This document shows, piece after piece, positions 1 through 64,000 of a DNA stretch of 64,000 nucleotides (positions within the stretch are counted from its first letter, which is position 1; the number at the start of each line of letters is the position of its first letter). Source of the stretch: Halohasta litorea (GTDB lineage Archaea > Halobacteriota > Halobacteria > Halobacteriales > Haloferacaceae); assembly GCF_024494645.1 (NCBI RefSeq), contig NZ_JANHDJ010000004.1, positions 248,001-312,000 of the forward strand, read 5' to 3'. The translations under genes and the position numbers were made by a program. A model generated the notes under the pieces. The model ran no database searches, was not told the origin of the DNA, and was given only the letters and a program-made list of their open reading frames with translations.

Positions 1-615
1 AAGGGTACTCGCGTTGACCTTGCCCGAGAAGGTTGAGGCGTTGATGCCGTGGTCGAGATGGAGTACGAGCGCGGTATCCAGCGTGTCGGCGACGACCGGA
101 TCGGGCTCCTCGCCGGTCAACATGTAGAGGAAGTTCGCGGCATGGCCGAGATCGGCCCGCGGCTCGATCGGTTCGTTGCCGTCGCGGAGGCGGACGAAGG
201 TGGCGATGATCGTCGGCACGACTGCCACCAGCCGAATGGCGGCGCCTTCGGCGTCCTCGCGGCTTTCCGTGGCCTCGTCCGACGCCGGGTCGCTGGCAGT
301 GAGCGCCGAGATCGCCGTCCGGAGGGCGTCCATCGGATCGTCGTCTTGATCGACCAACGAGGCCAGCAACGTGGGCAAGGGCTCGGGCAGCGCGCGATTG
401 GCTGCCAGCCTGTCAGTGAAGGCGTCGAGTTCGGCGGCGGTCGGTAGTTCGCCGTTCCAGAGTAGATACACCGTCTCCTCGTAGCTCACCGTTCCGGCGA
501 GCTCCTCGATGGGATACCCTCGATAGGTGAGTTGCCCAACCGCGCCGTCGACACCGCTGAGTTCGGTCGGTCCGAGGACGATCCCATCCAGCCCAGGATT
601 GTACTCCGTCGTCAT
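1..615 (-). CDS. Citrate synthase family protein, partial (second paralogue in window)
   Basis: The reading frame starts at the ATG at 615 and runs off the left edge, giving the first 205 residues of a citrate/2-methylcitrate synthase. The N-terminus (TYRGYPIEELA, SYEETVYLLWNGELP) and the segments DLGHAANFLYMLTGEEP and HLDHGINASTF are typical of the small-type citrate synthase family, which condenses oxaloacetate with acetyl-CoA or propionyl-CoA. It aligns closely by eye with the full-length citrate synthase at 34514-35650, so it is a divergent paralogue. It is the last visible gene of the minus-strand catabolic island, 81 bp after an MFS gene. Because an MmgE/PrpD gene lies in the same island, methylcitrate synthase is a reasonable guess, but the C-terminal catalytic part is outside the window. 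Confidence 0.88.
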   Translation of the reverse strand, partial: MTTEYNPGLDGIVLGPTELSGVDGAVGQLTYRGYPIEELAGTVSYEETVYLLWNGELPTAAELDAFTDRLAANRALPEPLPTLLASLVDQDDDPMDALRTAISALTASDPASDEATESREDAEGAAIRLVAVVPTIIATFVRLRDGNEPIEPRADLGHAANFLYMLTGEEPDPVVADTLDTALVLHLDHGINASTFSGKVNASTL

Positions 616-696
616 AGGTATCGTACCCAGTCAATCGTGAAAAACATAGCGTTCAGCGAATTCGGGGAATCTCCGGGCGCGATCTGCGGCCGACGG

Positions 697-2097
697 CTAC
701 TGCCGTTCAGGCTCCGTTTCGGCCGCAGTCGACGTTCGCTGGCGGTAGAGTCGCGGACTGTACAGCAGGGCGATTCCTGCGATGCCGACGAGCGTGCCCG
801 CGGCGAGATACTGGAAGCTCGCCTGGATACCCACCGTGTCTCCGAGATAGCCGATCACCAGCGGGTAGCCCGAGCTGACGAGCAGGACGATCGTCCAAAA
901 GTACCCGAACGTCCGCCCCTCGTAGGCGGGCGGCGTGATGTCACTGATAAGGGCGTCCCGAATCGGGTTGATGCCGAACAGACAGGCGCCGACGAGAGCG
1001 AACACAGCCACCAACACCACCGGGGTTAGCTGTCGTACGGCGAGCACAGCGAGTCCGGCCGTGGTCAACGCGAGCAGCCCGATCAAGAGGAGCCGGTAGT
1101 CGAACCGTTTGGCTACGGCTCCGACAAGCAGTTGCGAGAGGGCCCCACTGAGCAGTAACACCGAAAAGTAGGCGTTGGCAACCGATTCGGAGGGGATTAC
1201 GAGATCACCGACCGAAAGCGAGTAGCCGTACACGTCAGTGATGAACACCGGCGCGAAGGTGATCAGGCCGTTCGTCGCGAACAGAATGAAGCAGAAGGCG
1301 AGTAGAATCGTCACCATGGGATACAGGAACTGCCGCGGGTTGGCCCTCCAGGAGCCACCGGCTGCGCCCGACGAGTCACGCGACGAACGACCAGTTGAGG
1401 CTCTCGATGACCCACCGGCCGACGCCTCGCCGAGAGCCGACGGTGGGCGGGTCTCGATATCGCTGGCCCGAAAGACGAGCCACAGCCAGCTAGCGTAGAC
1501 GAACCCAAACAGGCTCACGCCGACGAGAATCCACTCCCATGGGACCACCAGAATGAGTCCACCGATCAACAGCGGAGCGAGGGTATCACCAAGCTTCGAG
1601 GCGCTGCCCCACATCCCCAACACGGTAGCTTTCCCTTCGGCGCTGATGTTCGCCGAGATCAGCGGATAGCCAACCGGATGAATCCCGCTGTAGCCGACGC
1701 CCGCGACGAACATCCCACCGGCCATGATCTGGTAGGTCCCGCTGAAACTGTGTCCGAACAGCTCCACCGCCGGGAATGCCGGGCCGACGGCCGAGCCGAG
1801 GACGAACAGCAGATAGCCAACCGACATCAGTCCGATCGCTGGCAGCAGGATGTACTGGCGGTCGAATTTGTCGACCAAAATCCCCATCGGGGCCTGGCCG
1901 AGACCACCGGCGAACAGGTAGATACTGACGAGCGAACCCAACTGCCACAGCGGCGAGTCGAGCCCGATGACCAGAATCGGGATCAGCGGCGGGAACAGCC
2001 GGTAAAACAGATGCTGAACCCCGTGAACCGAGGAGATGACGAGCCCGAAGCGCCATTCGTGCGTCGAGAGTGATCCCGGTGGGAGTTTCGGTAGCAT
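697..2097 (-). CDS. MFS transporter
   Basis: A 466-residue polytopic membrane protein with about 12 hydrophobic helices in two halves. A hydrophilic Ser/Ala/Gly-rich linker (roughly residues 212-255) separates the halves, as in the major facilitator superfamily. After TM2 the sequence APMGILVDKFDR matches the usual loop 2-3 signature G-x-L-x-D-[RK]. The start is the ATG at 2097. It lies between the tricarboxylate transporter genes and the citrate synthase paralogue on the same strand, so it may export or import a metabolite of that pathway. The substrate cannot be read from sequence. Confidence 0.85.
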   Translation of the reverse strand: MLPKLPPGSLSTHEWRFGLVISSVHGVQHLFYRLFPPLIPILVIGLDSPLWQLGSLVSIYLFAGGLGQAPMGILVDKFDRQYILLPAIGLMSVGYLLFVLGSAVGPAFPAVELFGHSFSGTYQIMAGGMFVAGVGYSGIHPVGYPLISANISAEGKATVLGMWGSASKLGDTLAPLLIGGLILVVPWEWILVGVSLFGFVYASWLWLVFRASDIETRPPSALGEASAGGSSRASTGRSSRDSSGAAGGSWRANPRQFLYPMVTILLAFCFILFATNGLITFAPVFITDVYGYSLSVGDLVIPSESVANAYFSVLLLSGALSQLLVGAVAKRFDYRLLLIGLLALTTAGLAVLAVRQLTPVVLVAVFALVGACLFGINPIRDALISDITPPAYEGRTFGYFWTIVLLVSSGYPLVIGYLGDTVGIQASFQYLAAGTLVGIAGIALLYSPRLYRQRTSTAAETEPERQ

Positions 2098-2162
2098 GTG
2101 AAAATTGAAGCCGGTCGACGGCCACGCTGAGAGTCGGGTGGGGGGTGCCTCGGTGTCGGCTC

Positions 2163-2351
2163 TCAGTCAGCGCCGTCGGCAGCGTGTCTGTGCTGTGCGA
2201 GTGCCCGCATCAGGAAGAACAGGCCGACGCCGAGAAACAGCGCCGACCGCAGCAGATCCTGACTGATGATCAAAACGCCAACCCCGGTTGCGGCCAGGAA
2301 GATGCCCGCAAAGGCGTTGATCGGGAGCTGCTGTGCGGTGGGTGTTTCCAT
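2163..2351 (-). CDS. Small two-helix membrane protein
   Basis: A 62-residue protein with two predicted membrane segments (about residues 12-28 and 33-49) and a hydrophilic His/Asp-containing tail. It lies between the tctA-type gene and the MFS gene on the same strand with gaps of 85 and 65 bp. I do not recognise the family. Size and position suggest either an accessory subunit of one of the neighbouring transporters or an unrelated small membrane protein; the sequence does not decide this. Codon use looks like the neighbours and the frame is open throughout. Confidence 0.6.
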   Translation of the reverse strand: METPTAQQLPINAFAGIFLAATGVGVLIISQDLLRSALFLGVGLFFLMRALAQHRHAADGAD

Positions 2352-2436
2352 TGTCGCGTGTTCTTCGAGCCGGTGTATTTGTGTGTCGATTCTCGCTCGG
2401 GATCGGTGGCCCGACTGCCCAGTCGGACCGAGACCG

Positions 2437-3957
2437 TTAGTTCATGAAGTCCGTTCTGTTGGCGATCACCCCCCGAATGAGGTTCGACAGCGGCTGGATG
2501 AACAGCGCCAACACGGTCAGGACCCAGAGGACGATCGCGATCGTACTTCCGAAGAAGTAGAACGGATCGTTGCTGCTGACCAGCATGCTCCGGAGGAACG
2601 AGCCCTCGATGATGGGCCCGAGAATGATCCCCAGGATGAGCGGGATCAACGAGTAGTCGTTCTCCCGCATGACGAAGCCGATGATGCCGAAGATGAACAT
2701 CATCCAGACGTCGAACATGCTGCTCCGCATGGCAAACGCCCCGATCACTGTGAGTGCCAAGATCGCGGGCACGATGAGGTTGGCTGGCATCGTCACCACC
2801 CGGACGAGATACTTCGAGATCGCCAGCGCCGAGATCAGCAGGAAGACGTTGGCGACCAACAGCGAGAGGATGATCACGTTGGCCTCTAAGGCGAAGTTCT
2901 GCATCAGCTGTGGGCCCGGTCGGAGCCCGTGGAGCAGCAGTGCCGCAAGCATCACGGCGGTCGTCCCGCTGCCCGGAATACCGAGTGCGAGCGTCGGGAC
3001 GAGCGAGCCAGCGGTCACCGCACTGTTCGAGGACTCCGAGGCAATCACGCCGTCGGGATTGCCCTCGCCGAACGATTCGGGTTTGTCCGACATCGATTTC
3101 GCGGCCCCCCAGCTCACGAAGTTCGCGACCGAGGTCCCCGCCCCCGGCATCGAGCCGATGATCAGTCCGATCCCCATCGCCCGGATGAGCGCCACCGGTC
3201 GACTGATGACGTATCTGACCCCCTCGAAGATGTCCCTGTAAGAGGTGTTGATCGAGTTGTCCTCGCTGATGGCTGCTTTGTTGATCAGATAAAACAGCTC
3301 GGAGATGGCGAACAGGCCGACGACCACGGGCACGAACGGCACCTCGTCGTAGAGTCCGAAGAAGCCGAAGTCGAGCCGACGCTGTCCGGTCGTCGGGTCG
3401 ACGGGCATCACGGCGATGAGGAGCCCGATGAACCCCCCGACGAGCCCCTTGCGGATGTTGTCACCGATAGCAACCGCGACCGCTGTGAGCCCGAAGATCC
3501 CGAGGACGAATATCTCACGGTTGGTAAACAGGAACGCGATCTCCCCGATCGGCTGGAGCAAAAAGAGGATGATGATCGCCGAGACGAATCCTCCGACTAC
3601 GCTCGCAAAGATCGATATTCCGAGTGCCTTCGAGGCGTCGCCCTGTTGGGACATCGGGTACGCGTCCAGGACCGTTGCTGTCGCACCAGCGGTCCCGGGT
3701 GTGTTGATCAACACCGCGGGGATCGCCCCACCGTAGTTGGCCCCGACGTAGATCGCCGAGAGGGTAACCAGTGCGATCTCGGCGGTCATCGGCAGCGTAA
3801 ACGGCAGCGCGATGGCAACCGTGTTCGTGCCCGTGAAGCCGGGGATCGATCCGGCAAGCATCCCGAAGGTGACACCGACCGCGATAAACACGAGGTTCTC
3901 AGGTGTCAACAGTACCCCAAAGGCCTGGCTAATGAGATCGAGCTGTAACGGTGTCAT
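2437..3957 (-). CDS. tctA: Tripartite tricarboxylate transporter, large permease subunit (TctA family)
   Basis: A 506-residue membrane protein with about 11-12 hydrophobic segments. It carries the TctA-family motifs: GSIPGFTGTNTVAIALPF (residues 36-53), GSMPGAGTSVANF (268-280) and SNSAVTAGSLVPTLALGIPG (310-329). TctA is the main translocation subunit of TTT secondary transporters, which take up carboxylates captured by an extracytoplasmic TctC protein. The genes for TctB and TctC lie directly upstream on the same strand, so the whole system is present. The start is the ATG at 3957. TTT family substrates include citrate, tricarballylate and aromatic or dicarboxylic acids; the substrate here is unknown. 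Confidence 0.95.
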   Translation of the reverse strand: MTPLQLDLISQAFGVLLTPENLVFIAVGVTFGMLAGSIPGFTGTNTVAIALPFTLPMTAEIALVTLSAIYVGANYGGAIPAVLINTPGTAGATATVLDAYPMSQQGDASKALGISIFASVVGGFVSAIIILFLLQPIGEIAFLFTNREIFVLGIFGLTAVAVAIGDNIRKGLVGGFIGLLIAVMPVDPTTGQRRLDFGFFGLYDEVPFVPVVVGLFAISELFYLINKAAISEDNSINTSYRDIFEGVRYVISRPVALIRAMGIGLIIGSMPGAGTSVANFVSWGAAKSMSDKPESFGEGNPDGVIASESSNSAVTAGSLVPTLALGIPGSGTTAVMLAALLLHGLRPGPQLMQNFALEANVIILSLLVANVFLLISALAISKYLVRVVTMPANLIVPAILALTVIGAFAMRSSMFDVWMMFIFGIIGFVMRENDYSLIPLILGIILGPIIEGSFLRSMLVSSNDPFYFFGSTIAIVLWVLTVLALFIQPLSNLIRGVIANRTDFMN

Positions 3958-4051
3958 TGACCGACCTCCGTTGTGCGCTGTTTTGGTGCCAGCACACCGC
4001 GGGCTGGCTCATGTCGGTGCTGTCGTGGCTGGTATCGCAGTGAGTGTCTCA

Positions 4052-4570
4052 TCATAGTCCAAGCGGTCCTGATGGTGGCCGCAATCCCATTATCTGGACG
4101 AACATCACGTAGACGAACACCAGGATGATCACTGTCGAAATCGAGATCCACAGTGGGTCTCGGCGACCACCGACCAGCATGACGCCGACCATCGCGATAG
4201 CTGTCGCGATAAAGAAGCCGATCGGCTCGATCAACCAGATGTACCCGATCGCTACGAGGGAAAACCCGATCGAGCGGTTCCACTCGCCGAGTGCATCACG
4301 AACCGACTCGACGAACGACAGCTCCCCCGAGTAGTCGGCGAGCCCACGCAGCTCAGTTGCGAAGACGGTGAGCGACAGTACCGCGAGCACACCGATCACG
4401 AAGTACGGGTAGTACAGGTTCTCTAGCCTGATCCGCCCGTAGGTGTTCTCGACGTACAGTACCGCCAGCAGTAGGCCAGCAAGCGGGAATGCTAGCCTGA
4501 ACAGTGCGACCGCGCTCGTCGACCGAGCCGGACGATTCGTGGCCCCCTCTTCGGCCTCTGTTGATGTCAT
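4052..4570 (-). CDS. tctB: Tripartite tricarboxylate transporter, small membrane subunit (TctB family)
   Basis: A 172-residue protein with four predicted transmembrane helices. After a short hydrophilic N-terminus come segments around residues 25-43, 56-72, 98-130 (two closely spaced) and 140-165, the usual TctB layout. It sits between the TctC and TctA genes, 94 bp before tctA and 64 bp after tctC. TctB is the poorly conserved small subunit of TTT transporters, so the call rests on length, topology and position rather than sharp motifs. The ATG at 4570 is the first start in frame. Confidence 0.88.
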   Translation of the reverse strand: MTSTEAEEGATNRPARSTSAVALFRLAFPLAGLLLAVLYVENTYGRIRLENLYYPYFVIGVLAVLSLTVFATELRGLADYSGELSFVESVRDALGEWNRSIGFSLVAIGYIWLIEPIGFFIATAIAMVGVMLVGGRRDPLWISISTVIILVFVYVMFVQIMGLRPPSGPLGL

Positions 4571-4634
4571 TTTGGGATTGTGTATGGTGTGGTGGTATTC
4601 AAATAGAAATGCGGACTACCGACGGTGTCCGACC

Positions 4635-5693
4635 TTAGGACTGCACGTATTCGTCGAACAGCGGGGCGAAATCCCGGTAGGTTTCGTAGGCACTCTGGAG
4701 GATCGCATCCGTCTCCTCGGGCGAGTTCCAGACCAGTTTGCCCTCCTCGTCGATCTCCGAGAGGTCGGCCCGGTAGTCCTCGTCCTCGTGGGCGTCTTTG
4801 AATGCCTGTTGGACGTGCTCGAACCGGTCGGGGTAGGCCTCGGCGGCCGCAGCCGAAACGTAGTAGAACTGCGTCCCGTTCGATGGGGCGTAGTTGATGT
4901 CGGTGCCGAGTTCATCGTTGATCGGCGGGGCATCGTTCGTCAGACCGGGTTCCGGGTTCTCTTCGGCGTAGATACAGAGACAGTGTGAGTCCTCCGCAAT
5001 GCTCGCGCTGTTGTAGACACTGCGTGCGGCCACATCGATCTCGCCCTGGAGGAGCGCAGTCTGGGTCGCGCCACCGCCATCGTACGGGACGATGGTGAAG
5101 TCGGCCTCTGTCGCCTCCATCAACTGGATGATCGACAGCACGTTCCGGTTCGTCGGGCCGGATGCACCGACGGTCACGCTGTTGTCGACCGAGTAGTCGA
5201 CGAGCTCCTGGATCGTCGTAAATCGGTCTTCGTCCTCGCGGACGCGGATGATCGCGGCCTCACCCGAGAGGGTGCCGAGCGGCTGGAGATCGTCGAGCGT
5301 GTACTGCGGTTCGGTGCCCTCGACTTCGTCGACGGCGATCGCCGCTGGCGTCGCAGGCGAGAGCGTCCCACCGATCCGCATGACCTCTTCGTCCTGAGCC
5401 ACGGTCGTCGCAGCCGTTCGCGTCCCCGCACCGGCCCGGTACTCGGGACTGAGATTGGCTCCGAGATACTCCTCGAAGTAGCCCTGGATCTGCCGGAAGT
5501 TCGTGTCGACGCCGCCACCCTCGGAGTACGCGTTGACGAAGGTCAGCGAACTCGGTGGGTAGTCGTCTCCACCGCCACCGCCGCCACCGTTACCGCCATC
5601 CCCATCATCGCCGCCGAGGCAGCCCGCAAGCGTTGATGCTCCGATTCCAGCACCGGTCAATTTGATGAACTGACGTCTGTTTGTACCAGTCAT
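4635..5693 (-). CDS. tctC: Tripartite tricarboxylate transporter, substrate-binding lipoprotein (TctC family)
   Basis: A 352-residue exported protein. The N-terminus has a twin-arginine signal (R6-R7-Q-F-I-K) and ends in a lipobox LAGC with Cys25 as the lipid-anchored residue, the usual haloarchaeal Tat lipoprotein design. A Gly/Asp-rich tether (about residues 27-43) follows, then a binding domain of TctC type, including VGASGPTNRN and FTIVPYDGGGATQTALLQGE. The gene is followed by tctB and tctA on the same strand. A 113-bp gap with AT-rich sequence precedes it, so it may have its own promoter in addition to any read-through from the enolase-family gene. It captures the carboxylate outside the membrane and hands it to TctAB. 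Confidence 0.93.
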   Translation of the reverse strand: MTGTNRRQFIKLTGAGIGASTLAGCLGGDDGDGGNGGGGGGGDDYPPSSLTFVNAYSEGGGVDTNFRQIQGYFEEYLGANLSPEYRAGAGTRTAATTVAQDEEVMRIGGTLSPATPAAIAVDEVEGTEPQYTLDDLQPLGTLSGEAAIIRVREDEDRFTTIQELVDYSVDNSVTVGASGPTNRNVLSIIQLMEATEADFTIVPYDGGGATQTALLQGEIDVAARSVYNSASIAEDSHCLCIYAEENPEPGLTNDAPPINDELGTDINYAPSNGTQFYYVSAAAAEAYPDRFEHVQQAFKDAHEDEDYRADLSEIDEEGKLVWNSPEETDAILQSAYETYRDFAPLFDEYVQS

Positions 5694-5806
5694 ACAGTTT
5701 GACTACAGACCCCACAGTACATATATATTTTCATTAATTATGATGTACATCTGACCTTCTCGAATGGTCAAAAATCTCGAAAAAGACCGCAACCCGCAGC
5801 CAGCCG

Positions 5807-6934
5807 TTAGTCGACGCGGTACTCTTCGAAAACGTCCTCGTCGATGTGGATACCGAGCCCCGGCTCCTCCGGCGGGTCGATGGTCCCGCCGTCCTCGACG
5901 TGGATCGCGTCGTCGTTTTCGATGTAGGGACCGGCGATGTAGGTTCCTGGATCGTCGATGTCGTCGTCGAGTACTGCAAACTCGATCAGGCGGCACTGGC
6001 GGCTTGCGGCGGCGACGTGCAAGCTGGCGGCGTAGTTAATCGCCGGGCCGAGTGCGTGGGGGACCAGTTCCTTGTCGAAGGCTTCGACGAGCCCCGCGAC
6101 GCGCATCGCGCCGGTGATCCCGCCAACGTAGTCGACCGATGGCTGGTAGATGTCCAGGGATTTGGCTTTGAGGTGATCGAGGGCGGGGTAGTGCGGCGTG
6201 TGGGTCTGATACCCCGAGATCGGGACGGTGAACTTGCGATTGAGTTCGGCCTGTCCGTCGAGGTCGGTGTGGGAGATCGGCTCTTCGAACCATTCGACCT
6301 CGTACTCGCTGGCGGTCTTGGCGACCCGCGCCGCATCGTTGTAGCTGTAGGAGGTGTTGGCGTCGATCGCCAGCCCGAAGTCATCGGGGATGTTGTCCAT
6401 GATCGTCTTGATGCGGTGTCGATCCTCCTTGATGCCGTAGCCCGCGCCGATCTTCATCGCCTGGAACCCCTTCTCGGAGAGCCAGTCGGCGTAGTCGATC
6501 AGTTCCTCGGCGGTCTTGTCGACCGGGAACGTCGCGTAGGCCTTCACCTCGTTGGTCTGGCCACCGAGCAGCTGGTAGACGGGTTTGCCCGCGTCCTTGC
6601 CTTTGATGTCCCAGAGCGCCTCGTCGATCGCCGACAGCGCACCGTAGGCTCCGGCGCGCTTGACGTGAAGGTAGAGCTCGTGCCAGATCGCCTTGACATC
6701 CTCGGGGTCCTTCCCGATGATGTGCCGCGACATGGCTTCGATGCTCTCTGCGAGGAACATGTTGTTCTCCTTCGAGCGATAGAACGATTCGCCGAATCCG
6801 GTGATTCCGGCGTCCGTGTGGACGCGAACGACGACGGAGCTGATATCCAGTTCTCGTGCGCCGACCTGTGCTGGCAACGAAGCAGCGTCGACAGCACTCC
6901 CTAGCACTGCCGTTTCAACGTCTGTGATTTCCAT
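5807..6934 (-). CDS. Enolase-superfamily (mandelate racemase/muconate lactonizing enzyme-like) protein
   Basis: A 375-residue protein with the N-terminal capping domain and C-terminal barrel of the enolase superfamily. Two metal ligands are clear: Asp191 (AIDAN) and Glu217 (WFEEP). The spacing of 26 residues matches mandelate racemase. The third ligand, expected 26 residues later, is Gln243 (ISGYQTH) instead of Glu. A candidate catalytic His293 (VPHAL) is 50 residues further, as in mandelate racemase, and Lys161 (AMKIG) lies on the Lys strand, but the first Lys of the usual K-x-K is Ala159. Family members are mostly sugar-acid dehydratases, racemases or cycloisomerases. It lies between the oxidoreductases and the TTT genes, so it probably acts on the imported acid. 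The reaction is unknown. Confidence 0.85.
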   Translation of the reverse strand: MEITDVETAVLGSAVDAASLPAQVGARELDISSVVVRVHTDAGITGFGESFYRSKENNMFLAESIEAMSRHIIGKDPEDVKAIWHELYLHVKRAGAYGALSAIDEALWDIKGKDAGKPVYQLLGGQTNEVKAYATFPVDKTAEELIDYADWLSEKGFQAMKIGAGYGIKEDRHRIKTIMDNIPDDFGLAIDANTSYSYNDAARVAKTASEYEVEWFEEPISHTDLDGQAELNRKFTVPISGYQTHTPHYPALDHLKAKSLDIYQPSVDYVGGITGAMRVAGLVEAFDKELVPHALGPAINYAASLHVAAASRQCRLIEFAVLDDDIDDPGTYIAGPYIENDDAIHVEDGGTIDPPEEPGLGIHIDEDVFEEYRVD

Positions 6935-6991
6935 CAGTACTCAACTGGCTCCCCCGGAGGATAAAATAACTATCGTTAATTGCAGTCTCGG

Positions 6992-8107
6992 TTACAGATT
7001 GGTGTGTGAGTCGACGACGATCTGGGCAGGGCCGCGCGCCCCGTAATCGGCTTTGTTGGCGGTGATGTCGACCGCCTCAGCGAACGAATCGAGTCCAGAA
7101 CGCTCGTGAGTAACGTACTCCGAAATCGAGACGCGACCGCTGGCGACGAGTTCCGCGGCGAAATCGCCCGTGTCGCGGCCCGGTCCCGTGGGCGCGATAC
7201 CGGTCACGGGGTTCTGCCACGTGACCGACTTCTTGCGGACCGCCCGCGCCGAGAAGGTCACGTCGCCGATGATGTAGCCGACTTGGACGACCGTCCCACC
7301 AGCCTTGACCGCGCCCATCGCCTGTGCAATCGGGTCGCTGCCGTCGGTCGCGTGCGACTGGTCGCCGCCGACGGCCTCGAAGACCACATCCGCGCCGACG
7401 CCGTTCGTGTGGGCCGTGATTTCCTCGACCGGATCACAGCCGGTCGCGTCGATCGGATCGAGGCCGCGCTCGGCCGCGATATCGAGCTTTTTGGGGTCGA
7501 CATCGGTGACGAACACCCGCTCGGCCCCCTCTGCAAGCGCGAGTTGGGCACACTGGTAGCCCATGACGCCGGTGCCGATGACCGCGACGATATCACCCGA
7601 CTGAATTCCGCTATCGCGGACACAGAGTACCGAACTCGCCAGCGGTTGGAGCGCGGCGACCTCCGCGTCCGACAGCGAGTCGGCCACCGGCCGCAAGGCC
7701 TCGGCGGGCAGCGCGGTATACTCGGCGAGCGCGCCGGGAATGTCGTAGCCGATGTACGTCTTCGACGGGCAGTATCGCTTGAAACCCGACTCGCAGTACG
7801 AGCACTCCCCACAGGGGATCTTGCCGGGCGCATAGACACGGTCGCCGACCGCGAGGTGGTCGACGTTTTCGCCGCGTTCGACGACGGTGCCACAGAACTC
7901 ATGACCAAAGAGTCGCGCCGGGCCCTCGGCCAGCCGGGCGGCGACCGACTCGGCGTGAGCGATCGATTCGCCCTGAAACAGGGCACACTCGGTCACACTG
8001 AGTTGGACGCGGTGGATTTCGAGCAGGACTTCGTTGGCGTCGGGGGTCGGGCGGTCGACGTCTTCGACACTCCACGCGCCAAAATCGTGACAGACGACGG
8101 CGCGCAT
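6992..8107 (-). CDS. Zinc-dependent alcohol dehydrogenase
   Basis: A 371-residue medium-chain dehydrogenase. Catalytic zinc ligands are visible as Cys41 and His69-Glu70 (GHEFCG). The structural zinc site is complete: Cys99, Cys102, Cys105 and Cys113 (CGECSYCESGFKRYC). A Rossmann motif (VIGTGVMG) is followed by an acidic residue at the end of the next strand (VTDVD), which favours NAD over NADP. The gene follows the SDR gene with a one-base gap and precedes the enolase-family gene by 57 bp, so all three are probably one transcript. It likely oxidises a hydroxyl group of the pathway intermediate, like the threonine/sorbitol/L-idonate dehydrogenase group. Confidence 0.92.
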   Translation of the reverse strand: MRAVVCHDFGAWSVEDVDRPTPDANEVLLEIHRVQLSVTECALFQGESIAHAESVAARLAEGPARLFGHEFCGTVVERGENVDHLAVGDRVYAPGKIPCGECSYCESGFKRYCPSKTYIGYDIPGALAEYTALPAEALRPVADSLSDAEVAALQPLASSVLCVRDSGIQSGDIVAVIGTGVMGYQCAQLALAEGAERVFVTDVDPKKLDIAAERGLDPIDATGCDPVEEITAHTNGVGADVVFEAVGGDQSHATDGSDPIAQAMGAVKAGGTVVQVGYIIGDVTFSARAVRKKSVTWQNPVTGIAPTGPGRDTGDFAAELVASGRVSISEYVTHERSGLDSFAEAVDITANKADYGARGPAQIVVDSHTNL

Positions 8108-8108
8108 C

Positions 8109-8909
8109 TCAGATCACGCCGTCGAGCCAGCCGCCATCGACGCGGAGGACGTCACCGGTGATGTAGCTCGCCCGCGGCGAGGCGAGGTAGGCGACCGCGT
8201 CGGCGAACTCCTCGGGCTGGCCGGGGCGGTCGAGCAGCACCTCGTCGGTCCGGCTCTGGAGGGCTTTTTCGATGGAGATGCCGCGGTGGTCGGCCCGGCG
8301 CTGGACCTTGTACTCGATCCGCTCGGTCATCACGAACCGCGGGGTGACGCAGTTGGCTCGCACGTCGGGGGCGTACTCCTTGGCAATCGTCTTCGTGAGG
8401 CCGTAGAGCCCGAGCCGGAAGACGTTCGAGATGGCGTGGTTCTCCGGTGGCTCGCGGGCCGACGCGCTCGTGACGGTGACCAGCGAACCGACCTCGCTGT
8501 CGACCAACTCGGGCAGGGCGGCCTCCGAGAGCATGACGTTGCTCTTGATGACGCCCTCGTAGGAGTCGTCCCACTGCTGTTCGCTGGCGTCTTCGAGGGT
8601 GACCGCCGGTGGGCCACCGTGGTTGTTGACCATGATATCGAGGCCGCCGAACGTCTCGACGGTTTGCTCGATTGCGGCTTCGATCTGTTCGCGGTCGGTG
8701 ATGTCGCAGGCAACCGCGAGCACGTCGTCGGGATCGACTGAGTCGTGTTTCTCACAGAGTCGATCTTTCGCTTCGGCGGCGCGCTCCTCGCTTCGGGAGG
8801 TGACGACGACGTTCGCACCCTCTCCGGCGAGGCGGGCGGCGCTCGCGAAGCCGAGGCCCTGGCTTGATGCAGCTACAAAGGCAGTTCTGTCGACCAGTTC
8901 GAGGTCCAT
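8109..8909 (-). CDS. SDR family oxidoreductase with atypical active site
   Basis: A 266-residue short-chain dehydrogenase. The cofactor loop is AASSQGLG (residues 13-20), where the first glycine of the normal TGxxxGxG is replaced. NNHGGP (95-100) stands for the usual NNAG, and the C-terminus VDGGW is canonical. The catalytic Ser is in TVTSAS (about 148), but the Tyr-x3-Lys expected 12-14 residues later reads Ser161-x3-Arg165. A YGLTK (169-173) lies further on, at an unusual spacing. This looks like the subfamily with an AREP-x-N segment after the Ser. It is the first gene of the minus-strand island and shares its upstream region with a divergent MFS gene. Substrate unknown. Confidence 0.88.
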   Translation of the reverse strand: MDLELVDRTAFVAASSQGLGFASAARLAGEGANVVVTSRSEERAAEAKDRLCEKHDSVDPDDVLAVACDITDREQIEAAIEQTVETFGGLDIMVNNHGGPPAVTLEDASEQQWDDSYEGVIKSNVMLSEAALPELVDSEVGSLVTVTSASAREPPENHAISNVFRLGLYGLTKTIAKEYAPDVRANCVTPRFVMTERIEYKVQRRADHRGISIEKALQSRTDEVLLDRPGQPEEFADAVAYLASPRASYITGDVLRVDGGWLDGVI

Positions 8910-8953
8910 ACAGTCCGGAATGGCGAGGTCAGCATAAAGCTACGCCCCGAACA

Positions 8954-8979
8954 TCCACTGAAACACATAAATCAGTGGA
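8954..8979. promoter_or_regulatory. Inverted repeat in divergent promoter (candidate operator)
   Basis: A perfect inverted repeat, TCCACTGA - 10 bases - TCAGTGGA, lies between the SDR gene (minus) and the MFS gene (plus). The spacer holds a TATA-like ACATAAA about 27 bases before the ATG at 8995, so a protein bound here would cover the MFS promoter and could also affect the SDR promoter. I did not find this half-site elsewhere. The cognate regulator is unknown; the IclR protein at 11763 has a different site at its own promoter. Confidence 0.6.
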
Positions 8980-8994
8980 GCGGAACTACCGCGT

Positions 8995-10266
8995 ATGCGC
9001 CTCTCAGTCTCGGGGTTCTCCCTCGCTGCCGCCAGGCGGGCGATCAGGACCTACGATCTCGTGCTTTTAATCGCCCTGCTGTGGTTCATGGTGCAGTTTC
9101 TCCGGTTCGTCTTTCCCCCGCTGTTCGGGACCTTCCAGGAACTCTACGGCGTCTCGAACACCCAAACCGGCCTGCTGTTTACCCTCTTGATGCTCGGCTA
9201 CTCGGCGATGCAGTTTCCCGGCGGCCTGCTGTCGGACCGGTTCCACGAGGTCACGGTTATCGTCAGCGGCGCGGGGCTGTTCACCGCGGCGGCGCTGTTT
9301 ACGTTCGTTGCGCCGACTTTCGGGCTGATCACGCTCGCGGCGGTCGGGATCGGCCTCGGCACCGGCGTCCACAAGACGGTCGCCATCGCCTACCTCTCGC
9401 GGGTCTACCCCGAACGCACGGGCCTGAGTCTCGGGATCATGGATACCGTCGGCCAGTTCGGGGGGATGCTCGCGCCCATCGCCGTCGTCGCGGTACTGGG
9501 CTGGGGCCTGCCGGGACGGACGGTCTTCCTGCTCGGTGCAGGAGCCAGCGCGGTGCTGGCAGTGTTGCTCTACCTCCGCGCGAAACCCCACGCGAACGGC
9601 GGGCCACAGCAGGAATCGGTCACTGTGGAGGCAACAAACGGCGGGTCGACCGACGCGACCGAAGAGACCGACATCGACCACTCCGAGGACGGCCCGACTG
9701 TCGACAGTCACTCCTACGTGACGATCTTCACCGACCGGAAACTCGTCTTGTTTCTCTGTGTAACCGTTCTCTTTACGTTCTCCTGGAACGGCCTTTCGGC
9801 GTTCTTTCCACTCTTTTTGGCCGACGCGAAGGGGCTCTCGTCGGGCACAGCGGGGATCGCCTACAGTCTGCTGTTCGCCGCGAGCGTCAGCCAGACCGTC
9901 ACCGGCGGCGCGAGCGACCGGGTCGGTAAACTCGCCATCTCGCTTTCCCTCTTCGGTGTCATGATCGCCGGACTGCTCGCGCTGCTCGTCGTCGATTCAG
10001 TCGCTGCCATCCTCTGTCTCACAGTCCTCACTGGGATCGGCTTCCACGGCTTCCGGCCGGTGCGCGACTCCTATCTCATGGACCTCATCCCGGATTCCAT
10101 CGGCGGCGGTACCCTCGGCATCGTCCGGACGTTCATGACTGCCATCGGCGGCGCAGCCCCCGCGGTCATCGGCCTGCTGTCGGATCTCTTCGGCTACACG
10201 GTCGCCTTCGGGCTGATCGTCTGCGCACTTGCCGTCGGCGGCCTGTTTATCGCGGTTTTGCGCTGA
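8995..10266 (+). CDS. MFS transporter
   Basis: A 423-residue protein with 12 predicted membrane helices in two halves. They are joined by an acidic linker at about residues 195-240 (ATEETDIDHSEDG). The loop after TM2 has GGLLSDRF, the MFS signature. The ATG at 8995 is about 27 bases after a TATA-like ACATAAA, consistent with a leaderless transcript. It is divergent from the SDR-ADH-enolase operon and followed by the MmgE/PrpD and IclR genes, so it probably moves a substrate of that pathway. It differs clearly from the MFS at 697-2097. Substrate unknown. Confidence 0.88.
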   Translation: MRLSVSGFSLAAARRAIRTYDLVLLIALLWFMVQFLRFVFPPLFGTFQELYGVSNTQTGLLFTLLMLGYSAMQFPGGLLSDRFHEVTVIVSGAGLFTAAALFTFVAPTFGLITLAAVGIGLGTGVHKTVAIAYLSRVYPERTGLSLGIMDTVGQFGGMLAPIAVVAVLGWGLPGRTVFLLGAGASAVLAVLLYLRAKPHANGGPQQESVTVEATNGGSTDATEETDIDHSEDGPTVDSHSYVTIFTDRKLVLFLCVTVLFTFSWNGLSAFFPLFLADAKGLSSGTAGIAYSLLFAASVSQTVTGGASDRVGKLAISLSLFGVMIAGLLALLVVDSVAAILCLTVLTGIGFHGFRPVRDSYLMDLIPDSIGGGTLGIVRTFMTAIGGAAPAVIGLLSDLFGYTVAFGLIVCALAVGGLFIAVLR

Positions 10267-10347
10267 TATCCTGTTTTTCGTGTCAGTTTTGAATGATTGG
10301 ACGATTATACACGTATGTTTATGTATGTCTCCACATAGAGTAGATGT

Positions 10348-11700
10348 ATGGCCGAGACAGCCACGCTTGCAGAGTACACCGTCAGTACCACCTACGACGA
10401 GATTCCGACAGACGCGGTCGACCACGCCAAACGGGCCATCAGAGACTATCTGGGAGTTGCCGTCTATGGCTCGCACCACGAGGTCGGCGACCAGATCATG
10501 GGCTACGTCGACCGGTGTATGCCGGGCGAGGAAGCCACCGTGATCGGCCGAGAGACGGCGAGCCCGACGGGGGCGGCACTCGCTAACGCGACGTTCGGCC
10601 ACGCGATCGACTACGACGATACCTTCGAGTCGATTGTCATTCATCCCTCCTCGCCGGTCTTCGGTGCGACGCTCGCCGCGGGTGAGGTGGCGAATGCCAG
10701 TGGGGAAGAACTGATCACCGCCTACACCGTGGGCTGTGAGGCTGCCTACCGCGTGGGCCACAGCACCTACCCGAACCACTACCAGAACGGCTGGCACAGC
10801 ACCGGTACCGTCGGGACGTTCGGCTCGGCGGCAGCAGCAGCCCACCTCCTGGACCTATCGGTCGACGAAACCATCACCGCCTTCGGGATCGTCGCTTCGG
10901 CCTCCTCGGCGTTGAAAAAGAACTTCGGCAGCATGACCAAACCGCTGCACGCGGGTCACGCCGCCGAAAACGGGGTTCGGGCTGCGCTGCTGGCCGAGAA
11001 CGGTTTTACCGCCGACAACGAGATTTTGGAGGGCAAGATCGGCTACGGGGAAGTGATGACAACCGACGGCTCCTACGACCCCGAGATCATCACCGAGGGC
11101 CTCGGCGAGGAGTGGGCCGTCCTCGATCTCGGCTTCAAACCGCATCCCTCGGGCGTGATCACCCACGCCGCGATGGACGCCCTGCGGACGCTCGTGATCG
11201 ATCACGATCTGACGCCGGAGTCGGTCGACTCGATGACGGTCGCCCTCGACGACGCGGCCTCCGAGATGCTCCACCACGCGAACCCGGACAATGCGCTCCA
11301 GGCCAAATTCTCCATCGAGTTCTGTCTGGCCGCCATTCTCCGCGAACGGAAGGCGGGCATCCACGAGTTCACCGACGAGTACGTCAGCCAGCCCGAGACC
11401 GCGGCAGTGATCGACAAGATCGACCGCGCCTTCGAGGAGAACCTCTTCGATGCCCACTACGCGAGCTACGGCGCGCGCGTCACCGTCGAGACGACGGATG
11501 GCGAAACGCTCGTCCAGGAGGTCAAACACCACCCCGGCAGCCCGAACAACCCAGTCAGCGAAGAACGGCTCCGGGCCAAGTTCGACGAGTGTGTGCTGAC
11601 AGTGCTCGACGACGACGGGACCGACCAGCTCGCCGAGACTATCGACGCGCTCGAAGACGTCCCATCGGTCGAGAACCTCGTCGACAAACTCCAGCCATAG
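10348..11700 (+). CDS. MmgE/PrpD family protein
   Basis: A 450-residue protein of the MmgE/PrpD family, which includes 2-methylcitrate dehydratase, cis-aconitate decarboxylase and iminodisuccinate epimerase. Seen motifs are NATFGHAIDYDDTF (the family N-A-x-x-x-H-x-x-D-[FY]-D-D), HPSSPVFGATLA and the Lys-rich region FGSMTKPLHAGHAAENG. Length is typical. An AT-rich promoter (TTTATGTATG about 30 bases upstream) precedes the ATG at 10348. With the citrate-synthase paralogue in the same island, methylcitrate dehydratase is possible, but the wide range of reactions in this family and the lack of prpB-like methylisocitrate lyase nearby leave the role open. Confidence 0.9.
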   Translation: MAETATLAEYTVSTTYDEIPTDAVDHAKRAIRDYLGVAVYGSHHEVGDQIMGYVDRCMPGEEATVIGRETASPTGAALANATFGHAIDYDDTFESIVIHPSSPVFGATLAAGEVANASGEELITAYTVGCEAAYRVGHSTYPNHYQNGWHSTGTVGTFGSAAAAAHLLDLSVDETITAFGIVASASSALKKNFGSMTKPLHAGHAAENGVRAALLAENGFTADNEILEGKIGYGEVMTTDGSYDPEIITEGLGEEWAVLDLGFKPHPSGVITHAAMDALRTLVIDHDLTPESVDSMTVALDDAASEMLHHANPDNALQAKFSIEFCLAAILRERKAGIHEFTDEYVSQPETAAVIDKIDRAFEENLFDAHYASYGARVTVETTDGETLVQEVKHHPGSPNNPVSEERLRAKFDECVLTVLDDDGTDQLAETIDALEDVPSVENLVDKLQP

Positions 11701-11741
11701 GGCGGCGACAGCGACGGTCACCCGAGACATACCTTTATTTT

Positions 11742-11758
11742 GTTCGTCGACAACGAAC
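11742..11758. promoter_or_regulatory. GTTCGT-N5-ACGAAC site at IclR promoter (candidate autoregulatory operator)
   Basis: A perfect 6+6 inverted repeat with spacer CGACA. It lies between a TATA-like CTTTATTTT (11732-11740) and the ATG of the IclR gene at 11763, which appears leaderless. Binding here would block transcription initiation, so autorepression is the simplest reading. Three more perfect copies follow at 13080, 13458 and 15992. Confidence 0.75.
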
Positions 11759-11762
11759 GCAT

Positions 11763-12530
11763 ATGAGCAACCCCGCAGACAGCCGGTCGGTGAAGTCGAC
11801 GCGAACGACGTTCCGTCTCATCGAGGCCCTCGAAGCGAACGACGGTGCGCGGCTCACTGATCTCGCGGACGAACTGGGGCTGGCAAAAAGCACCGTCCAC
11901 CAGCAGTTGTCGGCGCTGGTCGACCTCGGCTATGTACTCAAAGAGGACGGCCAGTATCAGTTAGGCCTGAAGTTTCTCGACTTAGGTGCATATGTTCGCA
12001 CGCGCAAGCGCGCGTACAACCTCGCCGAGCCACACGTCGAACAGCTGGCCACCGAGACCGGCGAACGAGCCCAGTTTATGACCGAAGAACACGGCCAAGC
12101 AGTCTACGTGCACACGAAACAGGGCGAACACGCCGTTAAGGCCGACCGGCGAGTGGGCAAGCGGCGATACCTCCATTCCAGCGCGGGTGGGAAGGCGATC
12201 CTCGCCCACTTTCCCGAAGCTCGGATCGAGGCTGTCATCGACCGATGGGGGCTCCCTCAGGAGACCGACAACACCCACGCGACCCGCGAGTCGCTGTTCG
12301 AAGATCTCGAAGCGATCCGCGAGCGGGGCTACAGTATGAACAAAGCCGAGTCGATCAGCGGGCTCTGGTCGGTCGGCGTCCCGGTGATGGGGCCCGAAGG
12401 GACGCCCGTGGGTTCGTTCAGCGTGTCCGGTCCCAGACACCGGATGAAGGCCGAACAGTTCCACGAGGAGACGGTCGATCTGCTGCTTGGCACCGCAAAC
12501 GAGCTCGAACTGAACATTGAGTATTCCTGA
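11763..12530 (+). CDS. IclR family transcriptional regulator
   Basis: A 255-residue regulator. Residues about 10-75 form a winged helix (TTFRLIEALEANDGARLTDLA, then LAKSTVHQQLSALVDLGYV). About 80-250 form the IclR effector-binding domain (GKRRYLHSSAGGKAILAHFPE, SGLWSVGVPVMGPEG, GSFSVSGP). The open frame extends far upstream through the MmgE/PrpD gene, but the ATG at 11763 is chosen because it follows a TATA-like box and starts directly before the family's N-terminal helix. A perfect inverted repeat, GTTCGT-N5-ACGAAC, ends 4 bases before the ATG. As the last gene of the plus-strand arm, it is the likely local regulator, responding to a small organic acid as is usual in this family. Confidence 0.93.
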   Translation: MSNPADSRSVKSTRTTFRLIEALEANDGARLTDLADELGLAKSTVHQQLSALVDLGYVLKEDGQYQLGLKFLDLGAYVRTRKRAYNLAEPHVEQLATETGERAQFMTEEHGQAVYVHTKQGEHAVKADRRVGKRRYLHSSAGGKAILAHFPEARIEAVIDRWGLPQETDNTHATRESLFEDLEAIRERGYSMNKAESISGLWSVGVPVMGPEGTPVGSFSVSGPRHRMKAEQFHEETVDLLLGTANELELNIEYS

Positions 12531-12581
12531 CTTTTCAGTCGACGTATACACTTATTCCGATACCCCGCAAAGAACGAGTGT

Positions 12582-12995
12582 ATGGTAATACTCGCAGCAG
12601 TTAGTGACACTGAGACGGACGAATCGATCGTCGCCGAAGCCGCGCGGCTCGCCGAGGCCTTCGACGACGAACTCCACGCGGTCTACGTCCAGACGTACGA
12701 CTCGCTCAACGAGGCCGAAGCGGATTCGACGGACGAGTCGATCAAACAACGGGCGGCCGCGACGGCGGAGGCGGCCACCGAGGGCCTCGATGTCCCAACC
12801 GTTCCGGTGGGACGTATCGGGGAGCCAGCCGCCGAGGTCCTGGAGTACGCCGAGACGGTCGAGACGCGGTACATCGTTATCGGCGGCCAGAAGCGGTCGC
12901 CGGTCGGCAAGGCCCTGTTCGGAAGCACGACACAACAGATCCTGCTGGGTGCAGAGCTGCCCGTCCTCACTGTAATGGGACACGGCGACGAGTAA
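12582..12995 (+). CDS. Universal stress protein family (UspA)
   Basis: A 137-residue single-domain UspA protein. The ATP-binding type motif G-x2-G-x9-G-[ST] is visible near the C-terminus (GGQKRSPVGKALFGST), followed by the strand LPVLTVM. It begins 51 bp after the IclR gene with its own AT-rich upstream sequence. A T-run (13008-13018) follows as a likely terminator. Its position between the IclR and PEP synthase genes may be chance, as UspA genes are scattered in haloarchaea. A second UspA gene is at 52551-53024. Confidence 0.9.
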   Translation: MVILAAVSDTETDESIVAEAARLAEAFDDELHAVYVQTYDSLNEAEADSTDESIKQRAAATAEAATEGLDVPTVPVGRIGEPAAEVLEYAETVETRYIVIGGQKRSPVGKALFGSTTQQILLGAELPVLTVMGHGDE

Positions 12996-13007
12996 CGACG
13001 CGGGCTG

Positions 13008-13018
13008 TTTTTTTTTTT
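13008..13018 (+). terminator. T-run terminator after uspA-like gene
   Basis: Eleven consecutive T residues, preceded by GGGCTG, 13 bases after the stop codon of the UspA gene. Archaeal RNA polymerase terminates at such U-tracts without needing a hairpin. Confidence 0.7.
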
Positions 13019-13079
13019 ATACGGGATCGGACTCCCAGTGCGTGAGGGCCGTGTCGGTACAACAGCCACAGCGGCCAGT

Positions 13080-13096
13080 GTTCGTCAGGAACGAAC
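13080..13096. promoter_or_regulatory. GTTCGT-N5-ACGAAC site, PEP synthase upstream region (distal)
   Basis: Perfect 6+6 inverted repeat with spacer CAGGA, about 510 bases before the PEP synthase ATG and about 85 bases after the UspA gene. It has the same arms as the site at the IclR promoter. Distance from the pps start suggests looping, or control of an unseen transcript in the region. Confidence 0.7.
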
Positions 13097-13457
13097 TAAG
13101 ATGTAACACGTGTTTCCTGTTGGATCGACCTACCGCTATTCATAATGAATATTTATATTTAATAAGTGGGCGAACGCGACTCATCAGCGAAGCACCGATA
13201 CACGCTCGCCGAGAGAACCGGTCGATCACGGTATTCGTTACTAGCGAACTATTGAGCGACATATATATTACAACCATATGTTTGTAACACAATCTGAGCT
13301 ATTCGATTGCCTCGCTGGCAGTCGTGATCCATGTCGAGTGTTCACAGACCTCTAACAGCCCAGAATGGATACTGTATCTGCGTAGTCTGAGATCGTTCGA
13401 ACCGTCAGTGGTTGCATCGAACGCCGAGCGGATCGAAGGCCGAGTGTAGGCGGCGCT

Positions 13458-13474
13458 GTTCGTCAAGAACGAAC
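13458..13474. promoter_or_regulatory. GTTCGT-N5-ACGAAC site, PEP synthase upstream region (proximal)
   Basis: Perfect 6+6 inverted repeat with spacer CAAGA, ending about 130 bases before the PEP synthase ATG and roughly 90 bases before the best TATA-like box. A regulator bound upstream of the TATA element would more likely activate than repress. Confidence 0.7.
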
Positions 13475-13602
13475 TCCACCGTTGTCAGCCGACAGCGCAT
13501 CCGTCGATTGATGTTTTTACTCCCAACTGAGTGTCTATCTATCCAACATTATAGTTAACAATAGATTCATATGGAAGCTACTGAATTGGACTCCTACAGT
13601 CC

Positions 13603-15882
13603 ATGAGTATCCAATGGCTCGAAGACATCCGGTCGACCGACCTTCCGACAGTCGGAGGGAAGGCGGCTTCGCTGGGCGAACTCACCGACGCTGGCCTGCC
13701 CGTTCCGCCGGGGTTTGTCGTCACCGCAGCCACCTACCGGAGGTTCCTGGAGGGGGCCGAGATCGACGCGGAACTGTTCGCCACACTCGATGTCGACCCG
13801 GATGACGCCAGGGGCCTCGCGACGGCAGCCTCGCAGGCACGCGAGCTCGTCATCGAGACACCCCTCCCGGAGGCCCTCGTCGAGGAGATCATCACCGCCT
13901 ACCGGGAGCTGGCGGGTGACGACGAGCCGGTCGCCGTCAGATCGTCGGCGACCGCCGAGGACCTCCCGGAGGCCTCCTTCGCGGGCCAACATGAGACGTT
14001 CCTCAACGTGACCGAGGATGACCTCGTCGACCGGCTCAAAGAGTGTTGGGCCTCGATGTTCACCGAACGGGCAGTTCACTACCGGAACGAACAGGGGTTC
14101 GACCACAGCGAGGTCGACATCGCGGTGGTCGTCCAGCGGATGGTCGACGCCGACAAATCGGGCGTACTGTTCACCCGTCACCCCTCGACAGGCGACCGAG
14201 AGATGATTGTCGAGGCCGCCTGGGGACTCGGCGAAGCCGTGGTCTCCGGAACGGTCTCGCCGGACCACTACGTGATCGATCCCGAGACCGCAACCATTGT
14301 CGAATCGACGATCGCCGACAAGAAACAGCGGATGGTCAAAGACCCCGAGACCGGCGAGACGACGCTCCAGCCGGTCCCCGACGAGGACCGGACGACACGG
14401 GTGATCACCGACGAGGAACTCGAAGCGCTCGTCGAACTCGGTCGGCGCGCCGAGTCCCACTACGGCGAGCCACAGGACATCGAATGGGCCATCGTTGAGG
14501 GTGACGTCTTCATGCTCCAGTCGCGGCCGATCACGACGATCACCGAAAACGACGCCGAAGACGTAGCCGACAGCCCGGAGGACCGCGATGGTCAACCGGG
14601 CGACGACGTACTCGTTCGTGGCGTCAGCGCGAGCCCCGGCACCGGGACGGGAGCGGTCCGGATCGTCAGGAAGCTCGATCACCTCGATCAAGTGACCGAC
14701 GGTGACGTCATCGTGAGCAAGATGACGATGCCGGATATGGTCCCCGCAATGAAACGGGCCGGAGCTATCGTCACCGACGAGGGCGGGATGACCTCCCATG
14801 CCTCGATCGTCTCCCGCGAGATGGGCGTCCCTGCGGTCGTCGGCACGCGAAACGCGACCGAGGTCCTGGAAAACGGCCGGACGGTGACCGTCGACGGCGA
14901 GATGGGAACCGTCCGCGAGGGAAGCCCGACGGAGGACGAAGCCGCGATCCAGCCCGATCCGCTCGAAGCGGTTCGACCACAGACGCCGGTCAAACCGATG
15001 ACCGCCACGGAGGTCAAGGTCAACCTCTCGATTCCCGAGGCTGCGGAACGTGCGGCCGCCACCGGGGCCGACGGCGTTGGCCTCTTGCGGATCGAACACA
15101 TGGTGATCTCGCTGGGCAAGACGCCCGAGCAGTACATCGCCGACCACGGCGAGGACGCTTACATCAGCGAGCTCGTCGACGGCATCCGAACGGTCGCCGA
15201 GGAGTTCTATCCCCGGCCGGTCCGGGCCCGCACGCTCGATGCGCCGACCGACGAGTTCCGCGAACTCGACGGCGGTAGCGACGAGCCGCACGAACACAAC
15301 CCGATGTTGGGCTACCGGGGAATCCGCCGGAGCCTCGATAAACCCGAACCGTTCCGCTGTGAACTGCGGGCCTTCGACCGGCTCTTCGAGATGGGTTACG
15401 ACAACGTCGAACTCATGTTACCGCTGGTCAACGATAGCGAAGACATCGACCGCGCCAAGACGCTCATGGAAGAGGTCGGCATCGACCCCGCGAAAGCCCG
15501 CTGGGGCGTGATGGTCGAGACGCCCGCCAGCGCGTTGTTGATCGAAGAGCTCGCGGCCACGGGCATCGACTTCGTCTCCTTCGGCACCAATGACCTCACC
15601 CAGTACACCCTCGCAGTGGACCGAAACAACGAACACGTCGTCGACCGGTTCGACGAACTCCATCCCGGCGTCCTCAAGCTGATCGAATCCACGATCGAGA
15701 CCTGCCGCGAACTCGGGGTCGACACCAGCATCTGCGGACAGGCCGCCTCCAAACCGGCGATGGTCGACTTCCTCGTCGAACAGGGGATCTCCTCGATCAG
15801 CGCGAACATCGACGCCGTCCAGGACGTCCAACACGAGGTCAAGCGCATCGAGCAGAAACTGCTGCTCGACTCGGTTCGATAG
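13603..15882 (+). CDS. ppsA: Phosphoenolpyruvate synthase (pyruvate, water dikinase)
   Basis: A 759-residue enzyme that makes PEP, AMP and phosphate from pyruvate and ATP, the entry to gluconeogenesis from pyruvate. Domains in order are an N-terminal nucleotide-binding domain (about 1-320: VGGKAASLGEL, VAVRSSATAEDLPEASFAGQ), the swivelling phosphohistidine domain with His399 (EGGMTSHASIVSREMG), and a C-terminal PEP/pyruvate barrel (GVMVETPASALL, SFGTNDLTQYTLAVDR, catalytic Cys711 in CGQA). Length is typical. The ATG at 13603 follows a small hairpin directly. Two candidate operators lie upstream and one downstream, suggesting control by the nearby IclR protein. Confidence 0.97.
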   Translation: MSIQWLEDIRSTDLPTVGGKAASLGELTDAGLPVPPGFVVTAATYRRFLEGAEIDAELFATLDVDPDDARGLATAASQARELVIETPLPEALVEEIITAYRELAGDDEPVAVRSSATAEDLPEASFAGQHETFLNVTEDDLVDRLKECWASMFTERAVHYRNEQGFDHSEVDIAVVVQRMVDADKSGVLFTRHPSTGDREMIVEAAWGLGEAVVSGTVSPDHYVIDPETATIVESTIADKKQRMVKDPETGETTLQPVPDEDRTTRVITDEELEALVELGRRAESHYGEPQDIEWAIVEGDVFMLQSRPITTITENDAEDVADSPEDRDGQPGDDVLVRGVSASPGTGTGAVRIVRKLDHLDQVTDGDVIVSKMTMPDMVPAMKRAGAIVTDEGGMTSHASIVSREMGVPAVVGTRNATEVLENGRTVTVDGEMGTVREGSPTEDEAAIQPDPLEAVRPQTPVKPMTATEVKVNLSIPEAAERAAATGADGVGLLRIEHMVISLGKTPEQYIADHGEDAYISELVDGIRTVAEEFYPRPVRARTLDAPTDEFRELDGGSDEPHEHNPMLGYRGIRRSLDKPEPFRCELRAFDRLFEMGYDNVELMLPLVNDSEDIDRAKTLMEEVGIDPAKARWGVMVETPASALLIEELAATGIDFVSFGTNDLTQYTLAVDRNNEHVVDRFDELHPGVLKLIESTIETCRELGVDTSICGQAASKPAMVDFLVEQGISSISANIDAVQDVQHEVKRIEQKLLLDSVR

Positions 15883-15991
15883 GAACCCGCGAGCACCACT
15901 CTTAGAGTGTTTCGGAGATCGATCCGGCGGCAGTCGCCTTGCTCGTAGAACCCGTCAACCACGGTCGTCTGGGACGGTAGCAGCGAAAACA

Positions 15992-16008
15992 GTTCGTCAG
16001 TAACGAAC
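15992..16008. promoter_or_regulatory. GTTCGT-N5-ACGAAC site between converging genes
   Basis: Perfect 6+6 inverted repeat with spacer CAGTA, 109 bases after the PEP synthase stop and 88 bases before the stop of the converging SMC-like gene. It is not at a known promoter. It may serve an antisense or small transcript, act as an auxiliary site for looping, or be a decoy. Confidence 0.6.
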
Positions 16009-16053
16009 CAGAGGGTTGCGTTCGAGACTCACACGGCGGACTGCTGCGACTTG

Positions 16054-16075
16054 TGAAACAGGGTACTTTGTTTCA
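16054..16075. repeat. Inverted repeat between converging genes
   Basis: TGAAACA - 8 bases - TGTTTCA, a perfect 7-bp inverted repeat 22 bases before the end of the SMC-like gene. It may form a hairpin in the 3' ends of the converging transcripts, or be a protein site. No T-run follows on the plus strand. Confidence 0.45.
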
Positions 16076-16096
16076 AAAGAGCGATCCAACGTGCGC

Positions 16097-17941
16097 TCAG
16101 GCGGGTGCCGGATCTCGGTCGGAGACGACATCCCACTCGTCCGGTGAAATGATGTGTGCCTCGAAGTCGCCAGCTTCGGGGTAGGCGGTGGTGACGAGTA
16201 TCTCGGTGGTGGCTTCGAGATACTCGATGAGCTTCCGGAGGTGTGCCGATGCGAGTTGGCTGATCCCATCGATCAGGACGATCGGCGTGCGGTCCTCGAC
16301 ATCGTAGACCCGATACCCTGCGAGTGCGACGGCGACGCCGATGAGTTCGACTTCGCCCTCGCTGAGGGCGTCGACGGTCGTCTGCCGACCGTCACGTGCG
16401 ATGTTGAGTTCGAAGCCCTCGATCTCTCCCTGCGGGTCGGTTCTGATATCGAAGCGCGCGTGATCGAATCCGGGGGCAAAGCGGTCGATGATCTCGCTGA
16501 CTGCCGTATCGAACGCCGCTTTGAGTTCGTACTGTGTCTCGGTTTTGCGGGTCCGTAACGATTCGATCTCGGTTTCGTACCCGGCTTGTTGTTCACGGAG
16601 CCCCTCCAAATCGCTCTTCCGGTCGTCGAGTGTATCGAGTCGCTCACGAGCCTCGTCGAGTCGGGCCGCTTTCGTTCTGATCTCCGTTTTTACGTCAGTC
16701 AGTGTTTCAGTGTACTGGCTTTCAGTGGTATCGAGTTGGTCGGCAAGCGCCTGGATTTCGTCTTCCAGGGCGTCCCGTTTCGAGAGGTATGTCCGACGTT
16801 CTCCGTTCAGGTCCTGTATCTCCGCGCCGAGCTGTTTTCTCTCCTGTTCGAGCCGGTCGTGTTGGCTCCGCCGCTGTTCGATCAGTCGTTGCTGTTGGTT
16901 GTACTCCGTAATGTCTTCCTGGAGGTCGTTCGTGTCTGCTCTCAGTTGTTCGATCGTCTGTTGCATAGCTTCGAGACGACCACTCAGCTCGCGTTTCGTG
17001 GATTCCTTGCCACAGAGCCAGCACGTAATGTCGTCTCCAGAGACTGTCCGAGAGACATCGGTTATGCGGTCGAGATCACCGTCTTCCAGCATGTTTCGAT
17101 TGGCGTGGTACAGATCCTCGATGAGGTGGATCTGATCGCGCAACGCGGCGATTCGCTGTTCTCGTTTTTCGACATCGATCGAGTCGACGGGTTCGGAGGG
17201 GACCGTCAGTTCGTCGAGTTCCGACTGTTTGTCGGCTTTCCGTTCGGTCGTTCGCTCGATCCGGTTTTCGATTCGTTCGATTTTGTTTTTCACCGTTTGG
17301 AGGCGGCTTTTCGATGAACTGAGTTGATCACTCGGATCGCCTTTCTGCAGGTCGTCGACACGTTCCTGTTGGAGTTCGTCTCTGCGCGCTCGAAGCGATT
17401 CGAGTTCGGTTGTAAGCTGTGTTACCTTTTCTTGGACAGCAGGGAGTTCGGCTGCTGCAGTTTCGGCAGTGTCGATTCGTGCGTCGACAGCGTCTCGCTG
17501 CTCTTTTAGCGTCCGAATCTGAGCATCGATATCTTCGAGCTCAAGCGGGGCCTGTAAATATTCGGTGAGGTCCTCGCCGTTTCGTACCGCCCGTCGGATC
17601 GGATTGTCTTCGCCGAGGAACGCGAACAGTCGAGCAGACACCTGGTCGGTGTCCGTCGCGAGATACGGTGTTCCGGATCGGACTGGACGCTCCCCCTGCT
17701 CACGGGTAACCGTGACCGCATACGAGTCGGAATTGGTCTCCAGGACGACCGAGCCGGTGTCTTCGCCCTCAGTGAGGAGATGGTCGCCGTAATGGCCGGT
17801 CGCACCCATGACGGTCCGTATCGACGCTATAAAACTCGATTTGCCCTGAAAATTAGAGGCCTGAACGACGTTCAACCCCGGCTTGACCGTCGCTGACCCG
17901 GACCGAATACCGGCGATATTCTCGATAGAGACTGTTTTCAT
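16097..17941 (-). CDS. Archaeal SMC-related/Rad50-like coiled-coil ATPase (Sph3-like)
   Basis: A 614-residue SMC/Rad50-type protein. The N-terminus (MKTVSIENIAGI) leads to a variant Walker A, ASNFQGKSS (28-36). A long coiled coil (about 130-480) follows, with a Cys307-x-x-Cys310 zinc hook (CWLCG) at its middle. At the C-terminus come a signature-like LSEGE and a Walker B-like strand ending in Asp558-Gly559 (VLIDGI), without the usual catalytic Glu. The ATG at 17941 is preferred over the GTG at 17950 because a TTTATC box lies about 28 bases before it. It follows an RdfA-type gene by 69 bp. This pairing is known in haloarchaea; in Haloferax volcanii rdfA and a neighbouring SMC-like gene lie in a cell-shape locus. 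Its role here is inferred. Confidence 0.85.
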   Translation of the reverse strand: MKTVSIENIAGIRSGSATVKPGLNVVQASNFQGKSSFIASIRTVMGATGHYGDHLLTEGEDTGSVVLETNSDSYAVTVTREQGERPVRSGTPYLATDTDQVSARLFAFLGEDNPIRRAVRNGEDLTEYLQAPLELEDIDAQIRTLKEQRDAVDARIDTAETAAAELPAVQEKVTQLTTELESLRARRDELQQERVDDLQKGDPSDQLSSSKSRLQTVKNKIERIENRIERTTERKADKQSELDELTVPSEPVDSIDVEKREQRIAALRDQIHLIEDLYHANRNMLEDGDLDRITDVSRTVSGDDITCWLCGKESTKRELSGRLEAMQQTIEQLRADTNDLQEDITEYNQQQRLIEQRRSQHDRLEQERKQLGAEIQDLNGERRTYLSKRDALEDEIQALADQLDTTESQYTETLTDVKTEIRTKAARLDEARERLDTLDDRKSDLEGLREQQAGYETEIESLRTRKTETQYELKAAFDTAVSEIIDRFAPGFDHARFDIRTDPQGEIEGFELNIARDGRQTTVDALSEGEVELIGVAVALAGYRVYDVEDRTPIVLIDGISQLASAHLRKLIEYLEATTEILVTTAYPEAGDFEAHIISPDEWDVVSDRDPAPA

Positions 17942-18010
17942 CCCACTCACAGTTCAGACTATGATATGATAAAGGAGGGGGCTCGTATGGGGACAGTCCA
18001 CGCGAGGATG

Positions 18011-18646
18011 CTACTCGTCGGCGGTCATATGGTCTTCACAAATATAGCCCCGGTTGTGGGATTGGAGAATCGGTGAGCGCTTGGAACAGACCGGACACTC
18101 GACGGAGATGTCGACCGAGACTGTCGCTGCTGTGGCCTCCGGGAGTTCGCCCTTGTTCTCCCACGACCGTAGAACGTCTTCGGCGCGGTCCCTTGCCATC
18201 CGTTTTGCGTATCGAATCTTGTCTGCTTCCCACCCCGTGTCGCTGCTGCCCCGTTGGGTTTCCTTCCCGACATCGAGACACTGTGTGAGATGCCGATAGA
18301 GCGATGACGTCGAGATCAGATCATCAACAACCGTTCCCGCATCGATGCCATCCTGTTCGAGATCATCGACAACGAGCTGTCGGCGACCCTCGTCATCACC
18401 GACGAGCGCGTCGTAATCCGCTTCGATCTGCGGTTCGAGCGTTTTTCTGTCGTGTTTCGTATAGACGGCGCTCAGCAGTTTCCGGTTGAACCAATCGGTC
18501 AACGGTCGGAGGGCGGTGTTCGGCTGGCTCCCCTCACCAAGCCACTTGTTCGCCAGGAGGACATCAATACTGTCCGCGAGAACGTGCTCGGAAATCCCGT
18601 AGTCGGCTGTGACCCGACTCAGCTTACAGCAGTTGTCTGATGTCAT
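18011..18646 (-). CDS. RdfA family protein (rod-determining factor-like)
   Basis: A 211-residue protein with the N-terminal layout of the haloarchaeal RdfA family: CCKLSRVTADYGISEHVLADSI, then a LADYF-like segment PLTDWFNRKLLSAVY. A helical middle follows, then a C-terminal zinc-binding element with Cys184, Cys187, Cys203 and His206. RdfA in Haloferax volcanii is needed for rod-shaped cells; other family copies are uncharacterised. It precedes the SMC-like ATPase gene on the same strand, so the two are likely cotranscribed. The start is the ATG at 18646. Upstream lies an unusually long gene-free stretch. Identification is from recalled family features rather than alignment. Confidence 0.75.
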   Translation of the reverse strand: MTSDNCCKLSRVTADYGISEHVLADSIDVLLANKWLGEGSQPNTALRPLTDWFNRKLLSAVYTKHDRKTLEPQIEADYDALVGDDEGRRQLVVDDLEQDGIDAGTVVDDLISTSSLYRHLTQCLDVGKETQRGSSDTGWEADKIRYAKRMARDRAEDVLRSWENKGELPEATAATVSVDISVECPVCSKRSPILQSHNRGYICEDHMTADE

Positions 18647-19524
18647 GGGTTGATTCGATCCAGCAGTCGCACCAGGTCTCCTGGATACTTATTCATATTG
18701 GTAATACTGTCTCTCGGGACGTATTCGACCCGATGGTCGACGACACGGTTGGTAGCTGCTCGCAACATTCATAAGATATCGTACCTATTTAAATTCCTGA
18801 TTCACAGCCGGATCTCGCTGCTACCGACGAGACTGCCGCCAATAGTAGTGGAGATAGTATTGTGAGTTTTACACAATTCTAAATGGCAGTAATCCGTTTC
18901 GAGTGTCGACCGCTTCTGAACACAGGGTGCCGAACTAACTATGAGAATTCTCCTCGAAATCGTCGGAAAAACAGCTCTTCGAAGGGTTTCGATGAAGACA
19001 TCGACGCGTAATATACTCGTCCGCTATCGATCAGGACTAGTCAGCCGAGATGATCGAATCTGCCGGAAAACGGTATAAAAGCGGTCGAAACCTCAAAGCA
19101 CCGACTCGGTCGTATTCGGTTTGATGGGTTGTCAGTCGGAGAAATCTGCAGACGGTTGTGAGTTATAAATACAATATACTACTCAGGAAAACCTGTTATC
19201 TCCTCGGTTTATCATTCGGTAGCCAAGGAGGAGTTGGGTAGACTGTACCGATAATACCAGAATAGTTATAATAAATTCATCGGGCGAGTCGGGCTCGACA
19301 GACGCCCGCTGCTAGCCGACAGTTGTCCGTGGTTCGGTACCCATCGTAAACGGATCGCTTCCAGGAGGATCGGTCATCGGCTGGTGGCCGAGGTATCGGT
19401 TGGTTGCCGGGCAGGCAGTTTTCGACGGATTGGTGACCGACTACGTCGGCCCCCGGCGTTCCGAACGACAGCTGTCCTGACCCGATATCCAATGGCTTTT
19501 CCGCCTGTCGCCCCTCATTGACGT
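18647..19524. other. Long intergenic region upstream of rdfA-like gene
   Basis: About 880 bp with lower GC than its surroundings and no convincing gene. Short open frames exist but have no haloarchaeal acidic composition. A good TATA-like GGTATAAAAG lies near 19069-19078 on the plus strand. Downstream, a 14-codon frame beginning ATGGGTTGTCAG at 19124 contains two Cys codons, too short to call. The last 70 bases before 19525 hold the FKBP promoter. A non-coding RNA or remnants of decayed genes are possible. Confidence 0.5.
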
Positions 19525-19992
19525 ATGACGATTGCTACTGGTGACTCCGTCACCCTCGAATACACGGGTCGACTCGACGATGGCACGGTTTTCGACAGTT
19601 CGCGCGAATCGGTCGCCGAAGAGGCGGGCCTCGCCGAGGCCCAGCCGGACCGCGAGTACGCACCGCTGACCGTCGAGGTCGGGGCGGGCGAGGTCATCGA
19701 AGGGATGGAAGAGGGACTGATCGGTCTCGACGAAGGCGAAACCGAGACGCTCGAAATCCCACCCGAGAAGGCCTACGGCGAGTGGAGCGAAGAGCACGTC
19801 CAGGAGTTCGATACCGACGAACTCGTCGAGATGCTCGGCCAGACGCCCCAGGAAGGGGCGTTCCTGGAAGCCCAGAACGGCCAGCACGGCGAAATCATCC
19901 ACGTCGACGACGAGGTCGTCCGCGTGGACTTCAACCCCGATCTCGCGGGCGAAACCCTCGAATTCGACGTCGAGATCGTCGACGTCAACTGA
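19525..19992 (+). CDS. FKBP-type peptidyl-prolyl cis-trans isomerase (SlyD-like)
   Basis: A 155-residue cytoplasmic prolyl isomerase of the archaeal short FKBP/SlyD type. The FKBP domain starts with GDSVTLEYTGRLDDGTVFDSS and GAGEVIEGMEEGLIGLDEGE. It is split by an insert-in-flap chaperone domain (about residues 75-130, including AYGEWSEEHVQEF) and closes with the strand EFDVEIVDVN. These proteins assist protein folding. No signal peptide is present. The gene stands alone with a short spacer to the glutaredoxin-like gene downstream. Confidence 0.93.
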   Translation: MTIATGDSVTLEYTGRLDDGTVFDSSRESVAEEAGLAEAQPDREYAPLTVEVGAGEVIEGMEEGLIGLDEGETETLEIPPEKAYGEWSEEHVQEFDTDELVEMLGQTPQEGAFLEAQNGQHGEIIHVDDEVVRVDFNPDLAGETLEFDVEIVDVN

Positions 19993-20046
19993 GGCCGTCC
20001 TCGCAGGCAGCGAAGTTCTTACCTATCTACCGACCAAATAGAAGCC

Positions 20047-20319
20047 ATGAGCGAAGCAACCGAGGAGTCAGCGCCGATTACGCTGTACCGGCTGCAGGCC
20101 TGTCCGTTCTGTGAGCGCGTCGTCCGCAAGCTCGACGAGTACGGCATCGAGTACCACTCGCGGTTCGTCGAGCCGATGCACTCGGACCGCAACGTCGTCA
20201 AACGCGTCAGTGGTTCCCGAACGGTCCCGGCGATCGTCGACGAGAACACGGGCGTCACGATGTCCGAAAGCGGGAACATCGTCGAATACCTCGACAAAAC
20301 CTACGGAGGAGCCAACTGA
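20047..20319 (+). CDS. Glutaredoxin-like protein
   Basis: A 90-residue thioredoxin-fold protein of the glutaredoxin/GST N-terminal type. The active-site motif is C19-P-F-C22 (QACPFCERV), and the cis-proline is in SRTVPAI. A C-terminal SGNIVEYLDKTYGG resembles the glutathione-transferase N-terminal domain. Haloarchaea generally use gamma-glutamylcysteine rather than glutathione, so the natural reductant may be that thiol. Its TGA overlaps the ATG of the next gene (TGATG at 20317), which indicates translational coupling with the peroxiredoxin-like protein. Confidence 0.92.
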   Translation: MSEATEESAPITLYRLQACPFCERVVRKLDEYGIEYHSRFVEPMHSDRNVVKRVSGSRTVPAIVDENTGVTMSESGNIVEYLDKTYGGAN

Positions 20320-20834
20320 TGGAACTCGGCTTCGATATCGTCGATCTCCCGGAGAGCGACCATCCCACCGAGGGCGAGGCGGCTCCCGATTTCACCCGCC
20401 CGCTCGTGACCGACGAACACTGGGAGGACGCCAGCCTCTCGGAACTGGCTGCCGAGGGGCCCGTTTTGCTCGTTTTCCACCCGATGGACGGCTCGTTCCC
20501 GGCGACCTACGTCTGGAACGAACTCCGAGAGCGAGCCTTCGAGGAGCACCACGACGTCCAGGTCGTTGGGCTTTCGATCTCGACGCCCTACGAGCATATG
20601 ACGCTGATCGACGACCGCGAGATGGACTACGGCCTTTTCAGTGATCCACAAAACGGCGTCGCCGAGGCCTACGATATCGTCAACGATCTCGACGGAATGG
20701 CGGGCGTCAGCGAGCCTCGGCCCGCAGTGTTCCTCGTCGACTCCGAGCTCACCGTCCAGTACGCATGGGTCGCCGCCGAATGGCCCGAGTTCCCCGACTA
20801 CGAGGCTGTCGCCGACGCGGTAGCCTCGCTCTAA
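20319..20834 (+). CDS. Peroxiredoxin-fold (AhpC/TSA-like) protein lacking all cysteines
   Basis: A 171-residue protein with the AhpC/TSA fold: GEAAPDF near the start, LLVFHPMDGSFPATYVWNEL, VVGLSIST, YGLFSDPQ and PAVFLVDSELTVQYAW. In active peroxiredoxins the peroxidatic Cys sits nine residues after the Phe of the F-x-P motif. Here that place is Ala62, and there is no cysteine anywhere. It therefore cannot use the normal thiol chemistry. It overlaps the glutaredoxin-like gene by one base and is probably made with it. It might be a binding partner or scaffold for the glutaredoxin. Confidence 0.85.
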   Translation: MELGFDIVDLPESDHPTEGEAAPDFTRPLVTDEHWEDASLSELAAEGPVLLVFHPMDGSFPATYVWNELRERAFEEHHDVQVVGLSISTPYEHMTLIDDREMDYGLFSDPQNGVAEAYDIVNDLDGMAGVSEPRPAVFLVDSELTVQYAWVAAEWPEFPDYEAVADAVASL

Positions 20835-20857
20835 CGGGGGTCGGTGCGGATCGGTAC

Positions 20858-21553
20858 TCAGGTCGCTACCGGGTCGAGGAGCGACGGCTCATCGGTGGCC
20901 GGGTCGTTCACCCGCTCGGAGACCGGATAGTAATCGAGATCGTCGGCGGGGAAGGGTTCCAGGAGATCGACCAGCGCGTCGGGATCGCCGTGGAGCCAGT
21001 CGGCTTCGCGTTCGGGCGGCAACACCACGGCCATCCGGTGGTGGAGCTCCGAAACGAGGCTGTTCGGCTCGGTCGTGAGGATCGTGAACGTTTCGAGCGT
21101 CGAGGACTCCTCGCCCGCTTCGCCGCTGCCGAACTCGGCGAGGCCGGTCTGTCGGGTCGGTTCGTCCCACCGTTCCCAGAGCCCGGCCATCGCAAACGGG
21201 CGGTCGTCCGCGAAGGCCACGCGGTAGGGACGTTTGCCGTCGCCGCGGTCGGCCCACTCGTAGAAGCCGTCGGCGGGGACGAGACACCGACGGGACTCGT
21301 AGGCGTCGGCGAAGCTCCGCTTCTGCCGGACGGTTTCGGAGCGGGCGTTGATATGGCCCTGCTCCTCGTCGGCCCACTCGGGCGTTAGTCCCCATTTGAA
21401 AAACTGCAGTCGGTCGGGGTCGTCGCCCGTGATGATCGGCAGCTTCTGGCCCGGCGCGCAGTTGTAGCGTCTCTCCAGCGGACGGTCGGGCTCGGCATCG
21501 AACCGCTCGCGGAGCTTCCCGGGGGCGGTATGGAGCGTGTAGCGACCACACAT
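20858..21553 (-). CDS. SRAP (SOS response-associated peptidase/HMCES-YedK) family protein
   Basis: A 231-residue protein that in characterised homologues forms a covalent crosslink with abasic sites in single-stranded DNA through Cys2. Visible key residues are Cys2 (MCGRY), the NARSET motif, the acidic residue in VPADGFYEW and the His of HHRMAVVL. Length is typical. It converges with the peroxiredoxin-like gene and is divergent from the exonuclease gene, so both DNA-repair-type genes share the upstream region 21554-21637. Confidence 0.94.
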   Translation of the reverse strand: MCGRYTLHTAPGKLRERFDAEPDRPLERRYNCAPGQKLPIITGDDPDRLQFFKWGLTPEWADEEQGHINARSETVRQKRSFADAYESRRCLVPADGFYEWADRGDGKRPYRVAFADDRPFAMAGLWERWDEPTRQTGLAEFGSGEAGEESSTLETFTILTTEPNSLVSELHHRMAVVLPPEREADWLHGDPDALVDLLEPFPADDLDYYPVSERVNDPATDEPSLLDPVAT

Positions 21554-21637
21554 ACCAAGCGAGAGGGGCGGCGACGGCTTAGTGTCGACGACTCACGAGA
21601 CGTGACCTTTAGGGTCACCCACTCCCCTCGGTTCGGT

Positions 21638-22396
21638 ATGCGAATCGAGAACAGTTTCATCCCCGTCAGCGGGGTCGGGGAGACGACCGAACGAACGCTG
21701 TGGGCCGAAGGGGCGACCGACTGGGACTGTTTCGACGGGTCGCTGGTCGGTCCGAAGACCGCCGACAACATCGAGTCGTTCATCCAGACCGCTCGCCAGC
21801 GACTCGCTGCCGGGGATTCGGCCTACTTCGACGAGGTCTTTCCCAGCAGCGAGCGGTGGCGGCTCTACGAGAACTTCCGGGACGAAGCCTGCTTTTTCGA
21901 TATCGAGACCACGGGGCTCAATCAGGAGTACAACAAGGTCACGACCGTCAGCTACCACCAGGCCGGGGAGACGACCACGCTCGTCCGCGGCGACGACCTG
22001 ACCGCCGAAGCGGTCCAGGAGGCCATCGACGAGGCCAGCCTGCTTGTGAGTTTCAACGGGCTCCGGTTCGACCAGCCGTTCCTGGAGACTTCCTTTGGGA
22101 TCGACGTCGACTGCCCACATCTCGACCTGCTGTATCCCTGCAAAACGCTCGGCCTTACTGGTGGCTTAAAACCGATCGAACAGGAGATCGGCCTCGAACG
22201 CGACCGCCCCGACATCTCCGGGCAGGATGCGGTCCGGCTCTGGAAGGAACACGAGGCCGGTGTCGACGGCGCACTTGAGACCCTGATCTCCTACAATCGT
22301 GAGGATGCGGTCAATCTCAAAACGCTCGCCGAGACCGTCACCGACCGGCTCCACGAGCAGATCTTCGAACAGGCACGCCAGCAGTCGGTCGAGTGA
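21638..22396 (+). CDS. Ribonuclease H-like/3'-5' exonuclease (YprB family)
   Basis: A 252-residue protein with an RNase H-fold exonuclease domain in its C-terminal two thirds. It has FFDIETTG (DxE, Exo I), LLVSFNGLRFDQPF (Exo II) and YNREDAVNLKTL (Exo III-like). The N-terminal part (FIPVSGVGETTERTLW, FDG) occurs in archaeal members of this family. The open frame extends to 21530, but the ATG at 21638 is preferred because it starts the conserved N-terminus and the sequence before it has an atypical Arg-rich composition. Homologues are predicted single-strand exonucleases acting in DNA or RNA repair; the substrate is not known. Confidence 0.85.
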   Translation: MRIENSFIPVSGVGETTERTLWAEGATDWDCFDGSLVGPKTADNIESFIQTARQRLAAGDSAYFDEVFPSSERWRLYENFRDEACFFDIETTGLNQEYNKVTTVSYHQAGETTTLVRGDDLTAEAVQEAIDEASLLVSFNGLRFDQPFLETSFGIDVDCPHLDLLYPCKTLGLTGGLKPIEQEIGLERDRPDISGQDAVRLWKEHEAGVDGALETLISYNREDAVNLKTLAETVTDRLHEQIFEQARQQSVE

Positions 22397-22445
22397 GTCG
22401 TCCCGAAATCAGTAGATTGACGACCGACGGGGAGCCAGACCGCGT

Positions 22446-22595
22446 ATGGTCGTGCTCCATTCGAGTCTCGAACACCCCTCGCTGTGGTGGATCGTCGTGC
22501 CAAGCCTCCTGTCGTTCCTCGCGGGTATCGCCCTCGCCTACACCGACCGAGTCCGAACCTGGCTCGGCTCGCGGCACGCCGCTGGCACCGAATAA
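22446..22595 (+). CDS. Small one-helix membrane protein
   Basis: A 49-residue open frame starting at ATG 22446 and ending with TAA at 22595. It has one clear membrane segment (WWIVVPSLLSFLAGIALAY) followed by a basic, cytoplasmic-looking tail (TDRVRTWLGSRH). The gene sits 49 bp after the exonuclease gene and 27 bp before the end of the converging bactofilin-like gene. Composition and codon use are normal for the genome. Small membrane proteins of this kind are common and usually unannotated in haloarchaea; no function can be given. Confidence 0.55.
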   Translation: MVVLHSSLEHPSLWWIVVPSLLSFLAGIALAYTDRVRTWLGSRHAAGTE

Positions 22596-22622
22596 CGCAA
22601 GCAGAAACCCGACACTACTGTT

Positions 22623-23576
22623 TTACTCCGCCGATTCGGCCGCCGATTGGTCCGTCGACTCCTCGGAGCTGTTCCGATCCGACTCGTTCGGGTCGTCGGC
22701 CGTCGGCTGTTCGTCGGCCTGCCCGCCCGCCGATGGGGTGGTCTGCCTGACGAGTTTCATATCGCCGCTCGCCCGGAGCGCGCCGTCGACGTCCGCGCCC
22801 TCGTGGACGACGAGCTCCTGGCAGGAGACGTCACCCCGCACCTCACACCCGGCGTGGAGCGTGACCGTCCCGTTTCTGGTCGTCACGTCGCCGATCACGA
22901 CCGTCCCGGAGTCGACTTCGATATCCTCGCGCGCCCGCAGGCTGCCGAAAATCGTCGTTTCGGTGCCGACGGTGATCGATTCCGCGCGGATGTTGCCGTG
23001 GAGCCGACAGTCGTCGCCGATCGTCGCGGGCGTCGAGACGCGCCAGGCGTCGTCGGAGAGCTCCGCGCCGCGGGGGATCACCAGCGGCGGGCGTTGTTCG
23101 GCATCCTCGTCGGTGAGCGCGCTGGCGAACTCCTCGGCCTGCTCCTCGTCGCCGAACCGGAGGAACTGCGAGAGCACGATGAAATAGAAGACGAGCACCG
23201 GCACGGGGTTGCGGGTGTGAATCCAGCCGTTGGTCTCGAACCCTTCGTCGATCGTCACGTCGTCGCCGATATCGAGATCGCCGGAGACCAACAGCGTGCC
23301 GTGGATGTGACACCGGGCTCCGATGTAGGCGTCCGCACCGACTAGGACGCTGTCGTCGACCTCACACAACATATCGAGCCGACAGTCGCTGTCGACTTCG
23401 AGGTGGCGGCCGAACTCGACGCGCTCGCCAGCGGCGATCGTTCGGCTCCGAATCCCGAACTCGATTCTGCTGTTGCTCCCGACGAGGACGTCACTGTCGG
23501 TGACGATGTCGTGTTCCTCGACGGTGGTGCCGTCGGGAATCGACAGCTCGTCGAGCGGGTCGCCGGGAGAGGACAC
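22623..23576 (-). CDS. Polymer-forming cytoskeletal (bactofilin-like) protein
   Basis: A 317-residue protein built of short beta-helix repeats of bactofilin type (for example DIVTDSDVLVGSNSRIEFGI, LLVSGDLDIGDDVTIDE, ATIGDDCRLHGNIRAESITVG). The repeats are interrupted at residues 124-140 by a hydrophobic stretch (PVPVLVFYFIVLSQFLR) long enough to enter a membrane. The tail is disordered and acidic. The GTG at 23576 is chosen because a TTTATTA box lies about 28 bases upstream, fitting a leaderless start; the frame stays open further up. Haloarchaeal bactofilins (halofilins) shape cells in Haloferax; which of these it matches is uncertain. Confidence 0.82.
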   Translation of the reverse strand: MSSPGDPLDELSIPDGTTVEEHDIVTDSDVLVGSNSRIEFGIRSRTIAAGERVEFGRHLEVDSDCRLDMLCEVDDSVLVGADAYIGARCHIHGTLLVSGDLDIGDDVTIDEGFETNGWIHTRNPVPVLVFYFIVLSQFLRFGDEEQAEEFASALTDEDAEQRPPLVIPRGAELSDDAWRVSTPATIGDDCRLHGNIRAESITVGTETTIFGSLRAREDIEVDSGTVVIGDVTTRNGTVTLHAGCEVRGDVSCQELVVHEGADVDGALRASGDMKLVRQTTPSAGGQADEQPTADDPNESDRNSSEESTDQSAAESAE

Positions 23577-23704
23577 AGACCGAATCAGTACGTGAACAGT
23601 AATAAACGGTCCGTAAGACGGGTGGCTGACACGGGCGGTGACGCTACCAGTAGCACAACGCGTCCACTCGTGGTGCTTTTGAGCCTCGGCCGCAAACACG
23701 TGCT

Positions 23705-23908
23705 ATGACCGTTCTATCCTTCGACAAAACCGGCGTCGATGTCGTCTATGAGGGCACCGAGTTCCGCCTCGAAAAGGACCTCATCGAGGAGGCCACGGAG
23801 AAATCCTACCACGACGTGACCGACCACGAAGTGTTGCAGATCATCGAGGAGAGCCCGGAGCTGTCGGGCGAACCCGCCCGGATCGGCGACATCCTCAGCA
23901 CCGCCTGA
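23705..23908 (+). CDS. Small haloarchaeal protein, DUF5800-like
   Basis: A 67-residue acidic protein (TVLSFDKTGVDVVYEGTEF, then KSYHDVTDHEVLQIIEESPEL) that resembles the conserved haloarchaeal DUF5800 family as I recall it. No cysteines, signal or membrane segment are present. It is transcribed divergently from the bactofilin-like gene and lies 54 bp before the YchF gene on the same strand. No function is known. Confidence 0.75.
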   Translation: MTVLSFDKTGVDVVYEGTEFRLEKDLIEEATEKSYHDVTDHEVLQIIEESPELSGEPARIGDILSTA

Positions 23909-23962
23909 TCGGCCAGCGGCGGGACCGAAAGGCAGTTCCACCCCACCGACGAACGGCGTGGT

Positions 23963-25144
23963 ATGCTTTCGCTTGCGCTCGCTGGTAAACCGAATGCGGG
24001 CAAGTCGACCTTCTACACGGCGGCGACGATGGCCGACGTCGACGTGGCCAACTACCCGTTTACGACCGTCGACCCGAATCGTGGGGTCGCTTCAGTACGA
24101 ACGGTGTGTCCCTGTCTCGAACTCGACGAGCGGTGCGGCAATGACCGCTGCCGGGACGGCACGCGCTACGTTCCCATCGAACTGCTCGACGTCGCTGGGC
24201 TCGTTCCCGGTGCCCACGAAGGACGGGGGCTCGGCAACCAGTTCCTGGATGAACTCACGAACGCCGATGCGATTTTGAACGTCCTGGACGCCTCCGGCAG
24301 CACCAACGCCGAGGGCGAACCCGTCGAGGCAGGCAGCCACGACCCCGTCGAAGACGTGGAGTTCATCGAGGAGGAAATGAACCAGTGGCTCACCGGGATC
24401 ATCGACCGCAACTGGGAGTCCGTCGAGCGCAAATCCCGCTCGCCGGAGTTCGACATCAACGATGTGCTCACCGACCTCATGACCGGCTTTGGCGCAACGA
24501 CGGCGGACGTGGCGGCCTGTCTCCGCGAACTGGACTATCCCGAGGACCCGATCCAGTGGACCGACGAGGATCGTGAGGCCTTAGCCAGCGAGGTCCGGGC
24601 GCGAACCAAGCCCATCATTCTCGTGGCGAACAAGGCCGACATCGCCGACGACGAGACCCTCCAGCGACTCCAGGAGGCCGCCGAGATCGTGATTCCCGCA
24701 ACGGCCGACGGCGAACTCGCACTTCGGCGCGGGGTCGAGGCCGGAGTCGTCGACTACAAACCCGGCGACGAGGACTTCGAAATCACCGGCGATCTCAGCG
24801 ACAGCCAGGAGGCCGGGCTCGAACAGATCCGTGAGGTGATGGCCGAGTACGGCGGGACGGGCGTCCAAAGCGCGCTGAACGCGGCGGTGTACGATCTCCT
24901 GGATCACCTCACCGCGTTTCCGGTGCAAAACGAGACGAAGTGGACCGACGCCCGCGGGAACGTCCTCCCGGATGCCTTCTTGCTTCCGGAGGGGTCGACG
25001 CCGAAAGACCTCGCGGCGGCGGTCCACTCCGATATCGCCGAGGGGTATTTGCATGCGGTCAACGGCAAAACCAAGCGACGGATCTCCGAGGAGTATGAAC
25101 TCGAAGACGGCGACGTGATCAAGATCGTCAGCACCGCCTCGTAG
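23963..25144 (+). CDS. YchF/Obg-type translation-associated GTPase
   Basis: A 393-residue P-loop NTPase of the archaeal YchF/Obg-like group. Walker A is LAGKPNAGKST at the N-terminus, followed by the switch region PFTTVDPN and the G3 motif DVAGLVPGAHEGRGLG. The G4 motif reads NKAD, as in GTPases rather than the NxxE of ATP-using bacterial YchF. The protein ends with a TGS domain (YLHAVNGKTKRRISEEYELEDGDVIKIVS). These proteins associate with ribosomes. Start is the ATG at 23963. Confidence 0.93.
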   Translation: MLSLALAGKPNAGKSTFYTAATMADVDVANYPFTTVDPNRGVASVRTVCPCLELDERCGNDRCRDGTRYVPIELLDVAGLVPGAHEGRGLGNQFLDELTNADAILNVLDASGSTNAEGEPVEAGSHDPVEDVEFIEEEMNQWLTGIIDRNWESVERKSRSPEFDINDVLTDLMTGFGATTADVAACLRELDYPEDPIQWTDEDREALASEVRARTKPIILVANKADIADDETLQRLQEAAEIVIPATADGELALRRGVEAGVVDYKPGDEDFEITGDLSDSQEAGLEQIREVMAEYGGTGVQSALNAAVYDLLDHLTAFPVQNETKWTDARGNVLPDAFLLPEGSTPKDLAAAVHSDIAEGYLHAVNGKTKRRISEEYELEDGDVIKIVSTAS

Positions 25145-25149
25145 GCGGG

Positions 25150-25671
25150 TCAGATGAGCAGGCCGTAGAGGATCGCGTGTGGCACCGCCACCAACAGGAG
25201 GACGACCGTGGCCGTGATCGGCGAGTGGTACCAGAGCGCCGAAACGTCACCCGTCGGATGGCCCATGTGGAAGTTGAGCGCGAGATCGGCGATGAGGTGG
25301 TAGCCGACCAACATTACCGAGGCGAGCACCGCCGACTGGGCGACGACATCGACGCCACCGGCCACGCCGACAGCCGCGATGGTGACGACTGCGGCGGTCT
25401 GTGCGAGTTCGCCAGCCGCGAGAAACGCCACGACGTGGTCCAGCTCGGGATCATGGTGGTGGTAGGCGGTCAGATACCGGTCGAAGTTCGTGGGGCTCGC
25501 CCACCGGTCGCCGTCCTGGAGCGCGACGTACTGCGGCAGGCTCACAATCACGAGCCGGATATCGGCAGCCGGAATCCCGACGAGCCACCGGCCCGCGAGG
25601 TAGTGGCCGAGCTTGTGGGCCAGAATAACGACCGCGCTGACAGCGAAGAAGACGGCAAGCCCGGATAACAT
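25150..25671 (-). CDS. M50 (site-2 protease)-like membrane protein with altered active site
   Basis: A 173-residue protein with about four hydrophobic segments. In the first helix it has H19-K-L-G-H23, which looks like the HExxH zinc site of intramembrane M50 peptidases with the catalytic Glu replaced by Lys20. Near the C-terminus is N133-F-H-M-G-H-P-T-G-D142, at the place of the NxxPxxxLDG motif that carries the third ligand. If it is an M50 relative, it should be catalytically dead, perhaps a rhomboid-like pseudoprotease. It converges with the YchF gene (5 bp gap). Function unknown. Confidence 0.65.
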   Translation of the reverse strand: MLSGLAVFFAVSAVVILAHKLGHYLAGRWLVGIPAADIRLVIVSLPQYVALQDGDRWASPTNFDRYLTAYHHHDPELDHVVAFLAAGELAQTAAVVTIAAVGVAGGVDVVAQSAVLASVMLVGYHLIADLALNFHMGHPTGDVSALWYHSPITATVVLLLVAVPHAILYGLLI

Positions 25672-25811
25672 CTCGACTCTTGATTGCTACTGTCGTACCC
25701 CTGTTTTATAAACGGAACCGATACGGGCAGCGATCACGCTGCCGCCGTGGTAGGCGACGTCTAACTCCTGGATATTCTCACCGTTCTTCTGGCTTCACAG
25801 GCCGCACTCGG

Positions 25812-26939
25812 TCAGTCAAGCGCGCCGCAGTCGTCGAGTGCTGCAACGAGGGCGTCGACCTCGGATTCGGTATTAAAGGCGTGGACCGACGCCCGAACCG
25901 CATCGGGCTCCGGCAGCGATCGGATTCGAATCCCCTCGGACGCAAGCGTCTCGACGACCGACTCGGGGTCGTCGACGTCGATCGTCACGAGCCCGGACTC
26001 GAAAGCAGCGGGACTCAGTAGCTGGTCGTCCGGAACAGCCTCTTTGAGGTGGTCGGTGAGCGACTCGATCCTGGATTCGATCGCATCCAGCCCCACCAAC
26101 TCGAAGCGGTCGATCGCCGCCGCCATCCCGACGTGGGGGGCGGGAGAGGCGGTCCCGCGTTCGAACTTCTGAGCGGTCTTTTTAAGCGTGTACGCCTCGG
26201 CATCGGGGTCCTCGACGCTGCCGTAACAGACCTGGGCGGGATGGAGGTCCTCGCCACAGCCTTCTCGGACGTAGAGATAGCCCGACCCCCACGGGCCGAG
26301 CAGCCATTTGTGGCCCGACCCGGCGACGTACTCCGCGCCCCAGGCGTCGAGATCCATCGCGGTCTGTCCGGCCGACTGGACCGCATCGACCAACACCTCG
26401 CAGTCGGCGTCGTGGGCGATTTCGACCAACTCGTCGACCGGGAGTTGCGTGCCGTAGTTCCAGGAGAGCGAACTGAAACAGACGAGCCGCGCGTCCGCGA
26501 CCGCCTCGGCGTAGTCATCGAGATCGACCCGCCCGTCGGTGGTTTCGAGGACCCGCATCTCCACACCGTGTTTCCGCGCCGCGCGTTGCCACGGCAGGAT
26601 GCCAGCGGGGTGTTCGAGATCGGTACGGACGACCACATCGCCGGGGTGCCAGTCGATCGCCGCCGCCAGCGCGCTGATCGCGTCGCTGGTCGACTCGGTC
26701 AGCGCGATTTCAGCGGGCGCTGCGCCGAGGTGGGCCGCGATCGTCTCGCGGCTGTCGGCCCGCGCCTCACTGGCGGCCGTGTACATCCCTTCGGCCGCGG
26801 GAGCGACGGCTTTGTGATGGGTGAGGCAGTCAGTCGCCGCATCGAGCACCGGCTGGGGGCTCGGCCCGCTCGCGCCCGTATTGAAAAACGTCGTCTCGTC
26901 GAGCGCCGGAATCGACGCTCGGAGTTCGCGTGGGGTCAT
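25812..26939 (-). CDS. Class V aminotransferase (PLP-dependent)
   Basis: A 375-residue fold-type I PLP enzyme. The Schiff-base lysine is Lys211 in AGSGHKWLLGPWG, the cofactor Asp is in VLVDAVQSAGQ, and the N-terminal FNTGASGP is typical of the cysteine desulfurase/isopenicillin epimerase-like group. A specific desulfurase Cys loop is not evident near the C-terminus. The reaction is therefore unclear; desulfurase, kynureninase-like or serine-glyoxylate type activities are all in the class. The start is the ATG at 26939. It stands alone. Confidence 0.9.
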   Translation of the reverse strand: MTPRELRASIPALDETTFFNTGASGPSPQPVLDAATDCLTHHKAVAPAAEGMYTAASEARADSRETIAAHLGAAPAEIALTESTSDAISALAAAIDWHPGDVVVRTDLEHPAGILPWQRAARKHGVEMRVLETTDGRVDLDDYAEAVADARLVCFSSLSWNYGTQLPVDELVEIAHDADCEVLVDAVQSAGQTAMDLDAWGAEYVAGSGHKWLLGPWGSGYLYVREGCGEDLHPAQVCYGSVEDPDAEAYTLKKTAQKFERGTASPAPHVGMAAAIDRFELVGLDAIESRIESLTDHLKEAVPDDQLLSPAAFESGLVTIDVDDPESVVETLASEGIRIRSLPEPDAVRASVHAFNTESEVDALVAALDDCGALD

Positions 26940-27007
26940 GCCCTCACATTGGCGTCGACTCGGTAAATCTTTCTGCCGTGAGAGTAGTAGCCAGTGGCTA
27001 CTCCGAG

Positions 27008-28525
27008 TTAGCAGTCGTATAACTCGCCGTATTTCTCGGTGACGTAGTCGATGAACGCCTCAGCAGTAAAGTCCTCGCCGGTCGCCTCGACGACCAGCTC
27101 GTTGGTTCGGTAGCGCTGGCCGTGTTGATGGATGTTCTCGCGGAGCCACTCGCCCAGCGGCTCGAAGTTTCCGGCTTCGATTTTCGGTTCGAGATCGTCG
27201 ATCTCGTCGCTGGCCGCGTCGTACAGCTGGGCGGCCATCACGCTGCCCAGTGAGTAGGTCGGGAAGTAGCCGAAGCTGCCGTGGCTCCAGTGGATGTCCT
27301 GGAGACAGCCCATCGCGTCCGACGGCGGGGTGATGCCGAGATACTCCTCGTAGAGTTCGTTCCATCGCTCGGGCACGTCCGAGACAGCGAGGTCGCCACC
27401 GATGAGTTCGCGTTCGATCTCGAAGCGGACGATGATATGCAGGTGGTAGGTGAGCTCGTCGGCCTCGACGCGGATGAAGTTCTCGTCGTAGACTTGGTTG
27501 GCTGCCTCGTATGCGTCCTGCGGCGACAGGTCGTCGGCCTGTGGGAACGCCGACTCGAACTTCGGGAGCAGGAGCCTCCAGAAGGCCGCCGAGCGGCCGA
27601 CGTGGTTCTCCCAGAGCCGCGATTGGGACTCGTGGACCGAGAGGTTTCGATGGTCGCCCAACGGGCTGCCGAACTGCTCGTCGGGGAGCCCGAGGGTGTA
27701 GTAGGCGTGGCCGAACTCGTGGATCGTCGAGGTAAGTGCGCCGATCGGGTCCGACTCGTCGAACCGGGTGGTCACCCGGCAGTCGAACTGATTGCCAGAG
27801 GTAAAGGGGTGGGTCGAGACATCGAGTCGACCCCTGCTGAAGTCGTAGTCCAGCAGTTCGAGCACCTCGCGGGAGAGTTCCTCCTGGACCTCCGTATCGT
27901 AGGTGCCCTCGAACGCATCGGTGGCGAGGTCGGCATCCGAGGCTCGGATATCCTCGATGAGCGGAACGAGGGTTTCCCGAAGTTCGTCCAGGATGGATTC
28001 GGCCTGCGACAGCGGGAGCCACGGCTCGTAATCCGCAAACAGGACCGCATAGGGGTCGGCATCCGGGTCGATGTGGTCGGCGTACTGGCGTTTGAGGTCG
28101 ACCAGTCGTTCGAGGTGCGGGGCGAACTCATCGAAGTCGTCGTTTTCGCGGGCCGATTCCCACGCGCCGAGGGCCTCGGAGGTCGCCTCCGAAATCTCTT
28201 CGACCAGCTCGCCGGGCACGCGCTCGGCGCGAACGTACTGGCGGTGTACTTCGCGGACCACGGCCTGTTGTTCGTCCGAGAGCGGTTCGTCTTCGAGGTC
28301 GTCCAGGAGATCACCAACCGGCCCGTCGACCAGCAGGTCGTGGGAGAGCGACGACAAGGTAGAGAGCTGTTTCGAGCGGGCGGGGGTACCGCTCTCGGGC
28401 ATCATCACCTGTTGGTCCCACGAGAGGATCTCGCTGGCGCTCTCGACGGCGTTGACTCGTTCGATCTCAGAGAGTAGTTCCGTGTAGGCCTCGGGAGCCT
28501 CGACTGCACTCGCGTCTGTTGCCAT
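27008..28525 (-). CDS. M32 family carboxypeptidase (thermostable carboxypeptidase 1)
   Basis: A 505-residue metallocarboxypeptidase. The zinc motif His269-Glu270-x-x-His273 (STIHEFGHAYYTLG) and the conserved segments DVSTHPFTSG, HESQSRLWENHVGRS and IRVEADELTYHLHI are diagnostic of M32. The enzyme trims C-terminal residues from peptides in the cytoplasm. Length is as expected. The gene has its own promoter and no obvious operon partners. Confidence 0.96.
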   Translation of the reverse strand: MATDASAVEAPEAYTELLSEIERVNAVESASEILSWDQQVMMPESGTPARSKQLSTLSSLSHDLLVDGPVGDLLDDLEDEPLSDEQQAVVREVHRQYVRAERVPGELVEEISEATSEALGAWESARENDDFDEFAPHLERLVDLKRQYADHIDPDADPYAVLFADYEPWLPLSQAESILDELRETLVPLIEDIRASDADLATDAFEGTYDTEVQEELSREVLELLDYDFSRGRLDVSTHPFTSGNQFDCRVTTRFDESDPIGALTSTIHEFGHAYYTLGLPDEQFGSPLGDHRNLSVHESQSRLWENHVGRSAAFWRLLLPKFESAFPQADDLSPQDAYEAANQVYDENFIRVEADELTYHLHIIVRFEIERELIGGDLAVSDVPERWNELYEEYLGITPPSDAMGCLQDIHWSHGSFGYFPTYSLGSVMAAQLYDAASDEIDDLEPKIEAGNFEPLGEWLRENIHQHGQRYRTNELVVEATGEDFTAEAFIDYVTEKYGELYDC

Positions 28526-28588
28526 ATCCCTCCATTCGCCCGCGGACGTATCAACGTTGTTCGCATCCCGGGATCGATTGGGGGTGGC

Positions 28589-28939
28589 TCAGAGGGGCTG
28601 TTGCAGTCCCCACCAGAAGACCAAAAGCATGAGGAGAGCGAACACGGCGACGCCGCTGCCCAATATCGCGTAGATTCGCAAGAGTGCGATACTGCGCCGA
28701 TACCTGCGTGGAAGCAGTTCGGAAACGCCCCACACACTCAGTACACTCCCAAAAAACACCAGCACCAACTGGGAAGCACCGCCAGCCGGAAGCGATGTCC
28801 CTCTGAGAAGGCCCCAGAGGACTGTGGGCATCCCACCTACGACGAACAGCCACGCGATCGCCTCCGGAATCACGTCGTCGAACAGGAGTGAGAGGAGCCG
28901 AGAGCGGAGTCGCGCGCCGATCGCTACAGCAGAGTCCAT
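28589..28939 (-). CDS. Membrane protein of unknown function
   Basis: A 116-residue protein with three or four hydrophobic helices (around AIAWLFVVGGMPTVLWGLL, LVLVFFGSVLSVWGVSELL and IYAILGSGVAVFALLMLLVFWW). The ATG at 28939 is preferred to an upstream start at 28987 because an ATATTTATCAT box lies about 30 bases before it. No family recognised. It lies between the M32 and M20 peptidase genes on the same strand, but gaps of 63 and 51 bp and a separate promoter argue for independent expression. Confidence 0.65.
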   Translation of the reverse strand: MDSAVAIGARLRSRLLSLLFDDVIPEAIAWLFVVGGMPTVLWGLLRGTSLPAGGASQLVLVFFGSVLSVWGVSELLPRRYRRSIALLRIYAILGSGVAVFALLMLLVFWWGLQQPL

Positions 28940-28990
28940 CAATAGTCGGTTATGTAGCGTATGATAAATATCTTTCACGTACGGCACCGT

Positions 28991-30088
28991 TCAGTTGTCC
29001 AGTGATTCGGCGACTGCCCGGTAGATCTCGTAACACCGGTCGACCACCTCCAGGGAGACGCGCTCGCTCGACGTATGCGCCTCGCCCGGTTCGGCCGCAC
29101 CGACAACCACACAGTCGGTTCCGGCCGCCGCCAGCCACCCCGCGTCGGTGGCGTGGGGTTTGGCCACCTGCTGTGGATCGCCGGGCTGGGCATCGGCCGC
29201 CGCTTCGAGCACCCGGTCGGCGAAGGCGGGGTCACCACAGGCCATCGGCGGGAGGTCCTGATCGACCTCCCACTCGACGGCCTCGATCTCCTGGACCGCC
29301 GCGAGATCGACCCGCCCACCGGGGACGGTCCGCTCGTCGACGGTCACCGAACAGCTATCGGGAATCACGTTCCACGCCGACCCACCCTCGATCTCGGTGA
29401 CAGCGACGCTGCCGCCCAGTTCGGTCCCCAGCACGGTCGCGTCGGGAGCGTCCAGCGACCGGACGATGTCGACCGCGTCACTCGCCCGATAGATGGCGTT
29501 TTCGGCGTCGTCGGGGCGGCTGGCGTGACCCGCCGTCCCCGTGGTGTGGATCGTACTCCCGCGTCGACCCTTGTGGGCGACCGCGATGTCGGTCACACCG
29601 GGTGCGGAGTAACCGGTCGACCCCTCGGTGACCACTGCCCACGTCGGCGCAAACCCCTCATCGATGGCTGCCTGTGCGCCGATCCCGCCCTGTTCCTCGC
29701 CAACGAAACTCGCAAAGACGAGGTCGACGCTCGGCTCTGCGTCCCGAAAGGCGACCATCGCCGCGGCGAGTGCACCCTTCATATCGGCGGTGCCCCGGCC
29801 GTGGAGGCGGCCGTCGCGTTCGTCGACGACATACTCGCCATCGGCGTCGACCTGCTCGTCGGCCGGTGGGACCACGTCGTGGTGGCCGACCAGCGCGAGC
29901 GAGTCGTCGGTCGACCCGTCTGTGGGTGTTCGTCTGGCGATGACGTTGCCCGCCTCGTCGCGGCGGACGGCGGCGTCGGTTTCGGCCCGGAGCCAGCGTT
30001 CGATCCGATCACCGGCCGCGGTTTCGTCGTCGTGGCTCGGAATCGAGACCAGCGTTTCGGCGAGGTCACGAACAGCGTGGTGGCTCAT
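28991..30088 (-). CDS. M20 family metallopeptidase (ArgE/DapE-like deacylase)
   Basis: A 365-residue zinc hydrolase. Visible motifs are ALVGHHDVVPP (first zinc His and its Asp), GRGTADMKGALAA (bridging Asp) and FVGEEQGGIGAQ (catalytic Glu and zinc Glu). A dimerisation domain with HKGRRGSTIHTTGTAGHASRP follows. The ATG at 30088 starts the natural N-terminus; the frame is open upstream but low in acidic residues. Members deacylate amino-acid derivatives such as acetylornithine, succinyl-diaminopimelate or N-acetyl-lysine; the context gives no further clue. Confidence 0.92.
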   Translation of the reverse strand: MSHHAVRDLAETLVSIPSHDDETAAGDRIERWLRAETDAAVRRDEAGNVIARRTPTDGSTDDSLALVGHHDVVPPADEQVDADGEYVVDERDGRLHGRGTADMKGALAAAMVAFRDAEPSVDLVFASFVGEEQGGIGAQAAIDEGFAPTWAVVTEGSTGYSAPGVTDIAVAHKGRRGSTIHTTGTAGHASRPDDAENAIYRASDAVDIVRSLDAPDATVLGTELGGSVAVTEIEGGSAWNVIPDSCSVTVDERTVPGGRVDLAAVQEIEAVEWEVDQDLPPMACGDPAFADRVLEAAADAQPGDPQQVAKPHATDAGWLAAAGTDCVVVGAAEPGEAHTSSERVSLEVVDRCYEIYRAVAESLDN

Positions 30089-30296
30089 ACTGACCCATTC
30101 ACACCCGAGGCCAAAAGTCTCGGCCGATGTTCTGTTCGGTCGTGTCAGCCGACCGGGCTCTCGGTCGAAGCGGGGAGAGTAAGCCAACCGAACCCACCAC
30201 GGTCGGCGACAGGTCGATCGCCACACAGGAGATCCGTCGGCTTACGACGGGAGTACCCCGAATATAACAAACCGCGTTCCTGCCGTCGGGTTGGCC

Positions 30297-31439
30297 GTGT
30301 CGACTGACTCACACTCCGGAGCGGCGGCCGCGGGTCGCTACACCATCAGAGCCTTCGAGCAGGCGGATATAGAGGGGTTTCTCCGGCTCGATCGGCTGGT
30401 CTGGGACCGAACGCGGAGCCCGGAGTGGTTTCGCTGGAAGTACGTCGACAACCCTGTCGCCGATCACACGCCGATAATCGTCGCCGAGCACGACGGCGAG
30501 ATCGTCGGCGTTCGACCGTTTCTCGCGTTCGAACTCCGTCTCGGCGGGGAGACGGTGACAGCCTACCAGCCAGCCGATACGATGGTGCATCCCGACCACC
30601 GACGGGAGGGAATCTTCCACCGGATGACCACCCACGCGCTGTCGGCCTACCGGGACGGCGAGCCCGCGTTGTTCTTCAATTTCCCCAACGAGTATGCCAG
30701 GCCGGGGTACCTCGATCTCGGCTGGCGGGCAGTCGCCCCCGAACGGACCTACTACCGCGTCGAGACACCGGCTGCGATCCCGACGGGAAGCGAGGTCCCA
30801 CAGGTGGCCTTCGGCGCGCTCCGGCTGTTTTTAAAGGGGTATTACGCCGCCCGGCGTGAGTTGTCGAAGGGTTCGGAGGGACTGACCGTCCAGGAGACCG
30901 AAGGAGTGCCCCTCGACCGGCTGGCGAGGCTCCACGATCGGCGTCGACCGCCGACAATCCATGCGAATCGAACCGAGGAGTTCCTCGACTGGCGGCTGTC
31001 GAGTCCGGTCTGGGAGCGTCGAAGCTACGTTGTCGAGCCGACAGAGGGCGCGGACGAGCCGATCGCGGCGCTGGTGGCCCGCAGCCGGACCACGAGTTCG
31101 GGGTTTCGGCTGACGCAGGTAGTCGACGTCGCCCCGCTGTGTGGCGGCACGCGGTGGCAGGGGGCTCTCCAGCGTGGTCTCCGGGCGGTGGTGTCGAGCC
31201 ATCCGTCGACCGATCTGTTCGCCGTCAGCGACGGCGCGATTCCTCACCGGGTGCTGACGGCGGTCGGCTTCCTGCCGGACGATTCGCTGCCGCTCTCCCG
31301 GTTTCGGAGCTACGATTCGATGCTCGTCACCCGGCCGAACGGCGACCCCGAGACGGAGGCGGCCTGGCAGGTCGGCGGGCGGGCGATCGACGATCCAGAC
31401 AACTGGTGTGTGACGTTCGTCGAGCGAGATACGACCTGA
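30297..31439 (+). CDS. GNAT family N-acetyltransferase
   Basis: A protein of about 380 residues with an N-terminal GNAT domain. AEHDGEIVGVRPFLAFEL and the acetyl-CoA loop VHPDHRREGIFHRM (R-x-x-G-x-[GF] type) are clear, and NFPNEYARPGYLDLGW is the usual C-terminal strand. The remaining 200 residues resemble the second domain of Eis-like or FemAB-like acetyltransferases but I do not recognise specific motifs. A TATA-like AATATAAC (30261-30268) suggests a leaderless start at the GTG at 30297; a TTG at 30291 is also possible. The acceptor is unknown. The methyltransferase gene follows on the same strand. Confidence 0.85.
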   Translation: MSTDSHSGAAAAGRYTIRAFEQADIEGFLRLDRLVWDRTRSPEWFRWKYVDNPVADHTPIIVAEHDGEIVGVRPFLAFELRLGGETVTAYQPADTMVHPDHRREGIFHRMTTHALSAYRDGEPALFFNFPNEYARPGYLDLGWRAVAPERTYYRVETPAAIPTGSEVPQVAFGALRLFLKGYYAARRELSKGSEGLTVQETEGVPLDRLARLHDRRRPPTIHANRTEEFLDWRLSSPVWERRSYVVEPTEGADEPIAALVARSRTTSSGFRLTQVVDVAPLCGGTRWQGALQRGLRAVVSSHPSTDLFAVSDGAIPHRVLTAVGFLPDDSLPLSRFRSYDSMLVTRPNGDPETEAAWQVGGRAIDDPDNWCVTFVERDTT

Positions 31440-31557
31440 CGGCTCCGTCGTGGATCGGTGACTGACCCGCCACCCGAACGGTGTATGTCGGTCTTACGCC
31501 GACTGTTTCGGCCACAGGACCACTATTACAAACCCGGCGGCGGGGGCACTCGGGTGT

Positions 31558-32451
31558 ATGCACCACCTCGGACACCACCTCCTGGAGAGCGCCGCCAGAG
31601 GCTACCGGCTCGGGCTCCTCGCGTTGAGTCTGCCGATCATTCTCGGCGAGTTCTTCCATCCCGAGACGGGCGCGGAGTACGACGTCGAGACACCGACCAA
31701 ACTGCGGGTCGTCGCCCGGATGGCCCGGAACAACCTCGCGATTCCGACCGGCTCGTCGTTCGTCGAGCATCTCGTCGTTGCCACGAAGGCGCTGACCGTG
31801 CCCGCCGAAAGGGAGGGGGTGCTCGTCGAGTGCGGCGCATATAAGGGTGGAAGCACGGCGAACCTCTCGGTCGTCGCCGATCTCTGTGGCCGGGGGCTGG
31901 TCGTCTTCGACTCCTTCGAGGGGATGCCCGAGCCGGAGGCCGCCGACCGCCAGCACGTCCTGTTGGCCTCCGATCAGGTCCACACCTACGAGACAGGTTC
32001 GTGGGACGCCTCACAGTCGACCGTCGAGGCCAACGTCGACCGCTACGGGGTGCTGTCGGCCTGTCGGTTCGAGGCGGGCCGCTTCGAGGAGACGATGCCC
32101 GCGTTCGACGAGCCGGTCGTCTGTGCGTTTCTCGATGTGGGGCTTCGCTCCTCGGCCGAAACGGCGGTGGGGGAGCTGTGGCCGCTGTTGGCCGACGGCT
32201 CGTATCTGTTCACTCACGAGGCCAAACACATGGAGATCGCCACGCTGTTTTTCGAAGGCGAGTGGTGGGCCGACCGGCTCGGGACGACCCCGCCGGGGCT
32301 CGTCGGGGCCGGAAGCGGGCTGGGACTCCATCCGAGCGACAACGGCTTTTCGAGCCTGTTGGCCTATACGATCAAAAACCCCGACCGCGAGACGTTCCGC
32401 GACGTCGACGACGACGGCCGCGAGAACGTGGTCGGTCCCCGCCGGGGGTAA
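31558..32451 (+). CDS. TylF/MycF-like class I SAM-dependent methyltransferase
   Basis: A 297-residue protein related to macrocin-O-methyltransferase (TylF). The SAM-binding motif VECGAYKGGSTANLS and the DSFEGMPEP segment are characteristic, and FLDVGLRSS takes the place of the metal-binding D-x-D region. The hydrophobic N-terminus (GLLALSLPIILGEFF) may associate with the membrane. Relatives methylate hydroxyls of sugars in natural products or surface polysaccharides. With the neighbouring acetyltransferase it could modify a surface glycan, but no glycan cluster is seen in the window. Confidence 0.83.
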   Translation: MHHLGHHLLESAARGYRLGLLALSLPIILGEFFHPETGAEYDVETPTKLRVVARMARNNLAIPTGSSFVEHLVVATKALTVPAEREGVLVECGAYKGGSTANLSVVADLCGRGLVVFDSFEGMPEPEAADRQHVLLASDQVHTYETGSWDASQSTVEANVDRYGVLSACRFEAGRFEETMPAFDEPVVCAFLDVGLRSSAETAVGELWPLLADGSYLFTHEAKHMEIATLFFEGEWWADRLGTTPPGLVGAGSGLGLHPSDNGFSSLLAYTIKNPDRETFRDVDDDGRENVVGPRRG

Positions 32452-32490
32452 CCACATCAGCCTTATGAACGGCCCCCGACTACAGGGGGT

Positions 32491-34338
32491 ATGAAACTAG
32501 TGCCGGACACGAGCGCGGTCATCGATGGTCGCGTGTCCGAGCGAATTGCTGATGGCAGTTACAAGGAGGCCACCGTGTTGGTCCCGGAGGCTGTCGTCGG
32601 CGAACTCGAATCGCAGGCGAACGCGGGCTACGACAGCGGCTGGAACGGCCTCGAAGAGCTCCAGGAGCTCACCGGCCTTGCTGACGAGGGCGAAATCGAA
32701 CTCGAATACGTGGGTCGACGCGCCAGTGGGAGCGAACAGGCCGGAGCCAGCGAGGGCGACGTCGACGCGATCATCCGCGATGTCGCCGAGGACCACGAGG
32801 CCACCCTGCTGTCGAGCGATATCGTCCAGTCGGAAGTGGCGAAAGCAAAGGGTCTCGCCGTCGAGTACGTCGAACCCGAAGTCCAGAGTGACCAGGACCT
32901 GCCGATCGCCCAGTTCTTCGACGACGAGACGATGAGCGTCCACCTCAAGACCGACACCCGCCCGAAGGCCAAACGCGGCGCGCTCGACGGGATGAGCTAC
33001 AAGACGATCGACGAGACGGTCACTTCCGACGAGCAGATGGACGAGTGGGCCGACGAGATCGAGTCGCTGGCCCGGACCAGCCGCGAGGGGTTCGTCGAAC
33101 TGAGCGAGCCGGGGATGACGATCGTCCAGTACCAAGATTACCGGATTGCGGTCGCCCGGCCACCCTTTGCCGACGGGATCGAAATCACCGCGGTTCGACC
33201 GATCGTCAAAACCAGTCTCGACGACTACGAGTTCGCCGACGACCTCCGGGAGCGGCTACTCGAACGCCAGCGCGGCGTCCTGATTTCGGGGGCTCCAGGA
33301 GCCGGGAAATCGACGTTCGCTCAGGCGGTCGCGGAGTTCCTCAACAACAACGACTACGCGGTCAAGACGATGGAGAAACCCCGGGACCTCCAGGTCGGCC
33401 CGGAGATCACCCAGTACACCGCCCTCGGCGGCGATATGGCCAACACCGCCGACTCGCTGCTGTTGGTCCGACCGGATTACACGATCTACGACGAAGTCAG
33501 GAAAACCGAGGACTTCAGCGTGTTTGCGGATATGCGCCTGGCGGGCGTCGGCATGGTCGGCGTCGTCCACGCGACACGTGCGATCGACGCCCTCCAGCGG
33601 CTCGTCGGTCGCGTCGAACTGGGGATGATCCCGCAGGTCGTCGACACTGTCGTCTACATCGAGGCTGGCGAGGTCCACACCGTCTACGATGTGACTACCG
33701 AGGTCAAAGTGCCCGAAGGCCTCACCGCCGAGGACCTCGCCCGGCCCGTCATTCAGATTTCGGACTTCGAGACCGGGACGCCCGCCTACGAGATATACAC
33801 GTTCAACCGGCAGGTCGTCACCGTGCCGCTGGATGACGCCGAGTCCAGCGATACCGGCGTCGACCGGATCGCCAAACAGGAGATCGAACGCGAGATCCGC
33901 TCCGTTGCGCGGGGGCACGTGGCGGTCGAACTCACGGGCCAAAACAACGCGATCGTCTACGTCGAAGAGCGGGACATCTCGTATGTGATCGGCAAGGGCG
34001 GCGGCCGAATCACCGATATCGAGGACCGCCTCGGTATCGATATCGACGTGCGGACCCTCGACGAACGACCCGGCTCAGCGGATACCGGCGGTTCGTCGGG
34101 CGAGGAACTCCAGCCCGCGGGCGAGGTCGTCCAACCGGAGATCACCGCCCGCCACGTCGTGATCCGGCTCGACGAACACGTCGGCGAGACCGTCGAAGTC
34201 CAGGCCGATGGAGAATACCTCTTCACCGCAACCGTCGGTCGGGGCGGCGATATCCAGATCTCTCGGGGGTCGGCCATCGCCGAGGAGCTCGAAGACGCCA
34301 TCGACAGAAAACAACAGATCACTGTCGTAACGGCCTGA
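32491..34338 (+). CDS. PIN domain-KH domain ATPase (PINc/VapC family ATPase)
   Basis: A 615-residue archaeal protein with three parts. First is an N-terminal PIN ribonuclease-like domain (VPDTSAVIDGRVSER, DVDAIIRDVAEDHEATLLSSD). A VirB11/PilT-type ATPase follows (Walker A GAPGAGKST starting at residue 267, then DYTIYDEVRKTEDF and GVVHATRAIDALQRL). Last is a C-terminal KH RNA-binding domain (YVIGKGGGRITDIEDRLGIDI). The combination predicts an ATP-driven RNA-processing or decay factor, widely conserved in archaea but little studied. The ATG at 32491 opens directly on the PIN domain. Confidence 0.95.
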   Translation: MKLVPDTSAVIDGRVSERIADGSYKEATVLVPEAVVGELESQANAGYDSGWNGLEELQELTGLADEGEIELEYVGRRASGSEQAGASEGDVDAIIRDVAEDHEATLLSSDIVQSEVAKAKGLAVEYVEPEVQSDQDLPIAQFFDDETMSVHLKTDTRPKAKRGALDGMSYKTIDETVTSDEQMDEWADEIESLARTSREGFVELSEPGMTIVQYQDYRIAVARPPFADGIEITAVRPIVKTSLDDYEFADDLRERLLERQRGVLISGAPGAGKSTFAQAVAEFLNNNDYAVKTMEKPRDLQVGPEITQYTALGGDMANTADSLLLVRPDYTIYDEVRKTEDFSVFADMRLAGVGMVGVVHATRAIDALQRLVGRVELGMIPQVVDTVVYIEAGEVHTVYDVTTEVKVPEGLTAEDLARPVIQISDFETGTPAYEIYTFNRQVVTVPLDDAESSDTGVDRIAKQEIEREIRSVARGHVAVELTGQNNAIVYVEERDISYVIGKGGGRITDIEDRLGIDIDVRTLDERPGSADTGGSSGEELQPAGEVVQPEITARHVVIRLDEHVGETVEVQADGEYLFTATVGRGGDIQISRGSAIAEELEDAIDRKQQITVVTA

Positions 34339-34513
34339 GTCGGATCTCCAGTCCCTCGTGCCGTCGAGCACAGATGGCTTACCATCGGTCAGCGACACCC
34401 TCCTCAGCACGGAAGACGTACAGTTTTCGAATGAAGAACTCCAATTGTGTTGAAACGTACCCGTAGCTTCCTAAACGATAACGCTTTTTTGAGGCAAACA
34501 GAAATGTCGAGGT

Positions 34514-35650
34514 ATGTCTACTGAGCTGAAGCGTGGGCTTGAGGGTGTGGTGGTCACCGAGTCCGGCCTGAGTTATATCGACGGCGACGCTGGACGACTG
34601 ATCTACCGCGGCTACGCCATCGAGGAGCTCGCCCGCCAGGCCAGCTACGAGGAGACGCTGTATCTGCTCTGGCACGGCGAACTCCCCGACAGCGAGCAGT
34701 TGTCGGCCTTTAGCGAGGAAATGGCCGCCGCCCGCGAGCTCAGCGACGGCGTCGTAGAGATCATTCGCAACCTCGCCGACGCCGACGAGGAGCCGATGGC
34801 CGCCATCCGGACGATCACCTCCGCGCTGGCGGCCTACGACCCCGATGCCGACGCGGATGTCTCGGATGCCGCAGCCAACGACCGCAAGGCCCGACGCATC
34901 ACCGCCAAAATGCCGACCGCGCTGGCGGCGTTCAACCGGCTGCGGAACGGCAACGAGCCGGTCGCCCCACGCGAGGATCTCGGCCACGCCGCGAACTTCC
35001 TGTATATGCTCAACGGCGAGGCACCCGATGACGTGCTCGCCGAAACGTTTGATATGGCGCTGGTGTTGCACGCCGACCACGGGCTCAACGCCTCGACGTT
35101 CTCGGCGATGGTCACCGCCTCGACGCTCGCGGATCTCCACAGCGCGGTCACCTCGGCGATCGGCACGCTCTCCGGGAGCCTCCACGGCGGCGCGAACGCC
35201 AACGTGATGAAGATGCTCCAGGAGATCGATGACTCCGGCAAGGAGCCCGTCGACTGGGTCGTCGACGCCCTCGACCGTGGCGAGCGCGTCGCCGGGTTCG
35301 GTCATCGTGTCTACAACGTCAAGGACCCGCGGGCGAAGATTCTCGGCGAGAAAAGCGAAGCCCTCGGCGAGGCCGCGGGCGACACCAAATGGTACGAGAT
35401 GTCGGTCGCTATCGAGGAGTATATCGCCGAGGAGAAGGGCCTCGCACCGAACGTCGACTTCTACTCGGCGACGACCTACTACCAGATGGGCATCCCGATC
35501 GATCTCTTCACCCCGATCTTCGCGGTCTCCCGTGTCGGCGGCTGGATTGCCCACGTTCTCGAACAGTGGGAGGACAACCGCCTGATCCGACCACGAGCCC
35601 AGTACACCGGCCCGAAAGACGCCGACTTCGTCCCGGTCGACGAGCGGTAA
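34514..35650 (+). CDS. Citrate synthase
   Basis: A 378-residue small-type citrate synthase that condenses oxaloacetate and acetyl-CoA in the TCA cycle. Active-site regions are clear: HADHGLNASTFSAM (first His), SLHGGANANVM, GFGHRVYNVKDPRA (second His) and the Asp-containing VDFYSATTYYQMGIP. Its N-terminus matches the partial paralogue at 1-615 closely. An upstream T-rich promoter region (34470-34500) lies before the ATG. This is probably the main TCA enzyme, as it is next to housekeeping genes rather than in the catabolic island. Confidence 0.96.
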   Translation: MSTELKRGLEGVVVTESGLSYIDGDAGRLIYRGYAIEELARQASYEETLYLLWHGELPDSEQLSAFSEEMAAARELSDGVVEIIRNLADADEEPMAAIRTITSALAAYDPDADADVSDAAANDRKARRITAKMPTALAAFNRLRNGNEPVAPREDLGHAANFLYMLNGEAPDDVLAETFDMALVLHADHGLNASTFSAMVTASTLADLHSAVTSAIGTLSGSLHGGANANVMKMLQEIDDSGKEPVDWVVDALDRGERVAGFGHRVYNVKDPRAKILGEKSEALGEAAGDTKWYEMSVAIEEYIAEEKGLAPNVDFYSATTYYQMGIPIDLFTPIFAVSRVGGWIAHVLEQWEDNRLIRPRAQYTGPKDADFVPVDER

Positions 35651-35695
35651 GCAACTGATTACGCGGTCGGTAGCCCACTACTATTTATATATTAT

Positions 35696-36796
35696 TTATA
35701 TCCCCCCGAAGCTGTCTTCCCATTTGAAACTCCCATCGCGCTGGATCACTTCGCCGTCGACCGACAGCGTTGATTCGGTGCTCATATCGGTGATCAGGTC
35801 GGTGTGGACCGCCGACTGATTGCCGGTCTCACCCTCAGGCAAACAGGCGTCGTAGGCTCTGCCGACCGCGAGGTGGACCGTCTCGCCCATCTTCTCGTCG
35901 AACAGGATGTTGTCAGTCACGCGGTCGATACCGCGGTTCATCCCGATCCCGAGTTCGCCGAGCCGTCTGGCTCCCGCGTCGGTTTCGATGATCTCTTTTA
36001 AAACGCTCTCGCCCTGTGCGGCCGCGTAGTCGACGACTTCGCCGTCCTCGAAGGTCAGTCGGACATCCTGGAGCCGGGTCGCGTCGACCGTCATTGGCAC
36101 GTCGAAGACGACCGTTCCCTCCGCATCAGCAGGGGCGGTAAACACCTCGCCAGAGGGGAGGTTGTGGGAGTCGTAGTCGACCGACGCCGCACTGTTGACC
36201 GCGGTTCGACCGTCGATCGAGAGCCAGAGATCCGTCTCGGCCTTTTCAATGTGAACCTCGCTGCCCTCGTCGAGAATCGTTTTTAGCTGGGCCATCTCGG
36301 CGGCCAGCGACTCCCAGTCCCGCAGGATGGCATCGTAGACAAAGTCCTGATACTGCTCGTAGGCCATCCCGGCCTGTTGGGCCAGCGATCGGGTCGGGTG
36401 GACCGTCGAGACCCAGTCGGTGTCCATCCGGGCCTCACGGATTCCGGTGCGGGCACGCCGGTAGGCCTGCCGGGTCTCGCTGGGCACGTCGGCGGTCGCG
36501 GTCGTGTTGCGACCGCCGCCGAGTCGGAGATAGACATCAGCGTTCTCGACGAGCGCCAGTTCGTGGGCCGGGTCGGCGTCGAACTCGCTGTCGTGGCCGC
36601 GGAGGTAGGCTCGGGTGAGTTCATCGGAATCGTAGGTCGCCACGAGGTTCGCGCCGCGCTCGCCGAGGGCTTCGGCGACCGCCACCGCGAGGTCGTGGGC
36701 TCCTTCGGCGACGCTGAGGACGACGGTATCGCCAGCAGCAACACGGGCACTCCAGTCGACGAGGATCTCGGCGTGTTCGTGTACGCGTGGGTCCAT
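35696..36796 (-). CDS. M29 family aminopeptidase
   Basis: A 366-residue metallopeptidase of the AmpS/aminopeptidase T group, which removes N-terminal residues from peptides. Recognisable segments are HAEILVDWSARVAAGDTVV, NLPSGEVFTAPADAEGTVVFD (zinc Glu region), ELGIGMNRGI and TDNILFDEKMGETVHLAVGRAY, with SAVHTDLI carrying the usual C-terminal His-Asp ligands. The frame is open to 37315, but that extension overlaps the divergent lipoate ligase-like gene and is Arg-rich. The ATG at 36796 gives the family's normal start. Confidence 0.93.
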   Translation of the reverse strand: MDPRVHEHAEILVDWSARVAAGDTVVLSVAEGAHDLAVAVAEALGERGANLVATYDSDELTRAYLRGHDSEFDADPAHELALVENADVYLRLGGGRNTTATADVPSETRQAYRRARTGIREARMDTDWVSTVHPTRSLAQQAGMAYEQYQDFVYDAILRDWESLAAEMAQLKTILDEGSEVHIEKAETDLWLSIDGRTAVNSAASVDYDSHNLPSGEVFTAPADAEGTVVFDVPMTVDATRLQDVRLTFEDGEVVDYAAAQGESVLKEIIETDAGARRLGELGIGMNRGIDRVTDNILFDEKMGETVHLAVGRAYDACLPEGETGNQSAVHTDLITDMSTESTLSVDGEVIQRDGSFKWEDSFGGI

Positions 36797-36900
36797 ACCG
36801 GAAGCAGAGAGGCCCGCGGTCTTAAACGTCGGCTGGACTGGGGGCGACAGTAGCATCCAGGGAGCGCAACCGCTTAGCCCTCCTGGAGCCAGCCGTCTGT

Positions 36901-37611
36901 ATGGTGTGCGTGTATCGCGGACGGGCCGACGATCCGGCAGCCGATCGGGCGGCAACTGCGGCGTTGCTCGACCGGACCGCCGAAACGGGGATACCCGGGG
37001 TCCGGGTCTGGCAACCACACCGCCAGGTCGCCTTCGGGCGGCGCGACAGCCACGCCGCGGGGTACGAGGCTGCCAGAACAGCCGCCGAGAAGCGCGGCTA
37101 CCACCCCCGCGAGCGGCGTGTCGGCGGCCGTGCGGTCGCCTACACCGGCCGGACGCTGGCGATCGCCCACACGGTTCCGATCGACGACATCCGACGCGGG
37201 ATGTGTGACCGGTACGGCGAGGCCAGCAGGCTGCTCGTCGGCGTGCTCTCGGAGCTCGGAGCCGACGTGACGCGGGGCGAGCCGGAGGACGCCTACTGTC
37301 CAGGAAGCCACTCAATAAGTGGCGTCGACGGGGGCGAGTCGAGCGGGAAACTCGCAGGCGTCGCCCAGCGCGTCCAGTCGGGGGCGGCGCTGGTCGCAGC
37401 GTGTCTCACCGTCGCAGAAGCCGACGTTGCGGCTCTCCAGTCGGTATTAGACCCCGTCTACCGTGCCCTCGACGTCCCGTTCGATCCGGCGACCGTCGGC
37501 AGCGTGGCGACCGCCGGTGGACCGGACGATCCGGCGGTCGTCCGACAGGCAGTCGAAGACACACTGGTCGACGGCCGCGAACGGACCATCCGTACAGTCG
37601 GCGATGACTAA
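36901..37611 (+). CDS. Lipoate-protein ligase A family protein
   Basis: A 236-residue protein of the BPL/LPL ligase fold. Markers are WQPHRQVAFGRRDSHAAGY near the N-terminus, RRVGGRAVAYTGRTLAIAHTVP (the RRxxGGGxVxH-like ligand-binding strand) and GKLAGVAQRVQSGAAL with the catalytic-type Lys. Family members attach lipoate or octanoate to 2-oxoacid dehydrogenases and glycine cleavage H protein. It is shorter than bacterial LplA and lacks the C-terminal accessory domain, as in many archaea. It is divergent from the M29 gene and 39 bp before dihydroorotase. Confidence 0.88.
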   Translation: MVCVYRGRADDPAADRAATAALLDRTAETGIPGVRVWQPHRQVAFGRRDSHAAGYEAARTAAEKRGYHPRERRVGGRAVAYTGRTLAIAHTVPIDDIRRGMCDRYGEASRLLVGVLSELGADVTRGEPEDAYCPGSHSISGVDGGESSGKLAGVAQRVQSGAALVAACLTVAEADVAALQSVLDPVYRALDVPFDPATVGSVATAGGPDDPAVVRQAVEDTLVDGRERTIRTVGDD

Positions 37612-37626
37612 TCCACGAGACTTAGG

Positions 37627-37650
37627 AGCCTGCCCTGCCCATGGCAGGCT
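37627..37650 (+). promoter_or_regulatory. Hairpin flush with dihydroorotase start codon
   Basis: AGCCTGCC - 8 bases - GGCAGGCT forms a perfect 8-bp stem (37627-37634 with 37643-37650), ending exactly before the ATG at 37651. A competing 6-bp stem, CCTGCC-CAT-GGCAGG (37634-37639 with 37643-37648), uses the same 3' arm. An ATG inside the loop (37641) opens a seven-codon frame (MAGYADH) that overlaps the start of pyrC. This suggests translational control. Confidence 0.55.
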
Positions 37651-38979
37651 ATGCTGATCACTAACGCCGACCTCGCTGATGGCCGGACCGTCGATGTCCG
37701 GATCTCGGGCGAGCGGATCGAGACGGTCGACGACGGCCTCGACCCCGACCCCGATGAGACGGTGATCGACGCCACCGACAAACTCCTGTTGCCGGGAGCG
37801 ATCGACGCCCATGTTCATTTCCGGGAGCCAGGGTACTCGCACAAGGAGACGTGGGACACCGCAACCAAGAGCGCCGCCGCGGGTGGGGTAACGACCGTCG
37901 TCGATATGCCGAACACCGATCCGCCGACGACCAGTGGGGCGAACTTCGACGCCAAAGCCGACTACGCCGAGGCCGCACGCGTCAACTACGGGATCAACGG
38001 CGGCGTCACCGGCGACTGGGACCCCGACTCCCTTTTCGACCAGCCGCTCTGTGCGCTCGGTGAGGTCTTTCTGGCGGATTCGACCGGCGATATGGGGGTC
38101 GCGCTGGATCTGTTTCACGATGCGGTCGGCCGGGCTGCCGACAACGATGTGACGGTAACGGTCCACGCCGAAGACGAAACGCTGTTCGACGAGTCGACCC
38201 GCGAGGCCGACGCCGGTGGGGTGGGTCGGGAGGCCAACGCCGAGTTATGGAGCGCCTACCGCAGCGCCGACGCCGAATCGGCGATGATCGAACAGGCCAC
38301 CGAAGTCGGACGGGAGACCGGCGCGGCGATCCACATTGCCCACACCTCCACGCCCGAAGGAATCGACGCCGCCGTTGCGGGCGGGGCGACCTGCGAGGTC
38401 TGTCCCCACCATCTGTATCTCTCGACTGATGACCTCGACGAACTCGGAACATACGGCCGGATGAATCCACCATTGCGGAGCGAAGAGCGCCGCAGGAAGG
38501 TCTTCGAGCGTGTCGCCGACGGGACGGTCGACATCGTCGCCACCGACCACGCGCCCCATACCCGCGAGGAGAAGGAGGCGGGGCTCTGGGAGGCCCCGAG
38601 CGGCGTACCGGGCGTCGAGACGATGCTGCCGCTGTTGCTCGAATCGGCCCGACAGGGCGAGCTAGGCTACGAGCGGGTTCGTGATCTCGTCTCGCGGAAC
38701 CCCGCCGAGGTCTTCGACCTCGACTCGAAGGGTCGGATCGAATCGGGATACGACGCCGACCTCACGCTCGTCGACCCGGAAGACCCCCGCGAGATCCGCG
38801 GCGAGGACACCCACACGAAGTGTGACTGGACACCCTTCGAGGGTCGGCTCGGCGTCTTCCCCGAACTCACAATGGTTCGCGGCGAGGTCGTCTACGACCG
38901 AACGCCGGGCAGTAGCGACGGCCGAAGCGACGACAGCGAGGGGTTCGGTGATGTCGACGGGCAGAACGTCCGGTGCTGA
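37651..38979 (+). CDS. pyrC: Dihydroorotase
   Basis: A 442-residue amidohydrolase for the third step of pyrimidine synthesis (carbamoyl-aspartate to dihydroorotate). Metal ligands are in DAHVHFREPG near residue 55, with the substrate loop GYSHKETWDTATKSAAAGGVT and MPNTDPPT. VTVHAEDE, IHIAHTST and VATDHAPHTREEK carry the remaining His and the catalytic Asp. Length fits the long archaeal type. The ATG at 37651 is directly preceded by a strong hairpin and overlapped by a tiny upstream frame, which may regulate translation. Confidence 0.95.
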   Translation: MLITNADLADGRTVDVRISGERIETVDDGLDPDPDETVIDATDKLLLPGAIDAHVHFREPGYSHKETWDTATKSAAAGGVTTVVDMPNTDPPTTSGANFDAKADYAEAARVNYGINGGVTGDWDPDSLFDQPLCALGEVFLADSTGDMGVALDLFHDAVGRAADNDVTVTVHAEDETLFDESTREADAGGVGREANAELWSAYRSADAESAMIEQATEVGRETGAAIHIAHTSTPEGIDAAVAGGATCEVCPHHLYLSTDDLDELGTYGRMNPPLRSEERRRKVFERVADGTVDIVATDHAPHTREEKEAGLWEAPSGVPGVETMLPLLLESARQGELGYERVRDLVSRNPAEVFDLDSKGRIESGYDADLTLVDPEDPREIRGEDTHTKCDWTPFEGRLGVFPELTMVRGEVVYDRTPGSSDGRSDDSEGFGDVDGQNVRC

Positions 38980-39039
38980 GGCCGCGCCGCCGACGCAGAC
39001 CCGACACGGTTTTCTGACAGCCCGGGGAACCCCCTTCCA

Positions 39040-40419
39040 ATGCTGAGTAGACAGTTCGTCCGCGAGAACCCCGACGCCGTCCGTGCCGCCCTGGAGACGA
39101 AGGGCGTCGACGTGGATCTCGACCGGATCCTGGAGATCGACGAGGAGTGGCGTGCGCTCAAAAGCGAGGGCGACGACCTCCGCCACGAGCGCAACGAGGT
39201 ATCGAGCACGATTGGCCAGCTCAAACAGGAGGGCGACGAGGAAGCCGCCCAAGAGGCCATCGAGCGATCGAGCGAACTCAAAACGGAACTCCAGGAGATC
39301 GAATCCCGAGCCGACGAGCTGGAGGCCGAACTCGAAGCCGCCCTGCTGACGCTGCCACAGCTGCCCGACGACTCGGTGCCGGTCGGCGCGGACGAATCCG
39401 AGAACGTCGAGCGCCGACGCGAGGGGTTCGACGACCGCCGTGAGCTGCCCGACGAGGTGACGCCACACTACGATCTGGGCGAGAAGCTCGAAATCCTGGA
39501 TTTCGACCGCGGCGCGAAAGTCTCCGGCGGCGGCTTCTACTTCGCCAAGGGCGACGGCGCGCGACTCGAACACGCCCTGATTCAGTTCATGCTGGATGTC
39601 CACCGCGAGCAGGAGTACGTCGACGTCTTCCCGCCGATCCCGGTCAACAGCGCCTCGATGCGCGGTACCGGCCAGTTCCCCAAGTTCACCGAGGACGCCT
39701 ACCGGCTCGAAGGCGACAACGAGGAACCGTACGCGGACGACGACCTGTGGCTGCTGCCGACCGCCGAGGTTCCCGTCACCAACCTCCACCGCGACGAAAT
39801 TCTACTCGACGACGATCTCCCCTTGAAGTATCAGGCCTACTCGCCGAACTTCCGCCAGGAGGCGGGCGAACACGGCACCGAGACGCGGGGGATCGTCCGG
39901 GTCCACCAGTTCAACAAAGTCGAGTTGGTCAACTTCGTCCGGCCCGAGGCAAGCGACAACCGTTTCGAAGGACTCGTGGGCGAGGCCGAATCGGTGCTCG
40001 ACCGGCTGGGGCTTCCGTATCGTATCCTGGAGATGTGTACCGGCGATCTCGGCTTCACGCAGGCCAAAAAGTACGACATCGAGGTCTGGGCACCCGGCGA
40101 CGATATGGACGACGGCCCAGAGGAGGGCGGCCGCTGGCTGGAGGTCTCGTCGGTCTCGAACTTCCGGGACTTCCAGGCCCGGCGTGCGGGCATTCAGTAC
40201 CGGCCCGAACAGCACGAATCCGCCGAGTACGTCCACACGCTCAACGGCTCGGGCGTCGCCGTCCCGCGGGTGATGGTCGCCATTCTCGAATACTACCAGA
40301 ACGACGACGGCACCGTGACGGTGCCCGAGGCGCTCCGTCCCTACATGGGTGGACAGGAACTGATCGAAGGTCACGCTGCGGTCGGCGAAAGCGCGGTCGG
40401 CGACGGGCCGAACGAGTAG
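39040..40419 (+). CDS. serS: Seryl-tRNA synthetase
   Basis: A 459-residue class II synthetase. The N-terminal 110 residues form the antiparallel coiled-coil tRNA-binding arm (MLSRQFVRENPDAVRAALE, then Glu/Lys-rich heptads). The catalytic core follows with motif 1 (DVFPPIPVNSASMRGTGQFPK), motif 2 (FRQEAGEHGTETRGIVRVHQF, with the Arg-binding loop) and motif 3 (LNGSGVAVPRVMVAILEYYQ). Length and motifs are those of the common bacterial/archaeal SerRS, not the rare methanogen form. Confidence 0.97.
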   Translation: MLSRQFVRENPDAVRAALETKGVDVDLDRILEIDEEWRALKSEGDDLRHERNEVSSTIGQLKQEGDEEAAQEAIERSSELKTELQEIESRADELEAELEAALLTLPQLPDDSVPVGADESENVERRREGFDDRRELPDEVTPHYDLGEKLEILDFDRGAKVSGGGFYFAKGDGARLEHALIQFMLDVHREQEYVDVFPPIPVNSASMRGTGQFPKFTEDAYRLEGDNEEPYADDDLWLLPTAEVPVTNLHRDEILLDDDLPLKYQAYSPNFRQEAGEHGTETRGIVRVHQFNKVELVNFVRPEASDNRFEGLVGEAESVLDRLGLPYRILEMCTGDLGFTQAKKYDIEVWAPGDDMDDGPEEGGRWLEVSSVSNFRDFQARRAGIQYRPEQHESAEYVHTLNGSGVAVPRVMVAILEYYQNDDGTVTVPEALRPYMGGQELIEGHAAVGESAVGDGPNE

Positions 40420-40489
40420 TAGCCGCTGGCTACTGGCAGGTAGTCGACGCCTTCTCGACGGGCCGGTCGCTGCTGTGTCTGAAGACGGT

Positions 40490-41023
40490 TCAGCGTCCAC
40501 GCTGAAGCAGTACTCCTCCAGCGACGAGCAAGACGAGACTGACCAGAACCCACGGTGGGTTCCAGATCGTCGTCCCGTGGACGGCGTCGTGGATCCCGAG
40601 GACGTAGTGGTCGACGATTCCGTCGTAGGTATTGAACACGCCCATCCCGATCAGTACCGAGCCGACGACTGCAGCCGTCGACAACCGGTAACTGCTGTGG
40701 TTCGTGGCCCACCAGATGACGCTGGCTCCGAGACCCATTACCCCGAGCATCGCCAGCGAAAACAGCCCGTCGTAGTAGACGTTCCGCTGGAGGCCATCGA
40801 GCGTCCCCGGATCGTAGATGTTCGAGAGTAGATGGTGTGTCTGGAGGATCTGGTGAAAGACGATCACGTCGAGAACGGCGGACAAACCAATGCCGAGGAC
40901 GCCACCTCCGACGAGCGCGAGTCGACTCCGGGTTGTTGATGCAACCATCGGTTCCGTGTCGGCTGGCTGGCAGCAAACAGTCACTGGCGAATTTGCCCTA
41001 CGGTAGTTGCCGAATACACTCAC
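40490..41023 (-). CDS. DUF2243 family membrane protein
   Basis: A protein of up to 177 residues with four transmembrane helices and the DUF2243 features GLSAVLDVIVFHQILQTHHLLS, NVYYDGLFSL and FNTYDGIVDHYVLGIHDAVHG. Conserved His residues in helices hint at metal or haem contacts, but no function is established. The GTG at 41023 fits a leaderless start behind an AT-rich box (41044-41059). An ATG at 40948 (152 residues) would remove a 25-residue hydrophilic extension and is also possible. Confidence 0.82.
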   Translation of the reverse strand: MSVFGNYRRANSPVTVCCQPADTEPMVASTTRSRLALVGGGVLGIGLSAVLDVIVFHQILQTHHLLSNIYDPGTLDGLQRNVYYDGLFSLAMLGVMGLGASVIWWATNHSSYRLSTAAVVGSVLIGMGVFNTYDGIVDHYVLGIHDAVHGTTIWNPPWVLVSLVLLVAGGVLLQRGR

Positions 41024-41043
41024 GGAGAGTAGATACCTCAGTT

Positions 41044-41059
41044 TAATTAAATTTAATTA
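41044..41059. promoter_or_regulatory. AT-rich perfect palindrome / TATA region
   Basis: TAATTAAATTTAATTA is a perfect 16-bp palindrome about 21-36 bases upstream of the GTG at 41023 of the DUF2243 gene. It coincides with the expected TATA element and may be symmetrical by design, allowing a regulator to compete with TBP, or by chance in A/T sequence. Confidence 0.4.
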
Positions 41060-41159
41060 GGTATAATTACTGTGGAGTGTCCGTCAGCGTGGCTGTGTCG
41101 AACGATGTGGCGACGAAAACAGTCCGGAAACGAATAGAGTCGACCTGCCCGTCTTCGAG

Positions 41160-41528
41160 TTATTCGACGTCGATGGCGGCGGTGTCGTCGGCCCGATCGA
41201 AGGTGACGTTCAGGACCCCGTTGTTGAACGTCGCTTCGGCGGAATGTTCGTCGACACCGACAGGCAGGCGCACGCGCTCGTCATATTCACGTCGGTCGCT
41301 GGCGGCGCTGATGGTGAGCGTCTTGCCATCACACTGGAGGCTGAGTTCGTCCTTGTTGATTCCTGGAAGGTCCGCGACGAGCCGGACGATGTCGTCTTCC
41401 TCGTAGACGTCGATATGAGTCTCGCTGCCGAAGCCCGCATCGTCCATCCCGCCAGTCATCCCCTGCATCATGCGTTCGATCTCGTCGAAGATATCGCCGA
41501 ATGGGTCCTCGCGGTCGTCTCGTCTCAT
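41160..41528 (-). CDS. Small heat shock protein (Hsp20/alpha-crystallin family)
   Basis: A 122-residue Hsp20 chaperone. The alpha-crystallin domain starts at ETHIDVYEEDDIVRLVADLPGI and includes the conserved L-P-G turn, DGKTLTISA and RVRLPVGVDEHSAEATFNNGVLNVTF (the G-V-L motif). It lacks a clear I-x-I tail; it ends AIDVE, a possible short variant. The ATG at 41528 gives the usual acidic N-terminus with DPFGDIFDEIERMM. It prevents aggregation of unfolded proteins in the cytoplasm. Confidence 0.93.
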   Translation of the reverse strand: MRRDDREDPFGDIFDEIERMMQGMTGGMDDAGFGSETHIDVYEEDDIVRLVADLPGINKDELSLQCDGKTLTISAASDRREYDERVRLPVGVDEHSAEATFNNGVLNVTFDRADDTAAIDVE

Positions 41529-41688
41529 ACCCCGGCGTATGTGTGGATCGCTCAAAAGGTTTCTGTCCAGGGGGTCGAGCTACGGCGAGCGCGATCACAG
41601 TTACAGTCCGGTCTAACCTTCTGTATGTGGTGTTTATCCTCGATTCGTTTCGGCCTATTTTAAGTAGTTGTAGTACACTCATTCAGTC

Positions 41689-42744
41689 ATGAGTAAATCC
41701 TATCTGGATGCTGGCGAGGAGGTCGACGAAGCGGACGTAGTTCGTATCGGACTCAACGGATTCGGCCGAATCGGTCGCAGCGTGTTCCGCGCGGTCATGG
41801 AGAACCCGCGGCTCGAACTCGCAGGCATCAACGACGTGATGGACTTCGAGGACATGGAGTACCTCGGCAAGTACGACACCATCATGGGCCGACTCGACGG
41901 CCTCGAACTCGAAGACGACGAGCTTTCGATCGGCGGTACTTCGGTCTCGCTCTACAACATTCAGAGCCCCAGCGAGCTGCCGTGGGGCGACCTCGACGTA
42001 GACGTCGCCTTCGAGTGTACCGGCATTTTCCGGACGAAAGACGACGCCAGTCAGCACCTCGACGCCGGTGCGGACAAGGTCGTCATCTCCGCGCCGCCGA
42101 AAGGCGACAAGCCGGTCAAAACGCTGGTCTACGGCGTCAACGAAGACGAGTACGACGGCGAGGACGTCGTCTCGAACGCTTCCTGTACGACCAACAGCGT
42201 CACGCCGGTCGCCCACGTGCTCGACGAGGAGTTCGGCATCAACACGGCGACGCTGACGACGATCCACGCCTACACGGGCAGCCAGACGCTGATCGACGCC
42301 CCGAAGGGTAAGACCCGTCGTGGCCGCGCAGCCGCCGAGAACATCGTCCCGACCTCGACGGGTGCCGCACAGGCCACCACCGAGATCCTGCCACAGCTCA
42401 AAGGCAAGATGGACGGGATGGCAGTCCGCGTCCCGATCCCGAACGGCTCGATCACCGAGCTGGTCGTCGACCTCGAAGCCGACGTCACCGAAGAGGACGT
42501 CAACGACGCCTTCCGTGATGCCGCCGACAGCGGCCCACTCGCAGGCGTGCTGGGCTACACCGACGACGAGATCGTCTCCTCGGACATCGTCGGCCTGCCG
42601 TTCTCGTCGTACGCCGACCTCAGCTCCACGAACGTCATCGGCGGCGAGGGCGGCCTCGTGAAGATCCTGACGTGGTACGACAACGAGTACGGCTTCTCGA
42701 ACCGGATGCTCGACGTCGCCGAGTACATCACCAACGAAGCCTAA
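41689..42744 (+). CDS. gap: Glyceraldehyde-3-phosphate dehydrogenase (type I, bacterial-type)
   Basis: A 351-residue phosphorylating GAPDH of the type I (bacterial/eukaryotic) class rather than the archaeal type II. The Rossmann motif is RIGLNGFGRIGR, the catalytic Cys lies in SNASCTTNSVTPVAHVL, HAYTGSQTLID contains the substrate-binding His/Thr region, and WYDNEYGFSNRM ends the protein. The short N-terminal extension (MSKSYLDAGEEVDEAD) is haloarchaeal-like. It is followed by phosphoglycerate kinase, the next step of lower glycolysis. Confidence 0.96.
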   Translation: MSKSYLDAGEEVDEADVVRIGLNGFGRIGRSVFRAVMENPRLELAGINDVMDFEDMEYLGKYDTIMGRLDGLELEDDELSIGGTSVSLYNIQSPSELPWGDLDVDVAFECTGIFRTKDDASQHLDAGADKVVISAPPKGDKPVKTLVYGVNEDEYDGEDVVSNASCTTNSVTPVAHVLDEEFGINTATLTTIHAYTGSQTLIDAPKGKTRRGRAAAENIVPTSTGAAQATTEILPQLKGKMDGMAVRVPIPNGSITELVVDLEADVTEEDVNDAFRDAADSGPLAGVLGYTDDEIVSSDIVGLPFSSYADLSSTNVIGGEGGLVKILTWYDNEYGFSNRMLDVAEYITNEA

Positions 42745-42810
42745 CTCGCCAGTCGGTCCCCGCAGTCGGTGCAGCGTCTTTTAAACCCCGCAACAGCCGT
42801 CTACAAACTC

Positions 42811-44031
42811 ATGACATCTTTCAACACGATCGACGACCTCGATGCCGAACAGCGCGTCCTCGTCCGCCTCGACCTCAACTCCCCGGTCGACGACGGCGAG
42901 GTCCAGGACAACCGCCGCTTCAGCCGCCACGCCGAGACAGTCAAAGAACTCGCCGAGGCGGGCCACCGCGTCGTGCTGATGGCTCACCAGGGCCGACCCG
43001 GCAACGACACCTTCGTCTCGCTTGACCAACACGCCGAGATCATGGCCGACCACATCGGTCGTGACGTGCAGTTCGTCGACGACATCTATGGCGATGACGC
43101 CATCGCGGCCATCGAATCCCTGGAGGCTGGCGACGTGCTCCTGCTCGAAAACACCCGGATGAGCGACGACGAACTTCCCGAGGAAGACCCGGAAGTCAAG
43201 GCCGAAACCGAGTTCGTCCGGACGCTCGCGCCGCACTTCGACGCCTACATCAACGACGCCTACTCGGCGGCCCACCGGAAACACGCCTCCCTCGTGGGGT
43301 TCCCGCTCGTCCTGCCTGCCTTCGCGGGTCGGGTGATGGAAACCGAGTACGAGGCCAACACCGCCATCGCCAACCGCGAGTTCGACGGGCAGGTCACGAT
43401 GGTCGTCGGCGGCACCAAAGCCACCGACGTGATCGGCGTGATGAACACGCTGGGCGACAAGATCGACACCTTCTGTATGGGCGGGATCGCCAGCCACCTG
43501 TTCCTCCGGGCGGCGGGCTACGATGTCGGCTACGACCGCCACGAGAACCTCGACCTGTACGACACCCAGTGGGAGAACAACGAGGAGATTATCCGCGAGC
43601 TCTACGAGGAGCGCCGCGACCAGATCAAACTTCCCGAGGGATTGGCCTACGAGGATGACGACGGCGAGCGCGCCGAGCACGACAACGAGGAACTCGACGC
43701 CGCGAACTACGATTACATGGACATCTCCGAGGAGACGGTCGACAAATACGACCCGATCATTCGGGATTCGGATGCCGTCTTCCTGAAGGGAGCCCTCGGC
43801 GTCTTCGAGGACGAGAAGTTCTCGGCGGGGACGGTCGGCGCAGTGAAAGCGATCGCCGAGACCGACTGCTTCTCGGTGGTCGGCGGCGGCGACACCTCCC
43901 GATCGATCGAGATGTACGGGATGGACGAAGACGACTTCGACCACGTCTCGATCGCTGGCGGCGCGTACATCCGCGCGCTGACCGGCGACGATCTGCCGGG
44001 CGTCGAACTGCTGATCGAGGCCGCCGAGTAG
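42811..44031 (+). CDS. pgk: Phosphoglycerate kinase
   Basis: A 406-residue kinase interconverting 1,3-bisphosphoglycerate and 3-phosphoglycerate. Signature segments are VRLDLNSPV, RRFSRHAETVKELAEAGHRVVLMAHQGRP, NDAYSAAHRKHAS, VGGTKATDVIGVM and VVGGGDTSRSIEMYG. A CTTTTAAACC box lies about 27 bases before the ATG at 42811, so the transcript is probably leaderless and separately promoted from gap although the two are only 66 bp apart. A T-run at 44072 may terminate it. Confidence 0.96.
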   Translation: MTSFNTIDDLDAEQRVLVRLDLNSPVDDGEVQDNRRFSRHAETVKELAEAGHRVVLMAHQGRPGNDTFVSLDQHAEIMADHIGRDVQFVDDIYGDDAIAAIESLEAGDVLLLENTRMSDDELPEEDPEVKAETEFVRTLAPHFDAYINDAYSAAHRKHASLVGFPLVLPAFAGRVMETEYEANTAIANREFDGQVTMVVGGTKATDVIGVMNTLGDKIDTFCMGGIASHLFLRAAGYDVGYDRHENLDLYDTQWENNEEIIRELYEERRDQIKLPEGLAYEDDDGERAEHDNEELDAANYDYMDISEETVDKYDPIIRDSDAVFLKGALGVFEDEKFSAGTVGAVKAIAETDCFSVVGGGDTSRSIEMYGMDEDDFDHVSIAGGAYIRALTGDDLPGVELLIEAAE

Positions 44032-44071
44032 TCGGCTCGACGACGTTGGGCGCCGACTATAGATGACACAG

Positions 44072-44077
44072 TTTTTT
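44072..44077 (+). terminator. T-run after pgk
   Basis: Six T residues 41 bases after the pgk stop codon, before the next gene on the same strand; a weak archaeal-type terminator. Confidence 0.4.
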
Positions 44078-44101
44078 GTTCAGTAGAATGACTGGTTGCG
44101 T

Positions 44102-44497
44102 ATGGCTCCCCGTGACTTCGAGCCGTACTTTCCGAACCGCCCGCCGACGTGGGTCGAGGTGATCGGCAGCGTTGCGACTACGGGGCTCCTGCTCCCGAAT
44201 TTGGTCGCCGAGGTCGACTCGTTCATGATCGCTGCCGCCGGATTCATTCTATTTCTGCTCGCGCTCCCGTTCGAAGTTGTCGAGGACTGCTTTCACCGTA
44301 TTGGGATGAGCGGCCGTGGGTTGCTCGTCTTGGGCGTCTTCATTGGGGTCCAACTGATCGCGGAACTGGCTCCGCAGTTGACTCCGATTCTCATTGATGC
44401 CAGCACTGGCGGTCTGCTGGCGACGCTCCTGTATTTCACCGCCTTCCTCGCCAAAGAGCGGACGGTTTCGGGCTGGAGGGTGACGCCGGACGAGTGA
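44102..44497 (+). CDS. Membrane protein of unknown function
   Basis: A 131-residue protein with four predicted helices (VEVIGSVATTGLLLPNL, FMIAAAGFILFLLALPF, GRGLLVLGVFIGVQLIAEL and STGGLLATLLYFTAFLA) and hydrophilic ends. No family recognised. The ATG at 44102 is chosen over a start two codons upstream. It lies between pgk and the phosphoesterase gene on the same strand. Confidence 0.65.
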   Translation: MAPRDFEPYFPNRPPTWVEVIGSVATTGLLLPNLVAEVDSFMIAAAGFILFLLALPFEVVEDCFHRIGMSGRGLLVLGVFIGVQLIAELAPQLTPILIDASTGGLLATLLYFTAFLAKERTVSGWRVTPDE

Positions 44498-44547
44498 GCC
44501 GCCCGCGAACGGATCAATTTCTTAGGCCTTGCCCACGACCACCCAGT

Positions 44548-45051
44548 ATGAAACTCGGCATCGTCTCCGATACCCACGACAACCTCGACTACGTCGACCA
44601 AGCCGTCTGGCTGTTCGAATCCGAAGGCGTAGAGCGCGTCATCCACTGCGGCGACATCGTCGCCCCGTTTTCGGCGACCCCCTTCGACAGCGACACCTTC
44701 GAGTTCTACGCCGTCCGCGGCAACAACGACGGCGAGTGGGCCCTCGCCAACACGGTCGAAGAGTTCGGCACCTATCTCGGCGAGTGTGGGCGGCTCACGG
44801 TCGACGGCGTCTCCATCGCGGTCTACCACGGCACCAACAAACTGCTCCGGGAGGCGCTGGTCGACTCCGGCGAGTACGACTACGTGATTCATGGCCACAC
44901 CCACGAACGCGCCCTCGAAGCCCGCGATGGCACCGTGCGCGTCAATCCGGGCGGGCTGCCGATCCCCGGCTCCGACGATGCCTTTCACGTCGCCACGCTC
45001 GACACCGAGGGTTCGGGATCCGAGGCGATCACACACCACCAGTTGAAGTAG
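44548..45051 (+). CDS. Metallophosphoesterase (YfcE/MJ0936 family)
   Basis: A 167-residue calcineurin-like phosphoesterase with all five metal motifs: GIVSDTHDN, IHCGDIV, RGNNDGE, VYHGTNK and IHGHTHE. Archaeal YfcE-type enzymes hydrolyse phosphodiesters such as bis-p-nitrophenyl phosphate in vitro; the cellular substrate is unknown. The ATG at 44548 directly begins the first motif. The aldo/keto reductase gene follows 20 bp later, possibly cotranscribed. Confidence 0.93.
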   Translation: MKLGIVSDTHDNLDYVDQAVWLFESEGVERVIHCGDIVAPFSATPFDSDTFEFYAVRGNNDGEWALANTVEEFGTYLGECGRLTVDGVSIAVYHGTNKLLREALVDSGEYDYVIHGHTHERALEARDGTVRVNPGGLPIPGSDDAFHVATLDTEGSGSEAITHHQLK

Positions 45052-45071
45052 GAGCCGGTCGACTGGCCGGT

Positions 45072-45905
45072 ATGACGTCCGTTCCGACACGAACGCTTCC
45101 GAGCGGCGATGAGATCCCACTCGTTGGCTTCGGCACCTACGACATCGATCCGGAGAACACCACCGAGGCGGTTCGAACTGCCCTTGAGGCGGGGTATCGA
45201 CACATCGACTGTGCGGAGGGGTACGGCAACGAACGCGAGGTCGGCGAGGCACTGGCAGCGTACGACCGCGAGGAGCTGTTTGTCACCTCGAAAGTCGTGC
45301 CGAAACACCTCCACTACGAATCCCTTCTTTCGGCGTGTCGTGACTCGCTCGACCGGTTAGGCACTGACTACCTCGACCTATACCAGATCCACTGGCCCAA
45401 TCCGGCGGTCTCGCTGCGTGAGACGCTGTCGGCGATGGCACGGCTCGTCGAGGAAGGACTGGTCCGCAACATCGGCGTGAGCAATTTCACGGCCTACCAG
45501 TTGATGTTTGCGCGGCGAATTTCGGACGTTCCAATCGCAATGAACCAGGTCGAACTCCACCCGTGGTTCAAACAGGCGGAACTGCGGGCGTACGCAACCG
45601 ACCACGACGTGCCGCTGGCGGCGGCCGCACCCCTGGCCCGGACGGCAGTGTTCGACGAGCCGGTGATCCTGGAGCTGGCCGAACAGTACGACAAAACCCC
45701 GGCCCAGATCGTGATTCGGTGGCAGGTCCAAAACGGGATCGTGACGATTCCCCGGTCGACCACACCCGATCACATCCGGTCGAATCTAGCGGTCACCGAC
45801 TGGGAGTTGGATGAGGCCGATATGGACCGGATCGAGGCGATTGACCGACGGGAGCGGCAGTATATGATCGATCCGAGCCATCCACGGTATGGTATCTCAC
45901 AATAA
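45072..45905 (+). CDS. Aldo/keto reductase
   Basis: A 277-residue AKR barrel enzyme. The catalytic tetrad is visible: Asp and Tyr in HIDCAEGYGNEREVG, Lys in VTSKV and His in YQIHWP. NADPH-binding segments IGVSNF, MNQVELHP and IPRSTTPDHIRSNL are typical. It resembles 2,5-diketogluconate reductase-type proteins; the natural aldehyde or ketone substrate is not known. Its stop codon abuts that of the converging pilin-like gene. Confidence 0.94.
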   Translation: MTSVPTRTLPSGDEIPLVGFGTYDIDPENTTEAVRTALEAGYRHIDCAEGYGNEREVGEALAAYDREELFVTSKVVPKHLHYESLLSACRDSLDRLGTDYLDLYQIHWPNPAVSLRETLSAMARLVEEGLVRNIGVSNFTAYQLMFARRISDVPIAMNQVELHPWFKQAELRAYATDHDVPLAAAAPLARTAVFDEPVILELAEQYDKTPAQIVIRWQVQNGIVTIPRSTTPDHIRSNLAVTDWELDEADMDRIEAIDRRERQYMIDPSHPRYGISQ

Positions 45906-46847
45906 TCAGCAGACATTGAGATCGACCACGTCGTCGTGTTTGGCGTCCATCGCACACTGGACGACGTTCCGGTTGCCCGCCGAGAGTCGCTCGTTGCTGA
46001 CGAAGAGCTCGGCGACGTAGCCGTTGAACCCCCGGCTCGATCCGGCCGCGCCGATCCGAACCTCGCTGCCGAGTTCGGCGATCCCATCGCGGTCAGTGCC
46101 AAGATTCTCGCCGTTCACAAAGAGGGTCCCCTGCTCGCCGTCGGTCGTATGGGTGATGATTGCCCACTCGCCGTCGGTGGTGATCTCCGGAGTCGGTCCT
46201 GGAGTCGCCCACCACTCGTCGGCCCGACCGCTCTCGATCGGCGCGTCGGACTGGCGGAGTTCAATGGCTGGGTCACCGTCATCGGCCGCATCGATCGCAT
46301 ACAGCCCGCCGTTTCGGTACTCCTTGTCGATCACGTACACCAGCATCGTCACGGTCAGCCCCGAATCGTTCCGGACAGACATGGCGTCGGGCGTAGCATC
46401 GACCCGGAGGGAGCTGTTGGCGGTGCCGTCGAACCGGATCGCGTCGATTCCGTCGATGACCGCCCACTCGGGAGCCTCGCCGGTCGGCCGTGCGTCGAAC
46501 TCGTTGCTGCTTCTGTCCCGCCACTCGGTGACGGGATCGCCGGGCGACACGCCCCGATTCGCTGTGGCATCGAGCCAGAGCACACAGGGGAACGAGCCAT
46601 CCGAATACCGCGCGTTCTCGGCTCTGTCCTCGGCGAATCCGGCCACGTCTCGCGGATCGAAATCCAGGGCGTAGGTACACTCGCCGCTGCCTGCGGGAAC
46701 GGTCGTCGGCTGACCGACCAGATCGACGTAGCCGAGCGCTACCGCACTGACGACGACGATAACGATGACCGAGACCGCGATCAGAAGCGTCGTCTGCACC
46801 GGCGCGGCCGACCGCCCGTCTCGAATCACCCCACCAGTCCGTTTCAT
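45906..46847 (-). CDS. Pilin-like/LamG-like exported protein
   Basis: A 313-residue protein. The N-terminus (RDGRSAAPVQTTLLIAVSVIVIVVVSAVALGYVDL) resembles the haloarchaeal type IV pilin-like leader plus hydrophobic helix, so it is probably membrane-anchored or assembled outside the cell. The rest looks like a LamG/concanavalin-type beta-sandwich (VLWLDATANRG near 90, FDGTANSSLRV, WAIITHTTDGEQGTLFVNGENLG, AELFVSNERL). Four Cys residues could form disulphides. LamG domains bind carbohydrates or proteins, so adhesion is possible. A palindromic TATA-like element lies about 60 bases upstream. Confidence 0.7.
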   Translation of the reverse strand: MKRTGGVIRDGRSAAPVQTTLLIAVSVIVIVVVSAVALGYVDLVGQPTTVPAGSGECTYALDFDPRDVAGFAEDRAENARYSDGSFPCVLWLDATANRGVSPGDPVTEWRDRSSNEFDARPTGEAPEWAVIDGIDAIRFDGTANSSLRVDATPDAMSVRNDSGLTVTMLVYVIDKEYRNGGLYAIDAADDGDPAIELRQSDAPIESGRADEWWATPGPTPEITTDGEWAIITHTTDGEQGTLFVNGENLGTDRDGIAELGSEVRIGAAGSSRGFNGYVAELFVSNERLSAGNRNVVQCAMDAKHDDVVDLNVC

Positions 46848-46905
46848 ATATGGTCCCGAACGAACGGGTTCCGACTAGATCATAACGAACGGAACAAGTA
46901 AGTTC

Positions 46906-46919
46906 CTATTTATAAATAG
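46906..46919. promoter_or_regulatory. TATA-like palindrome upstream of pilin-like gene
   Basis: CTATTTATAAATAG is a perfect 14-bp palindrome 59-72 bases before the pilin-like start and 24 bases after the pgi stop codon. It includes a good TATA element (TTTATAAA), implying a short leader on the pilin-like mRNA. Confidence 0.45.
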
Positions 46920-46942
46920 TCAATAGTGTCGGGCGGATCGGC

Positions 46943-48235
46943 CTACTCGATAGTGAACTCGCGTTTGTCGGCGACCGCCTCGGCCTCCTGGAACTCGCCG
47001 CCGCCGAGCAGGCCGCGGGCGGCCTTCTTGCCCCACTCGACTGCGGGCTGGGTAAACGTCGAGACGCCTGCGAGTTCGCCGTACATCACGGTGGCGGCCT
47101 CCATCGCATACAGGAGTTCGCCGACCCCGTGGGCGTCGACGCGATCGATCTCGATCCGAACGTTGGGTCGGTCCTCCGCGGCGAGACTGGCCTCGGTGGC
47201 CTCGAACTCGGCATCAAGCAGGTCGCCGAGTCCCGCGCCGCCGAGATACGAGAGGCCTTCCAGATCCGTCTCGGGGATGTCGATATCCTCGCGCTGGCGG
47301 GGACGCACGAGCGTGACGAGTTTGTCCCGTGGGCCAGCCCGGTAGAGCTGGAGCTGGGAGTGTTGGTCGGTCGCGCCGAGTGCGCGGGCGGGCGTCTGGC
47401 CGAGCCCCTCCTTGCCTAAGCTCTCGGCCCACAGTTGGGCGAACCACTCGGCGAAGTATTCCAGCGACTCCGCGTAGGGCATCATCGCGTTGGTGAGCGC
47501 GCCGCGCTCGGCGAGTGCGTAGGCAACCGCGCCGTAGGCGTAGCCCGGCGACGCTTCGAGGGACCCCGAGAGCTTGTCCATCTCGCTGCGGGCCCCCTCG
47601 ATGACACCCTCAATATTGAGTCCCTGTAGGGCCGCACACGCGAGGCCGACCGTCGAGAGCGCCGAGAACCGACCCGGCACGCCGTCGGGGACCTTCAGCG
47701 AGGGCAGGTCGTGTTTGTCGGCGAGGTTCCGGAGGTTGCCCTCGTCGCCAGTTGTGACAAAGGTTTGGTCGGTCCAGTCGACGCCCGCGTCGGCCATCGC
47801 CTCGCGGACAACAAGGAAGTTAGCGAGGGTTTCGGCGGTCGTCCCCGAGCGGGAGACGACGTTGACCACGGTTTCGTCGAGTGGGAGGGACTCCAGGAGT
47901 TCCGCAGTGTCTTCGGGATCGACGTTGTCCAGGAAGTGCGCCTCAACGTCGGTCTGGTCGGCCAGCGCGGCCGAAATGGTTGCCGCGCCGAGAGCGCTGC
48001 CGCCGATGCCAACCGTCAGGACGGCCTCGGGGGTTCCGAAGGGCTCGACCGCCGCACGGATCTCGTCGGTGTCGACCGTCTCGGGGAGGTTGAGCGCGGC
48101 GTAGCCGTGTTCCTCGGCCGCCATACCCTCGGCGATCCGCTCGTGGGCGATTGCTACGCGCTCATCGAGTCGGTCGAGAGTTTGTTCGGTGATGCCGGGA
48201 GAGGTATCCAACACGTTTCCAATATCCAGATACAT
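46943..48235 (-). CDS. pgi: Glucose-6-phosphate isomerase
   Basis: A 430-residue phosphoglucose isomerase interconverting glucose-6-phosphate and fructose-6-phosphate. It is of the sugar-isomerase fold seen in the bacterial/eukaryotic family rather than the cupin type. The SIS region has VGIGGSALGAATIS and NVVSRSGTTAETLANFLVVRE, with TTGDEGNL and FSALSTVGLACAALQG later. At 430 residues it is shorter than E. coli Pgi but normal for haloarchaea. It is 4 kb from gap-pgk, a loose clustering of glycolytic/gluconeogenic genes. Confidence 0.94.
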   Translation of the reverse strand: MYLDIGNVLDTSPGITEQTLDRLDERVAIAHERIAEGMAAEEHGYAALNLPETVDTDEIRAAVEPFGTPEAVLTVGIGGSALGAATISAALADQTDVEAHFLDNVDPEDTAELLESLPLDETVVNVVSRSGTTAETLANFLVVREAMADAGVDWTDQTFVTTGDEGNLRNLADKHDLPSLKVPDGVPGRFSALSTVGLACAALQGLNIEGVIEGARSEMDKLSGSLEASPGYAYGAVAYALAERGALTNAMMPYAESLEYFAEWFAQLWAESLGKEGLGQTPARALGATDQHSQLQLYRAGPRDKLVTLVRPRQREDIDIPETDLEGLSYLGGAGLGDLLDAEFEATEASLAAEDRPNVRIEIDRVDAHGVGELLYAMEAATVMYGELAGVSTFTQPAVEWGKKAARGLLGGGEFQEAEAVADKREFTIE

Positions 48236-48350
48236 ACGTACCTGCGCGTCCGGCTACGGTAAAATCGTTGTCGTCTGTCGGGATAGCCGACTGTCGGTCT
48301 GTACGACCCGATCCACGACGTTTAATTCCGGTGACCACCTATCGCTGGCA

Positions 48351-48887
48351 ATGGCAGACGGCTACCGCGGGCTGTTCGGCGCGTTCCCGTATGCCCTACG
48401 ACACGGTGACTCACGAGTTTTTAAACTGTACGTCCTCGTCGGCACGCTCGGGACCGTTTTTATAGGGGGGTTGTTCCTCCTGAGCCTGGTGGTCTGGATC
48501 GGCGAGACATCCGGAGCGCCGGGCGGCTCGCTGACGCTTTCGCGGACGTTCATCGCGGTCATGGGGCTGTTCGCCGCCGGACCGCTGCTCGCGCCGATCC
48601 TCTTGGTCGCCCGGAAACACCGGCGCGGCTTCTCGTATCACCCCCGTTACGATACGATCATGGCGCTGCTCGGCGTCGGATTTCTGGTATCGATCTACGT
48701 CGCCGCCATCATCTCGATGCCGGAGTGTTTCGAACTCGACGGGTCGACAGTGTGCCGTGATCCGCCGAGCGGCCCCTTCGGTCCCGTGGTGGGCGTTCTC
48801 TACGCCCTGCCGCAGATCGCCGCCATCAGTCCGCCAGTGATCATGATGGCCGCGATGGCCGCGGGCCACTACCTGCTGTCGCGGTGA
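48351..48887 (+). CDS. Four-helix membrane protein of unknown function
   Basis: A 178-residue membrane protein with four predicted helices (FKLYVLVGTLGTVFIGGLFLLSLVVWIG, FIAVMGLFAAGPLLAPILLVA, IMALLGVGFLVSIYVAAIIS and the C-terminal ISPPVIMMAAMAAGHYLL). An extracytoplasmic loop has two Cys residues (ECFELDGSTVCRD) that could pair. The ATG at 48351 lies about 27 bases after a TTTAATT box and is probably a leaderless start. No family recognised. Confidence 0.7.
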   Translation: MADGYRGLFGAFPYALRHGDSRVFKLYVLVGTLGTVFIGGLFLLSLVVWIGETSGAPGGSLTLSRTFIAVMGLFAAGPLLAPILLVARKHRRGFSYHPRYDTIMALLGVGFLVSIYVAAIISMPECFELDGSTVCRDPPSGPFGPVVGVLYALPQIAAISPPVIMMAAMAAGHYLLSR

Positions 48888-48903
48888 GCAGGCAGTCTAC
48901 ACG

Positions 48904-49350
48904 TCACTCGTTTACCGCACGCGGGTTGCCGTCGGTGGCATCCCGGTGCTGGTATCGATTGCAAATAATGGCCCCCAGAAGCACCACGAGCCCGCCGGTC
49001 CGTACGAAATACAGCACCGGGTACACCGGCGCGAGTAGGCGGTAGGGAGCGATCCGCAAGAGGCCGACTGAGACGATAACTCCACATGCACTGATCAACG
49101 CTAGCTGGACTAGTATCCCCGTCGAGCGGAATCCATCCGACTGGGTGATGACGTGGGCACCGACACCGACCGCGGCGAGGACGGCTGCGAGATCGGCAGC
49201 GATCTCGATGCTTGCGATGATGAGGAATCCGCCGCCCCAGCGGACATCACCGAGGAGCCCGAACAGTCCAGGAACCCAGAGTCGAGACAGCGAGAGAACC
49301 GCTCCAACGATCGCCACCCCAACCAGACGGCTGGAAAACGGACGTGTCAT
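48904..49350 (-). CDS. Membrane protein of unknown function
   Basis: A 148-residue protein with about four or five hydrophobic segments (VGVAIVGAVLSLSRLWVPGLFGLL, FLIIASIEIAADLAAVLAAVGVG, VQLALISACGVIVSVGLL and YFVRTGGLVVLLGAII). The end is Asn/Arg-rich. Its 3' end faces that of the preceding membrane protein with a 16-bp gap. No recognised family or functional residue. Confidence 0.65.
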   Translation of the reverse strand: MTRPFSSRLVGVAIVGAVLSLSRLWVPGLFGLLGDVRWGGGFLIIASIEIAADLAAVLAAVGVGAHVITQSDGFRSTGILVQLALISACGVIVSVGLLRIAPYRLLAPVYPVLYFVRTGGLVVLLGAIICNRYQHRDATDGNPRAVNE

Positions 49351-49471
49351 ATGATTCGCCTCCGAGGGCTCACGCGTAGGTGTTTCGGAGACTACAATCG
49401 AGCGCGAGTCGAGCCTCCCGGTGGGCAGCGATGACGAAACGCCGAAACCCCCGCGTCTCGACTATCCACCC

Positions 49472-49948
49472 ATGACTGACGACGACACGAAAGAGAGCAC
49501 GTTTCTCGTCACCCACGCCGACGGCGATTCGGCCGTATTAAAAGACGTTCACGACGGACAGGTCCACACGCTGGCCTCGAACCCTGGTGTGGAGGTCGAC
49601 GACGCCATCGAAGGCGAAGTCTCGCCCGATCCCCCGATGGAGGTGTCGTGGCAGCTCACCGAGATCGAGGAGCGGCGGTCCCTTTCGATCGAGGAAAGCG
49701 AGGAGCCGCCGACCCAGCAGGAACGACAGCTGGCAGCCGACCAGCCGGTCGGCGAACTGACGCGGGAGCCGCGGGCCGGGATCGGCGAAATTCACGTCCT
49801 GACCGTCCCCGAAGACGGGACCGGGGAGGCGGTTGCGGACGTCATCGACGACCGCGAGGGGACGCTCTCGCGGGCCGCACGCCTTGGCGTCAACCGAGTC
49901 GAGGTTCGCTCCGAGCCCGGCGTGGTGAGCATTCGATATCTGCCGTAG
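49472..49948 (+). CDS. Haloarchaeal DUF5812-like protein
   Basis: A 158-residue acidic soluble protein. The N-terminus (KESTFLVTHADGDSAVLKDVHDGQVHTL) and the C-terminal RLGVNRVEVRSEPGVVSIRYLP recall the conserved haloarchaeal DUF5812 family, from memory. The central part is a charged linker rich in Glu (about residues 70-95). The ATG at 49472 begins the conserved N-terminus. No enzyme motif is seen; the N-terminal half may be an OB-like strand domain, but this is a guess. Confidence 0.72.
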   Translation: MTDDDTKESTFLVTHADGDSAVLKDVHDGQVHTLASNPGVEVDDAIEGEVSPDPPMEVSWQLTEIEERRSLSIEESEEPPTQQERQLAADQPVGELTREPRAGIGEIHVLTVPEDGTGEAVADVIDDREGTLSRAARLGVNRVEVRSEPGVVSIRYLP

Positions 49949-50042
49949 GAGTCGCTGGCAGCCGATCGCTTCATGCAGTCGCGGTGGATGGGACGGCATC
50001 GTGGGGTCACACATTATGTTTCCAGGAGACGTGTGTTCGACT

Positions 50043-50153
50043 ATGCCGCCCGACGACGAAGCCAACGACGGGTTCGACTGCCCAGTCTGCGGCGAGACCT
50101 TCGAGACCGACGCCGAGCGGGACAAACACCTCACACAGAACCACCCTGACTAA
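50043..50153 (+). CDS. C2H2 zinc-finger microprotein
   Basis: A 36-residue frame from ATG 50043 to TAA 50153. It encodes a single classical C2H2 finger: CPVCGETFETDAERDKHLTQNH (Cys-x2-Cys-x12-His-x4-His), with an acidic leader MPPDDEANDGFD. Small zinc-finger proteins of this size are common in haloarchaea and some have regulatory roles. Position between the DUF5812-like and tautomerase genes gives no direct hint. The perfect spacing of the ligands makes the frame credible despite its length. Confidence 0.78.
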   Translation: MPPDDEANDGFDCPVCGETFETDAERDKHLTQNHPD

Positions 50154-50203
50154 TTGCTCAGGGGCCCCAGAAGAGACAAGACGGAGACGACGTGACTCAT
50201 CCC

Positions 50204-50578
50204 ATGCCGCTACTCCAGTTCGATACGACGCTCTCGCTGTCGGCTGCCGAAAAAACAGCGTTCGCGGAGACGGTCACGGAGTTGTATACGACCGAGATGG
50301 ACACGACCGCAGGCCATGTCGCGGTGACGATCCGCGCCCGCGAGTCGGCCGACCTCCACCTCGGCCGTGCCGTCGAGGGGCCACTGCTGTTTTTGGACGC
50401 CGAGATCAGGCGCGGACGGTCCGTCGAGCGCAAGCGCGCGTTCGCCCTCGCGGTGATGGAACACGCTGGAACCACACACGACGTGCCCGACGAGAACATG
50501 AAAGTCGTGTTTACCGAGCATCCAGGAGACGCAATGATGGGCGTCGACCGCGTCGGCGGCGAGTGGAACGGCGAGTGA
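50204..50578 (+). CDS. Tautomerase/MIF superfamily protein
   Basis: A 124-residue protein starting M-P-L-L-Q-F. The catalytic Pro that follows the initiator Met is the hallmark of the tautomerase superfamily (4-oxalocrotonate tautomerase, CHMI, cis-CaaD, MIF). The segment ALAVMEHAGTTHDVPDENMKVVFTEHPGD matches the second strand-helix unit. Starting at the ATG at 50204 rather than four codons upstream places Pro at residue 2, which is decisive. The substrate is unknown. Confidence 0.85.
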   Translation: MPLLQFDTTLSLSAAEKTAFAETVTELYTTEMDTTAGHVAVTIRARESADLHLGRAVEGPLLFLDAEIRRGRSVERKRAFALAVMEHAGTTHDVPDENMKVVFTEHPGDAMMGVDRVGGEWNGE

Positions 50579-50611
50579 CCGACCGAAAACCGGGCAGTCA
50601 CCCTCAACCGA

Positions 50612-52432
50612 TCAGCCCGCCCATGTCGGGAGCTGCGTGAGATCGATGCCCCAAACCAGCGGGAGCCACGTCAACGCGAGTGCGATCACCAACACGATGC
50701 CGATGATGTTGAGCCCGAAGCCGGTTTTGGCCATCTGTGGCATCGTGATGTAGCCCGTCCCGAAGACGACGGCGTTCGGGGGCGTTGCGACGGGTAACAT
50801 AAAGGCGAACGACGCGGCGGTCGCCGCACCGATCATGATTCCGTACGGATGAACTGCCAGGCCGACCGCGAGGGAGGCCATGATCGGCATCAACATTGCG
50901 GTGGTCGCCGTGTTCGAGGTGACTTCGGTCATGAAGATCGTCAGCAGGACCACGACAGTCATGACGAGCACGATCGAGACACCCTGCAATCCGCCGAGTA
51001 GACCGCCGATCCACTCGGCGAGGCCGGTTTCCTCGAACCCGGCAGCGATAGAGAGCCCGCCACCGAAAAGCAAGATGATTCCCCAGGGAATGTTGACGGC
51101 GGTCTCCCAATCGAGCAGGAACGTAAAGGAGCCGTCTTCCTCGCGAGCAGGGATCAAAAACAGCGCCAGCGCCCCGGCAATCGCAATCACGCTGTCGGCG
51201 ATGCCTGGAATAATCGGCTGAAGAACGAACGATCGGGAGATCCACGCGATCGCAGTTGCGGTGAAGACGATGAGGACGAGCTTCTCCTCGCGGCTCATTG
51301 TTCCGAGCGCATCGATTTCCTCGTTGATAATCTCCATGCCGCCGGGCAGCGTGTCCATGTTCGGCGGGATGACGACTCTGGTGACGTACACCCAGATGAT
51401 GAGGACGCCGAGGGCGGCGATCGGCACGCCGTATAGCATCCACTGGGCGAAGGAGATCGTCTGGTCGAACGTCTCGTTGATCGCACCGACCAACACGAGG
51501 TTCGGTGGCGTCCCGATGATCGTGCCGACGCCGCCGACCGAGGCCGAATAGCCGATACAGAGCATCAACGCCGTCCCGAAATTGAACTGGCCCTGTTCGG
51601 TGGGGATGTCCGTGCCGGTGCGGTCGACGATGTCGCTCGTCTGGAGAATAACCGCGAGGCCGATCGGGGTCATCATCATCGCGGTCGCGGTGTTCGAGAC
51701 CCACATCGAGAGGAACGCCGTCGCGATCATGAAGCCGAGAATGATGCGTTTCGGTCCGGCACCCACCACGCGGATCGTCCGCAGGGCGATCCGTCGGTGG
51801 AGCTCCCACCGCTGCATTGCCATCGCAATAAAGAAGCCGCCCATAAAGAGGAAAATCAGGTCGTTGGCGTACGGCGCGGTCGTTGCATCCACATCGAGCG
51901 CCCCGGTAAGCGGAAAGAGGACGATCGGCAACAGCGACGTCGCCGGGATCGGTATCGCCTCGCCGATCCACCAGGCTGCCACCCAGGCCGTGGTCGCGCC
52001 GACGGCTTGCCCACCTGGGGACAACCCTTCAGGAGTGGGAATGAGCATGATCGCCGCGAACAGCACCGGTCCCAGTACGAGGCCGATCTTCTGCCGACGG
52101 CCGTACTGGCCGCCAACGTCGAACGCCGACCCGTCGTCGCCGTTGTCGCCGTTTCCATTGCCGCCGCTGGCGTCACCGCCACCGCTGCCATCTCCTCCTC
52201 CACCGCCGCTCCCGCCATCTCCCCCACCGCCGCTCCCGCCAGCACCGACTGGCTGCTCCCGTTCATTGCGGCCGCCATCGGTTGCCAGTCGCTCGGCCAG
52301 TTCCCGCTCCTCCGGCGTGAGTTTCGAATAGTCCAGGAGCGCCGTCGGTCGCATCCGGAGGGCGTTCCGAGTACGCCGGTCGAGTTCCCAACAGTACTCC
52401 CACACCTGGTGTCGACGCGAGCGGTTTCCCAT
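50612..52432 (-). CDS. SLC13/DASS-family divalent anion:sodium symporter
   Basis: A 606-residue symporter. After a 60-residue hydrophilic N-terminus (LTPEERELAERLATDGG) comes a Gly/Asp-rich low-complexity linker (about 63-101), then 11-12 membrane helices of the DASS family. Family motifs include SNTATAMMMTPIGLAVI and GYSASVGGVGTIIGTPPNLVLVG in the first half and TEVTSNTATTAMLMPIMASL in the second, the paired S-N-T sodium/substrate sites. Typical substrates are C4-dicarboxylates, citrate or sulfate. The UspA gene lies 118 bp upstream on the same strand. Confidence 0.93.
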   Translation of the reverse strand: MGNRSRRHQVWEYCWELDRRTRNALRMRPTALLDYSKLTPEERELAERLATDGGRNEREQPVGAGGSGGGGDGGSGGGGGDGSGGGDASGGNGNGDNGDDGSAFDVGGQYGRRQKIGLVLGPVLFAAIMLIPTPEGLSPGGQAVGATTAWVAAWWIGEAIPIPATSLLPIVLFPLTGALDVDATTAPYANDLIFLFMGGFFIAMAMQRWELHRRIALRTIRVVGAGPKRIILGFMIATAFLSMWVSNTATAMMMTPIGLAVILQTSDIVDRTGTDIPTEQGQFNFGTALMLCIGYSASVGGVGTIIGTPPNLVLVGAINETFDQTISFAQWMLYGVPIAALGVLIIWVYVTRVVIPPNMDTLPGGMEIINEEIDALGTMSREEKLVLIVFTATAIAWISRSFVLQPIIPGIADSVIAIAGALALFLIPAREEDGSFTFLLDWETAVNIPWGIILLFGGGLSIAAGFEETGLAEWIGGLLGGLQGVSIVLVMTVVVLLTIFMTEVTSNTATTAMLMPIMASLAVGLAVHPYGIMIGAATAASFAFMLPVATPPNAVVFGTGYITMPQMAKTGFGLNIIGIVLVIALALTWLPLVWGIDLTQLPTWAG

Positions 52433-52550
52433 AGCCTAGAGATCAAACTGCTGGCCCTAAGTACTATTTCAGTGTCAGTTATACATATATAGACGACAGA
52501 TACGTTTCGATACCGAGAAATTGGCCGCCTCCGAGTCGGCGCGACCCCAC

Positions 52551-53024
52551 CTACGACTCCGCGGTGGGCGCTGGCACGACCGTCACCGGTCGATCACTAT
52601 CGAGGATCACTGCTTGGGCGACGCTGCCGAACAGCACCTTGCCGACCGGCGACCGGCCGGTGACCCCGAGGACGATCGTGTCGCTGTCCTGTTCGGCGGC
52701 GAAATCGAGGATTTCCACCGCTGGCTCGCCACCCCGCTCGTGAACAGTGAACGTGTGGCCGCTTGCCTCCAGGAGATCGACGGCGGTTGCGACCGACGTG
52801 GGAAGTCGATCACTGCTGCGAACCGTCTCTGCCATCGCCTCGTCGAAGCGCTCGGCGAACCCCTCACCGGCGGCCCACTGGGGGTCGGTCGTCGAGTCGC
52901 CCTCGTGGACATGGAGGACATCGACCGCGAGGTCGCCCGTGGCGAGAGGGGGCTCCAGGACGGCCTCGACCTGCGCTCGCGCTCGTGAGTCGTGTGTGTC
53001 GATCGGCAGGAGAACGCGGTACAT
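52551..53024 (-). CDS. Universal stress protein family (UspA)
   Basis: A 157-residue UspA protein with ATP-binding type motif GVTGRSPVGKVLFGSVAQ and the final strand RPVTVVPAP. The start at ATG 53024 opens on the strand YRVLLPIDTHD. It is upstream of the DASS symporter gene on the same strand (118-bp gap); such UspA-transporter pairs are common in haloarchaea and the protein may tune the transporter. It is about 20 residues longer than the UspA at 12582. Confidence 0.9.
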   Translation of the reverse strand: MYRVLLPIDTHDSRARAQVEAVLEPPLATGDLAVDVLHVHEGDSTTDPQWAAGEGFAERFDEAMAETVRSSDRLPTSVATAVDLLEASGHTFTVHERGGEPAVEILDFAAEQDSDTIVLGVTGRSPVGKVLFGSVAQAVILDSDRPVTVVPAPTAES

Positions 53025-53267
53025 AACGGAACTAGTCGGCCGCAAGCAGTAAAGCTATTCACCGGCCACTTTTGGGACAGGTCGCCTGCTCGGCTTACTG
53101 TCCGGGCTCAAATCCCTTTTAAGTCCGCTGTCGGGGCAGTTCGCTCCAGAATACAGTTAGATCATCGTAGCGACTCGCCGACCAGTTCCTCACGAATCAG
53201 ACACATAAGTATTCAAAGATATCCATCAACAAGAAGGCTTATTCGAGGCTGAGTTAGACGAAGCCGT

Positions 53268-54137
53268 ATGGTTGCAATCGCGGTACCGGAGGTCGACTAC
53301 ACCCAGTACTCGAACCGCCAACTGGTGGCGGTGCCGCTGGCGTTGCTGGCGGTGGCGCTGCTGGTGATCGTCGGCTGGTACGTGGTGACGGGTGCCCCGG
53401 CGAATCTGGGCCTGGAGTTTACGGGTGGTACTGAGCTGCGAATCGATGTCGACGGCGAGAACCCTCGCCAGCAGATCGACGAAGCCTTCAGCGTCGCCCC
53501 GGAGTCGGTCCAGGAGGTCGACGTTGACGGCTCGTTCGTCGTGACGTTCCAGGAGGGCGCACTCGGCTCCTCACAGATCGAGGAGGAGGCAAATGCGGCG
53601 GGGTTCGATGTGCTGACTGTCGACTCGGTCGACGGGAGCTTCGGCCCTGAACAGGGCCAGCTCGCCCTCGGCGGCGTCGTCGCGGCGTTCGCCGGGATGA
53701 GCGTTCTTATCTTCGTGATCTTCCGGTCGTTCGTGCCGTCGATCGCGATCGTCATCTCGGCATTCTCGGACGTGATGATCCCGCTGGCGATGATGAACCT
53801 CTTCGGGATCGATCTCACACTCGGGACGGTGGCGGCACTGCTGATGCTGATTGGTTACAGTGTCGACTCCGATATCCTGTTGAACAACAGCGTCCTCCGT
53901 CAGTCGGGTGATTTCTACGAGTCGACGCGGCGGGCGATGCGGACCGGTGTGACGATGACGATCACCTCGATCGCCGCGATGGCAGTGATGACGATCCTGG
54001 CGTCGCTGTTCGGCATCCAGATCATGCAAGCGATCGGCTTCATTCTCGTGGTCGGCCTGCTGGCCGACCTGATGAACACCTATCTGGTGAACGTGAGTCT
54101 GCTTCGCTGGTACGTCTACGAGGGGGTCAAACGATGA
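53268..54137 (+). CDS. secF: Protein-export membrane protein SecF
   Basis: A 289-residue subunit of the SecDF accessory complex that helps Sec translocation. After TM1 the D-family signature appears as NLGLEFTGGTELRI. Five more helices fill the C-terminal half, including SIAIVISAFSDVMIPLAMMNLFGIDLTLGTVAALLMLIGYSVDSDILLNN-type sequence in shortened form (GYSVDSDIL). It precedes secD and their frames overlap by four bases (ATGA at 54134), the archaeal order secF-secD. Confidence 0.96.
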   Translation: MVAIAVPEVDYTQYSNRQLVAVPLALLAVALLVIVGWYVVTGAPANLGLEFTGGTELRIDVDGENPRQQIDEAFSVAPESVQEVDVDGSFVVTFQEGALGSSQIEEEANAAGFDVLTVDSVDGSFGPEQGQLALGGVVAAFAGMSVLIFVIFRSFVPSIAIVISAFSDVMIPLAMMNLFGIDLTLGTVAALLMLIGYSVDSDILLNNSVLRQSGDFYESTRRAMRTGVTMTITSIAAMAVMTILASLFGIQIMQAIGFILVVGLLADLMNTYLVNVSLLRWYVYEGVKR

Positions 54138-55693
54138 TCGGCTGGCTCAAATCCAACTGGCGGGTCGCGCTGCTGGCGGTCTTCATCCTGCTGGCTGGCC
54201 TCGCGCTGTTTTCGCCAGCGCTCGACTCCGGCGAGGAAACTCTCGGCAACGAGTCCGAAGAGGCCTCGACGCTCACCAATCTCCGGTTCGGCCTCGATCT
54301 GGCCGGTGGGACCCGAATTCGGGCACCGCTCATCGGACTGACCGCCGACAACGTCGAGTTCGCCGGTGGGACCCCCCAAGAGGTCGAAACCGATGTAGCG
54401 GGCCAACTCCCGAACACCGATACAACCGATGTCATCGCCCGACAGGCAACCGAGCAGGGCGAGGCCAACACCGTCGAGGTCGTCAATCCGAACGTCACCG
54501 AAACCGAGTTCGCGACCGCGATGGACGATGCTGGCTACGAGTACGACGAGATCTCCTCGGGCGTCACGGACGCAACGCGACAGGAAGCGATCAACGTCCT
54601 CGAAGGGAAGATCAATCAGGCCGGACTCTCGGGTGGGACCGTCCAGGAGTTCCAAAGCAGCGGTGACATTCTCATCGAGGTGCCCGGACAGGACCGCCAA
54701 GACGTCATCGAGCTGATCGAGGACCGCGGGAACGTCCGGGTCGACATCTACTACCAGAACGACAGCGGCGAGTACACGACCGAACGGGCCGTACTCACTC
54801 AGGATGACTTCCAGAGTATCAGTACGGCCAGCCAGGGCGAAAACGGGCCGGGACCGAACGTTCCCGTGACGATCCGTCCGGACTCCGCCGAGGAGTTCCG
54901 TGAGGTCGCCGTCGAGACCGGCCTCGCGCCGGGCGGCTCGACGTGTACCTACGATCAGGACCGCGAGAACACCCAGCCGTGTTTGCTCTTGGTCGTCGAT
55001 GGCGAGGTCGTCAACGCCTTCGGGATGAACCCCGATCTCGGTGAAAGCATCGAGAGCGGCGACTGGGTGCGGGATTCGAGCTTCATCCTGACGACGACCG
55101 ACTTCGAGGAGGCCCAGCGCGTGGCGATCAACCTGCGCGCCGGTGCGCTCCCAGCCCAACTCGACGTACTGGGCGGGACGACCTCCTACATCTCGCCGAC
55201 ACAGGGTGACAACTTCAGAACCTACTCGCTGATCATCGGGGTCCTTTCGGTGCTGTCGGTCGCTGGCGTCGTCTTCGCCCGCTACCGCGAGCCGAAGGTC
55301 GCCCTGCCGATGATCCTCACCGCCTTCTCCGAGGTGGTAATCTTGCTCGGGTTCGCGGCCTATCTCGGCTATCCGCTGGATCTGGCTGTGATCGCTGGCT
55401 TCATCGCGGTGATCGGAACCGGCGTCGACGACCTGATCATCATCGCCGACGAGGTGATGTCCGAGGGCGAGGTCAACAGCCAACGCGTCTTCGACTCGCG
55501 GTTCAGACGTGCCTTCTGGGTGATCGGGGTCGCCGCCGCGACGACGATCCTCGCCATGTCACCGCTGGCGGCGCTGCCGCTGGGCAACCTCCGTGGGTTC
55601 GCTATCTTCACCATCCTCGGCGTGCTCGTCGGGGTGTTGATCACCCGTCCGGCCTACGGTGACATCCTGCGGTACCTGATGACCGACCGGTAA
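54134..55693 (+). CDS. secD: Protein-export membrane protein SecD
   Basis: A 519-residue SecD. LRFGLDLAGGTRI (the SecD motif), a large extracytoplasmic domain (about 50-350, with the P1-type repeats) and six-helix C-terminal region containing AVIAGFIAVIGTGVDDLIIIADEV are visible. Its ATG overlaps the secF stop. A T-run follows at 55709-55716. SecDF uses ion gradients or cycling of the periplasmic-type domain to pull proteins through SecYEG; in haloarchaea sodium may be used. Confidence 0.96.
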   Translation: MIGWLKSNWRVALLAVFILLAGLALFSPALDSGEETLGNESEEASTLTNLRFGLDLAGGTRIRAPLIGLTADNVEFAGGTPQEVETDVAGQLPNTDTTDVIARQATEQGEANTVEVVNPNVTETEFATAMDDAGYEYDEISSGVTDATRQEAINVLEGKINQAGLSGGTVQEFQSSGDILIEVPGQDRQDVIELIEDRGNVRVDIYYQNDSGEYTTERAVLTQDDFQSISTASQGENGPGPNVPVTIRPDSAEEFREVAVETGLAPGGSTCTYDQDRENTQPCLLLVVDGEVVNAFGMNPDLGESIESGDWVRDSSFILTTTDFEEAQRVAINLRAGALPAQLDVLGGTTSYISPTQGDNFRTYSLIIGVLSVLSVAGVVFARYREPKVALPMILTAFSEVVILLGFAAYLGYPLDLAVIAGFIAVIGTGVDDLIIIADEVMSEGEVNSQRVFDSRFRRAFWVIGVAAATTILAMSPLAALPLGNLRGFAIFTILGVLVGVLITRPAYGDILRYLMTDR

Positions 55694-55708
55694 GCGGGCT
55701 ACAGGCTG

Positions 55709-55716
55709 TTTTTTTT
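55709..55716 (+). terminator. T-run terminator after secFD
   Basis: Eight T residues preceded by CAGGCTG, 16 bases after the secD stop codon; it resembles the T-run after the UspA gene at 13008. Confidence 0.65.
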
Positions 55717-55790
55717 AGTGGACTACAACTGTCAGACGGTCGTCTGACCGATCCGATAGGTTTTGTATCTGGTAAGCAAACGAAGGACAG

Positions 55791-56117
55791 ATGGCATCCG
55801 ACTCACGAACGGACGACGCTGCCACGCGCGGCGTTCGGCGGGCGGTCGGACAGCTACTGTCAGCCCTCTCGCGGGCCGTCTTCGGGGTCTGTGCCGTCGC
55901 TGTCGGCGCACTAACGCTGCTGTTGGCGGCCGGAACCAATACGGGTGAGTCAGCCTCCCTGTTTGCGATTCTGGGGATCGCGGCCATGCTCGTCGGCTTC
56001 GCCACGATCAGCCGACTCCCGAAACCAACCGAAAAACCAACCGACACCGACCACTCGGTCGAGACGGATCGATCGACTGGGCCGGAGCAGCCAACCGAAA
56101 CTGACGAGCCACGGTAG
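55791..56117 (+). CDS. Small membrane protein with acidic Thr/Pro-rich tail
   Basis: A 108-residue protein with two hydrophobic helices (VFGVCAVAVGALTLLLAAG and LFAILGIAAMLVGFATI). It ends in a disordered tail (about 75-108) rich in Thr, Pro, Glu and Asp. No recognised family. It lies between secD and the converging rnhB gene; the latter ends 6 bp after its stop. Confidence 0.62.
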   Translation: MASDSRTDDAATRGVRRAVGQLLSALSRAVFGVCAVAVGALTLLLAAGTNTGESASLFAILGIAAMLVGFATISRLPKPTEKPTDTDHSVETDRSTGPEQPTETDEPR

Positions 56118-56123
56118 GACTGC

Positions 56124-56789
56124 TTAAAAGTCGCCGAGAGCGGCCTGCTCAGCCGCCGCCAACACGTCCTCACAGGTCGACCACGACTGGCGAGCACACG
56201 CCGGGAGTTCGCCGTGTCGGTCGACGTAGCTCGCCAGGAACTCGCGGGTGGTCGGATCGCTGGGGTAGCCGCTGCCGACTGGGCCGCAGTCGTCGTAGTC
56301 GGCTCCGACTGCGTCCATTCGACTGTCTCGTTCGACTTTTGCGACGATGCTGGCAGCCGCCGCCAGTGTGTGCTTCTCGTCGGCTCCGTGTTCAGCCGTC
56401 ACCGCGATGTCGATACCCTCGCTAGCAACGCCGTCGGTGACCCGCCGACCGAACCGCGATTCGGAGACGTCGCCCGCGTCGACGATGGCCTCCTCGCTCC
56501 CTTCGGCGACCGCCGCGATCGCCCGGACCTGTGCGGCGACCGTCAGCCCGTTCATATCGGTCTCGGGATCGTCGATCTCCTGGACCGAGACGATGCCGAC
56601 ACCGATGTCGACCCCGTCCATCGATTGCAGCCTGTCGGCCAGCGACTCCCGTTTGGCCGGGGTGAGCCGTTTCGAGTCGGCGATCCCCTCCGGCAGATCG
56701 GCCGGATCGGCGCGGACCGCCGCCGCAATCATCGGCCCCAAGACGGGGCCCTTGCCCGCCTCGTCGACGCCGATCTGGAACCCGGACAT
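56124..56789 (-). CDS. rnhB: Ribonuclease HII
   Basis: A 221-residue RNase HII that cuts RNA in RNA-DNA hybrids. Catalytic Asp9-Glu10 are in GVDEAGKGPVLGPM, and ADSKRLTPAKRESLA, TVAAQVRAIAAV, VDAGDVSE and KVERDSRMDAV complete the set. The start codon directly follows the stop of the Pus10 gene (56790), so the two are almost certainly one transcript. Confidence 0.96.
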   Translation of the reverse strand: MSGFQIGVDEAGKGPVLGPMIAAAVRADPADLPEGIADSKRLTPAKRESLADRLQSMDGVDIGVGIVSVQEIDDPETDMNGLTVAAQVRAIAAVAEGSEEAIVDAGDVSESRFGRRVTDGVASEGIDIAVTAEHGADEKHTLAAAASIVAKVERDSRMDAVGADYDDCGPVGSGYPSDPTTREFLASYVDRHGELPACARQSWSTCEDVLAAAEQAALGDF

Positions 56790-58073
56790 TCAGTCCAGGA
56801 AGTACTCCTCGCGCTCGAAGGGCTCGTCGACGCCCTCGACGGCGGTCACGTCGAGATCGGTGACGACCGCCTCGGTCTCCAGGAGTCCGGCAAGACTCGG
56901 CTCGGTGCGATCGTTGTCGCCCGAAACGAGTTCCTTGATGTAGAGCCCGCCCTCACCGTGGATTTCGACGGTGGCGTGGCGCGGATCGTCGAGTTCGGCG
57001 CTGGCTCCGAGGACGTCCCGGACGCGGGTGAGTCCGGCCCGGCGGTGGTCGACCCGCTCGGGCGTGTACTGCTCGATAGTCGCCCCGTCGAGCTCTTCGA
57101 CCGCCGCCTGCAGCTCCTCGTCCGTTACGTCGGCGTCGAACTTGACGGCCGCACGGTAGGTTTTCGAGGCGTCGAGTCCCTTCACGCGCTCGACCATCTC
57201 GTAGTCGGCCAGCCGGAGCCCCTCGACCTCGACCTTGCCCTCGGCGAAGGCGTTGATGTCGCCCTCCAGGCGCTCGGTGTCGATCGTCCGACGGTGGGGC
57301 TCCTCGACTTCGATCACGAAGGGGCGACCCGTCCCCAGCATGAGCGCGTCGACGTCCTCCCGGCCCGCACCGTGGAAGGTGGCCTCGGTACCGTCCATCA
57401 CGTCCATGACGACCGGCGCAGTCAGCTGTTCGACGCTCTCGGGGTAGAGATACCCCTCGCCGTCGCAGTGGTCGCAGGGGCGTTTGCCCTTGCGGCCGCT
57501 GCCGTGGCATTCCCGGCAGGGCCACTCGGTCTGTGGAATATCTCGCTCCAGTTTGCGGTAGCGTCCGTATATAAAGGCCGAGTTGATCTTGGTATCGACG
57601 CGGTCGTTTTCGATATCGAGGGTGATCTGCACGTCCGGTCGACCGAAGTCGACGTCGGTCCCTGTCCGTTGGCCGATACGTTTGCCGACCTCGCGGTTGA
57701 AGTTCGATTTAAAAAGCTCGCCGCGATCGACATCGAGCCCGGCGTCCATCCGGAGGAGTTCGTCGTTCTCCTCGATCAGCGGCGGGGTTTTGGTGCCGAC
57801 CTGGTAGGTCGAAAACTCGGGGTCTCCGATGGCCTCGACCGCGCGGTCGGCCCACTCGGAGAACCGGCCGCACTCGCCCTCACAGACCCAACACTCCTCG
57901 GGGTCGACCGACTCGTAGGGCTCGTCGTCGTCGAGGGCAATGGCGGTCCGAAGGCTGCGGCCCCGCTCGTCGTTCGAGAGGCCGAAACTCCGGTCGGCGA
58001 AGACGCGGCCGACACAGCTGTCACAGACCGGGCCAGCCGCAATGACTGCCCGCGCCTCGGCAAGGATACTCAT
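56790..58073 (-). CDS. pus10: tRNA pseudouridine synthase Pus10
   Basis: A 427-residue archaeal Pus10, which makes pseudouridine at positions 54 and 55 of tRNA. The N-terminal zinc element has Cys17-x2-Cys20 (GPVCDSCVGRVF) and a further CWVCEG pair. A THUMP-like region follows, then Cys-rich CHGSGRKGKRPCDHCDG, a DnaJ-type double knuckle. The catalytic region GREDVDALMLGTGRPFVIEVEEP includes the nucleophilic Asp. The ATG at 58073 begins the family N-terminus; upstream sequence is open but Arg-rich. Confidence 0.94.
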   Translation of the reverse strand: MSILAEARAVIAAGPVCDSCVGRVFADRSFGLSNDERGRSLRTAIALDDDEPYESVDPEECWVCEGECGRFSEWADRAVEAIGDPEFSTYQVGTKTPPLIEENDELLRMDAGLDVDRGELFKSNFNREVGKRIGQRTGTDVDFGRPDVQITLDIENDRVDTKINSAFIYGRYRKLERDIPQTEWPCRECHGSGRKGKRPCDHCDGEGYLYPESVEQLTAPVVMDVMDGTEATFHGAGREDVDALMLGTGRPFVIEVEEPHRRTIDTERLEGDINAFAEGKVEVEGLRLADYEMVERVKGLDASKTYRAAVKFDADVTDEELQAAVEELDGATIEQYTPERVDHRRAGLTRVRDVLGASAELDDPRHATVEIHGEGGLYIKELVSGDNDRTEPSLAGLLETEAVVTDLDVTAVEGVDEPFEREEYFLD

Positions 58074-58263
58074 TACCCCATCAATCCACGGCGGCGATAA
58101 CTGTCTTGCCCTTCGGCGTTTCTCCGTGCCCGGTCGACACACGAATTGCACTTCTCAGGATGCCTGCTACGTAGTTAGTTGTCGACTACTCCCCCGGCGC
58201 GAAGCCTTCAAGCGGTGCTCGCCGTTATATACAATCGAGACGGTCCGACGTTTCAACCCTCCA

Positions 58264-60150
58264 ATGAGCCAGTATACTACCGGTTCGATCTACAGCGACG
58301 CATCGGCTTCCGACCCCGGCGAGTCGACCACGACAGATATCGACTACGAGGAGATCCACGTTCCAGTCCTCGTTATCGGAGCTGGGGCCGCGGGTGCCCG
58401 TGTTGCGATCGAACTCAAACAACAGGGTGTCGAACCACTCGTGATCGGCAAGCGTGACTACGGCGATGCGCATACGACGTGGGCTGCGGGCGGAATCAAC
58501 GCCGCGCTTGGCAGCCGCGACCCCGGAGATCGGTGGGAGATCCACGCCGCCGACACGCTCCGCGAGGGGCACTTTTTAAATGATCCCGCGGCGGTCGCAC
58601 TCGTCGCCCGCGAGATGCCCGACCGCATCCGCGAACTCGACGCGTGGGGCATGGAGTTCGCCAGAACCGACGAGGGGGCGATCCAGCAGCGGTACTTCGG
58701 AGCCCAGTCCTTCCGGCGAACGTGTTTCGTGGGCGATCGGACCGGTGAGGCGATGCTTGAAACACTGGTCGACCGGGCCCAGTCGCTCGGCGTGCCCTAC
58801 CGCGACAACGTGATGATCACCCGCCTGCTGTCGGACGGCGATCGCATGGAGGGCGCGGTCGGTTTCGACATGGAGACCGGCGATTTCCTCGTCTTCGTCT
58901 CCGATCATGTCGTCCTTGCGGCGGGCGGCTCCAGCGCGATGTACAACCGCCACTCATCCCGCGAGGAGGAAAACAACGGCGACGGCCCGGCGCTCGCACT
59001 CGATGCAGGCGCAGAACTCCTGGATATGGAGTTCGTCCAGTTCCACCCGACCGGCATGGTCGGCGATCGCTATGGCGACGACTGGGACGGTCGGCTCGTC
59101 ACCGAGGCCGTCCGGGGCGAGGGCGGGCGGCTCTACAACAGTGAGGACGAACGGTTCATGGAGCGCTACTCGCCGGATCAGATGGAACTCGACGCCCGCG
59201 ACGTGGTCGCCCGCGCGATCACCCAGGAGATCCGCGAGGGCAGAGGCACCGCCAACGGCGGCGTCTACCTCGATATCTCCCACCGCGAGGACGACTACAT
59301 CCGTGAACGGTTGCCGAGTATGGTCGAGCGATTCGCTTCCCTCGGAGTGGACATCACCAGCGAGCCGATGGAGGTCGCCCCCACTGCCCACTACACGATG
59401 GGCGGGGTCGACATCGACCCACAGACGGGCGAAACCGGCGTTGAGGGGCTGTACGCTGTCGGTGAGACGACCGCAGGCGTCCACGGCGCAAACCGACTCG
59501 GCGGGAACTCGCTGGCCGAAACCGTGGCGGTCGCCAAACCGGTCGGCCAACACATCGCCGAGACGGTCCAGGAGCACGGGATCACGACTGACGGCGGCGA
59601 GGACCACCAACACGATGGTGGCGTCGACGCCGTCACGACCACTGAGGCGGACCTCTCGCTGCGGATGCGCGCCCGTGCCGAGCGGGAGTTCGCCGCGCTC
59701 GCCCGGCTCGAAGCCGCCGATGGCGGATCGACTCCCGCGGAGCTACTCGACGAACTTGGCGAGATCCTCTGGCAGGACGCGGGGATCATCCGGGACGACG
59801 AGGGGCTCCGGCAGGCGCTTTCGGAACTGCAGGCGCTCCGGAATCGGATTCGCGATCTCCGGATCGAGGGCGACCGGACGAGCCGCGCCTTCGAGTTGGC
59901 CGTCGATCTCGGCTTCTCGCTTGCGGTCGCCGAATCGACGGTTCGGACCGCTCTCGAACGCACCGAATCCCGCGGGGCTCACTACCGGGCCGACTACCCA
60001 GCGCCCGACGAACAGTTCCGGGAGAACCTCGTCGTCTCCGATGGCCCCCAGGGACCGGCGATCCGTCGACGGTCGGTCGGCACGCCCAGCGCGCCGGTCC
60101 AGGAGGCCCTCGACGAACGGCACGAACTCGACTACCATCACCTAGAGTAG
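58264..60150 (+). CDS. SdhA/FrdA-type FAD-binding protein (fumarate reductase/succinate dehydrogenase flavoprotein-like)
   Basis: A 628-residue flavoprotein. Dinucleotide motif VIGAGAAGARVAIEL begins near residue 37. His70 in DAHTTWAAGGINAALG is at the place where SdhA/FrdA bind FAD covalently. The active-site segments FVQFHPTGM, LVTEAVRGEGG, MEVAPTAHYTMGGVDID and HGANRLGGNSLAE are all present. A C-terminal helical domain carries the usual Arg-rich region. No iron-sulfur or membrane subunit gene is adjacent, so it is not part of a normal sdh operon. L-aspartate oxidase is a relative, but the H-T motif favours the SdhA/FrdA side. Electron partner unknown. Confidence 0.88.
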   Translation: MSQYTTGSIYSDASASDPGESTTTDIDYEEIHVPVLVIGAGAAGARVAIELKQQGVEPLVIGKRDYGDAHTTWAAGGINAALGSRDPGDRWEIHAADTLREGHFLNDPAAVALVAREMPDRIRELDAWGMEFARTDEGAIQQRYFGAQSFRRTCFVGDRTGEAMLETLVDRAQSLGVPYRDNVMITRLLSDGDRMEGAVGFDMETGDFLVFVSDHVVLAAGGSSAMYNRHSSREEENNGDGPALALDAGAELLDMEFVQFHPTGMVGDRYGDDWDGRLVTEAVRGEGGRLYNSEDERFMERYSPDQMELDARDVVARAITQEIREGRGTANGGVYLDISHREDDYIRERLPSMVERFASLGVDITSEPMEVAPTAHYTMGGVDIDPQTGETGVEGLYAVGETTAGVHGANRLGGNSLAETVAVAKPVGQHIAETVQEHGITTDGGEDHQHDGGVDAVTTTEADLSLRMRARAEREFAALARLEAADGGSTPAELLDELGEILWQDAGIIRDDEGLRQALSELQALRNRIRDLRIEGDRTSRAFELAVDLGFSLAVAESTVRTALERTESRGAHYRADYPAPDEQFRENLVVSDGPQGPAIRRRSVGTPSAPVQEALDERHELDYHHLE

Positions 60151-60248
60151 CGGGGTGCCCTGACAGGCCATGGCTGTGGTACACACAGCCACTAAAGGGG
60201 CTAACCACGCAGTATTTAGGTGTCTGATTCATATCGATAGAGTACGAT

Positions 60249-60668
60249 ATGACTGATTCTACCGTGTCGACGGGTGAGCTGCCAGACTCCCTGTCTCGAC
60301 TCTACGACGACCCCGAAGCGGAGGCGGCGACCCTCCGCGAGCGGGCGGGCAACGCTGCGGTCGCCGACCGGGTGAGCTGTCTGTGTGGGGCGCTCTCGAA
60401 TCCCCTGCGGCTCCGCCTGCTGTGGGCGCTTCGGGACGGCGAGTGCTGTGTCTGTGAACTCCAAGCGGCCGTTGATGCCCCACAGTCGACAGTCGCTTCG
60501 CATCTCGGCTGTCTGACCGACGCGGGGCTCGTTTCGACCCGCAAGGAGGGCAAGTGGACCTACTACGCAGTCGCCGATTCGGCGATCTTCGAGCTGATAG
60601 ACCGGGCGACAGAACTGGCCGATGTGACGGCCGAGGGCTCCGAGGCTGCCACGGGGGCCGACGAATGA
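60249..60668 (+). CDS. ArsR family regulator with six cysteines
   Basis: A 139-residue winged-helix repressor of the ArsR/SmtB family. Cys66, Cys67 and Cys69 in DGECCVCEL match the ELCVCDL metalloid-binding region of ArsR. Cys44 and Cys46 (CLCGALSNP) are in the helix before it and Cys88 follows in recognition helix region SHLGCL. The recognition helix is STVASHLGCLTDAGLV. The TGA overlaps the ATG of the ABC ATPase gene (ATGA at 60665), so it controls and is translated with the transporter. Expected ligand is a soft metal or metalloid; which one is not known. Confidence 0.9.
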   Translation: MTDSTVSTGELPDSLSRLYDDPEAEAATLRERAGNAAVADRVSCLCGALSNPLRLRLLWALRDGECCVCELQAAVDAPQSTVASHLGCLTDAGLVSTRKEGKWTYYAVADSAIFELIDRATELADVTAEGSEAATGADE

Positions 60669-61720
60669 GCCAGTCGACGCCCGCCCTCGAAATCCAGGAC
60701 TTGAAAAAGGAGTACGAGGACGTGACTGCCCTCGACGGTGTCTCGCTGACGGTTCCCGAGGGGAGCTTCTTCGGCCTGCTCGGTCCCAACGGCGCGGGAA
60801 AGACGACCTTTATCAACATCCTCGTCGGGCTGGTCCGGAAATCCGGCGGGACCGCGCGCGTCTTCGGCCACGATGTCGAAGCCGACTATCAGGACGCCCG
60901 CAACGCGATCGGCCTCGCGCCACAGGAGTTCAACGTCGACCGCTTTTTCCCGATTCGAGAGGTGCTCGAACACAAGGCGGGCTACCACGGGATTCCGGCC
61001 GACGAGGCCCGCGAGCGGGCCGACGAAGTGCTCAAACAGGTGGGCATCTACGACAAACGGGACACCCGGTTCGACTGGCTTTCCGGCGGGATGAAACGCC
61101 GGTTCCTGCTGGCCCGTGCTCTCATTACTGATCCCGATCTGCTGATCCTCGACGAGCCGTCTGCCGGTGTCGACGTTCAACTCCGGCGGGACCTGTGGGA
61201 TCTGGTCACCGAACTCAACGAGCAGGGAACGACGATCCTGCTGACGACCCACTACATCGAGGAGGCCGAACGCCTCTGTGACGAGGTCGCCATCCTGGAC
61301 TCAGGGTCGGTGAGAGCGGTCGCCACCCCGGAGGAACTCAAGGGCCGCGGGGCCGATCGGATCGTCGTCGAACTCCGGGACCCACCGGCAACGATGCCCG
61401 AATTGCTAGCTGGCGACGACCGCGTGGAGTCGGTCAGTCTTGACGGCCACCAGCTCGAAGTCACTGCCCGCGAGGGCGGACTGGTCGCCCCAGAGCTGGT
61501 CCGCGAGTTGGATCGGGCCGGATTGGAGATCCTGGATCTCGAAATCGCCCGGACCTCCCTCGAAGAGATCTTCGTTGAGATGACCCGGACCGACGAGAGC
61601 GATGCGACACCCGCCGAGCGGGCGAACGACTCGGTCGGCGAGGACGAATCCGGCCCGGAAAGTGAACAAGAACAGCCGGTAGCTCCCGATGGCGGCCGTC
61701 GGGTGGAGGGCGACCGATGA
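60665..61720 (+). CDS. ABC transporter ATP-binding protein (drug-export type)
   Basis: A 351-residue ATPase. Walker A is GPNGAGKTTF, the signature is LSGGM, Walker B is LLILDEPSAG and the switch His lies in TTHYIEEAE. A C-terminal extension (about 230-310) resembles the DrrA/CcmA-type domain, followed by a disordered acidic tail (about 315-351: ESDATPAERANDSVGEDE). It overlaps both the ArsR gene and the permease gene by four bases (ATGA), forming a tight three-gene operon. The pair is of the ABC-2 export type. Confidence 0.95.
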   Translation: MSQSTPALEIQDLKKEYEDVTALDGVSLTVPEGSFFGLLGPNGAGKTTFINILVGLVRKSGGTARVFGHDVEADYQDARNAIGLAPQEFNVDRFFPIREVLEHKAGYHGIPADEARERADEVLKQVGIYDKRDTRFDWLSGGMKRRFLLARALITDPDLLILDEPSAGVDVQLRRDLWDLVTELNEQGTTILLTTHYIEEAERLCDEVAILDSGSVRAVATPEELKGRGADRIVVELRDPPATMPELLAGDDRVESVSLDGHQLEVTAREGGLVAPELVRELDRAGLEILDLEIARTSLEEIFVEMTRTDESDATPAERANDSVGEDESGPESEQEQPVAPDGGRRVEGDR

Positions 61721-62526
61721 GCGTCGTCGATCGCGCAGCCGCGGCCGCAGGAGTGCCGACCGGCTTTTATACGCTGGTCAAACGTGAGATCCTCAGATAC
61801 GTGCGTCGGCCGCGAAACACGTTCATTCCGCCGTTTATCACTAACGTGCTGTACTTCTCGGTGTTCGGGGTCGTCCTCGGCAGCCGCGTCGGCGAGATCA
61901 TCGGCGTCCCCTACATCCTGTTCATCCTGCCGGGGCTCGTGGTGCTCGGGGCGGTTTCGAACGCCTTCGAGAACGCCTCGTTTTCGATCTTTCATGGTCG
62001 TTGGAACGAGTATATCGACGAGACGCTGACCTCGCCGCTGTCCTATGCCCAGATGGTGTGGGCCTACCTGCTATCGTCGGCGCTTCGGGGCGTGCTCGTC
62101 GGGACGCTTATCGCCGTCCTCGGGGTCCTGATCATCGGCGGGCTCTACCAGCCGGTCCCTGTCGAACAGCCGCTGTTCCTGGTGGCGTTCATGCTGGTGA
62201 TCACGCTGCTGTTTTCGAGCCTCGGCATCGTCGGCGGGCTGGTTGCCGAGGATTTCGACGATCTGACGATGATGAACCAGTTCCTGCTCCGGCCGCTGGT
62301 GTTCTTCGGGGCGGTGTTTTACTCCCTCCAGGACCTGACGCCGCTGGTCCGTGACATCTCTCTGCTGAATCCGATGGTCTACATGGTCAACGGGGTCCGC
62401 TACGGCTTCCTCGGCGTCGCCGAGGTCGACCCGCTGATCTCGCTGGCGGTGTTGACCGGTGGGACCGCAATCGTGGTCACCGCCGATATCATCCTCTTCA
62501 AGCGTGGCTACGGGCTGACTGACTGA
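61717..62526 (+). CDS. ABC-2 type transporter permease
   Basis: A 269-residue permease with six helices of the ABC-2/DrrB type. The N-terminus has the amphipathic FYTLVKREILRYVRRPRN, then TMs. The conserved ABC-2 signature region near NQFLLRPLVFFGAVFYSLQDL and PMVYMVNGVRYGFLG is clear. It is coupled to the ATPase by overlap and completes the ArsR-controlled exporter. The substrate is unknown; antibiotics, lipids or metalloid conjugates are all exported by relatives. Confidence 0.93.
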   Translation: MSVVDRAAAAAGVPTGFYTLVKREILRYVRRPRNTFIPPFITNVLYFSVFGVVLGSRVGEIIGVPYILFILPGLVVLGAVSNAFENASFSIFHGRWNEYIDETLTSPLSYAQMVWAYLLSSALRGVLVGTLIAVLGVLIIGGLYQPVPVEQPLFLVAFMLVITLLFSSLGIVGGLVAEDFDDLTMMNQFLLRPLVFFGAVFYSLQDLTPLVRDISLLNPMVYMVNGVRYGFLGVAEVDPLISLAVLTGGTAIVVTADIILFKRGYGLTD

Positions 62527-62547
62527 GGTGCCCCACCGTGGGCCCGT

Positions 62548-62793
62548 TCAAAACTCCGACCGGGCGACCTGCCGACCGTGTTCGGTCACGCGGTAGAGCA
62601 CCTCACCGGTGACCGGTTCGATGAGGCCTGCGGCTTCGAGCGCCTCACAGCGGCGCTCGACAAGCGGGACGTGGAGCCCGGTGTTCGAGGCGATCAACGC
62701 CGGATAATCCACGCCCGACGCGGCAAGATGCTGCAAAATACGCCGGTCGGCGGTGCTGAGCGTGCCCTCGCCACCAGTGCTCCCGTGTGACAT
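62548..62793 (-). CDS. Winged-helix regulator (phage PhiH1 repressor-like)
   Basis: An 81-residue protein with a winged helix: LSTADRRILQHLAASGVDYPALIASNTGLHVPLVERRCEALEAAGLIEPV, of which only the pattern is given here, then a wing GEVLYRVTEHG. It resembles the small haloarchaeal PhiH1-repressor family. It is convergent with the ABC permease gene and downstream of the RHH-type gene on the same strand (66-bp gap), so the two small regulators may be cotranscribed. Confidence 0.8.
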   Translation of the reverse strand: MSHGSTGGEGTLSTADRRILQHLAASGVDYPALIASNTGLHVPLVERRCEALEAAGLIEPVTGEVLYRVTEHGRQVARSEF

Positions 62794-62859
62794 ACCTTTT
62801 CAGAGGATGTGATCTATTCACATGAATCTACCGGGCGGGCTAGCGCGACTGGTGGCGGG

Positions 62860-63132
62860 CTACTCGTCTTCAGCGTCGGCTTCGTCGTAGACGCCCACCG
62901 GGAGTTCCGTCTCGTCGACAGCGGGATCGCCGAGTTCGACGACCGTGGTACCGTCGTCGGCCTCGTAGACGCCCACTGGGAGTTCGGTTGCGGGCTCGTC
63001 GGCCGACTCGCGGCAGCGGGCCTCCGCGGCGAGTGCGGCGAGTTCGGCGGCTACCGACGTATTGTCGCCGTCGGCGCGCTGACTGAGCCACTCGAACAGC
63101 TCCTCGTCGAGGTCGACGCTCACTGTTGGCAT
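62860..63132 (-). CDS. Ribbon-helix-helix-like small protein with repeated ELPVGVY motif
   Basis: A 90-residue protein. The N-terminus PTVSVDLDEELFEWLSQRA has the pattern of a ribbon-helix-helix DNA-binding or antitoxin domain. A second helix (TSVAAELAALAAEAR) follows. The rest is acidic, with an exact repeat ELPVGVY at residues 50-56 and 76-82, as if a short peptide module had been duplicated. The ATG at 63132 is chosen because upstream residues are not part of the domain. No toxin partner is seen. Function unknown. Confidence 0.68.
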   Translation of the reverse strand: MPTVSVDLDEELFEWLSQRADGDNTSVAAELAALAAEARCRESADEPATELPVGVYEADDGTTVVELGDPAVDETELPVGVYDEADAEDE

Positions 63133-63168
63133 CTTAGCTCGGGGTTCGGCGGCCACCTATAAGTAAGA

Positions 63169-63912
63169 TTACCACTCCATGCCGCCGTTGACGCCCAACA
63201 CTTGGCCGGTCATATAGCTCGAATCCTCGCTGGCGAGAAACCGCACGATGCAGGCGACGTCGTCGACATCGGCGAACCGATCCAGAGGGATTCGGTTGAG
63301 GATCTTCTCCTGGACACGCTCGGGGACCTTCTCCAGCATATCGGTTTTGACGAAGCCGGGAGAGACGCAGTTGGCGGTCGTCCCGGTGTCGGCGAGTTCG
63401 AGGGCGACCGTTCGGGTGAAGCCGAACAGCCCGCTTTTGGTGGCCGCGTAGTTGGCCTGACCGTAGTTGCCCTGCTGGCCGACGACGCTGGAGATGTTAA
63501 TGAGTCGCCCCTCGTCGGCGGCCTTGAGATCGTCGAAGAAGGCGTTGGTACAGTTGTAGACGCCGCCGAGGTTGACATCCATCACGGCGTCCCAGTCCTC
63601 ACGGCTCATGTTTTCGAACTTCTTGTCGATCGTAATGCCAGCGTTGTTGACGAGCACGTCCGCGGGACCGAAGGCGTTGCGTACCCGGTCGGCCATCGCC
63701 TCGACCTCCTCGCCCTCGGTGACATCGGCCTGGACGGCAATCGCGGTGCCGCCGTCGGCCTCGATTTCGTCGACGACATCGTAGGCCTCGCGTTCGGAGC
63801 TCCGGTAGTTGACGACGACGTTCGCGCCGTGAGCGCCGAGTTCGGTGGCAATTCCTTTGCCGATACCGCGCGAGGAGCCGGTCACAACGCACGTCTGGGA
63901 GTCTAAGTTCAT
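63169..63912 (-). CDS. SDR family 3-oxoacyl-/acetoacetyl-CoA reductase (PhaB/FabG-like)
   Basis: A 247-residue SDR. Cofactor loop TGSSRGIGKGIA, NNAG and catalytic Ser-Tyr-Lys in ISSVVGQQGNYGQANYAATKSG are all canonical, unlike the SDR at 8109. The VNYRSSEREA segment with basic residue after the second strand favours NADPH. The C-terminus LGVNGGMEW is characteristic of acetoacetyl-CoA reductases (PhaB) of polyhydroxyalkanoate synthesis, but FabG-like roles are possible and no pha genes are visible. The ATG at 63912 starts the mature frame. The last 88 bases of the window hold only its upstream region. Confidence 0.9.
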   Translation of the reverse strand: MNLDSQTCVVTGSSRGIGKGIATELGAHGANVVVNYRSSEREAYDVVDEIEADGGTAIAVQADVTEGEEVEAMADRVRNAFGPADVLVNNAGITIDKKFENMSREDWDAVMDVNLGGVYNCTNAFFDDLKAADEGRLINISSVVGQQGNYGQANYAATKSGLFGFTRTVALELADTGTTANCVSPGFVKTDMLEKVPERVQEKILNRIPLDRFADVDDVACIVRFLASEDSSYMTGQVLGVNGGMEW

Positions 63913-64000
63913 AGTGCGGTGGTGGCGGCAACATCGGGTGTGAGAGACGCCCATTGACTTTGGAAGCCGTCGGCTCTGGGACTGTCGGACTGCAGACGAT

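Follow-up and report, generated by a model that had tools for sequence, protein, structure and literature searches.

A putative IclR operator array in Halohasta litorea, its conservation in haloarchaea and the genes behind it

In the study of XacR, an IclR regulator of Haloferax volcanii, the abstract reportedly names a palindromic operator at xacR. XacR acts as an activator of pentose genes and as a negative regulator of its own synthesis (PMC6995148). The locus analyzed here likewise places a haloarchaeal IclR gene beside a catabolic cluster; XacR differs in serving a pentose cluster. The haloarchaeal IclR regulators MscR, GacR and RhcR also activate catabolic genes, in their case for sugars or sugar alcohols, as described in the accessible part of PMC11519228, which gives no operator for them.

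IclR factors generally regulate their own genes along with one or two neighbouring operons, and the survey of bacterial genomes by Suvorova and Gelfand (2021), so far as its available text goes, gives the group-1 subgroup GTT-11-AAC as GTTYCRYW3RYGRAAC, with centre peaks at -22 and at -3 to +1 relative to the start codon (PMC8222616). A literature search returned no paper for the operator strings reported below, and no such haloarchaeal IclR operator appeared in the titles and abstract openings that it covered, subscription papers including that on XacR lying outside the search.

The palindrome in the window and in the genome

The window, that is, the whole stretch of 64,000 nucleotides that was analyzed, contains four exact copies of GTTCGT-N5-ACGAAC (O1, O2, O4 and O5 in Table 1). 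As the initial annotation had described, all four are intergenic and no further perfect copy occurs in the window; they lie in the MmgE/PrpD-IclR gap, the Usp-ppsA gap (two copies) and the gap between ppsA and the next ORF. The total had been set at four, and a degenerate fifth copy (O3) had been overlooked. A mechanical ORF at 11112-12530, in the IclR frame, spans O1; we placed the IclR start at ATG 11763 because the orthologues of G046, G048 and the Halovenus MAG L100 begin at that point. O1 abuts the TATA-like CCTTTATTTT and its centre is 13 bp upstream of this ATG, in agreement with the earlier placement of one copy between a TATA-like box and the IclR start.

Table 1. Coordinates of genes and putative regulatory elements in the window
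Feature	Position	Strand	Remarks
TctA	2437-3957		
TctB	4052-4570		ORF, by position only
TctC receptor of tripartite tricarboxylate transporter	4635-5693	-	
Mandelate racemase/muconate lactonizing (MR/MLE) family, dehydratase-like	5807-6934	-	
Zinc alcohol dehydrogenase-like	6992-8107	-	
SDR dehydrogenase of catabolic cluster	8109-8909	-	
MFS transporter	8995-10266	+	
MmgE/PrpD family gene	10348-11700	+	Pfam 5.1e-70; behind paired sites in four outgroups
O1, putative operator	11742-11758		GTTCGTCGACAACGAAC; exact copy
IclR-family regulator, presumed reader of operator	11763-12530	+	255 aa; HTH_IclR and IclR_C; ATG at 11763
Universal stress protein (Usp) family gene behind IclR	12582-12995	+	Pfam Usp 3.5e-19
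O2, putative distal operator	13080-13096		Exact copy; about 520 bp before ppsA ATG
O3, putative degenerate operator	13233-13249		ATTCGTTACTAGCGAAC; 153 bp from O2
Second conserved palindrome, TTACAA-N8-TTGTAA	13268-13287		Between operators
O4, putative proximal operator	13458-13474		Exact copy; about 130-145 bp upstream of ppsA ATG
TrmB-like site, TACT-N7-GAGT	13518-13532	+	At -85 of ppsA; motif from available text of PMC3794607
ppsA, PEP synthase (pyruvate, water dikinase)	13603-15882	+	ATG at 13603; TIGR01418 928.6 bits (cut-off 739.75)
O5, operator-like copy	15992-16008		Exact copy; between convergent ppsA and next ORF
Next ORF	16097-17950	-	

In 100 dinucleotide shuffles of the window, the mean was 0.01 exact copies and no shuffle reached four; with up to two mismatches the window held 13 matches versus a shuffle mean of 5.06, and again no shuffle reached the observed number. 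None of these 13 lay in the upstream gaps of the SDR/MFS, MR/MLE or Tct genes. The 3.81-Mb genome contains six perfect copies versus none for a reversed control pattern, and the two outside the locus are both within ORFs. This measured background of two copies per 3.81 Mb is about eight times the chance rate of 0.004 per window given previously, though it is still tiny, and four copies in 4267 bp correspond to a post hoc Poisson P of about 1e-12. The consensus RTTCGYYNNNRRCGAAY had 10 genome matches versus one for its reversed control, and they are clustered rather than randomly spread, 5 of the 10 falling within 4.3 kb at this locus. Among the other five, C28:165523, C28:333556 and C32:102886 lie in ORFs, C32:264266 is doubtful and no acidic ORF covers C32:232980.

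Outside-locus copies were also checked in G000, G046, G048 and G140 with a crude coding test (ORF of at least 80 aa, acidic, low Arg), by which six of eight are in ORFs, among them L152 (G048), L160 (G046) and L161 and L163 (G140); L156 (G046) and L157 (G048) have no covering ORF, and the count leaves out G140:C22:64439 and G253:C1:1981576, 2177032 and 2501992. G253 has a second pair of copies besides its IclR locus. A weight matrix built from 26 sites of other genomes ranked the five sites of the window at the top (23.2-25.4 bits), followed by a match of 17.4 bits inside an ORF; the ranking is not independent, because the 26 sites had been chosen by likeness to the motif.

The consensus of the putative IclR operator is GTTCGTY-NNN-RACGAAC. 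The spacer begins with C and ends with A in the four perfect copies, as noted at first, and across 31 sites this relaxes mostly to pyrimidine and purine. The 17-bp length, outer GTT and AAC with 11 bp between them and centres near the start codon are shared with the group-1 operators; because the GTT-11-AAC geometry is a published IclR subgroup, the operator is not new in this respect, contrary to the initial annotation. Going by the available text of the survey, the half-site GTTCGTY departs from the published GTTYCRY at positions 5 and 6, which are G and T here versus C and R, and tandem copies there are commonly, not universally, 18-22 bp apart (PMC8222616), whereas the nearest copies in the window are separated by 153 bp, a spacing found also in G046. 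Distances between neighbouring copies are 153-284 bp in G000 and G046 and 225-253 bp in the outgroups, and the closest pair in G048 is separated by 74 bp, counting one 2-mismatch copy. The PcaR/PcaU/PobR motifs GTNCG-N5-6-CGNAC, as quoted in the same source, have the outer GTTCG...CGAAC in common with our sites and 5-6 bases between the CG pairs versus seven here (PMC8222616). The IclR protein of the window also scored far below the cut-off of TIGR02431 (136.5 vs 284.75 bits).

The IclR clade and its sister clade

The regulator belongs to the IclR family, with HTH_IclR (PF09339; 1.1e-11, 44.8 bits, cut-off 22) and IclR_C (PF01614; 9.9e-33, 113.6 bits, cut-off 24). A contig scan with this protein alone found no relative, and a scan with a four-member alignment gave 35 loci. 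The homologue set comprised 72 loci, 70 of them distinct after the duplicates L099 and L102 were dropped, and was split into nine orthologues of at least 57% identity and 61 more distant homologues.

A site with up to two mismatches was present at the own IclR start in all nine orthologues, as would be expected of XacR-like autoregulation, and the proposal that the site is kept before orthologous IclR genes was thereby borne out. Three of these sites carry two mismatches (G046, L110 and G140). The centre is at -13 or -14 in five loci (the window, G046, G048, L100 and L110), and in YIM A00010, G140, G253 and G229 the ATG forms part of the palindrome. At least two copies with up to one mismatch occurred within 1.5 kb at 8/9 orthologous loci versus 0/61 distant homologues, and the contig of the ninth, L110, ends inside the gene. 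Near-start matches with up to two mismatches were found in 7/61 distant homologues; six had the form GTTCGA...TCGAAC, and the match of L111 is one mismatch from the GTTCGT form. G047, a genome of the window's genus that has no IclR orthologue, has just one perfect copy, located within an ORF, and no match (up to two mismatches) upstream of its ppsA, which is a weak control because this gene is of a more distant 62% type.

The presumed recognition helix of the window IclR reads STVHQQL, and its residues VHQ were found in 9/9 orthologues and 0/61 other homologues. In a sister clade, the palindrome GTTCGA-N5-TCGAAC (up to one mismatch) was located at -53 to -67 in all 12 distinct members with at least 66% identity to the query, the duplicates L108, L131 and L132 having been dropped, and it was found in none of the nine orthologues. 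Six of nine sister-clade members with 58-63% identity, whose helices are of VHRH or IHRH type, lack it, as do several other VHRHL homologues; helix residues alone fail to predict the site. The near-start palindrome of the sister clade supports IclR as the probable reader. The sites constitute a testable candidate operator for an archaeal IclR, and since the two clades differ at one half-site position, IclR DNA specificity becomes testable in archaea.

Genes behind the distal array

Each of the eight gaps examined held, in addition to the proximal copy, a more distal one, and the proximal site lay 95-170 bp before the next start in all seven gaps with a same-strand downstream gene (up to two mismatches). 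The distal pair precedes MmgE/PrpD in four outgroup genomes and, within the window's genus, ppsA in all three genomes carrying this IclR; Halorubrum sp. CSM-61 shows the MmgE/PrpD arrangement, and the Halovenus MAG L100 has kept the array with neither gene behind it. Because of this split, the ppsA link looks lineage-specific, accompanying a duplicated ppsA: the genome has two close copies, the second at G000:C29:58282-60663 (for the PpsA tree, each row was cut back to its first start and G103 was excluded). By parsimony, the four outgroups also make the catabolic gene the likely earlier target. The MR/MLE and MmgE/PrpD proteins fell far short of the cut-off for every NCBIfam equivalog compared. 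The initial annotation had suggested a local regulon joining organic acid catabolism to gluconeogenesis; its IclR side agrees with the conserved palindrome at the IclR start, and its ppsA side is seen only in the window's genus.

The Usp gene had no tblastn match in YIM A00010 and G229. A small protein encoded in the gap downstream of Usp was considered and rejected: six-frame small ORFs compared across the eight gaps gave only matches that were short and weak, most of them within the three same-genus genomes.

Proposed working of the array and alternatives

The DNA directly shows where the sites lie, that they are conserved and occur together with one IclR clade, and that the genes downstream differ. 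Starting from this, we consider it probable that the palindrome is an IclR operator of GTT-11-AAC geometry serving XacR-like autorepression and control from upstream. An IclR dimer on O1 would repress its own transcription, and dimers on O2, O3 and O4 would exert their effect from an upstream position, most probably activating in the presence of the cluster substrate, the supposed inducer. The original distal target would have been the MmgE/PrpD gene; in the window's genus the duplicated ppsA now stands behind the same kind of array, and PEP synthesis may be switched on together with carboxylic acid catabolism. This points to the retention of a regulatory array across a change of downstream gene, by which a peripheral catabolic pathway would be coupled to gluconeogenesis at its entry step.

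More tentatively, and with somewhat less than even confidence, we propose a regulatory capture in one genus, in which the duplicated ppsA replaced MmgE/PrpD behind the distal array and kept its TrmB-like element, so that PEP synthesis would be gated jointly by IclR (substrate) and TrmB (no glucose), and in which haloarchaeal IclRs share the 17-bp frame GTTCG[T/A]-N5-[A/T]CGAAC, with the sixth base differing between the two clades.

The TrmB-like element also bears on a rather unlikely alternative, in which autoregulation is real and ppsA is a mere bystander behind an older array, driven by its own promoter. The TrmB motif is TACT-N(7-8)-GAGTA in the available text of PMC3794607, and in the window the base after GAGT is G, where the motif has A. 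Comparable elements are present in G046, G048 (CACT), G006 and G140, the last two lying outside the genus, about -81 to -85 relative to ppsA; none was found at ppsA of G145 or at the more distant ppsA type (61-62%) that G047 and G046 have. Five loci have arrays without ppsA, which also suits a bystander. However, copies precede ppsA in every same-genus genome with this IclR, and the sites persist though a three-way alignment of the gap averages only 58% column identity, highest at the ppsA end.

It is still less likely that IclR is a repressor everywhere, with dimers on the distal pair looping the DNA and shutting the downstream gene until substrate arrives. The paired sites of the four outgroups, 225-253 bp apart with the proximal one 95-170 bp before the next start, are in keeping with a loop, but the individual spacings of 225, 231, 240 and 253 bp are not in one helical phase, and haloarchaeal IclR regulators activate their catabolic genes in the portions available of PMC11519228 and PMC6995148.

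We regard it as very unlikely that another regulator binds the palindromes and that these merely travel with the cluster. Because a second palindrome of different sequence is conserved in 7/8 gaps, another factor may act there; against its reading the operator copies stand the site at the IclR start of every orthologue, the absence of the array in 61/61 other homologues and the one-base-changed palindrome near the sister clade's own start.

A role of the inverted repeats as hairpins in RNA, whether to attenuate or terminate transcription or to occlude the start codon, was rejected and has scarcely any probability: the repeats have six-base arms and five-base loops, and in four outgroups the loop region holds the ATG, but among 30 sites the four central pairs are invariant and the other three are broken in 7, 5 and 13, covariation does not exceed that of shuffles, and O1 would lie upstream of the expected leaderless start. 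A chance cluster of a motif that the codon usage of haloarchaea favours can practically be dismissed, for although the motif occurs at 0-10 copies per genome across 170 genomes of the family and most outside copies checked are in ORFs, five non-coding copies fall within 4.3 kb here, and orthologous loci from three families have counterparts at equivalent positions.

O5, between convergent genes, is not accounted for by the model of autorepression and upstream control; the corresponding interval of G046 has no counterpart, and that of G048 contains one with a single mismatch (L047:6682).

Putative operator copies in the window and the host genome

The initial annotation had placed four perfect, non-coding copies of GTTCGT-N5-ACGAAC around the IclR gene and ppsA. 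Both points held: they are the only perfect copies in the 64 kb, all four were found to be intergenic, and the mean in shuffled windows was 0.01 over 100 shuffles, none of which reached four. A mechanical ORF in the IclR frame (11112-12530) covers the first copy; the IclR start used by the orthologues is the ATG matching 11763, not this ORF. Four did not stand as the total, a fifth, degenerate copy between the IclR gene and ppsA having been overlooked (Table).

The motif was scanned over the host genome (3,810,331 bases, with the window at G000:C29:248001-312000), giving six perfect copies against none for the reversed pattern. Four of the six lie in the window, and the others lie inside ORFs of 325 aa and 897 aa, the latter presumably MutS. 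The looser consensus RTTCGYYNNNRRCGAAY had 10 genome matches, five at this locus, with one for the reversed control. A weight matrix from 26 sites of other genomes ranked these five sites highest in the window, with a gap of almost 6 bits, which is supportive but not independent, because the training sites had been chosen for resemblance to the motif.

The operator had also been called new. Its geometry was already published, as the GTT-11-AAC subgroup that Suvorova and Gelfand described (PMC8222616); it differs from that subgroup at positions 5-6 of the half-site and in the far wider spacing of the copies.

Features of the operator locus and its cluster (window positions)
Feature	Position	Strand	Remark
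TctA and TctC, tripartite tricarboxylate transporter			cluster; ORF in TctB position alongside
Mandelate racemase/muconate lactonizing (MR/MLE) family protein	5807-6934	-	cluster member
Zinc alcohol dehydrogenase			cluster member
SDR			cluster member
MFS transporter			cluster member
MmgE/PrpD			cluster member
IclR regulator			cluster member
Universal stress protein (Usp)			cluster member
PEP synthase (ppsA)	13603-15882		cluster member; scores above the curated NF005057 and TIGR01418 cut-offs
Operator O1	11742-11758		perfect; before IclR gene
Operator O2	13080-13096		perfect; before ppsA
Operator O3	13233-13249		ATTCGTTACTAGCGAAC; before ppsA
TTACAA-N8-TTGTAA	13268-13287		TTACAACCATATGTTTGTAA; flanked by operators
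Operator O4	13458-13474		perfect; before ppsA
TACT-N7-GAGT	13518-13532		at -85 of ppsA
Operator-like copy O5	15992-16008		perfect; past ppsA
TGAAACA-N8-TGTTTCA	16054-16075		between convergent genes
TACT-N7-GAGT kind	27342		another match

Co-occurrence with two IclR clades

Seventy distinct IclR homologues with DNA (72 loci minus two duplicates) were compared, nine of them 57% or more identical to the IclR protein of the window and 61 more distant. The nine come from the window, its congeners G046 and G048, a Halovenus MAG (L100), L110 (a copy left incomplete by the end of its contig, from a MAG project shared with G048), Halorubrum sp. CSM-61 (G140), YIM A00010 (L101), and the genomes G229 and G253, which belong to other families of the same order. 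In 9/9, a site (at most two mismatches) lies no more than 60 bp from the start codon, with no mismatch in the host genome, G229 and G253, one in G048, the Halovenus MAG and YIM A00010, and two in G046, L110 and CSM-61; a near-start match within two mismatches occurred in 7/61 distant homologues. At least two copies (at most one mismatch, 1.5 kb) accompanied eight of the nine, the contig of the ninth stopping inside the gene, and none of the 61, seven of which had a single copy. No operator within one mismatch was found in the 26 loci L020-L045. The congener G047 lacks the IclR orthologue (best match 5.2e-34); its one perfect copy lies inside an ORF, and no copy was found upstream of its ppsA, which is of a more distant type. 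The initial annotation had staked its reading on conservation of the site in relatives with the IclR gene, and on these data, where the gene is kept, the site is kept. The sites, their places, their conservation and their co-occurrence with this IclR clade are established.

Some distant homologues carry GTTCGA-N5-TCGAAC near the start. A dedicated search together with the scan found it (at most one mismatch) at -53 to -67 in 12/12 distinct members at least 66% identical to the query (L172-L178, L106, L114, L115, L119 and L122), and in 0/9 of the close homologues, which have VHQ. As the frame is shared, one base is changed and the clade is different, the sister operator supports the IclR protein as the predicted reader in the two clades compared. 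A [VI]HRH helix is present in the 11 of the 12 whose helix residues were read. At 58-63% identity (n=9), two members had the site within one mismatch, one with two mismatches, and six had none; these six have the same kind of helix as site-bearing members, and the helix residues by themselves do not predict the site. The clean footprint and the operator difference between the clades give the system its interest, as do the differing target genes behind the array.

Distal arrays and possible regulation

Each of the eight gaps behind IclR or IclR-Usp, 405-906 bp long (581 bp were taken arbitrarily for L100), holds 2-4 operator copies within two mismatches, and the proximal copy lies 95-170 bp upstream of the next start codon in 7/7 gaps with a downstream gene. 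The gene after the array is MmgE/PrpD in CSM-61, YIM A00010, G253 and G229; in the genus of the window this gene instead precedes IclR, and a duplicated ppsA follows the array in 3/3 genomes with this IclR. In the Halovenus MAG an array of three sites remains behind IclR-Usp (L100:11310-11631), followed by neither gene. By parsimony, the array probably predates its ppsA neighbour.

The O1 centre lies 13-14 bp upstream of the ATG in five loci, directly after a T-rich TATA-like stretch, and in four outgroups the ATG is within the palindrome. Both placements fit blocking of a leaderless start and so point to autorepression; in the published IclR sites, the peaks of position are -22 and -3 to +1 (PMC8222616). 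An IclR dimer at O1 would repress its own gene and, with substrate bound, would activate from the distal array. As a precedent, XacR is an activator of pentose genes and a negative regulator of its own synthesis (PMC6995148; also PMC10448506), and the haloarchaeal IclR regulators MscR, GacR and RhcR are activators (PMC11519228). An RNA hairpin was rejected: four pairs are invariant, the other three break, and covariation was not above shuffles.

TTACAA-N8-TTGTAA lies between the operators in 7/8 gaps, six within one mismatch and one with two (about 0.01 and 0.155 expected when the letters are simply shuffled), and is absent from G048. Genome-wide, three perfect copies and six within one mismatch were found, against three for the reversed control, and the palindrome is therefore distinctive by location, not by number. 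It suggests another regulator acting on this array; ORFs near its other copies look, we assume, sugar-metabolic.

G253 has a second perfect operator pair, its members (L170:9617 and 9782) separated by 165 bp. An amidase gene lies about 950 bp downstream of the pair, and after it come TctC and two ORFs resembling TctB and TctA, a possible extra target. Away from the locus, G046 has a perfect copy, GTTCGTCTGAAACGAAC (L156, G046:C1:1311307-1311323), in repeated sequence beside ORFs that we take to be Cas2 and Cas1; it is probably a CRISPR repeat rather than an operator.

ppsA copies and the catabolic cluster

A second close ppsA (C29:58282-60663, 77% identical) is present in the host genome, as are second copies in G046 and G048 (one partial in G048), and an 11-row PpsA tree splits the three cluster copies from the three second copies by one supported branch (96/95). 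No operator within two mismatches was found at the second-copy loci (L087, L088, L089 and L095). Cluster copies carry TACT-N7-GAGT at -85 (CACT in G048); a like element occurs at ppsA of G006 and CSM-61 on the opposite strand (about -81 to -83) and of G103 (about -82, from its coordinates), and was not found at G145, the second copies, or the G047 and G046 ppsA genes of the 61-62% type. The TrmB motif is TACT-N(7-8)-GAGTA (PMC3794607); the window element is TrmB-like but ends in G instead of A, and its eight fixed bases are weak evidence, another match of the kind occurring at 27342. In Haloarcula hispanica, TrmB binds the ppsA promoter without differential expression there (PMC10817205).

The locus is a haloarchaeal catabolic cluster, and the transporter type points to a carboxylic acid as substrate. 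The closest solved structures to its MmgE/PrpD are iminodisuccinate epimerase, then IRG1/cis-aconitate decarboxylase, and no equivalog cut-off was reached. The MR/MLE enzyme has Gln (GYQTH, likewise in the CSM-61 homologue) where the three PDB relatives shown carry Glu, and QPS for QPD; we take these positions to be metal-site residues, and the site may be altered. In G253 a break close to the end divides the MR/MLE match (L141:15838-16961) in two, possibly through a frameshift. The inverted repeat past O5 is present in G048 too.

Follow-up and report, generated by a model that had tools for sequence, protein, structure and literature searches.

Paired rdfA-like and SMC-like ATPase genes are an already described kind of locus (Schiller 2024; Yoshinaga 2022). 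Within the RdfA family a role in rod formation is known only for HVO_2174 (PMC10869688), and published trees place Sph1 in a subgroup apart from Sph2-4 (PMC11276520). In Haloferax, deletion of sph1 impairs gene conversion (PMC11276520). Haloarchaeal genomes have up to six such pairs, and the known mutants show conflicting effects on cell shape, swarming and gene conversion. Here we analyze a pair within a window of 64,000 nt from Halohasta litorea (contig NZ_JANHDJ010000004.1 of GCF_024494645.1, positions 248,001 to 312,000), and find there an RdfA-ASRP module, made up of two genes and belonging to the Sph1 type.

The RdfA-ASRP module

The module comprises two minus-strand ORFs separated by 60 bp:

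18011 to 18646, minus strand: rdfA-like gene, encoding a helical protein of 211 aa with a C-terminal zinc ribbon (basis: PF21811, 74 homologues, AF2 model)
16097 to 17950, minus strand: gene for an ASRP/Sph1-type SMC-like ATPase (basis: NF045487, AF2 model, Foldseek)
17834 to 17848, minus strand: Walker A, QGKSS (residues 35-39 counted from the GTG)
17012 to 17023, minus strand: zinc hook, CWLC (residues 310-313 counted from the GTG)
16265 to 16267, minus strand: Gly codon where the catalytic Glu would follow Walker B (G562 from the GTG, G559 from the ATG)

The preliminary description of this DNA had assigned the protein at 18011 to the RdfA family and given it a zinc element of its own. A profile search bears out the assignment over essentially the full length of the protein (PF21811, residues 7-201, 114.9 bits; cut-off 27). 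The zinc ribbon lies at the C-terminus, as C184-x2-C187 ... C203-x2-H206 (CPVC...CEDH), and its three cysteines are invariant in 74 RdfA homologues, as are K8 and W35; the window protein also has an N-terminal CCK motif. Its AF2 model has a mean pLDDT of 89, and a Foldseek search with this model returned no fold match in the PDB.

The ATPase is 617 aa long if read from the GTG at 17950, although the ATG at 17941 is the likelier start. It matches the ASRP model NF045487 at 411 bits (cut-off 300) over profile positions 1-593, and its AF2 model (mean pLDDT 86.5) has a coiled coil of the SMC type, with Rad50, SMC and LmuB as top Foldseek matches. The CxxC hook of Rad50 style that had been noted earlier is indeed present, as CWLC.

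Comparison with the orthologous pair of a congener gave dN/dS values of 0.21 and 0.14 for the two genes, indicating purifying selection, and the GC content of the pair is 57.2% compared to 63.2% for the whole window.

Loss of the catalytic glutamate

In the window ATPase the signature motif is LSEGE, and Walker B (VLID-G) keeps its Asp while the next residue is Gly instead of Glu. The earlier reading that Gly559 replaces the Walker B Glu was therefore right as to the residue, but the substitution is not odd, since Gly is the family norm, and we rejected the idea that it is a peculiarity of this protein because the loss of Glu is family-wide. Among the approximately 125 RdfA-ASRP pairs from which our family figures are drawn, class II ATPases have Gly at the catalytic position in 49 of 68 cases, the rest having Asp, Arg, Gln, Ser, Asn and, in one protein, Glu; the Walker A GK is intact in every class II protein where the motif was located, and 65 of the 68 hooks read C(W/F)xC, the other three CWLS. 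In class I the catalytic position is Ser in all 58 proteins, Walker A is GxNATNRTS, with NR for GK, and the signature is LSESE. Nearly all ATPases of the haloarchaeal clade, then, are without the standard catalytic Glu, and those of class I are also without the Walker A Gly-Lys, whereas the nearest non-haloarchaeal relatives (outgroups L182, L184 and L187) retain both GK and Glu. Loss of the Glu is a rule of the family, which we report as new. With the catalytic Glu absent, haloarchaeal ASRPs are therefore predicted to be clamps or switches, not motors. Loss of this Glu does not in every case abolish ATPase activity.

The window ATPase shows none of the class I features (GxNATNRTS, LSESE or Ser after Walker B); it belongs to class II, and in our tree it falls with Halobacterium Sph1 in a supported clade of nine rows. 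From the published Sph2-4 subgroup we infer that Sph3 itself is class I, and the class of HVO_A0180 was likewise taken from the published tree. These placements bear on whether the pair is a cell-shape switch like Haloferax RdfA-Sph3, directly promoting rods and motility, which we consider unlikely. Haloferax deletions of rdfA and of sph3 form disks only (PMC10869688), and Halobacterium Sph1, the nearest characterised relative, yields rods when overexpressed in Haloferax; however, the window ATPase sits in the Sph1 clade, a Haloferax sph1 deletion has wild-type shape (PMC11276520), and no ddfA-like arrangement is seen next to the window pair, which is flanked by PpsA and FKBP genes. The link to cell shape that the preliminary description had drawn from the Haloferax locus does not transfer directly, that locus being rdfA-sph3 while the one in the window is of the Sph1 type.

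Co-evolution and exchange of the pairs

The distances of RdfA and ATPase proteins co-diverge (Mantel r of 0.94 and 0.88) with no mixing of partners, and the genome that carries the window has six RdfA and six ASRP genes, all adjacent. At one Halohasta site the pair is of class I in one species but of class II in two others. Some high-scoring RdfA loci (about 10 of 60) lack a nearby ASRP. Our data show joint evolution of the two genes and their exchange as one unit, which we also report as new. The preliminary description had turned on two points, RdfA family membership of the protein at 18011 and conservation of the pair together, and because the family assignment and the joint conservation both hold, it stands on each.

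Genomic neighborhood and linkage to IclR regulators

On the PpsA side the pair adjoins a catabolic region:

2437 to 11700, no strand assigned: catabolic cluster with TctA/TctC transporter, enolase-superfamily enzyme, ADH, SDR and MmgE/PrpD
11763 to 12530, plus strand: IclR-family regulator of this cluster (PF01614, 111 bits), 3.6 kb from the pair
12582 to 15882, plus strand: genes for a universal stress protein and a PEP synthase-like product, which separate the IclR gene from the pair

One genome (G001) keeps the universal stress protein and PEP synthase-like genes but has no pair there.

RdfA-ASRP pairs are strongly linked to IclR genes, a linkage reported here as new: an IclR gene lies within 3.5 kb of 12 of 49 RdfA genes, against 0.56 expected. 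Could this be a general effect of accessory regions? We rejected that explanation because the TrmB control gave no linkage (0 of 31), though TrmB is about twice as common as IclR, and because the distance profile of ABC ATPases is flat where that of IclR has a sharp rank-1 peak. The linked loci show 12 different IclR-pair gene orders, with a median IclR identity of 35%. Within class II, 10 of 68 pairs have an IclR gene within 7 kb and most have none close. The adjacency in many species suggests that food supply is linked to control of the chromosome or of cell shape, although it could instead reflect common residence in accessory catabolic islands and not regulation. The window copy's own IclR gene is 3.6 kb off with two genes between, which counts against a coupling of the pair to its cluster.

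The neighborhood also bears on the earlier suggestion of a role in defence. That the pair is a Lamassu-like antiviral or anti-plasmid system is highly improbable. The ATPase matches the PADLOC LmuB model at 70 bits, a score similar to those of other tested ASRPs with a model that has no curated cut-off; LmuB structures are among its Foldseek matches, LmuB has likewise lost the catalytic Glu (PMC10586767), and the cassettes are patchy and swapped. Against this, the ATPase is of the ASRP family and not LmuB, no LmuA effector lies beside the pair, RdfA has no Foldseek match to LmuC in the deposited LmuACB structures, PADLOC gives few matches among 119 near neighbors, for the most part to generic ABC ATPases, and the genes around pairs are metabolic. 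With effector and LmuC fold absent and metabolic neighbors, we rejected Lamassu membership. Carriage by viruses was rejected as well, viral contigs holding no relative of the ATPase and phage records no RdfA; together these results leave the defence role unsupported.

Two further explanations concern the upkeep of DNA molecules. The pair might serve chromosome-copy maintenance by acting in recombination or gene conversion, independently of metabolism, and there is something to be said for this: all four Haloferax sph deletions lower survival in a gene-conversion assay, and a double deletion of sph2 and sph4 cannot be obtained (PMC11276520). Such a role would, however, leave unexplained both the IclR linkage and the turnover and swapping of paralogues, and we think it probably does not apply. 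Less probable still is a partition-like module that maintains secondary replicons or islands and travels with accessory catabolic genes. ASRP relatives do occur in 131 plasmid records, one pair lies near orc1/cdc6, and a genome from outside Halobacteria carries a pair on a contig of 164 kb, but many copies reside on main chromosomes and show the IclR linkage, as many as six occur in one genome, and the surroundings of the window pair contain no centromere-like repeat array.

The upstream stretch

Upstream of rdfA the following were distinguished:

18647 to 19485, no strand assigned: AT-rich intergenic stretch between the divergently transcribed rdfA and FKBP genes, ending at a synteny break
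19486 to 19524, plus strand: beginning of a conserved core block (FKBP promoter region) common to other Halohasta genomes

The geneless, low-GC region of about 880 bp described earlier is real, the gap being 878 bp and the GC content of 18647-19485 being 50.2%, but its length is ordinary, at about the 75th percentile of class II pairs (median 545 bp). A search of Rfam for a noncoding RNA gave nothing at E up to 1, and the repeats seen in 15800-19600 look like chance matches. We rejected the stretch as a conserved element because it has no homologue in plasmids or fetched loci apart from its final 39 bp, which belong to the FKBP block.

Proposed function

It is reasonable that the pair acts on DNA. 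As the best joint explanation we tentatively propose a DNA clamp locked by ATP and partnered by a zinc protein, the expression of which is probably tied to the catabolic cluster. Two ASRP chains would join at the zinc hook and their heads would close on ATP around DNA; as ATP would be hydrolysed slowly or not at all, a long-lived ATP-locked clamp would result. RdfA would bind the ATPase and serve as adaptor or release factor via its zinc ribbon. The clamp would affect chromosome events, such as gene conversion in Haloferax, and with some paralogues would influence the rod/disk decision. Expression of the window copy may be tied to the neighboring IclR-type catabolic cluster, and paralogues so tied would therefore be nutrient-specific versions of one module.

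A broader form of this proposal, which is possible but doubtful, is that the pairs are exchangeable, metabolism-coupled chromosome clamps. Each paralogue would belong with a catabolic cluster of its own, IclR-type or other, and when a particular nutrient is present the ATP-locked, hydrolysis-deficient SMC-like protein would bring the chromosome into a state by which shape, motility or gene conversion is set. From the IclR linkage it is predicted that a paralogue has a phenotype only on the right substrate, and substrate-dependent phenotypes could explain why paralogues behave differently.

Comparison with known systems

With Rad50 the window ATPase shares the fold of a zinc-hook coiled-coil ATPase, but it scores only 35.6 bits against a cut-off of 1087, has no adjacent mre11 and is missing the catalytic Glu. 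Lamassu LmuB is of similar size, a zinc-hook ATPase of about 650 aa with the Glu replaced and Rad50-like heads (PMC10586767); the window pair differs in having neither LmuA nor LmuC, and its RdfA has a fold that matches no known structure. The Sulfolobus coalescin ClsN is, like the window ATPase, an ASRP-family protein with a zinc hook (PMC9389158), although it has no reported RdfA partner and is found in SMC-less Sulfolobales. Haloferax volcanii rdfA-sph3 (HVO_2174-HVO_2175) has the same two families in adjacent genes, but Sph3 is in the Sph2-4 subgroup, has a known shape phenotype and is adjoined by ddfA (PMC10869688, PMC11276520). The Halobacterium salinarum pair of Sph1 and RdfA on pHSAL1 (HBSAL_RS11975-RS11980) has a different catabolic cluster, with IclR at 0.6 kb rather than 3.6 kb, and a site-specific integrase on its other side. 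Nevertheless, its ATPase is 43% identical to that of the window, its rdfA is immediately upstream on the same strand, and, as in the window, a catabolic cluster (there IclR-arcABC) adjoins the pair.

The RdfA-ASRP pair and its upstream region

The two open reading frames of the preliminary description are real, both on the minus strand, and the protein encoded from 18011 falls, as had been proposed, in the RdfA family:

18011-18646, minus strand: rdfA; full-length match to PF21811, 114.9 bits against a cut-off of 27
16097-17950, minus strand: Sph1-type ATPase gene (archaea-specific SMC-related protein, ASRP); full-length match to NF045487, 411 bits against a cut-off of 300
18647-19485: AT-rich upstream stretch, 50% GC

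rdfA lies upstream of the ATPase gene with a spacing of 60 bp. The congener G003 has an orthologous pair (63% identity for the ATPase and 66% for RdfA) with left neighbors as in the window, and dN/dS values of 0.21 and 0.14 for the two genes indicate purifying selection; that of the adjoining PpsA gene is 0.12. The upstream region had been singled out as long, silent and low in GC. Its composition is indeed low for GC, but its length is ordinary: by rough gene calls, the 878 bp to the FKBP start correspond to the 75th percentile for pairs with Sph1-type ATPases (class II, median 545) and are near the median of 748 for those with Sph3-like ATPases (class I). No Rfam match was found in 18647-19485, nor a homolog of it in plasmids or the fetched loci; divergent promoters and a synteny break suffice to account for it and no special element is needed.

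Conservation and co-divergence of the pair

The expectation that the two genes are conserved together held true. The window's genome has six RdfA and six ASRP genes, every RdfA gene adjoining an ASRP gene, and RdfA is present in 260 of 292 Halobacteria genomes, with a maximum of six per genome. Among 125 non-redundant pairs, drawn from 144 stretches (143 fetched loci and the window), RdfA and ASRP protein distances are correlated (r = 0.94 in class II, 0.88 in class I), values unmatched by any permutation, and for every RdfA the nearest relative is of its own class. Of 74 class II pairs, 70 have rdfA upstream of the ATPase gene in the same orientation, frequently with a 4 bp overlap; in class I the genes stay neighbors in four arrangements (26 RdfA first, 17 convergent, 12 ATPase first and two divergent). 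These adjacency counts repeat and extend the 42 of 54 of Schiller et al. (PMC10869688). At L131, L134, L143, L147, L149, L160, L161, L164, L173 and L178, high-scoring RdfA genes lack an ASRP gene within ~9 kb, and in Haloplanus ruber (L051, 5615-7119) tandem RdfA genes precede a single ATPase gene, the second RdfA being 869 bp from it.

Two ATPase classes and the catalytic glutamate

The haloarchaeal ASRP tree splits into two clades, both supported. Class I proteins (58/58) have the Walker A motif GxNATNRTS, with NR in place of GK, the signature LSESE, and Ser as the residue following the Walker B Asp. The window protein is one of class II, in which GK is intact and the signature is LSEGE. Gly559 had been correctly observed to replace the Walker B Glu, but this is the class norm: Gly occupies the position in 49 of 68 class II proteins, the rest having Asp, Arg, Gln, Ser, Asn and, once, Glu (six more sequences with extended starts, one with Glu, were counted separately). 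Among the ASRPs examined from outside the haloarchaea, the nearest (L182, L184, L187) retain both GK and Glu, and Asp or Asn is at the Glu position in three that are more distant. Because Glu is kept in L182, L184 and L187 while its absence is the norm in haloarchaea, the loss seems to have arisen within the haloarchaeal clade. In the ASRP paper, Walker A and B are said to be present (PMC9389158); we found no mention of the Glu loss in the literature searched, which is not proof of absence. A paralog in the window's genome (L043, 10502-12358, contig G000:C31) has the hook CWLS instead of CxxC and therefore may not bind zinc there.

Subtype and cell shape

The window ATPase and Halobacterium salinarum Sph1, 43% identical, share a supported clade of nine members. 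In Haloferax, Sph1 and Sph2-4 are different subgroups; deletion of sph3 gives disks and of sph2 rods, whereas sph1 deletion leaves shape normal and reduces survival in a gene-conversion assay (PMC11276520). Halobacterium Sph1 overexpression gives rods in Haloferax, as cited in PMC10869688. The statement that the related Haloferax locus affects cell shape is thus right for rdfA-sph3, but that phenotype is not to be transferred to the window copy without a test, because the latter belongs to the Sph1 clade and sph1 deletion keeps shape.

Exchange and distribution

At one Halohasta site, flanked by genes for an HpcH-type aldolase and an IclR regulator, whole pairs have been exchanged, class I being present in G001 and class II in G002 and G003:

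L046, 8878-12085 (G001): class I pair
L048, 9152-12201: class II pair

The right flank is alignable across all three genomes (80-87% identity) and the left flank between G001 and G002 (73-80%). The window pair itself is at a rearrangement junction, because G001 carries the IclR-USP-PpsA block to its left (9709-15882) at 679794-686066, with no pair there and different genes following, and has the block running from 19486 through FKBP and beyond in a different place; gain in the window and loss in G001 are indistinguishable. ASRP relatives occur on 131 plasmid records. An RdfA-ASRP pair from a non-Halobacteria genome of the same phylum (L182, 5476-8151; G312:C2, a contig of 163,915 bp, possibly a halophilic methanogen plasmid) has the ATPase gene first, an RdfA of 35.7 bits against the cut-off of 27, and an ASRP with Walker A GK and the catalytic Glu. 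The window's genome also has a second PEP synthase-like gene (G000:C29:58294-60665), its DNA 77-86% identical over parts to that at 13603-15882.

Linkage to IclR regulators

What genes accompany these pairs? IclR regulators are the commonest neighbor family flanking the 125 pairs (31 loci), with 27 members at rank 1, the adjacent gene, and then 2, 5, 1 and 2 at ranks 2-5; ABC ATPases, a common family, give 4, 9, 5, 6 and 9 in the same flanks. In 22 whole genomes (49 RdfA and 110 IclR genes), an IclR gene lies no more than 3.5 kb from 12 of the RdfA genes; uniform placement predicts 0.56, and the observed count was reached in 0 of 200,000 simulations. TrmB regulators, about twice as common as IclR in the 10 genomes checked, are within 8 kb of none of 31 RdfA genes there, against 12 of 31 for IclR within 3.5 kb, a comparison that tests specificity and not effect size because those genomes were partly picked for showing linkage. 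In G002 the sole IclR and sole RdfA genes of the genome are 394 bp apart. The linked IclR proteins are diverse (median identity 35%, 12 gene orders) and adjacency requires 14 changes by parsimony on the ATPase tree; repeated, independent linkage is the simplest reading. We found no mention of it in the literature searched. The window is a weak example, because its IclR gene is 3.6 kb from the pair:

11763-12530: IclR gene, in a catabolic cluster (TctA/TctC transporter, enolase-superfamily enzyme, ADH, SDR, MmgE/PrpD)

Further class II pairs adjoin purine/molybdopterin, amidohydrolase or permease genes. Two uncharacterized proteins without a Pfam match also recur beside class II pairs: one of ~270-280 aa, starting MATIRVRDWTKEQIERIRD, at most four genes away (L068, 11195-12034, and 16 more loci), and one of ~300 aa (L111, 9879-10814, and 12 more loci), at rank 1 in 10.

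Structure, proposed mechanism and relation to Lamassu

In the AlphaFold2 model of RdfA, a confidently predicted helical core is accompanied by a small zinc ribbon at the C-terminus (mean pLDDT 89, pTM 0.63); the model had no match in the PDB (best E 2.2), and sequence profiles found no solved relative. The ATPase model (mean pLDDT 86.5) matches Rad50, SMC, MukB and Lamassu LmuB heads and coiled coils, the low TM-scores probably stemming from the flexible coiled coil. We propose that ASRP dimers would close on ATP and remain closed, that RdfA would be their dedicated partner, and that the complex may act on chromosomes. Expression of the pair would be conditional on the adjoining catabolic control, which for the window copy is the least certain step.

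Some copies had been suggested to act in defense. PADLOC LmuB models match the window ATPase at 70 bits and other ASRPs likewise, but no effector gene is beside the pair, no relatives were found in viral sequences, and most of the 119 near neighbors sampled have metabolic functions, PADLOC matches among them being few and for the greater part generic ABC ATPases. These results speak against a defense role and, with an RdfA unlike LmuC, led us to reject membership of Lamassu. The window ATPase and LmuB have in common a zinc hook and a replaced catalytic Glu (PMC10586767), so the likeness is one of mechanism, whereas the systems to which they belong differ.
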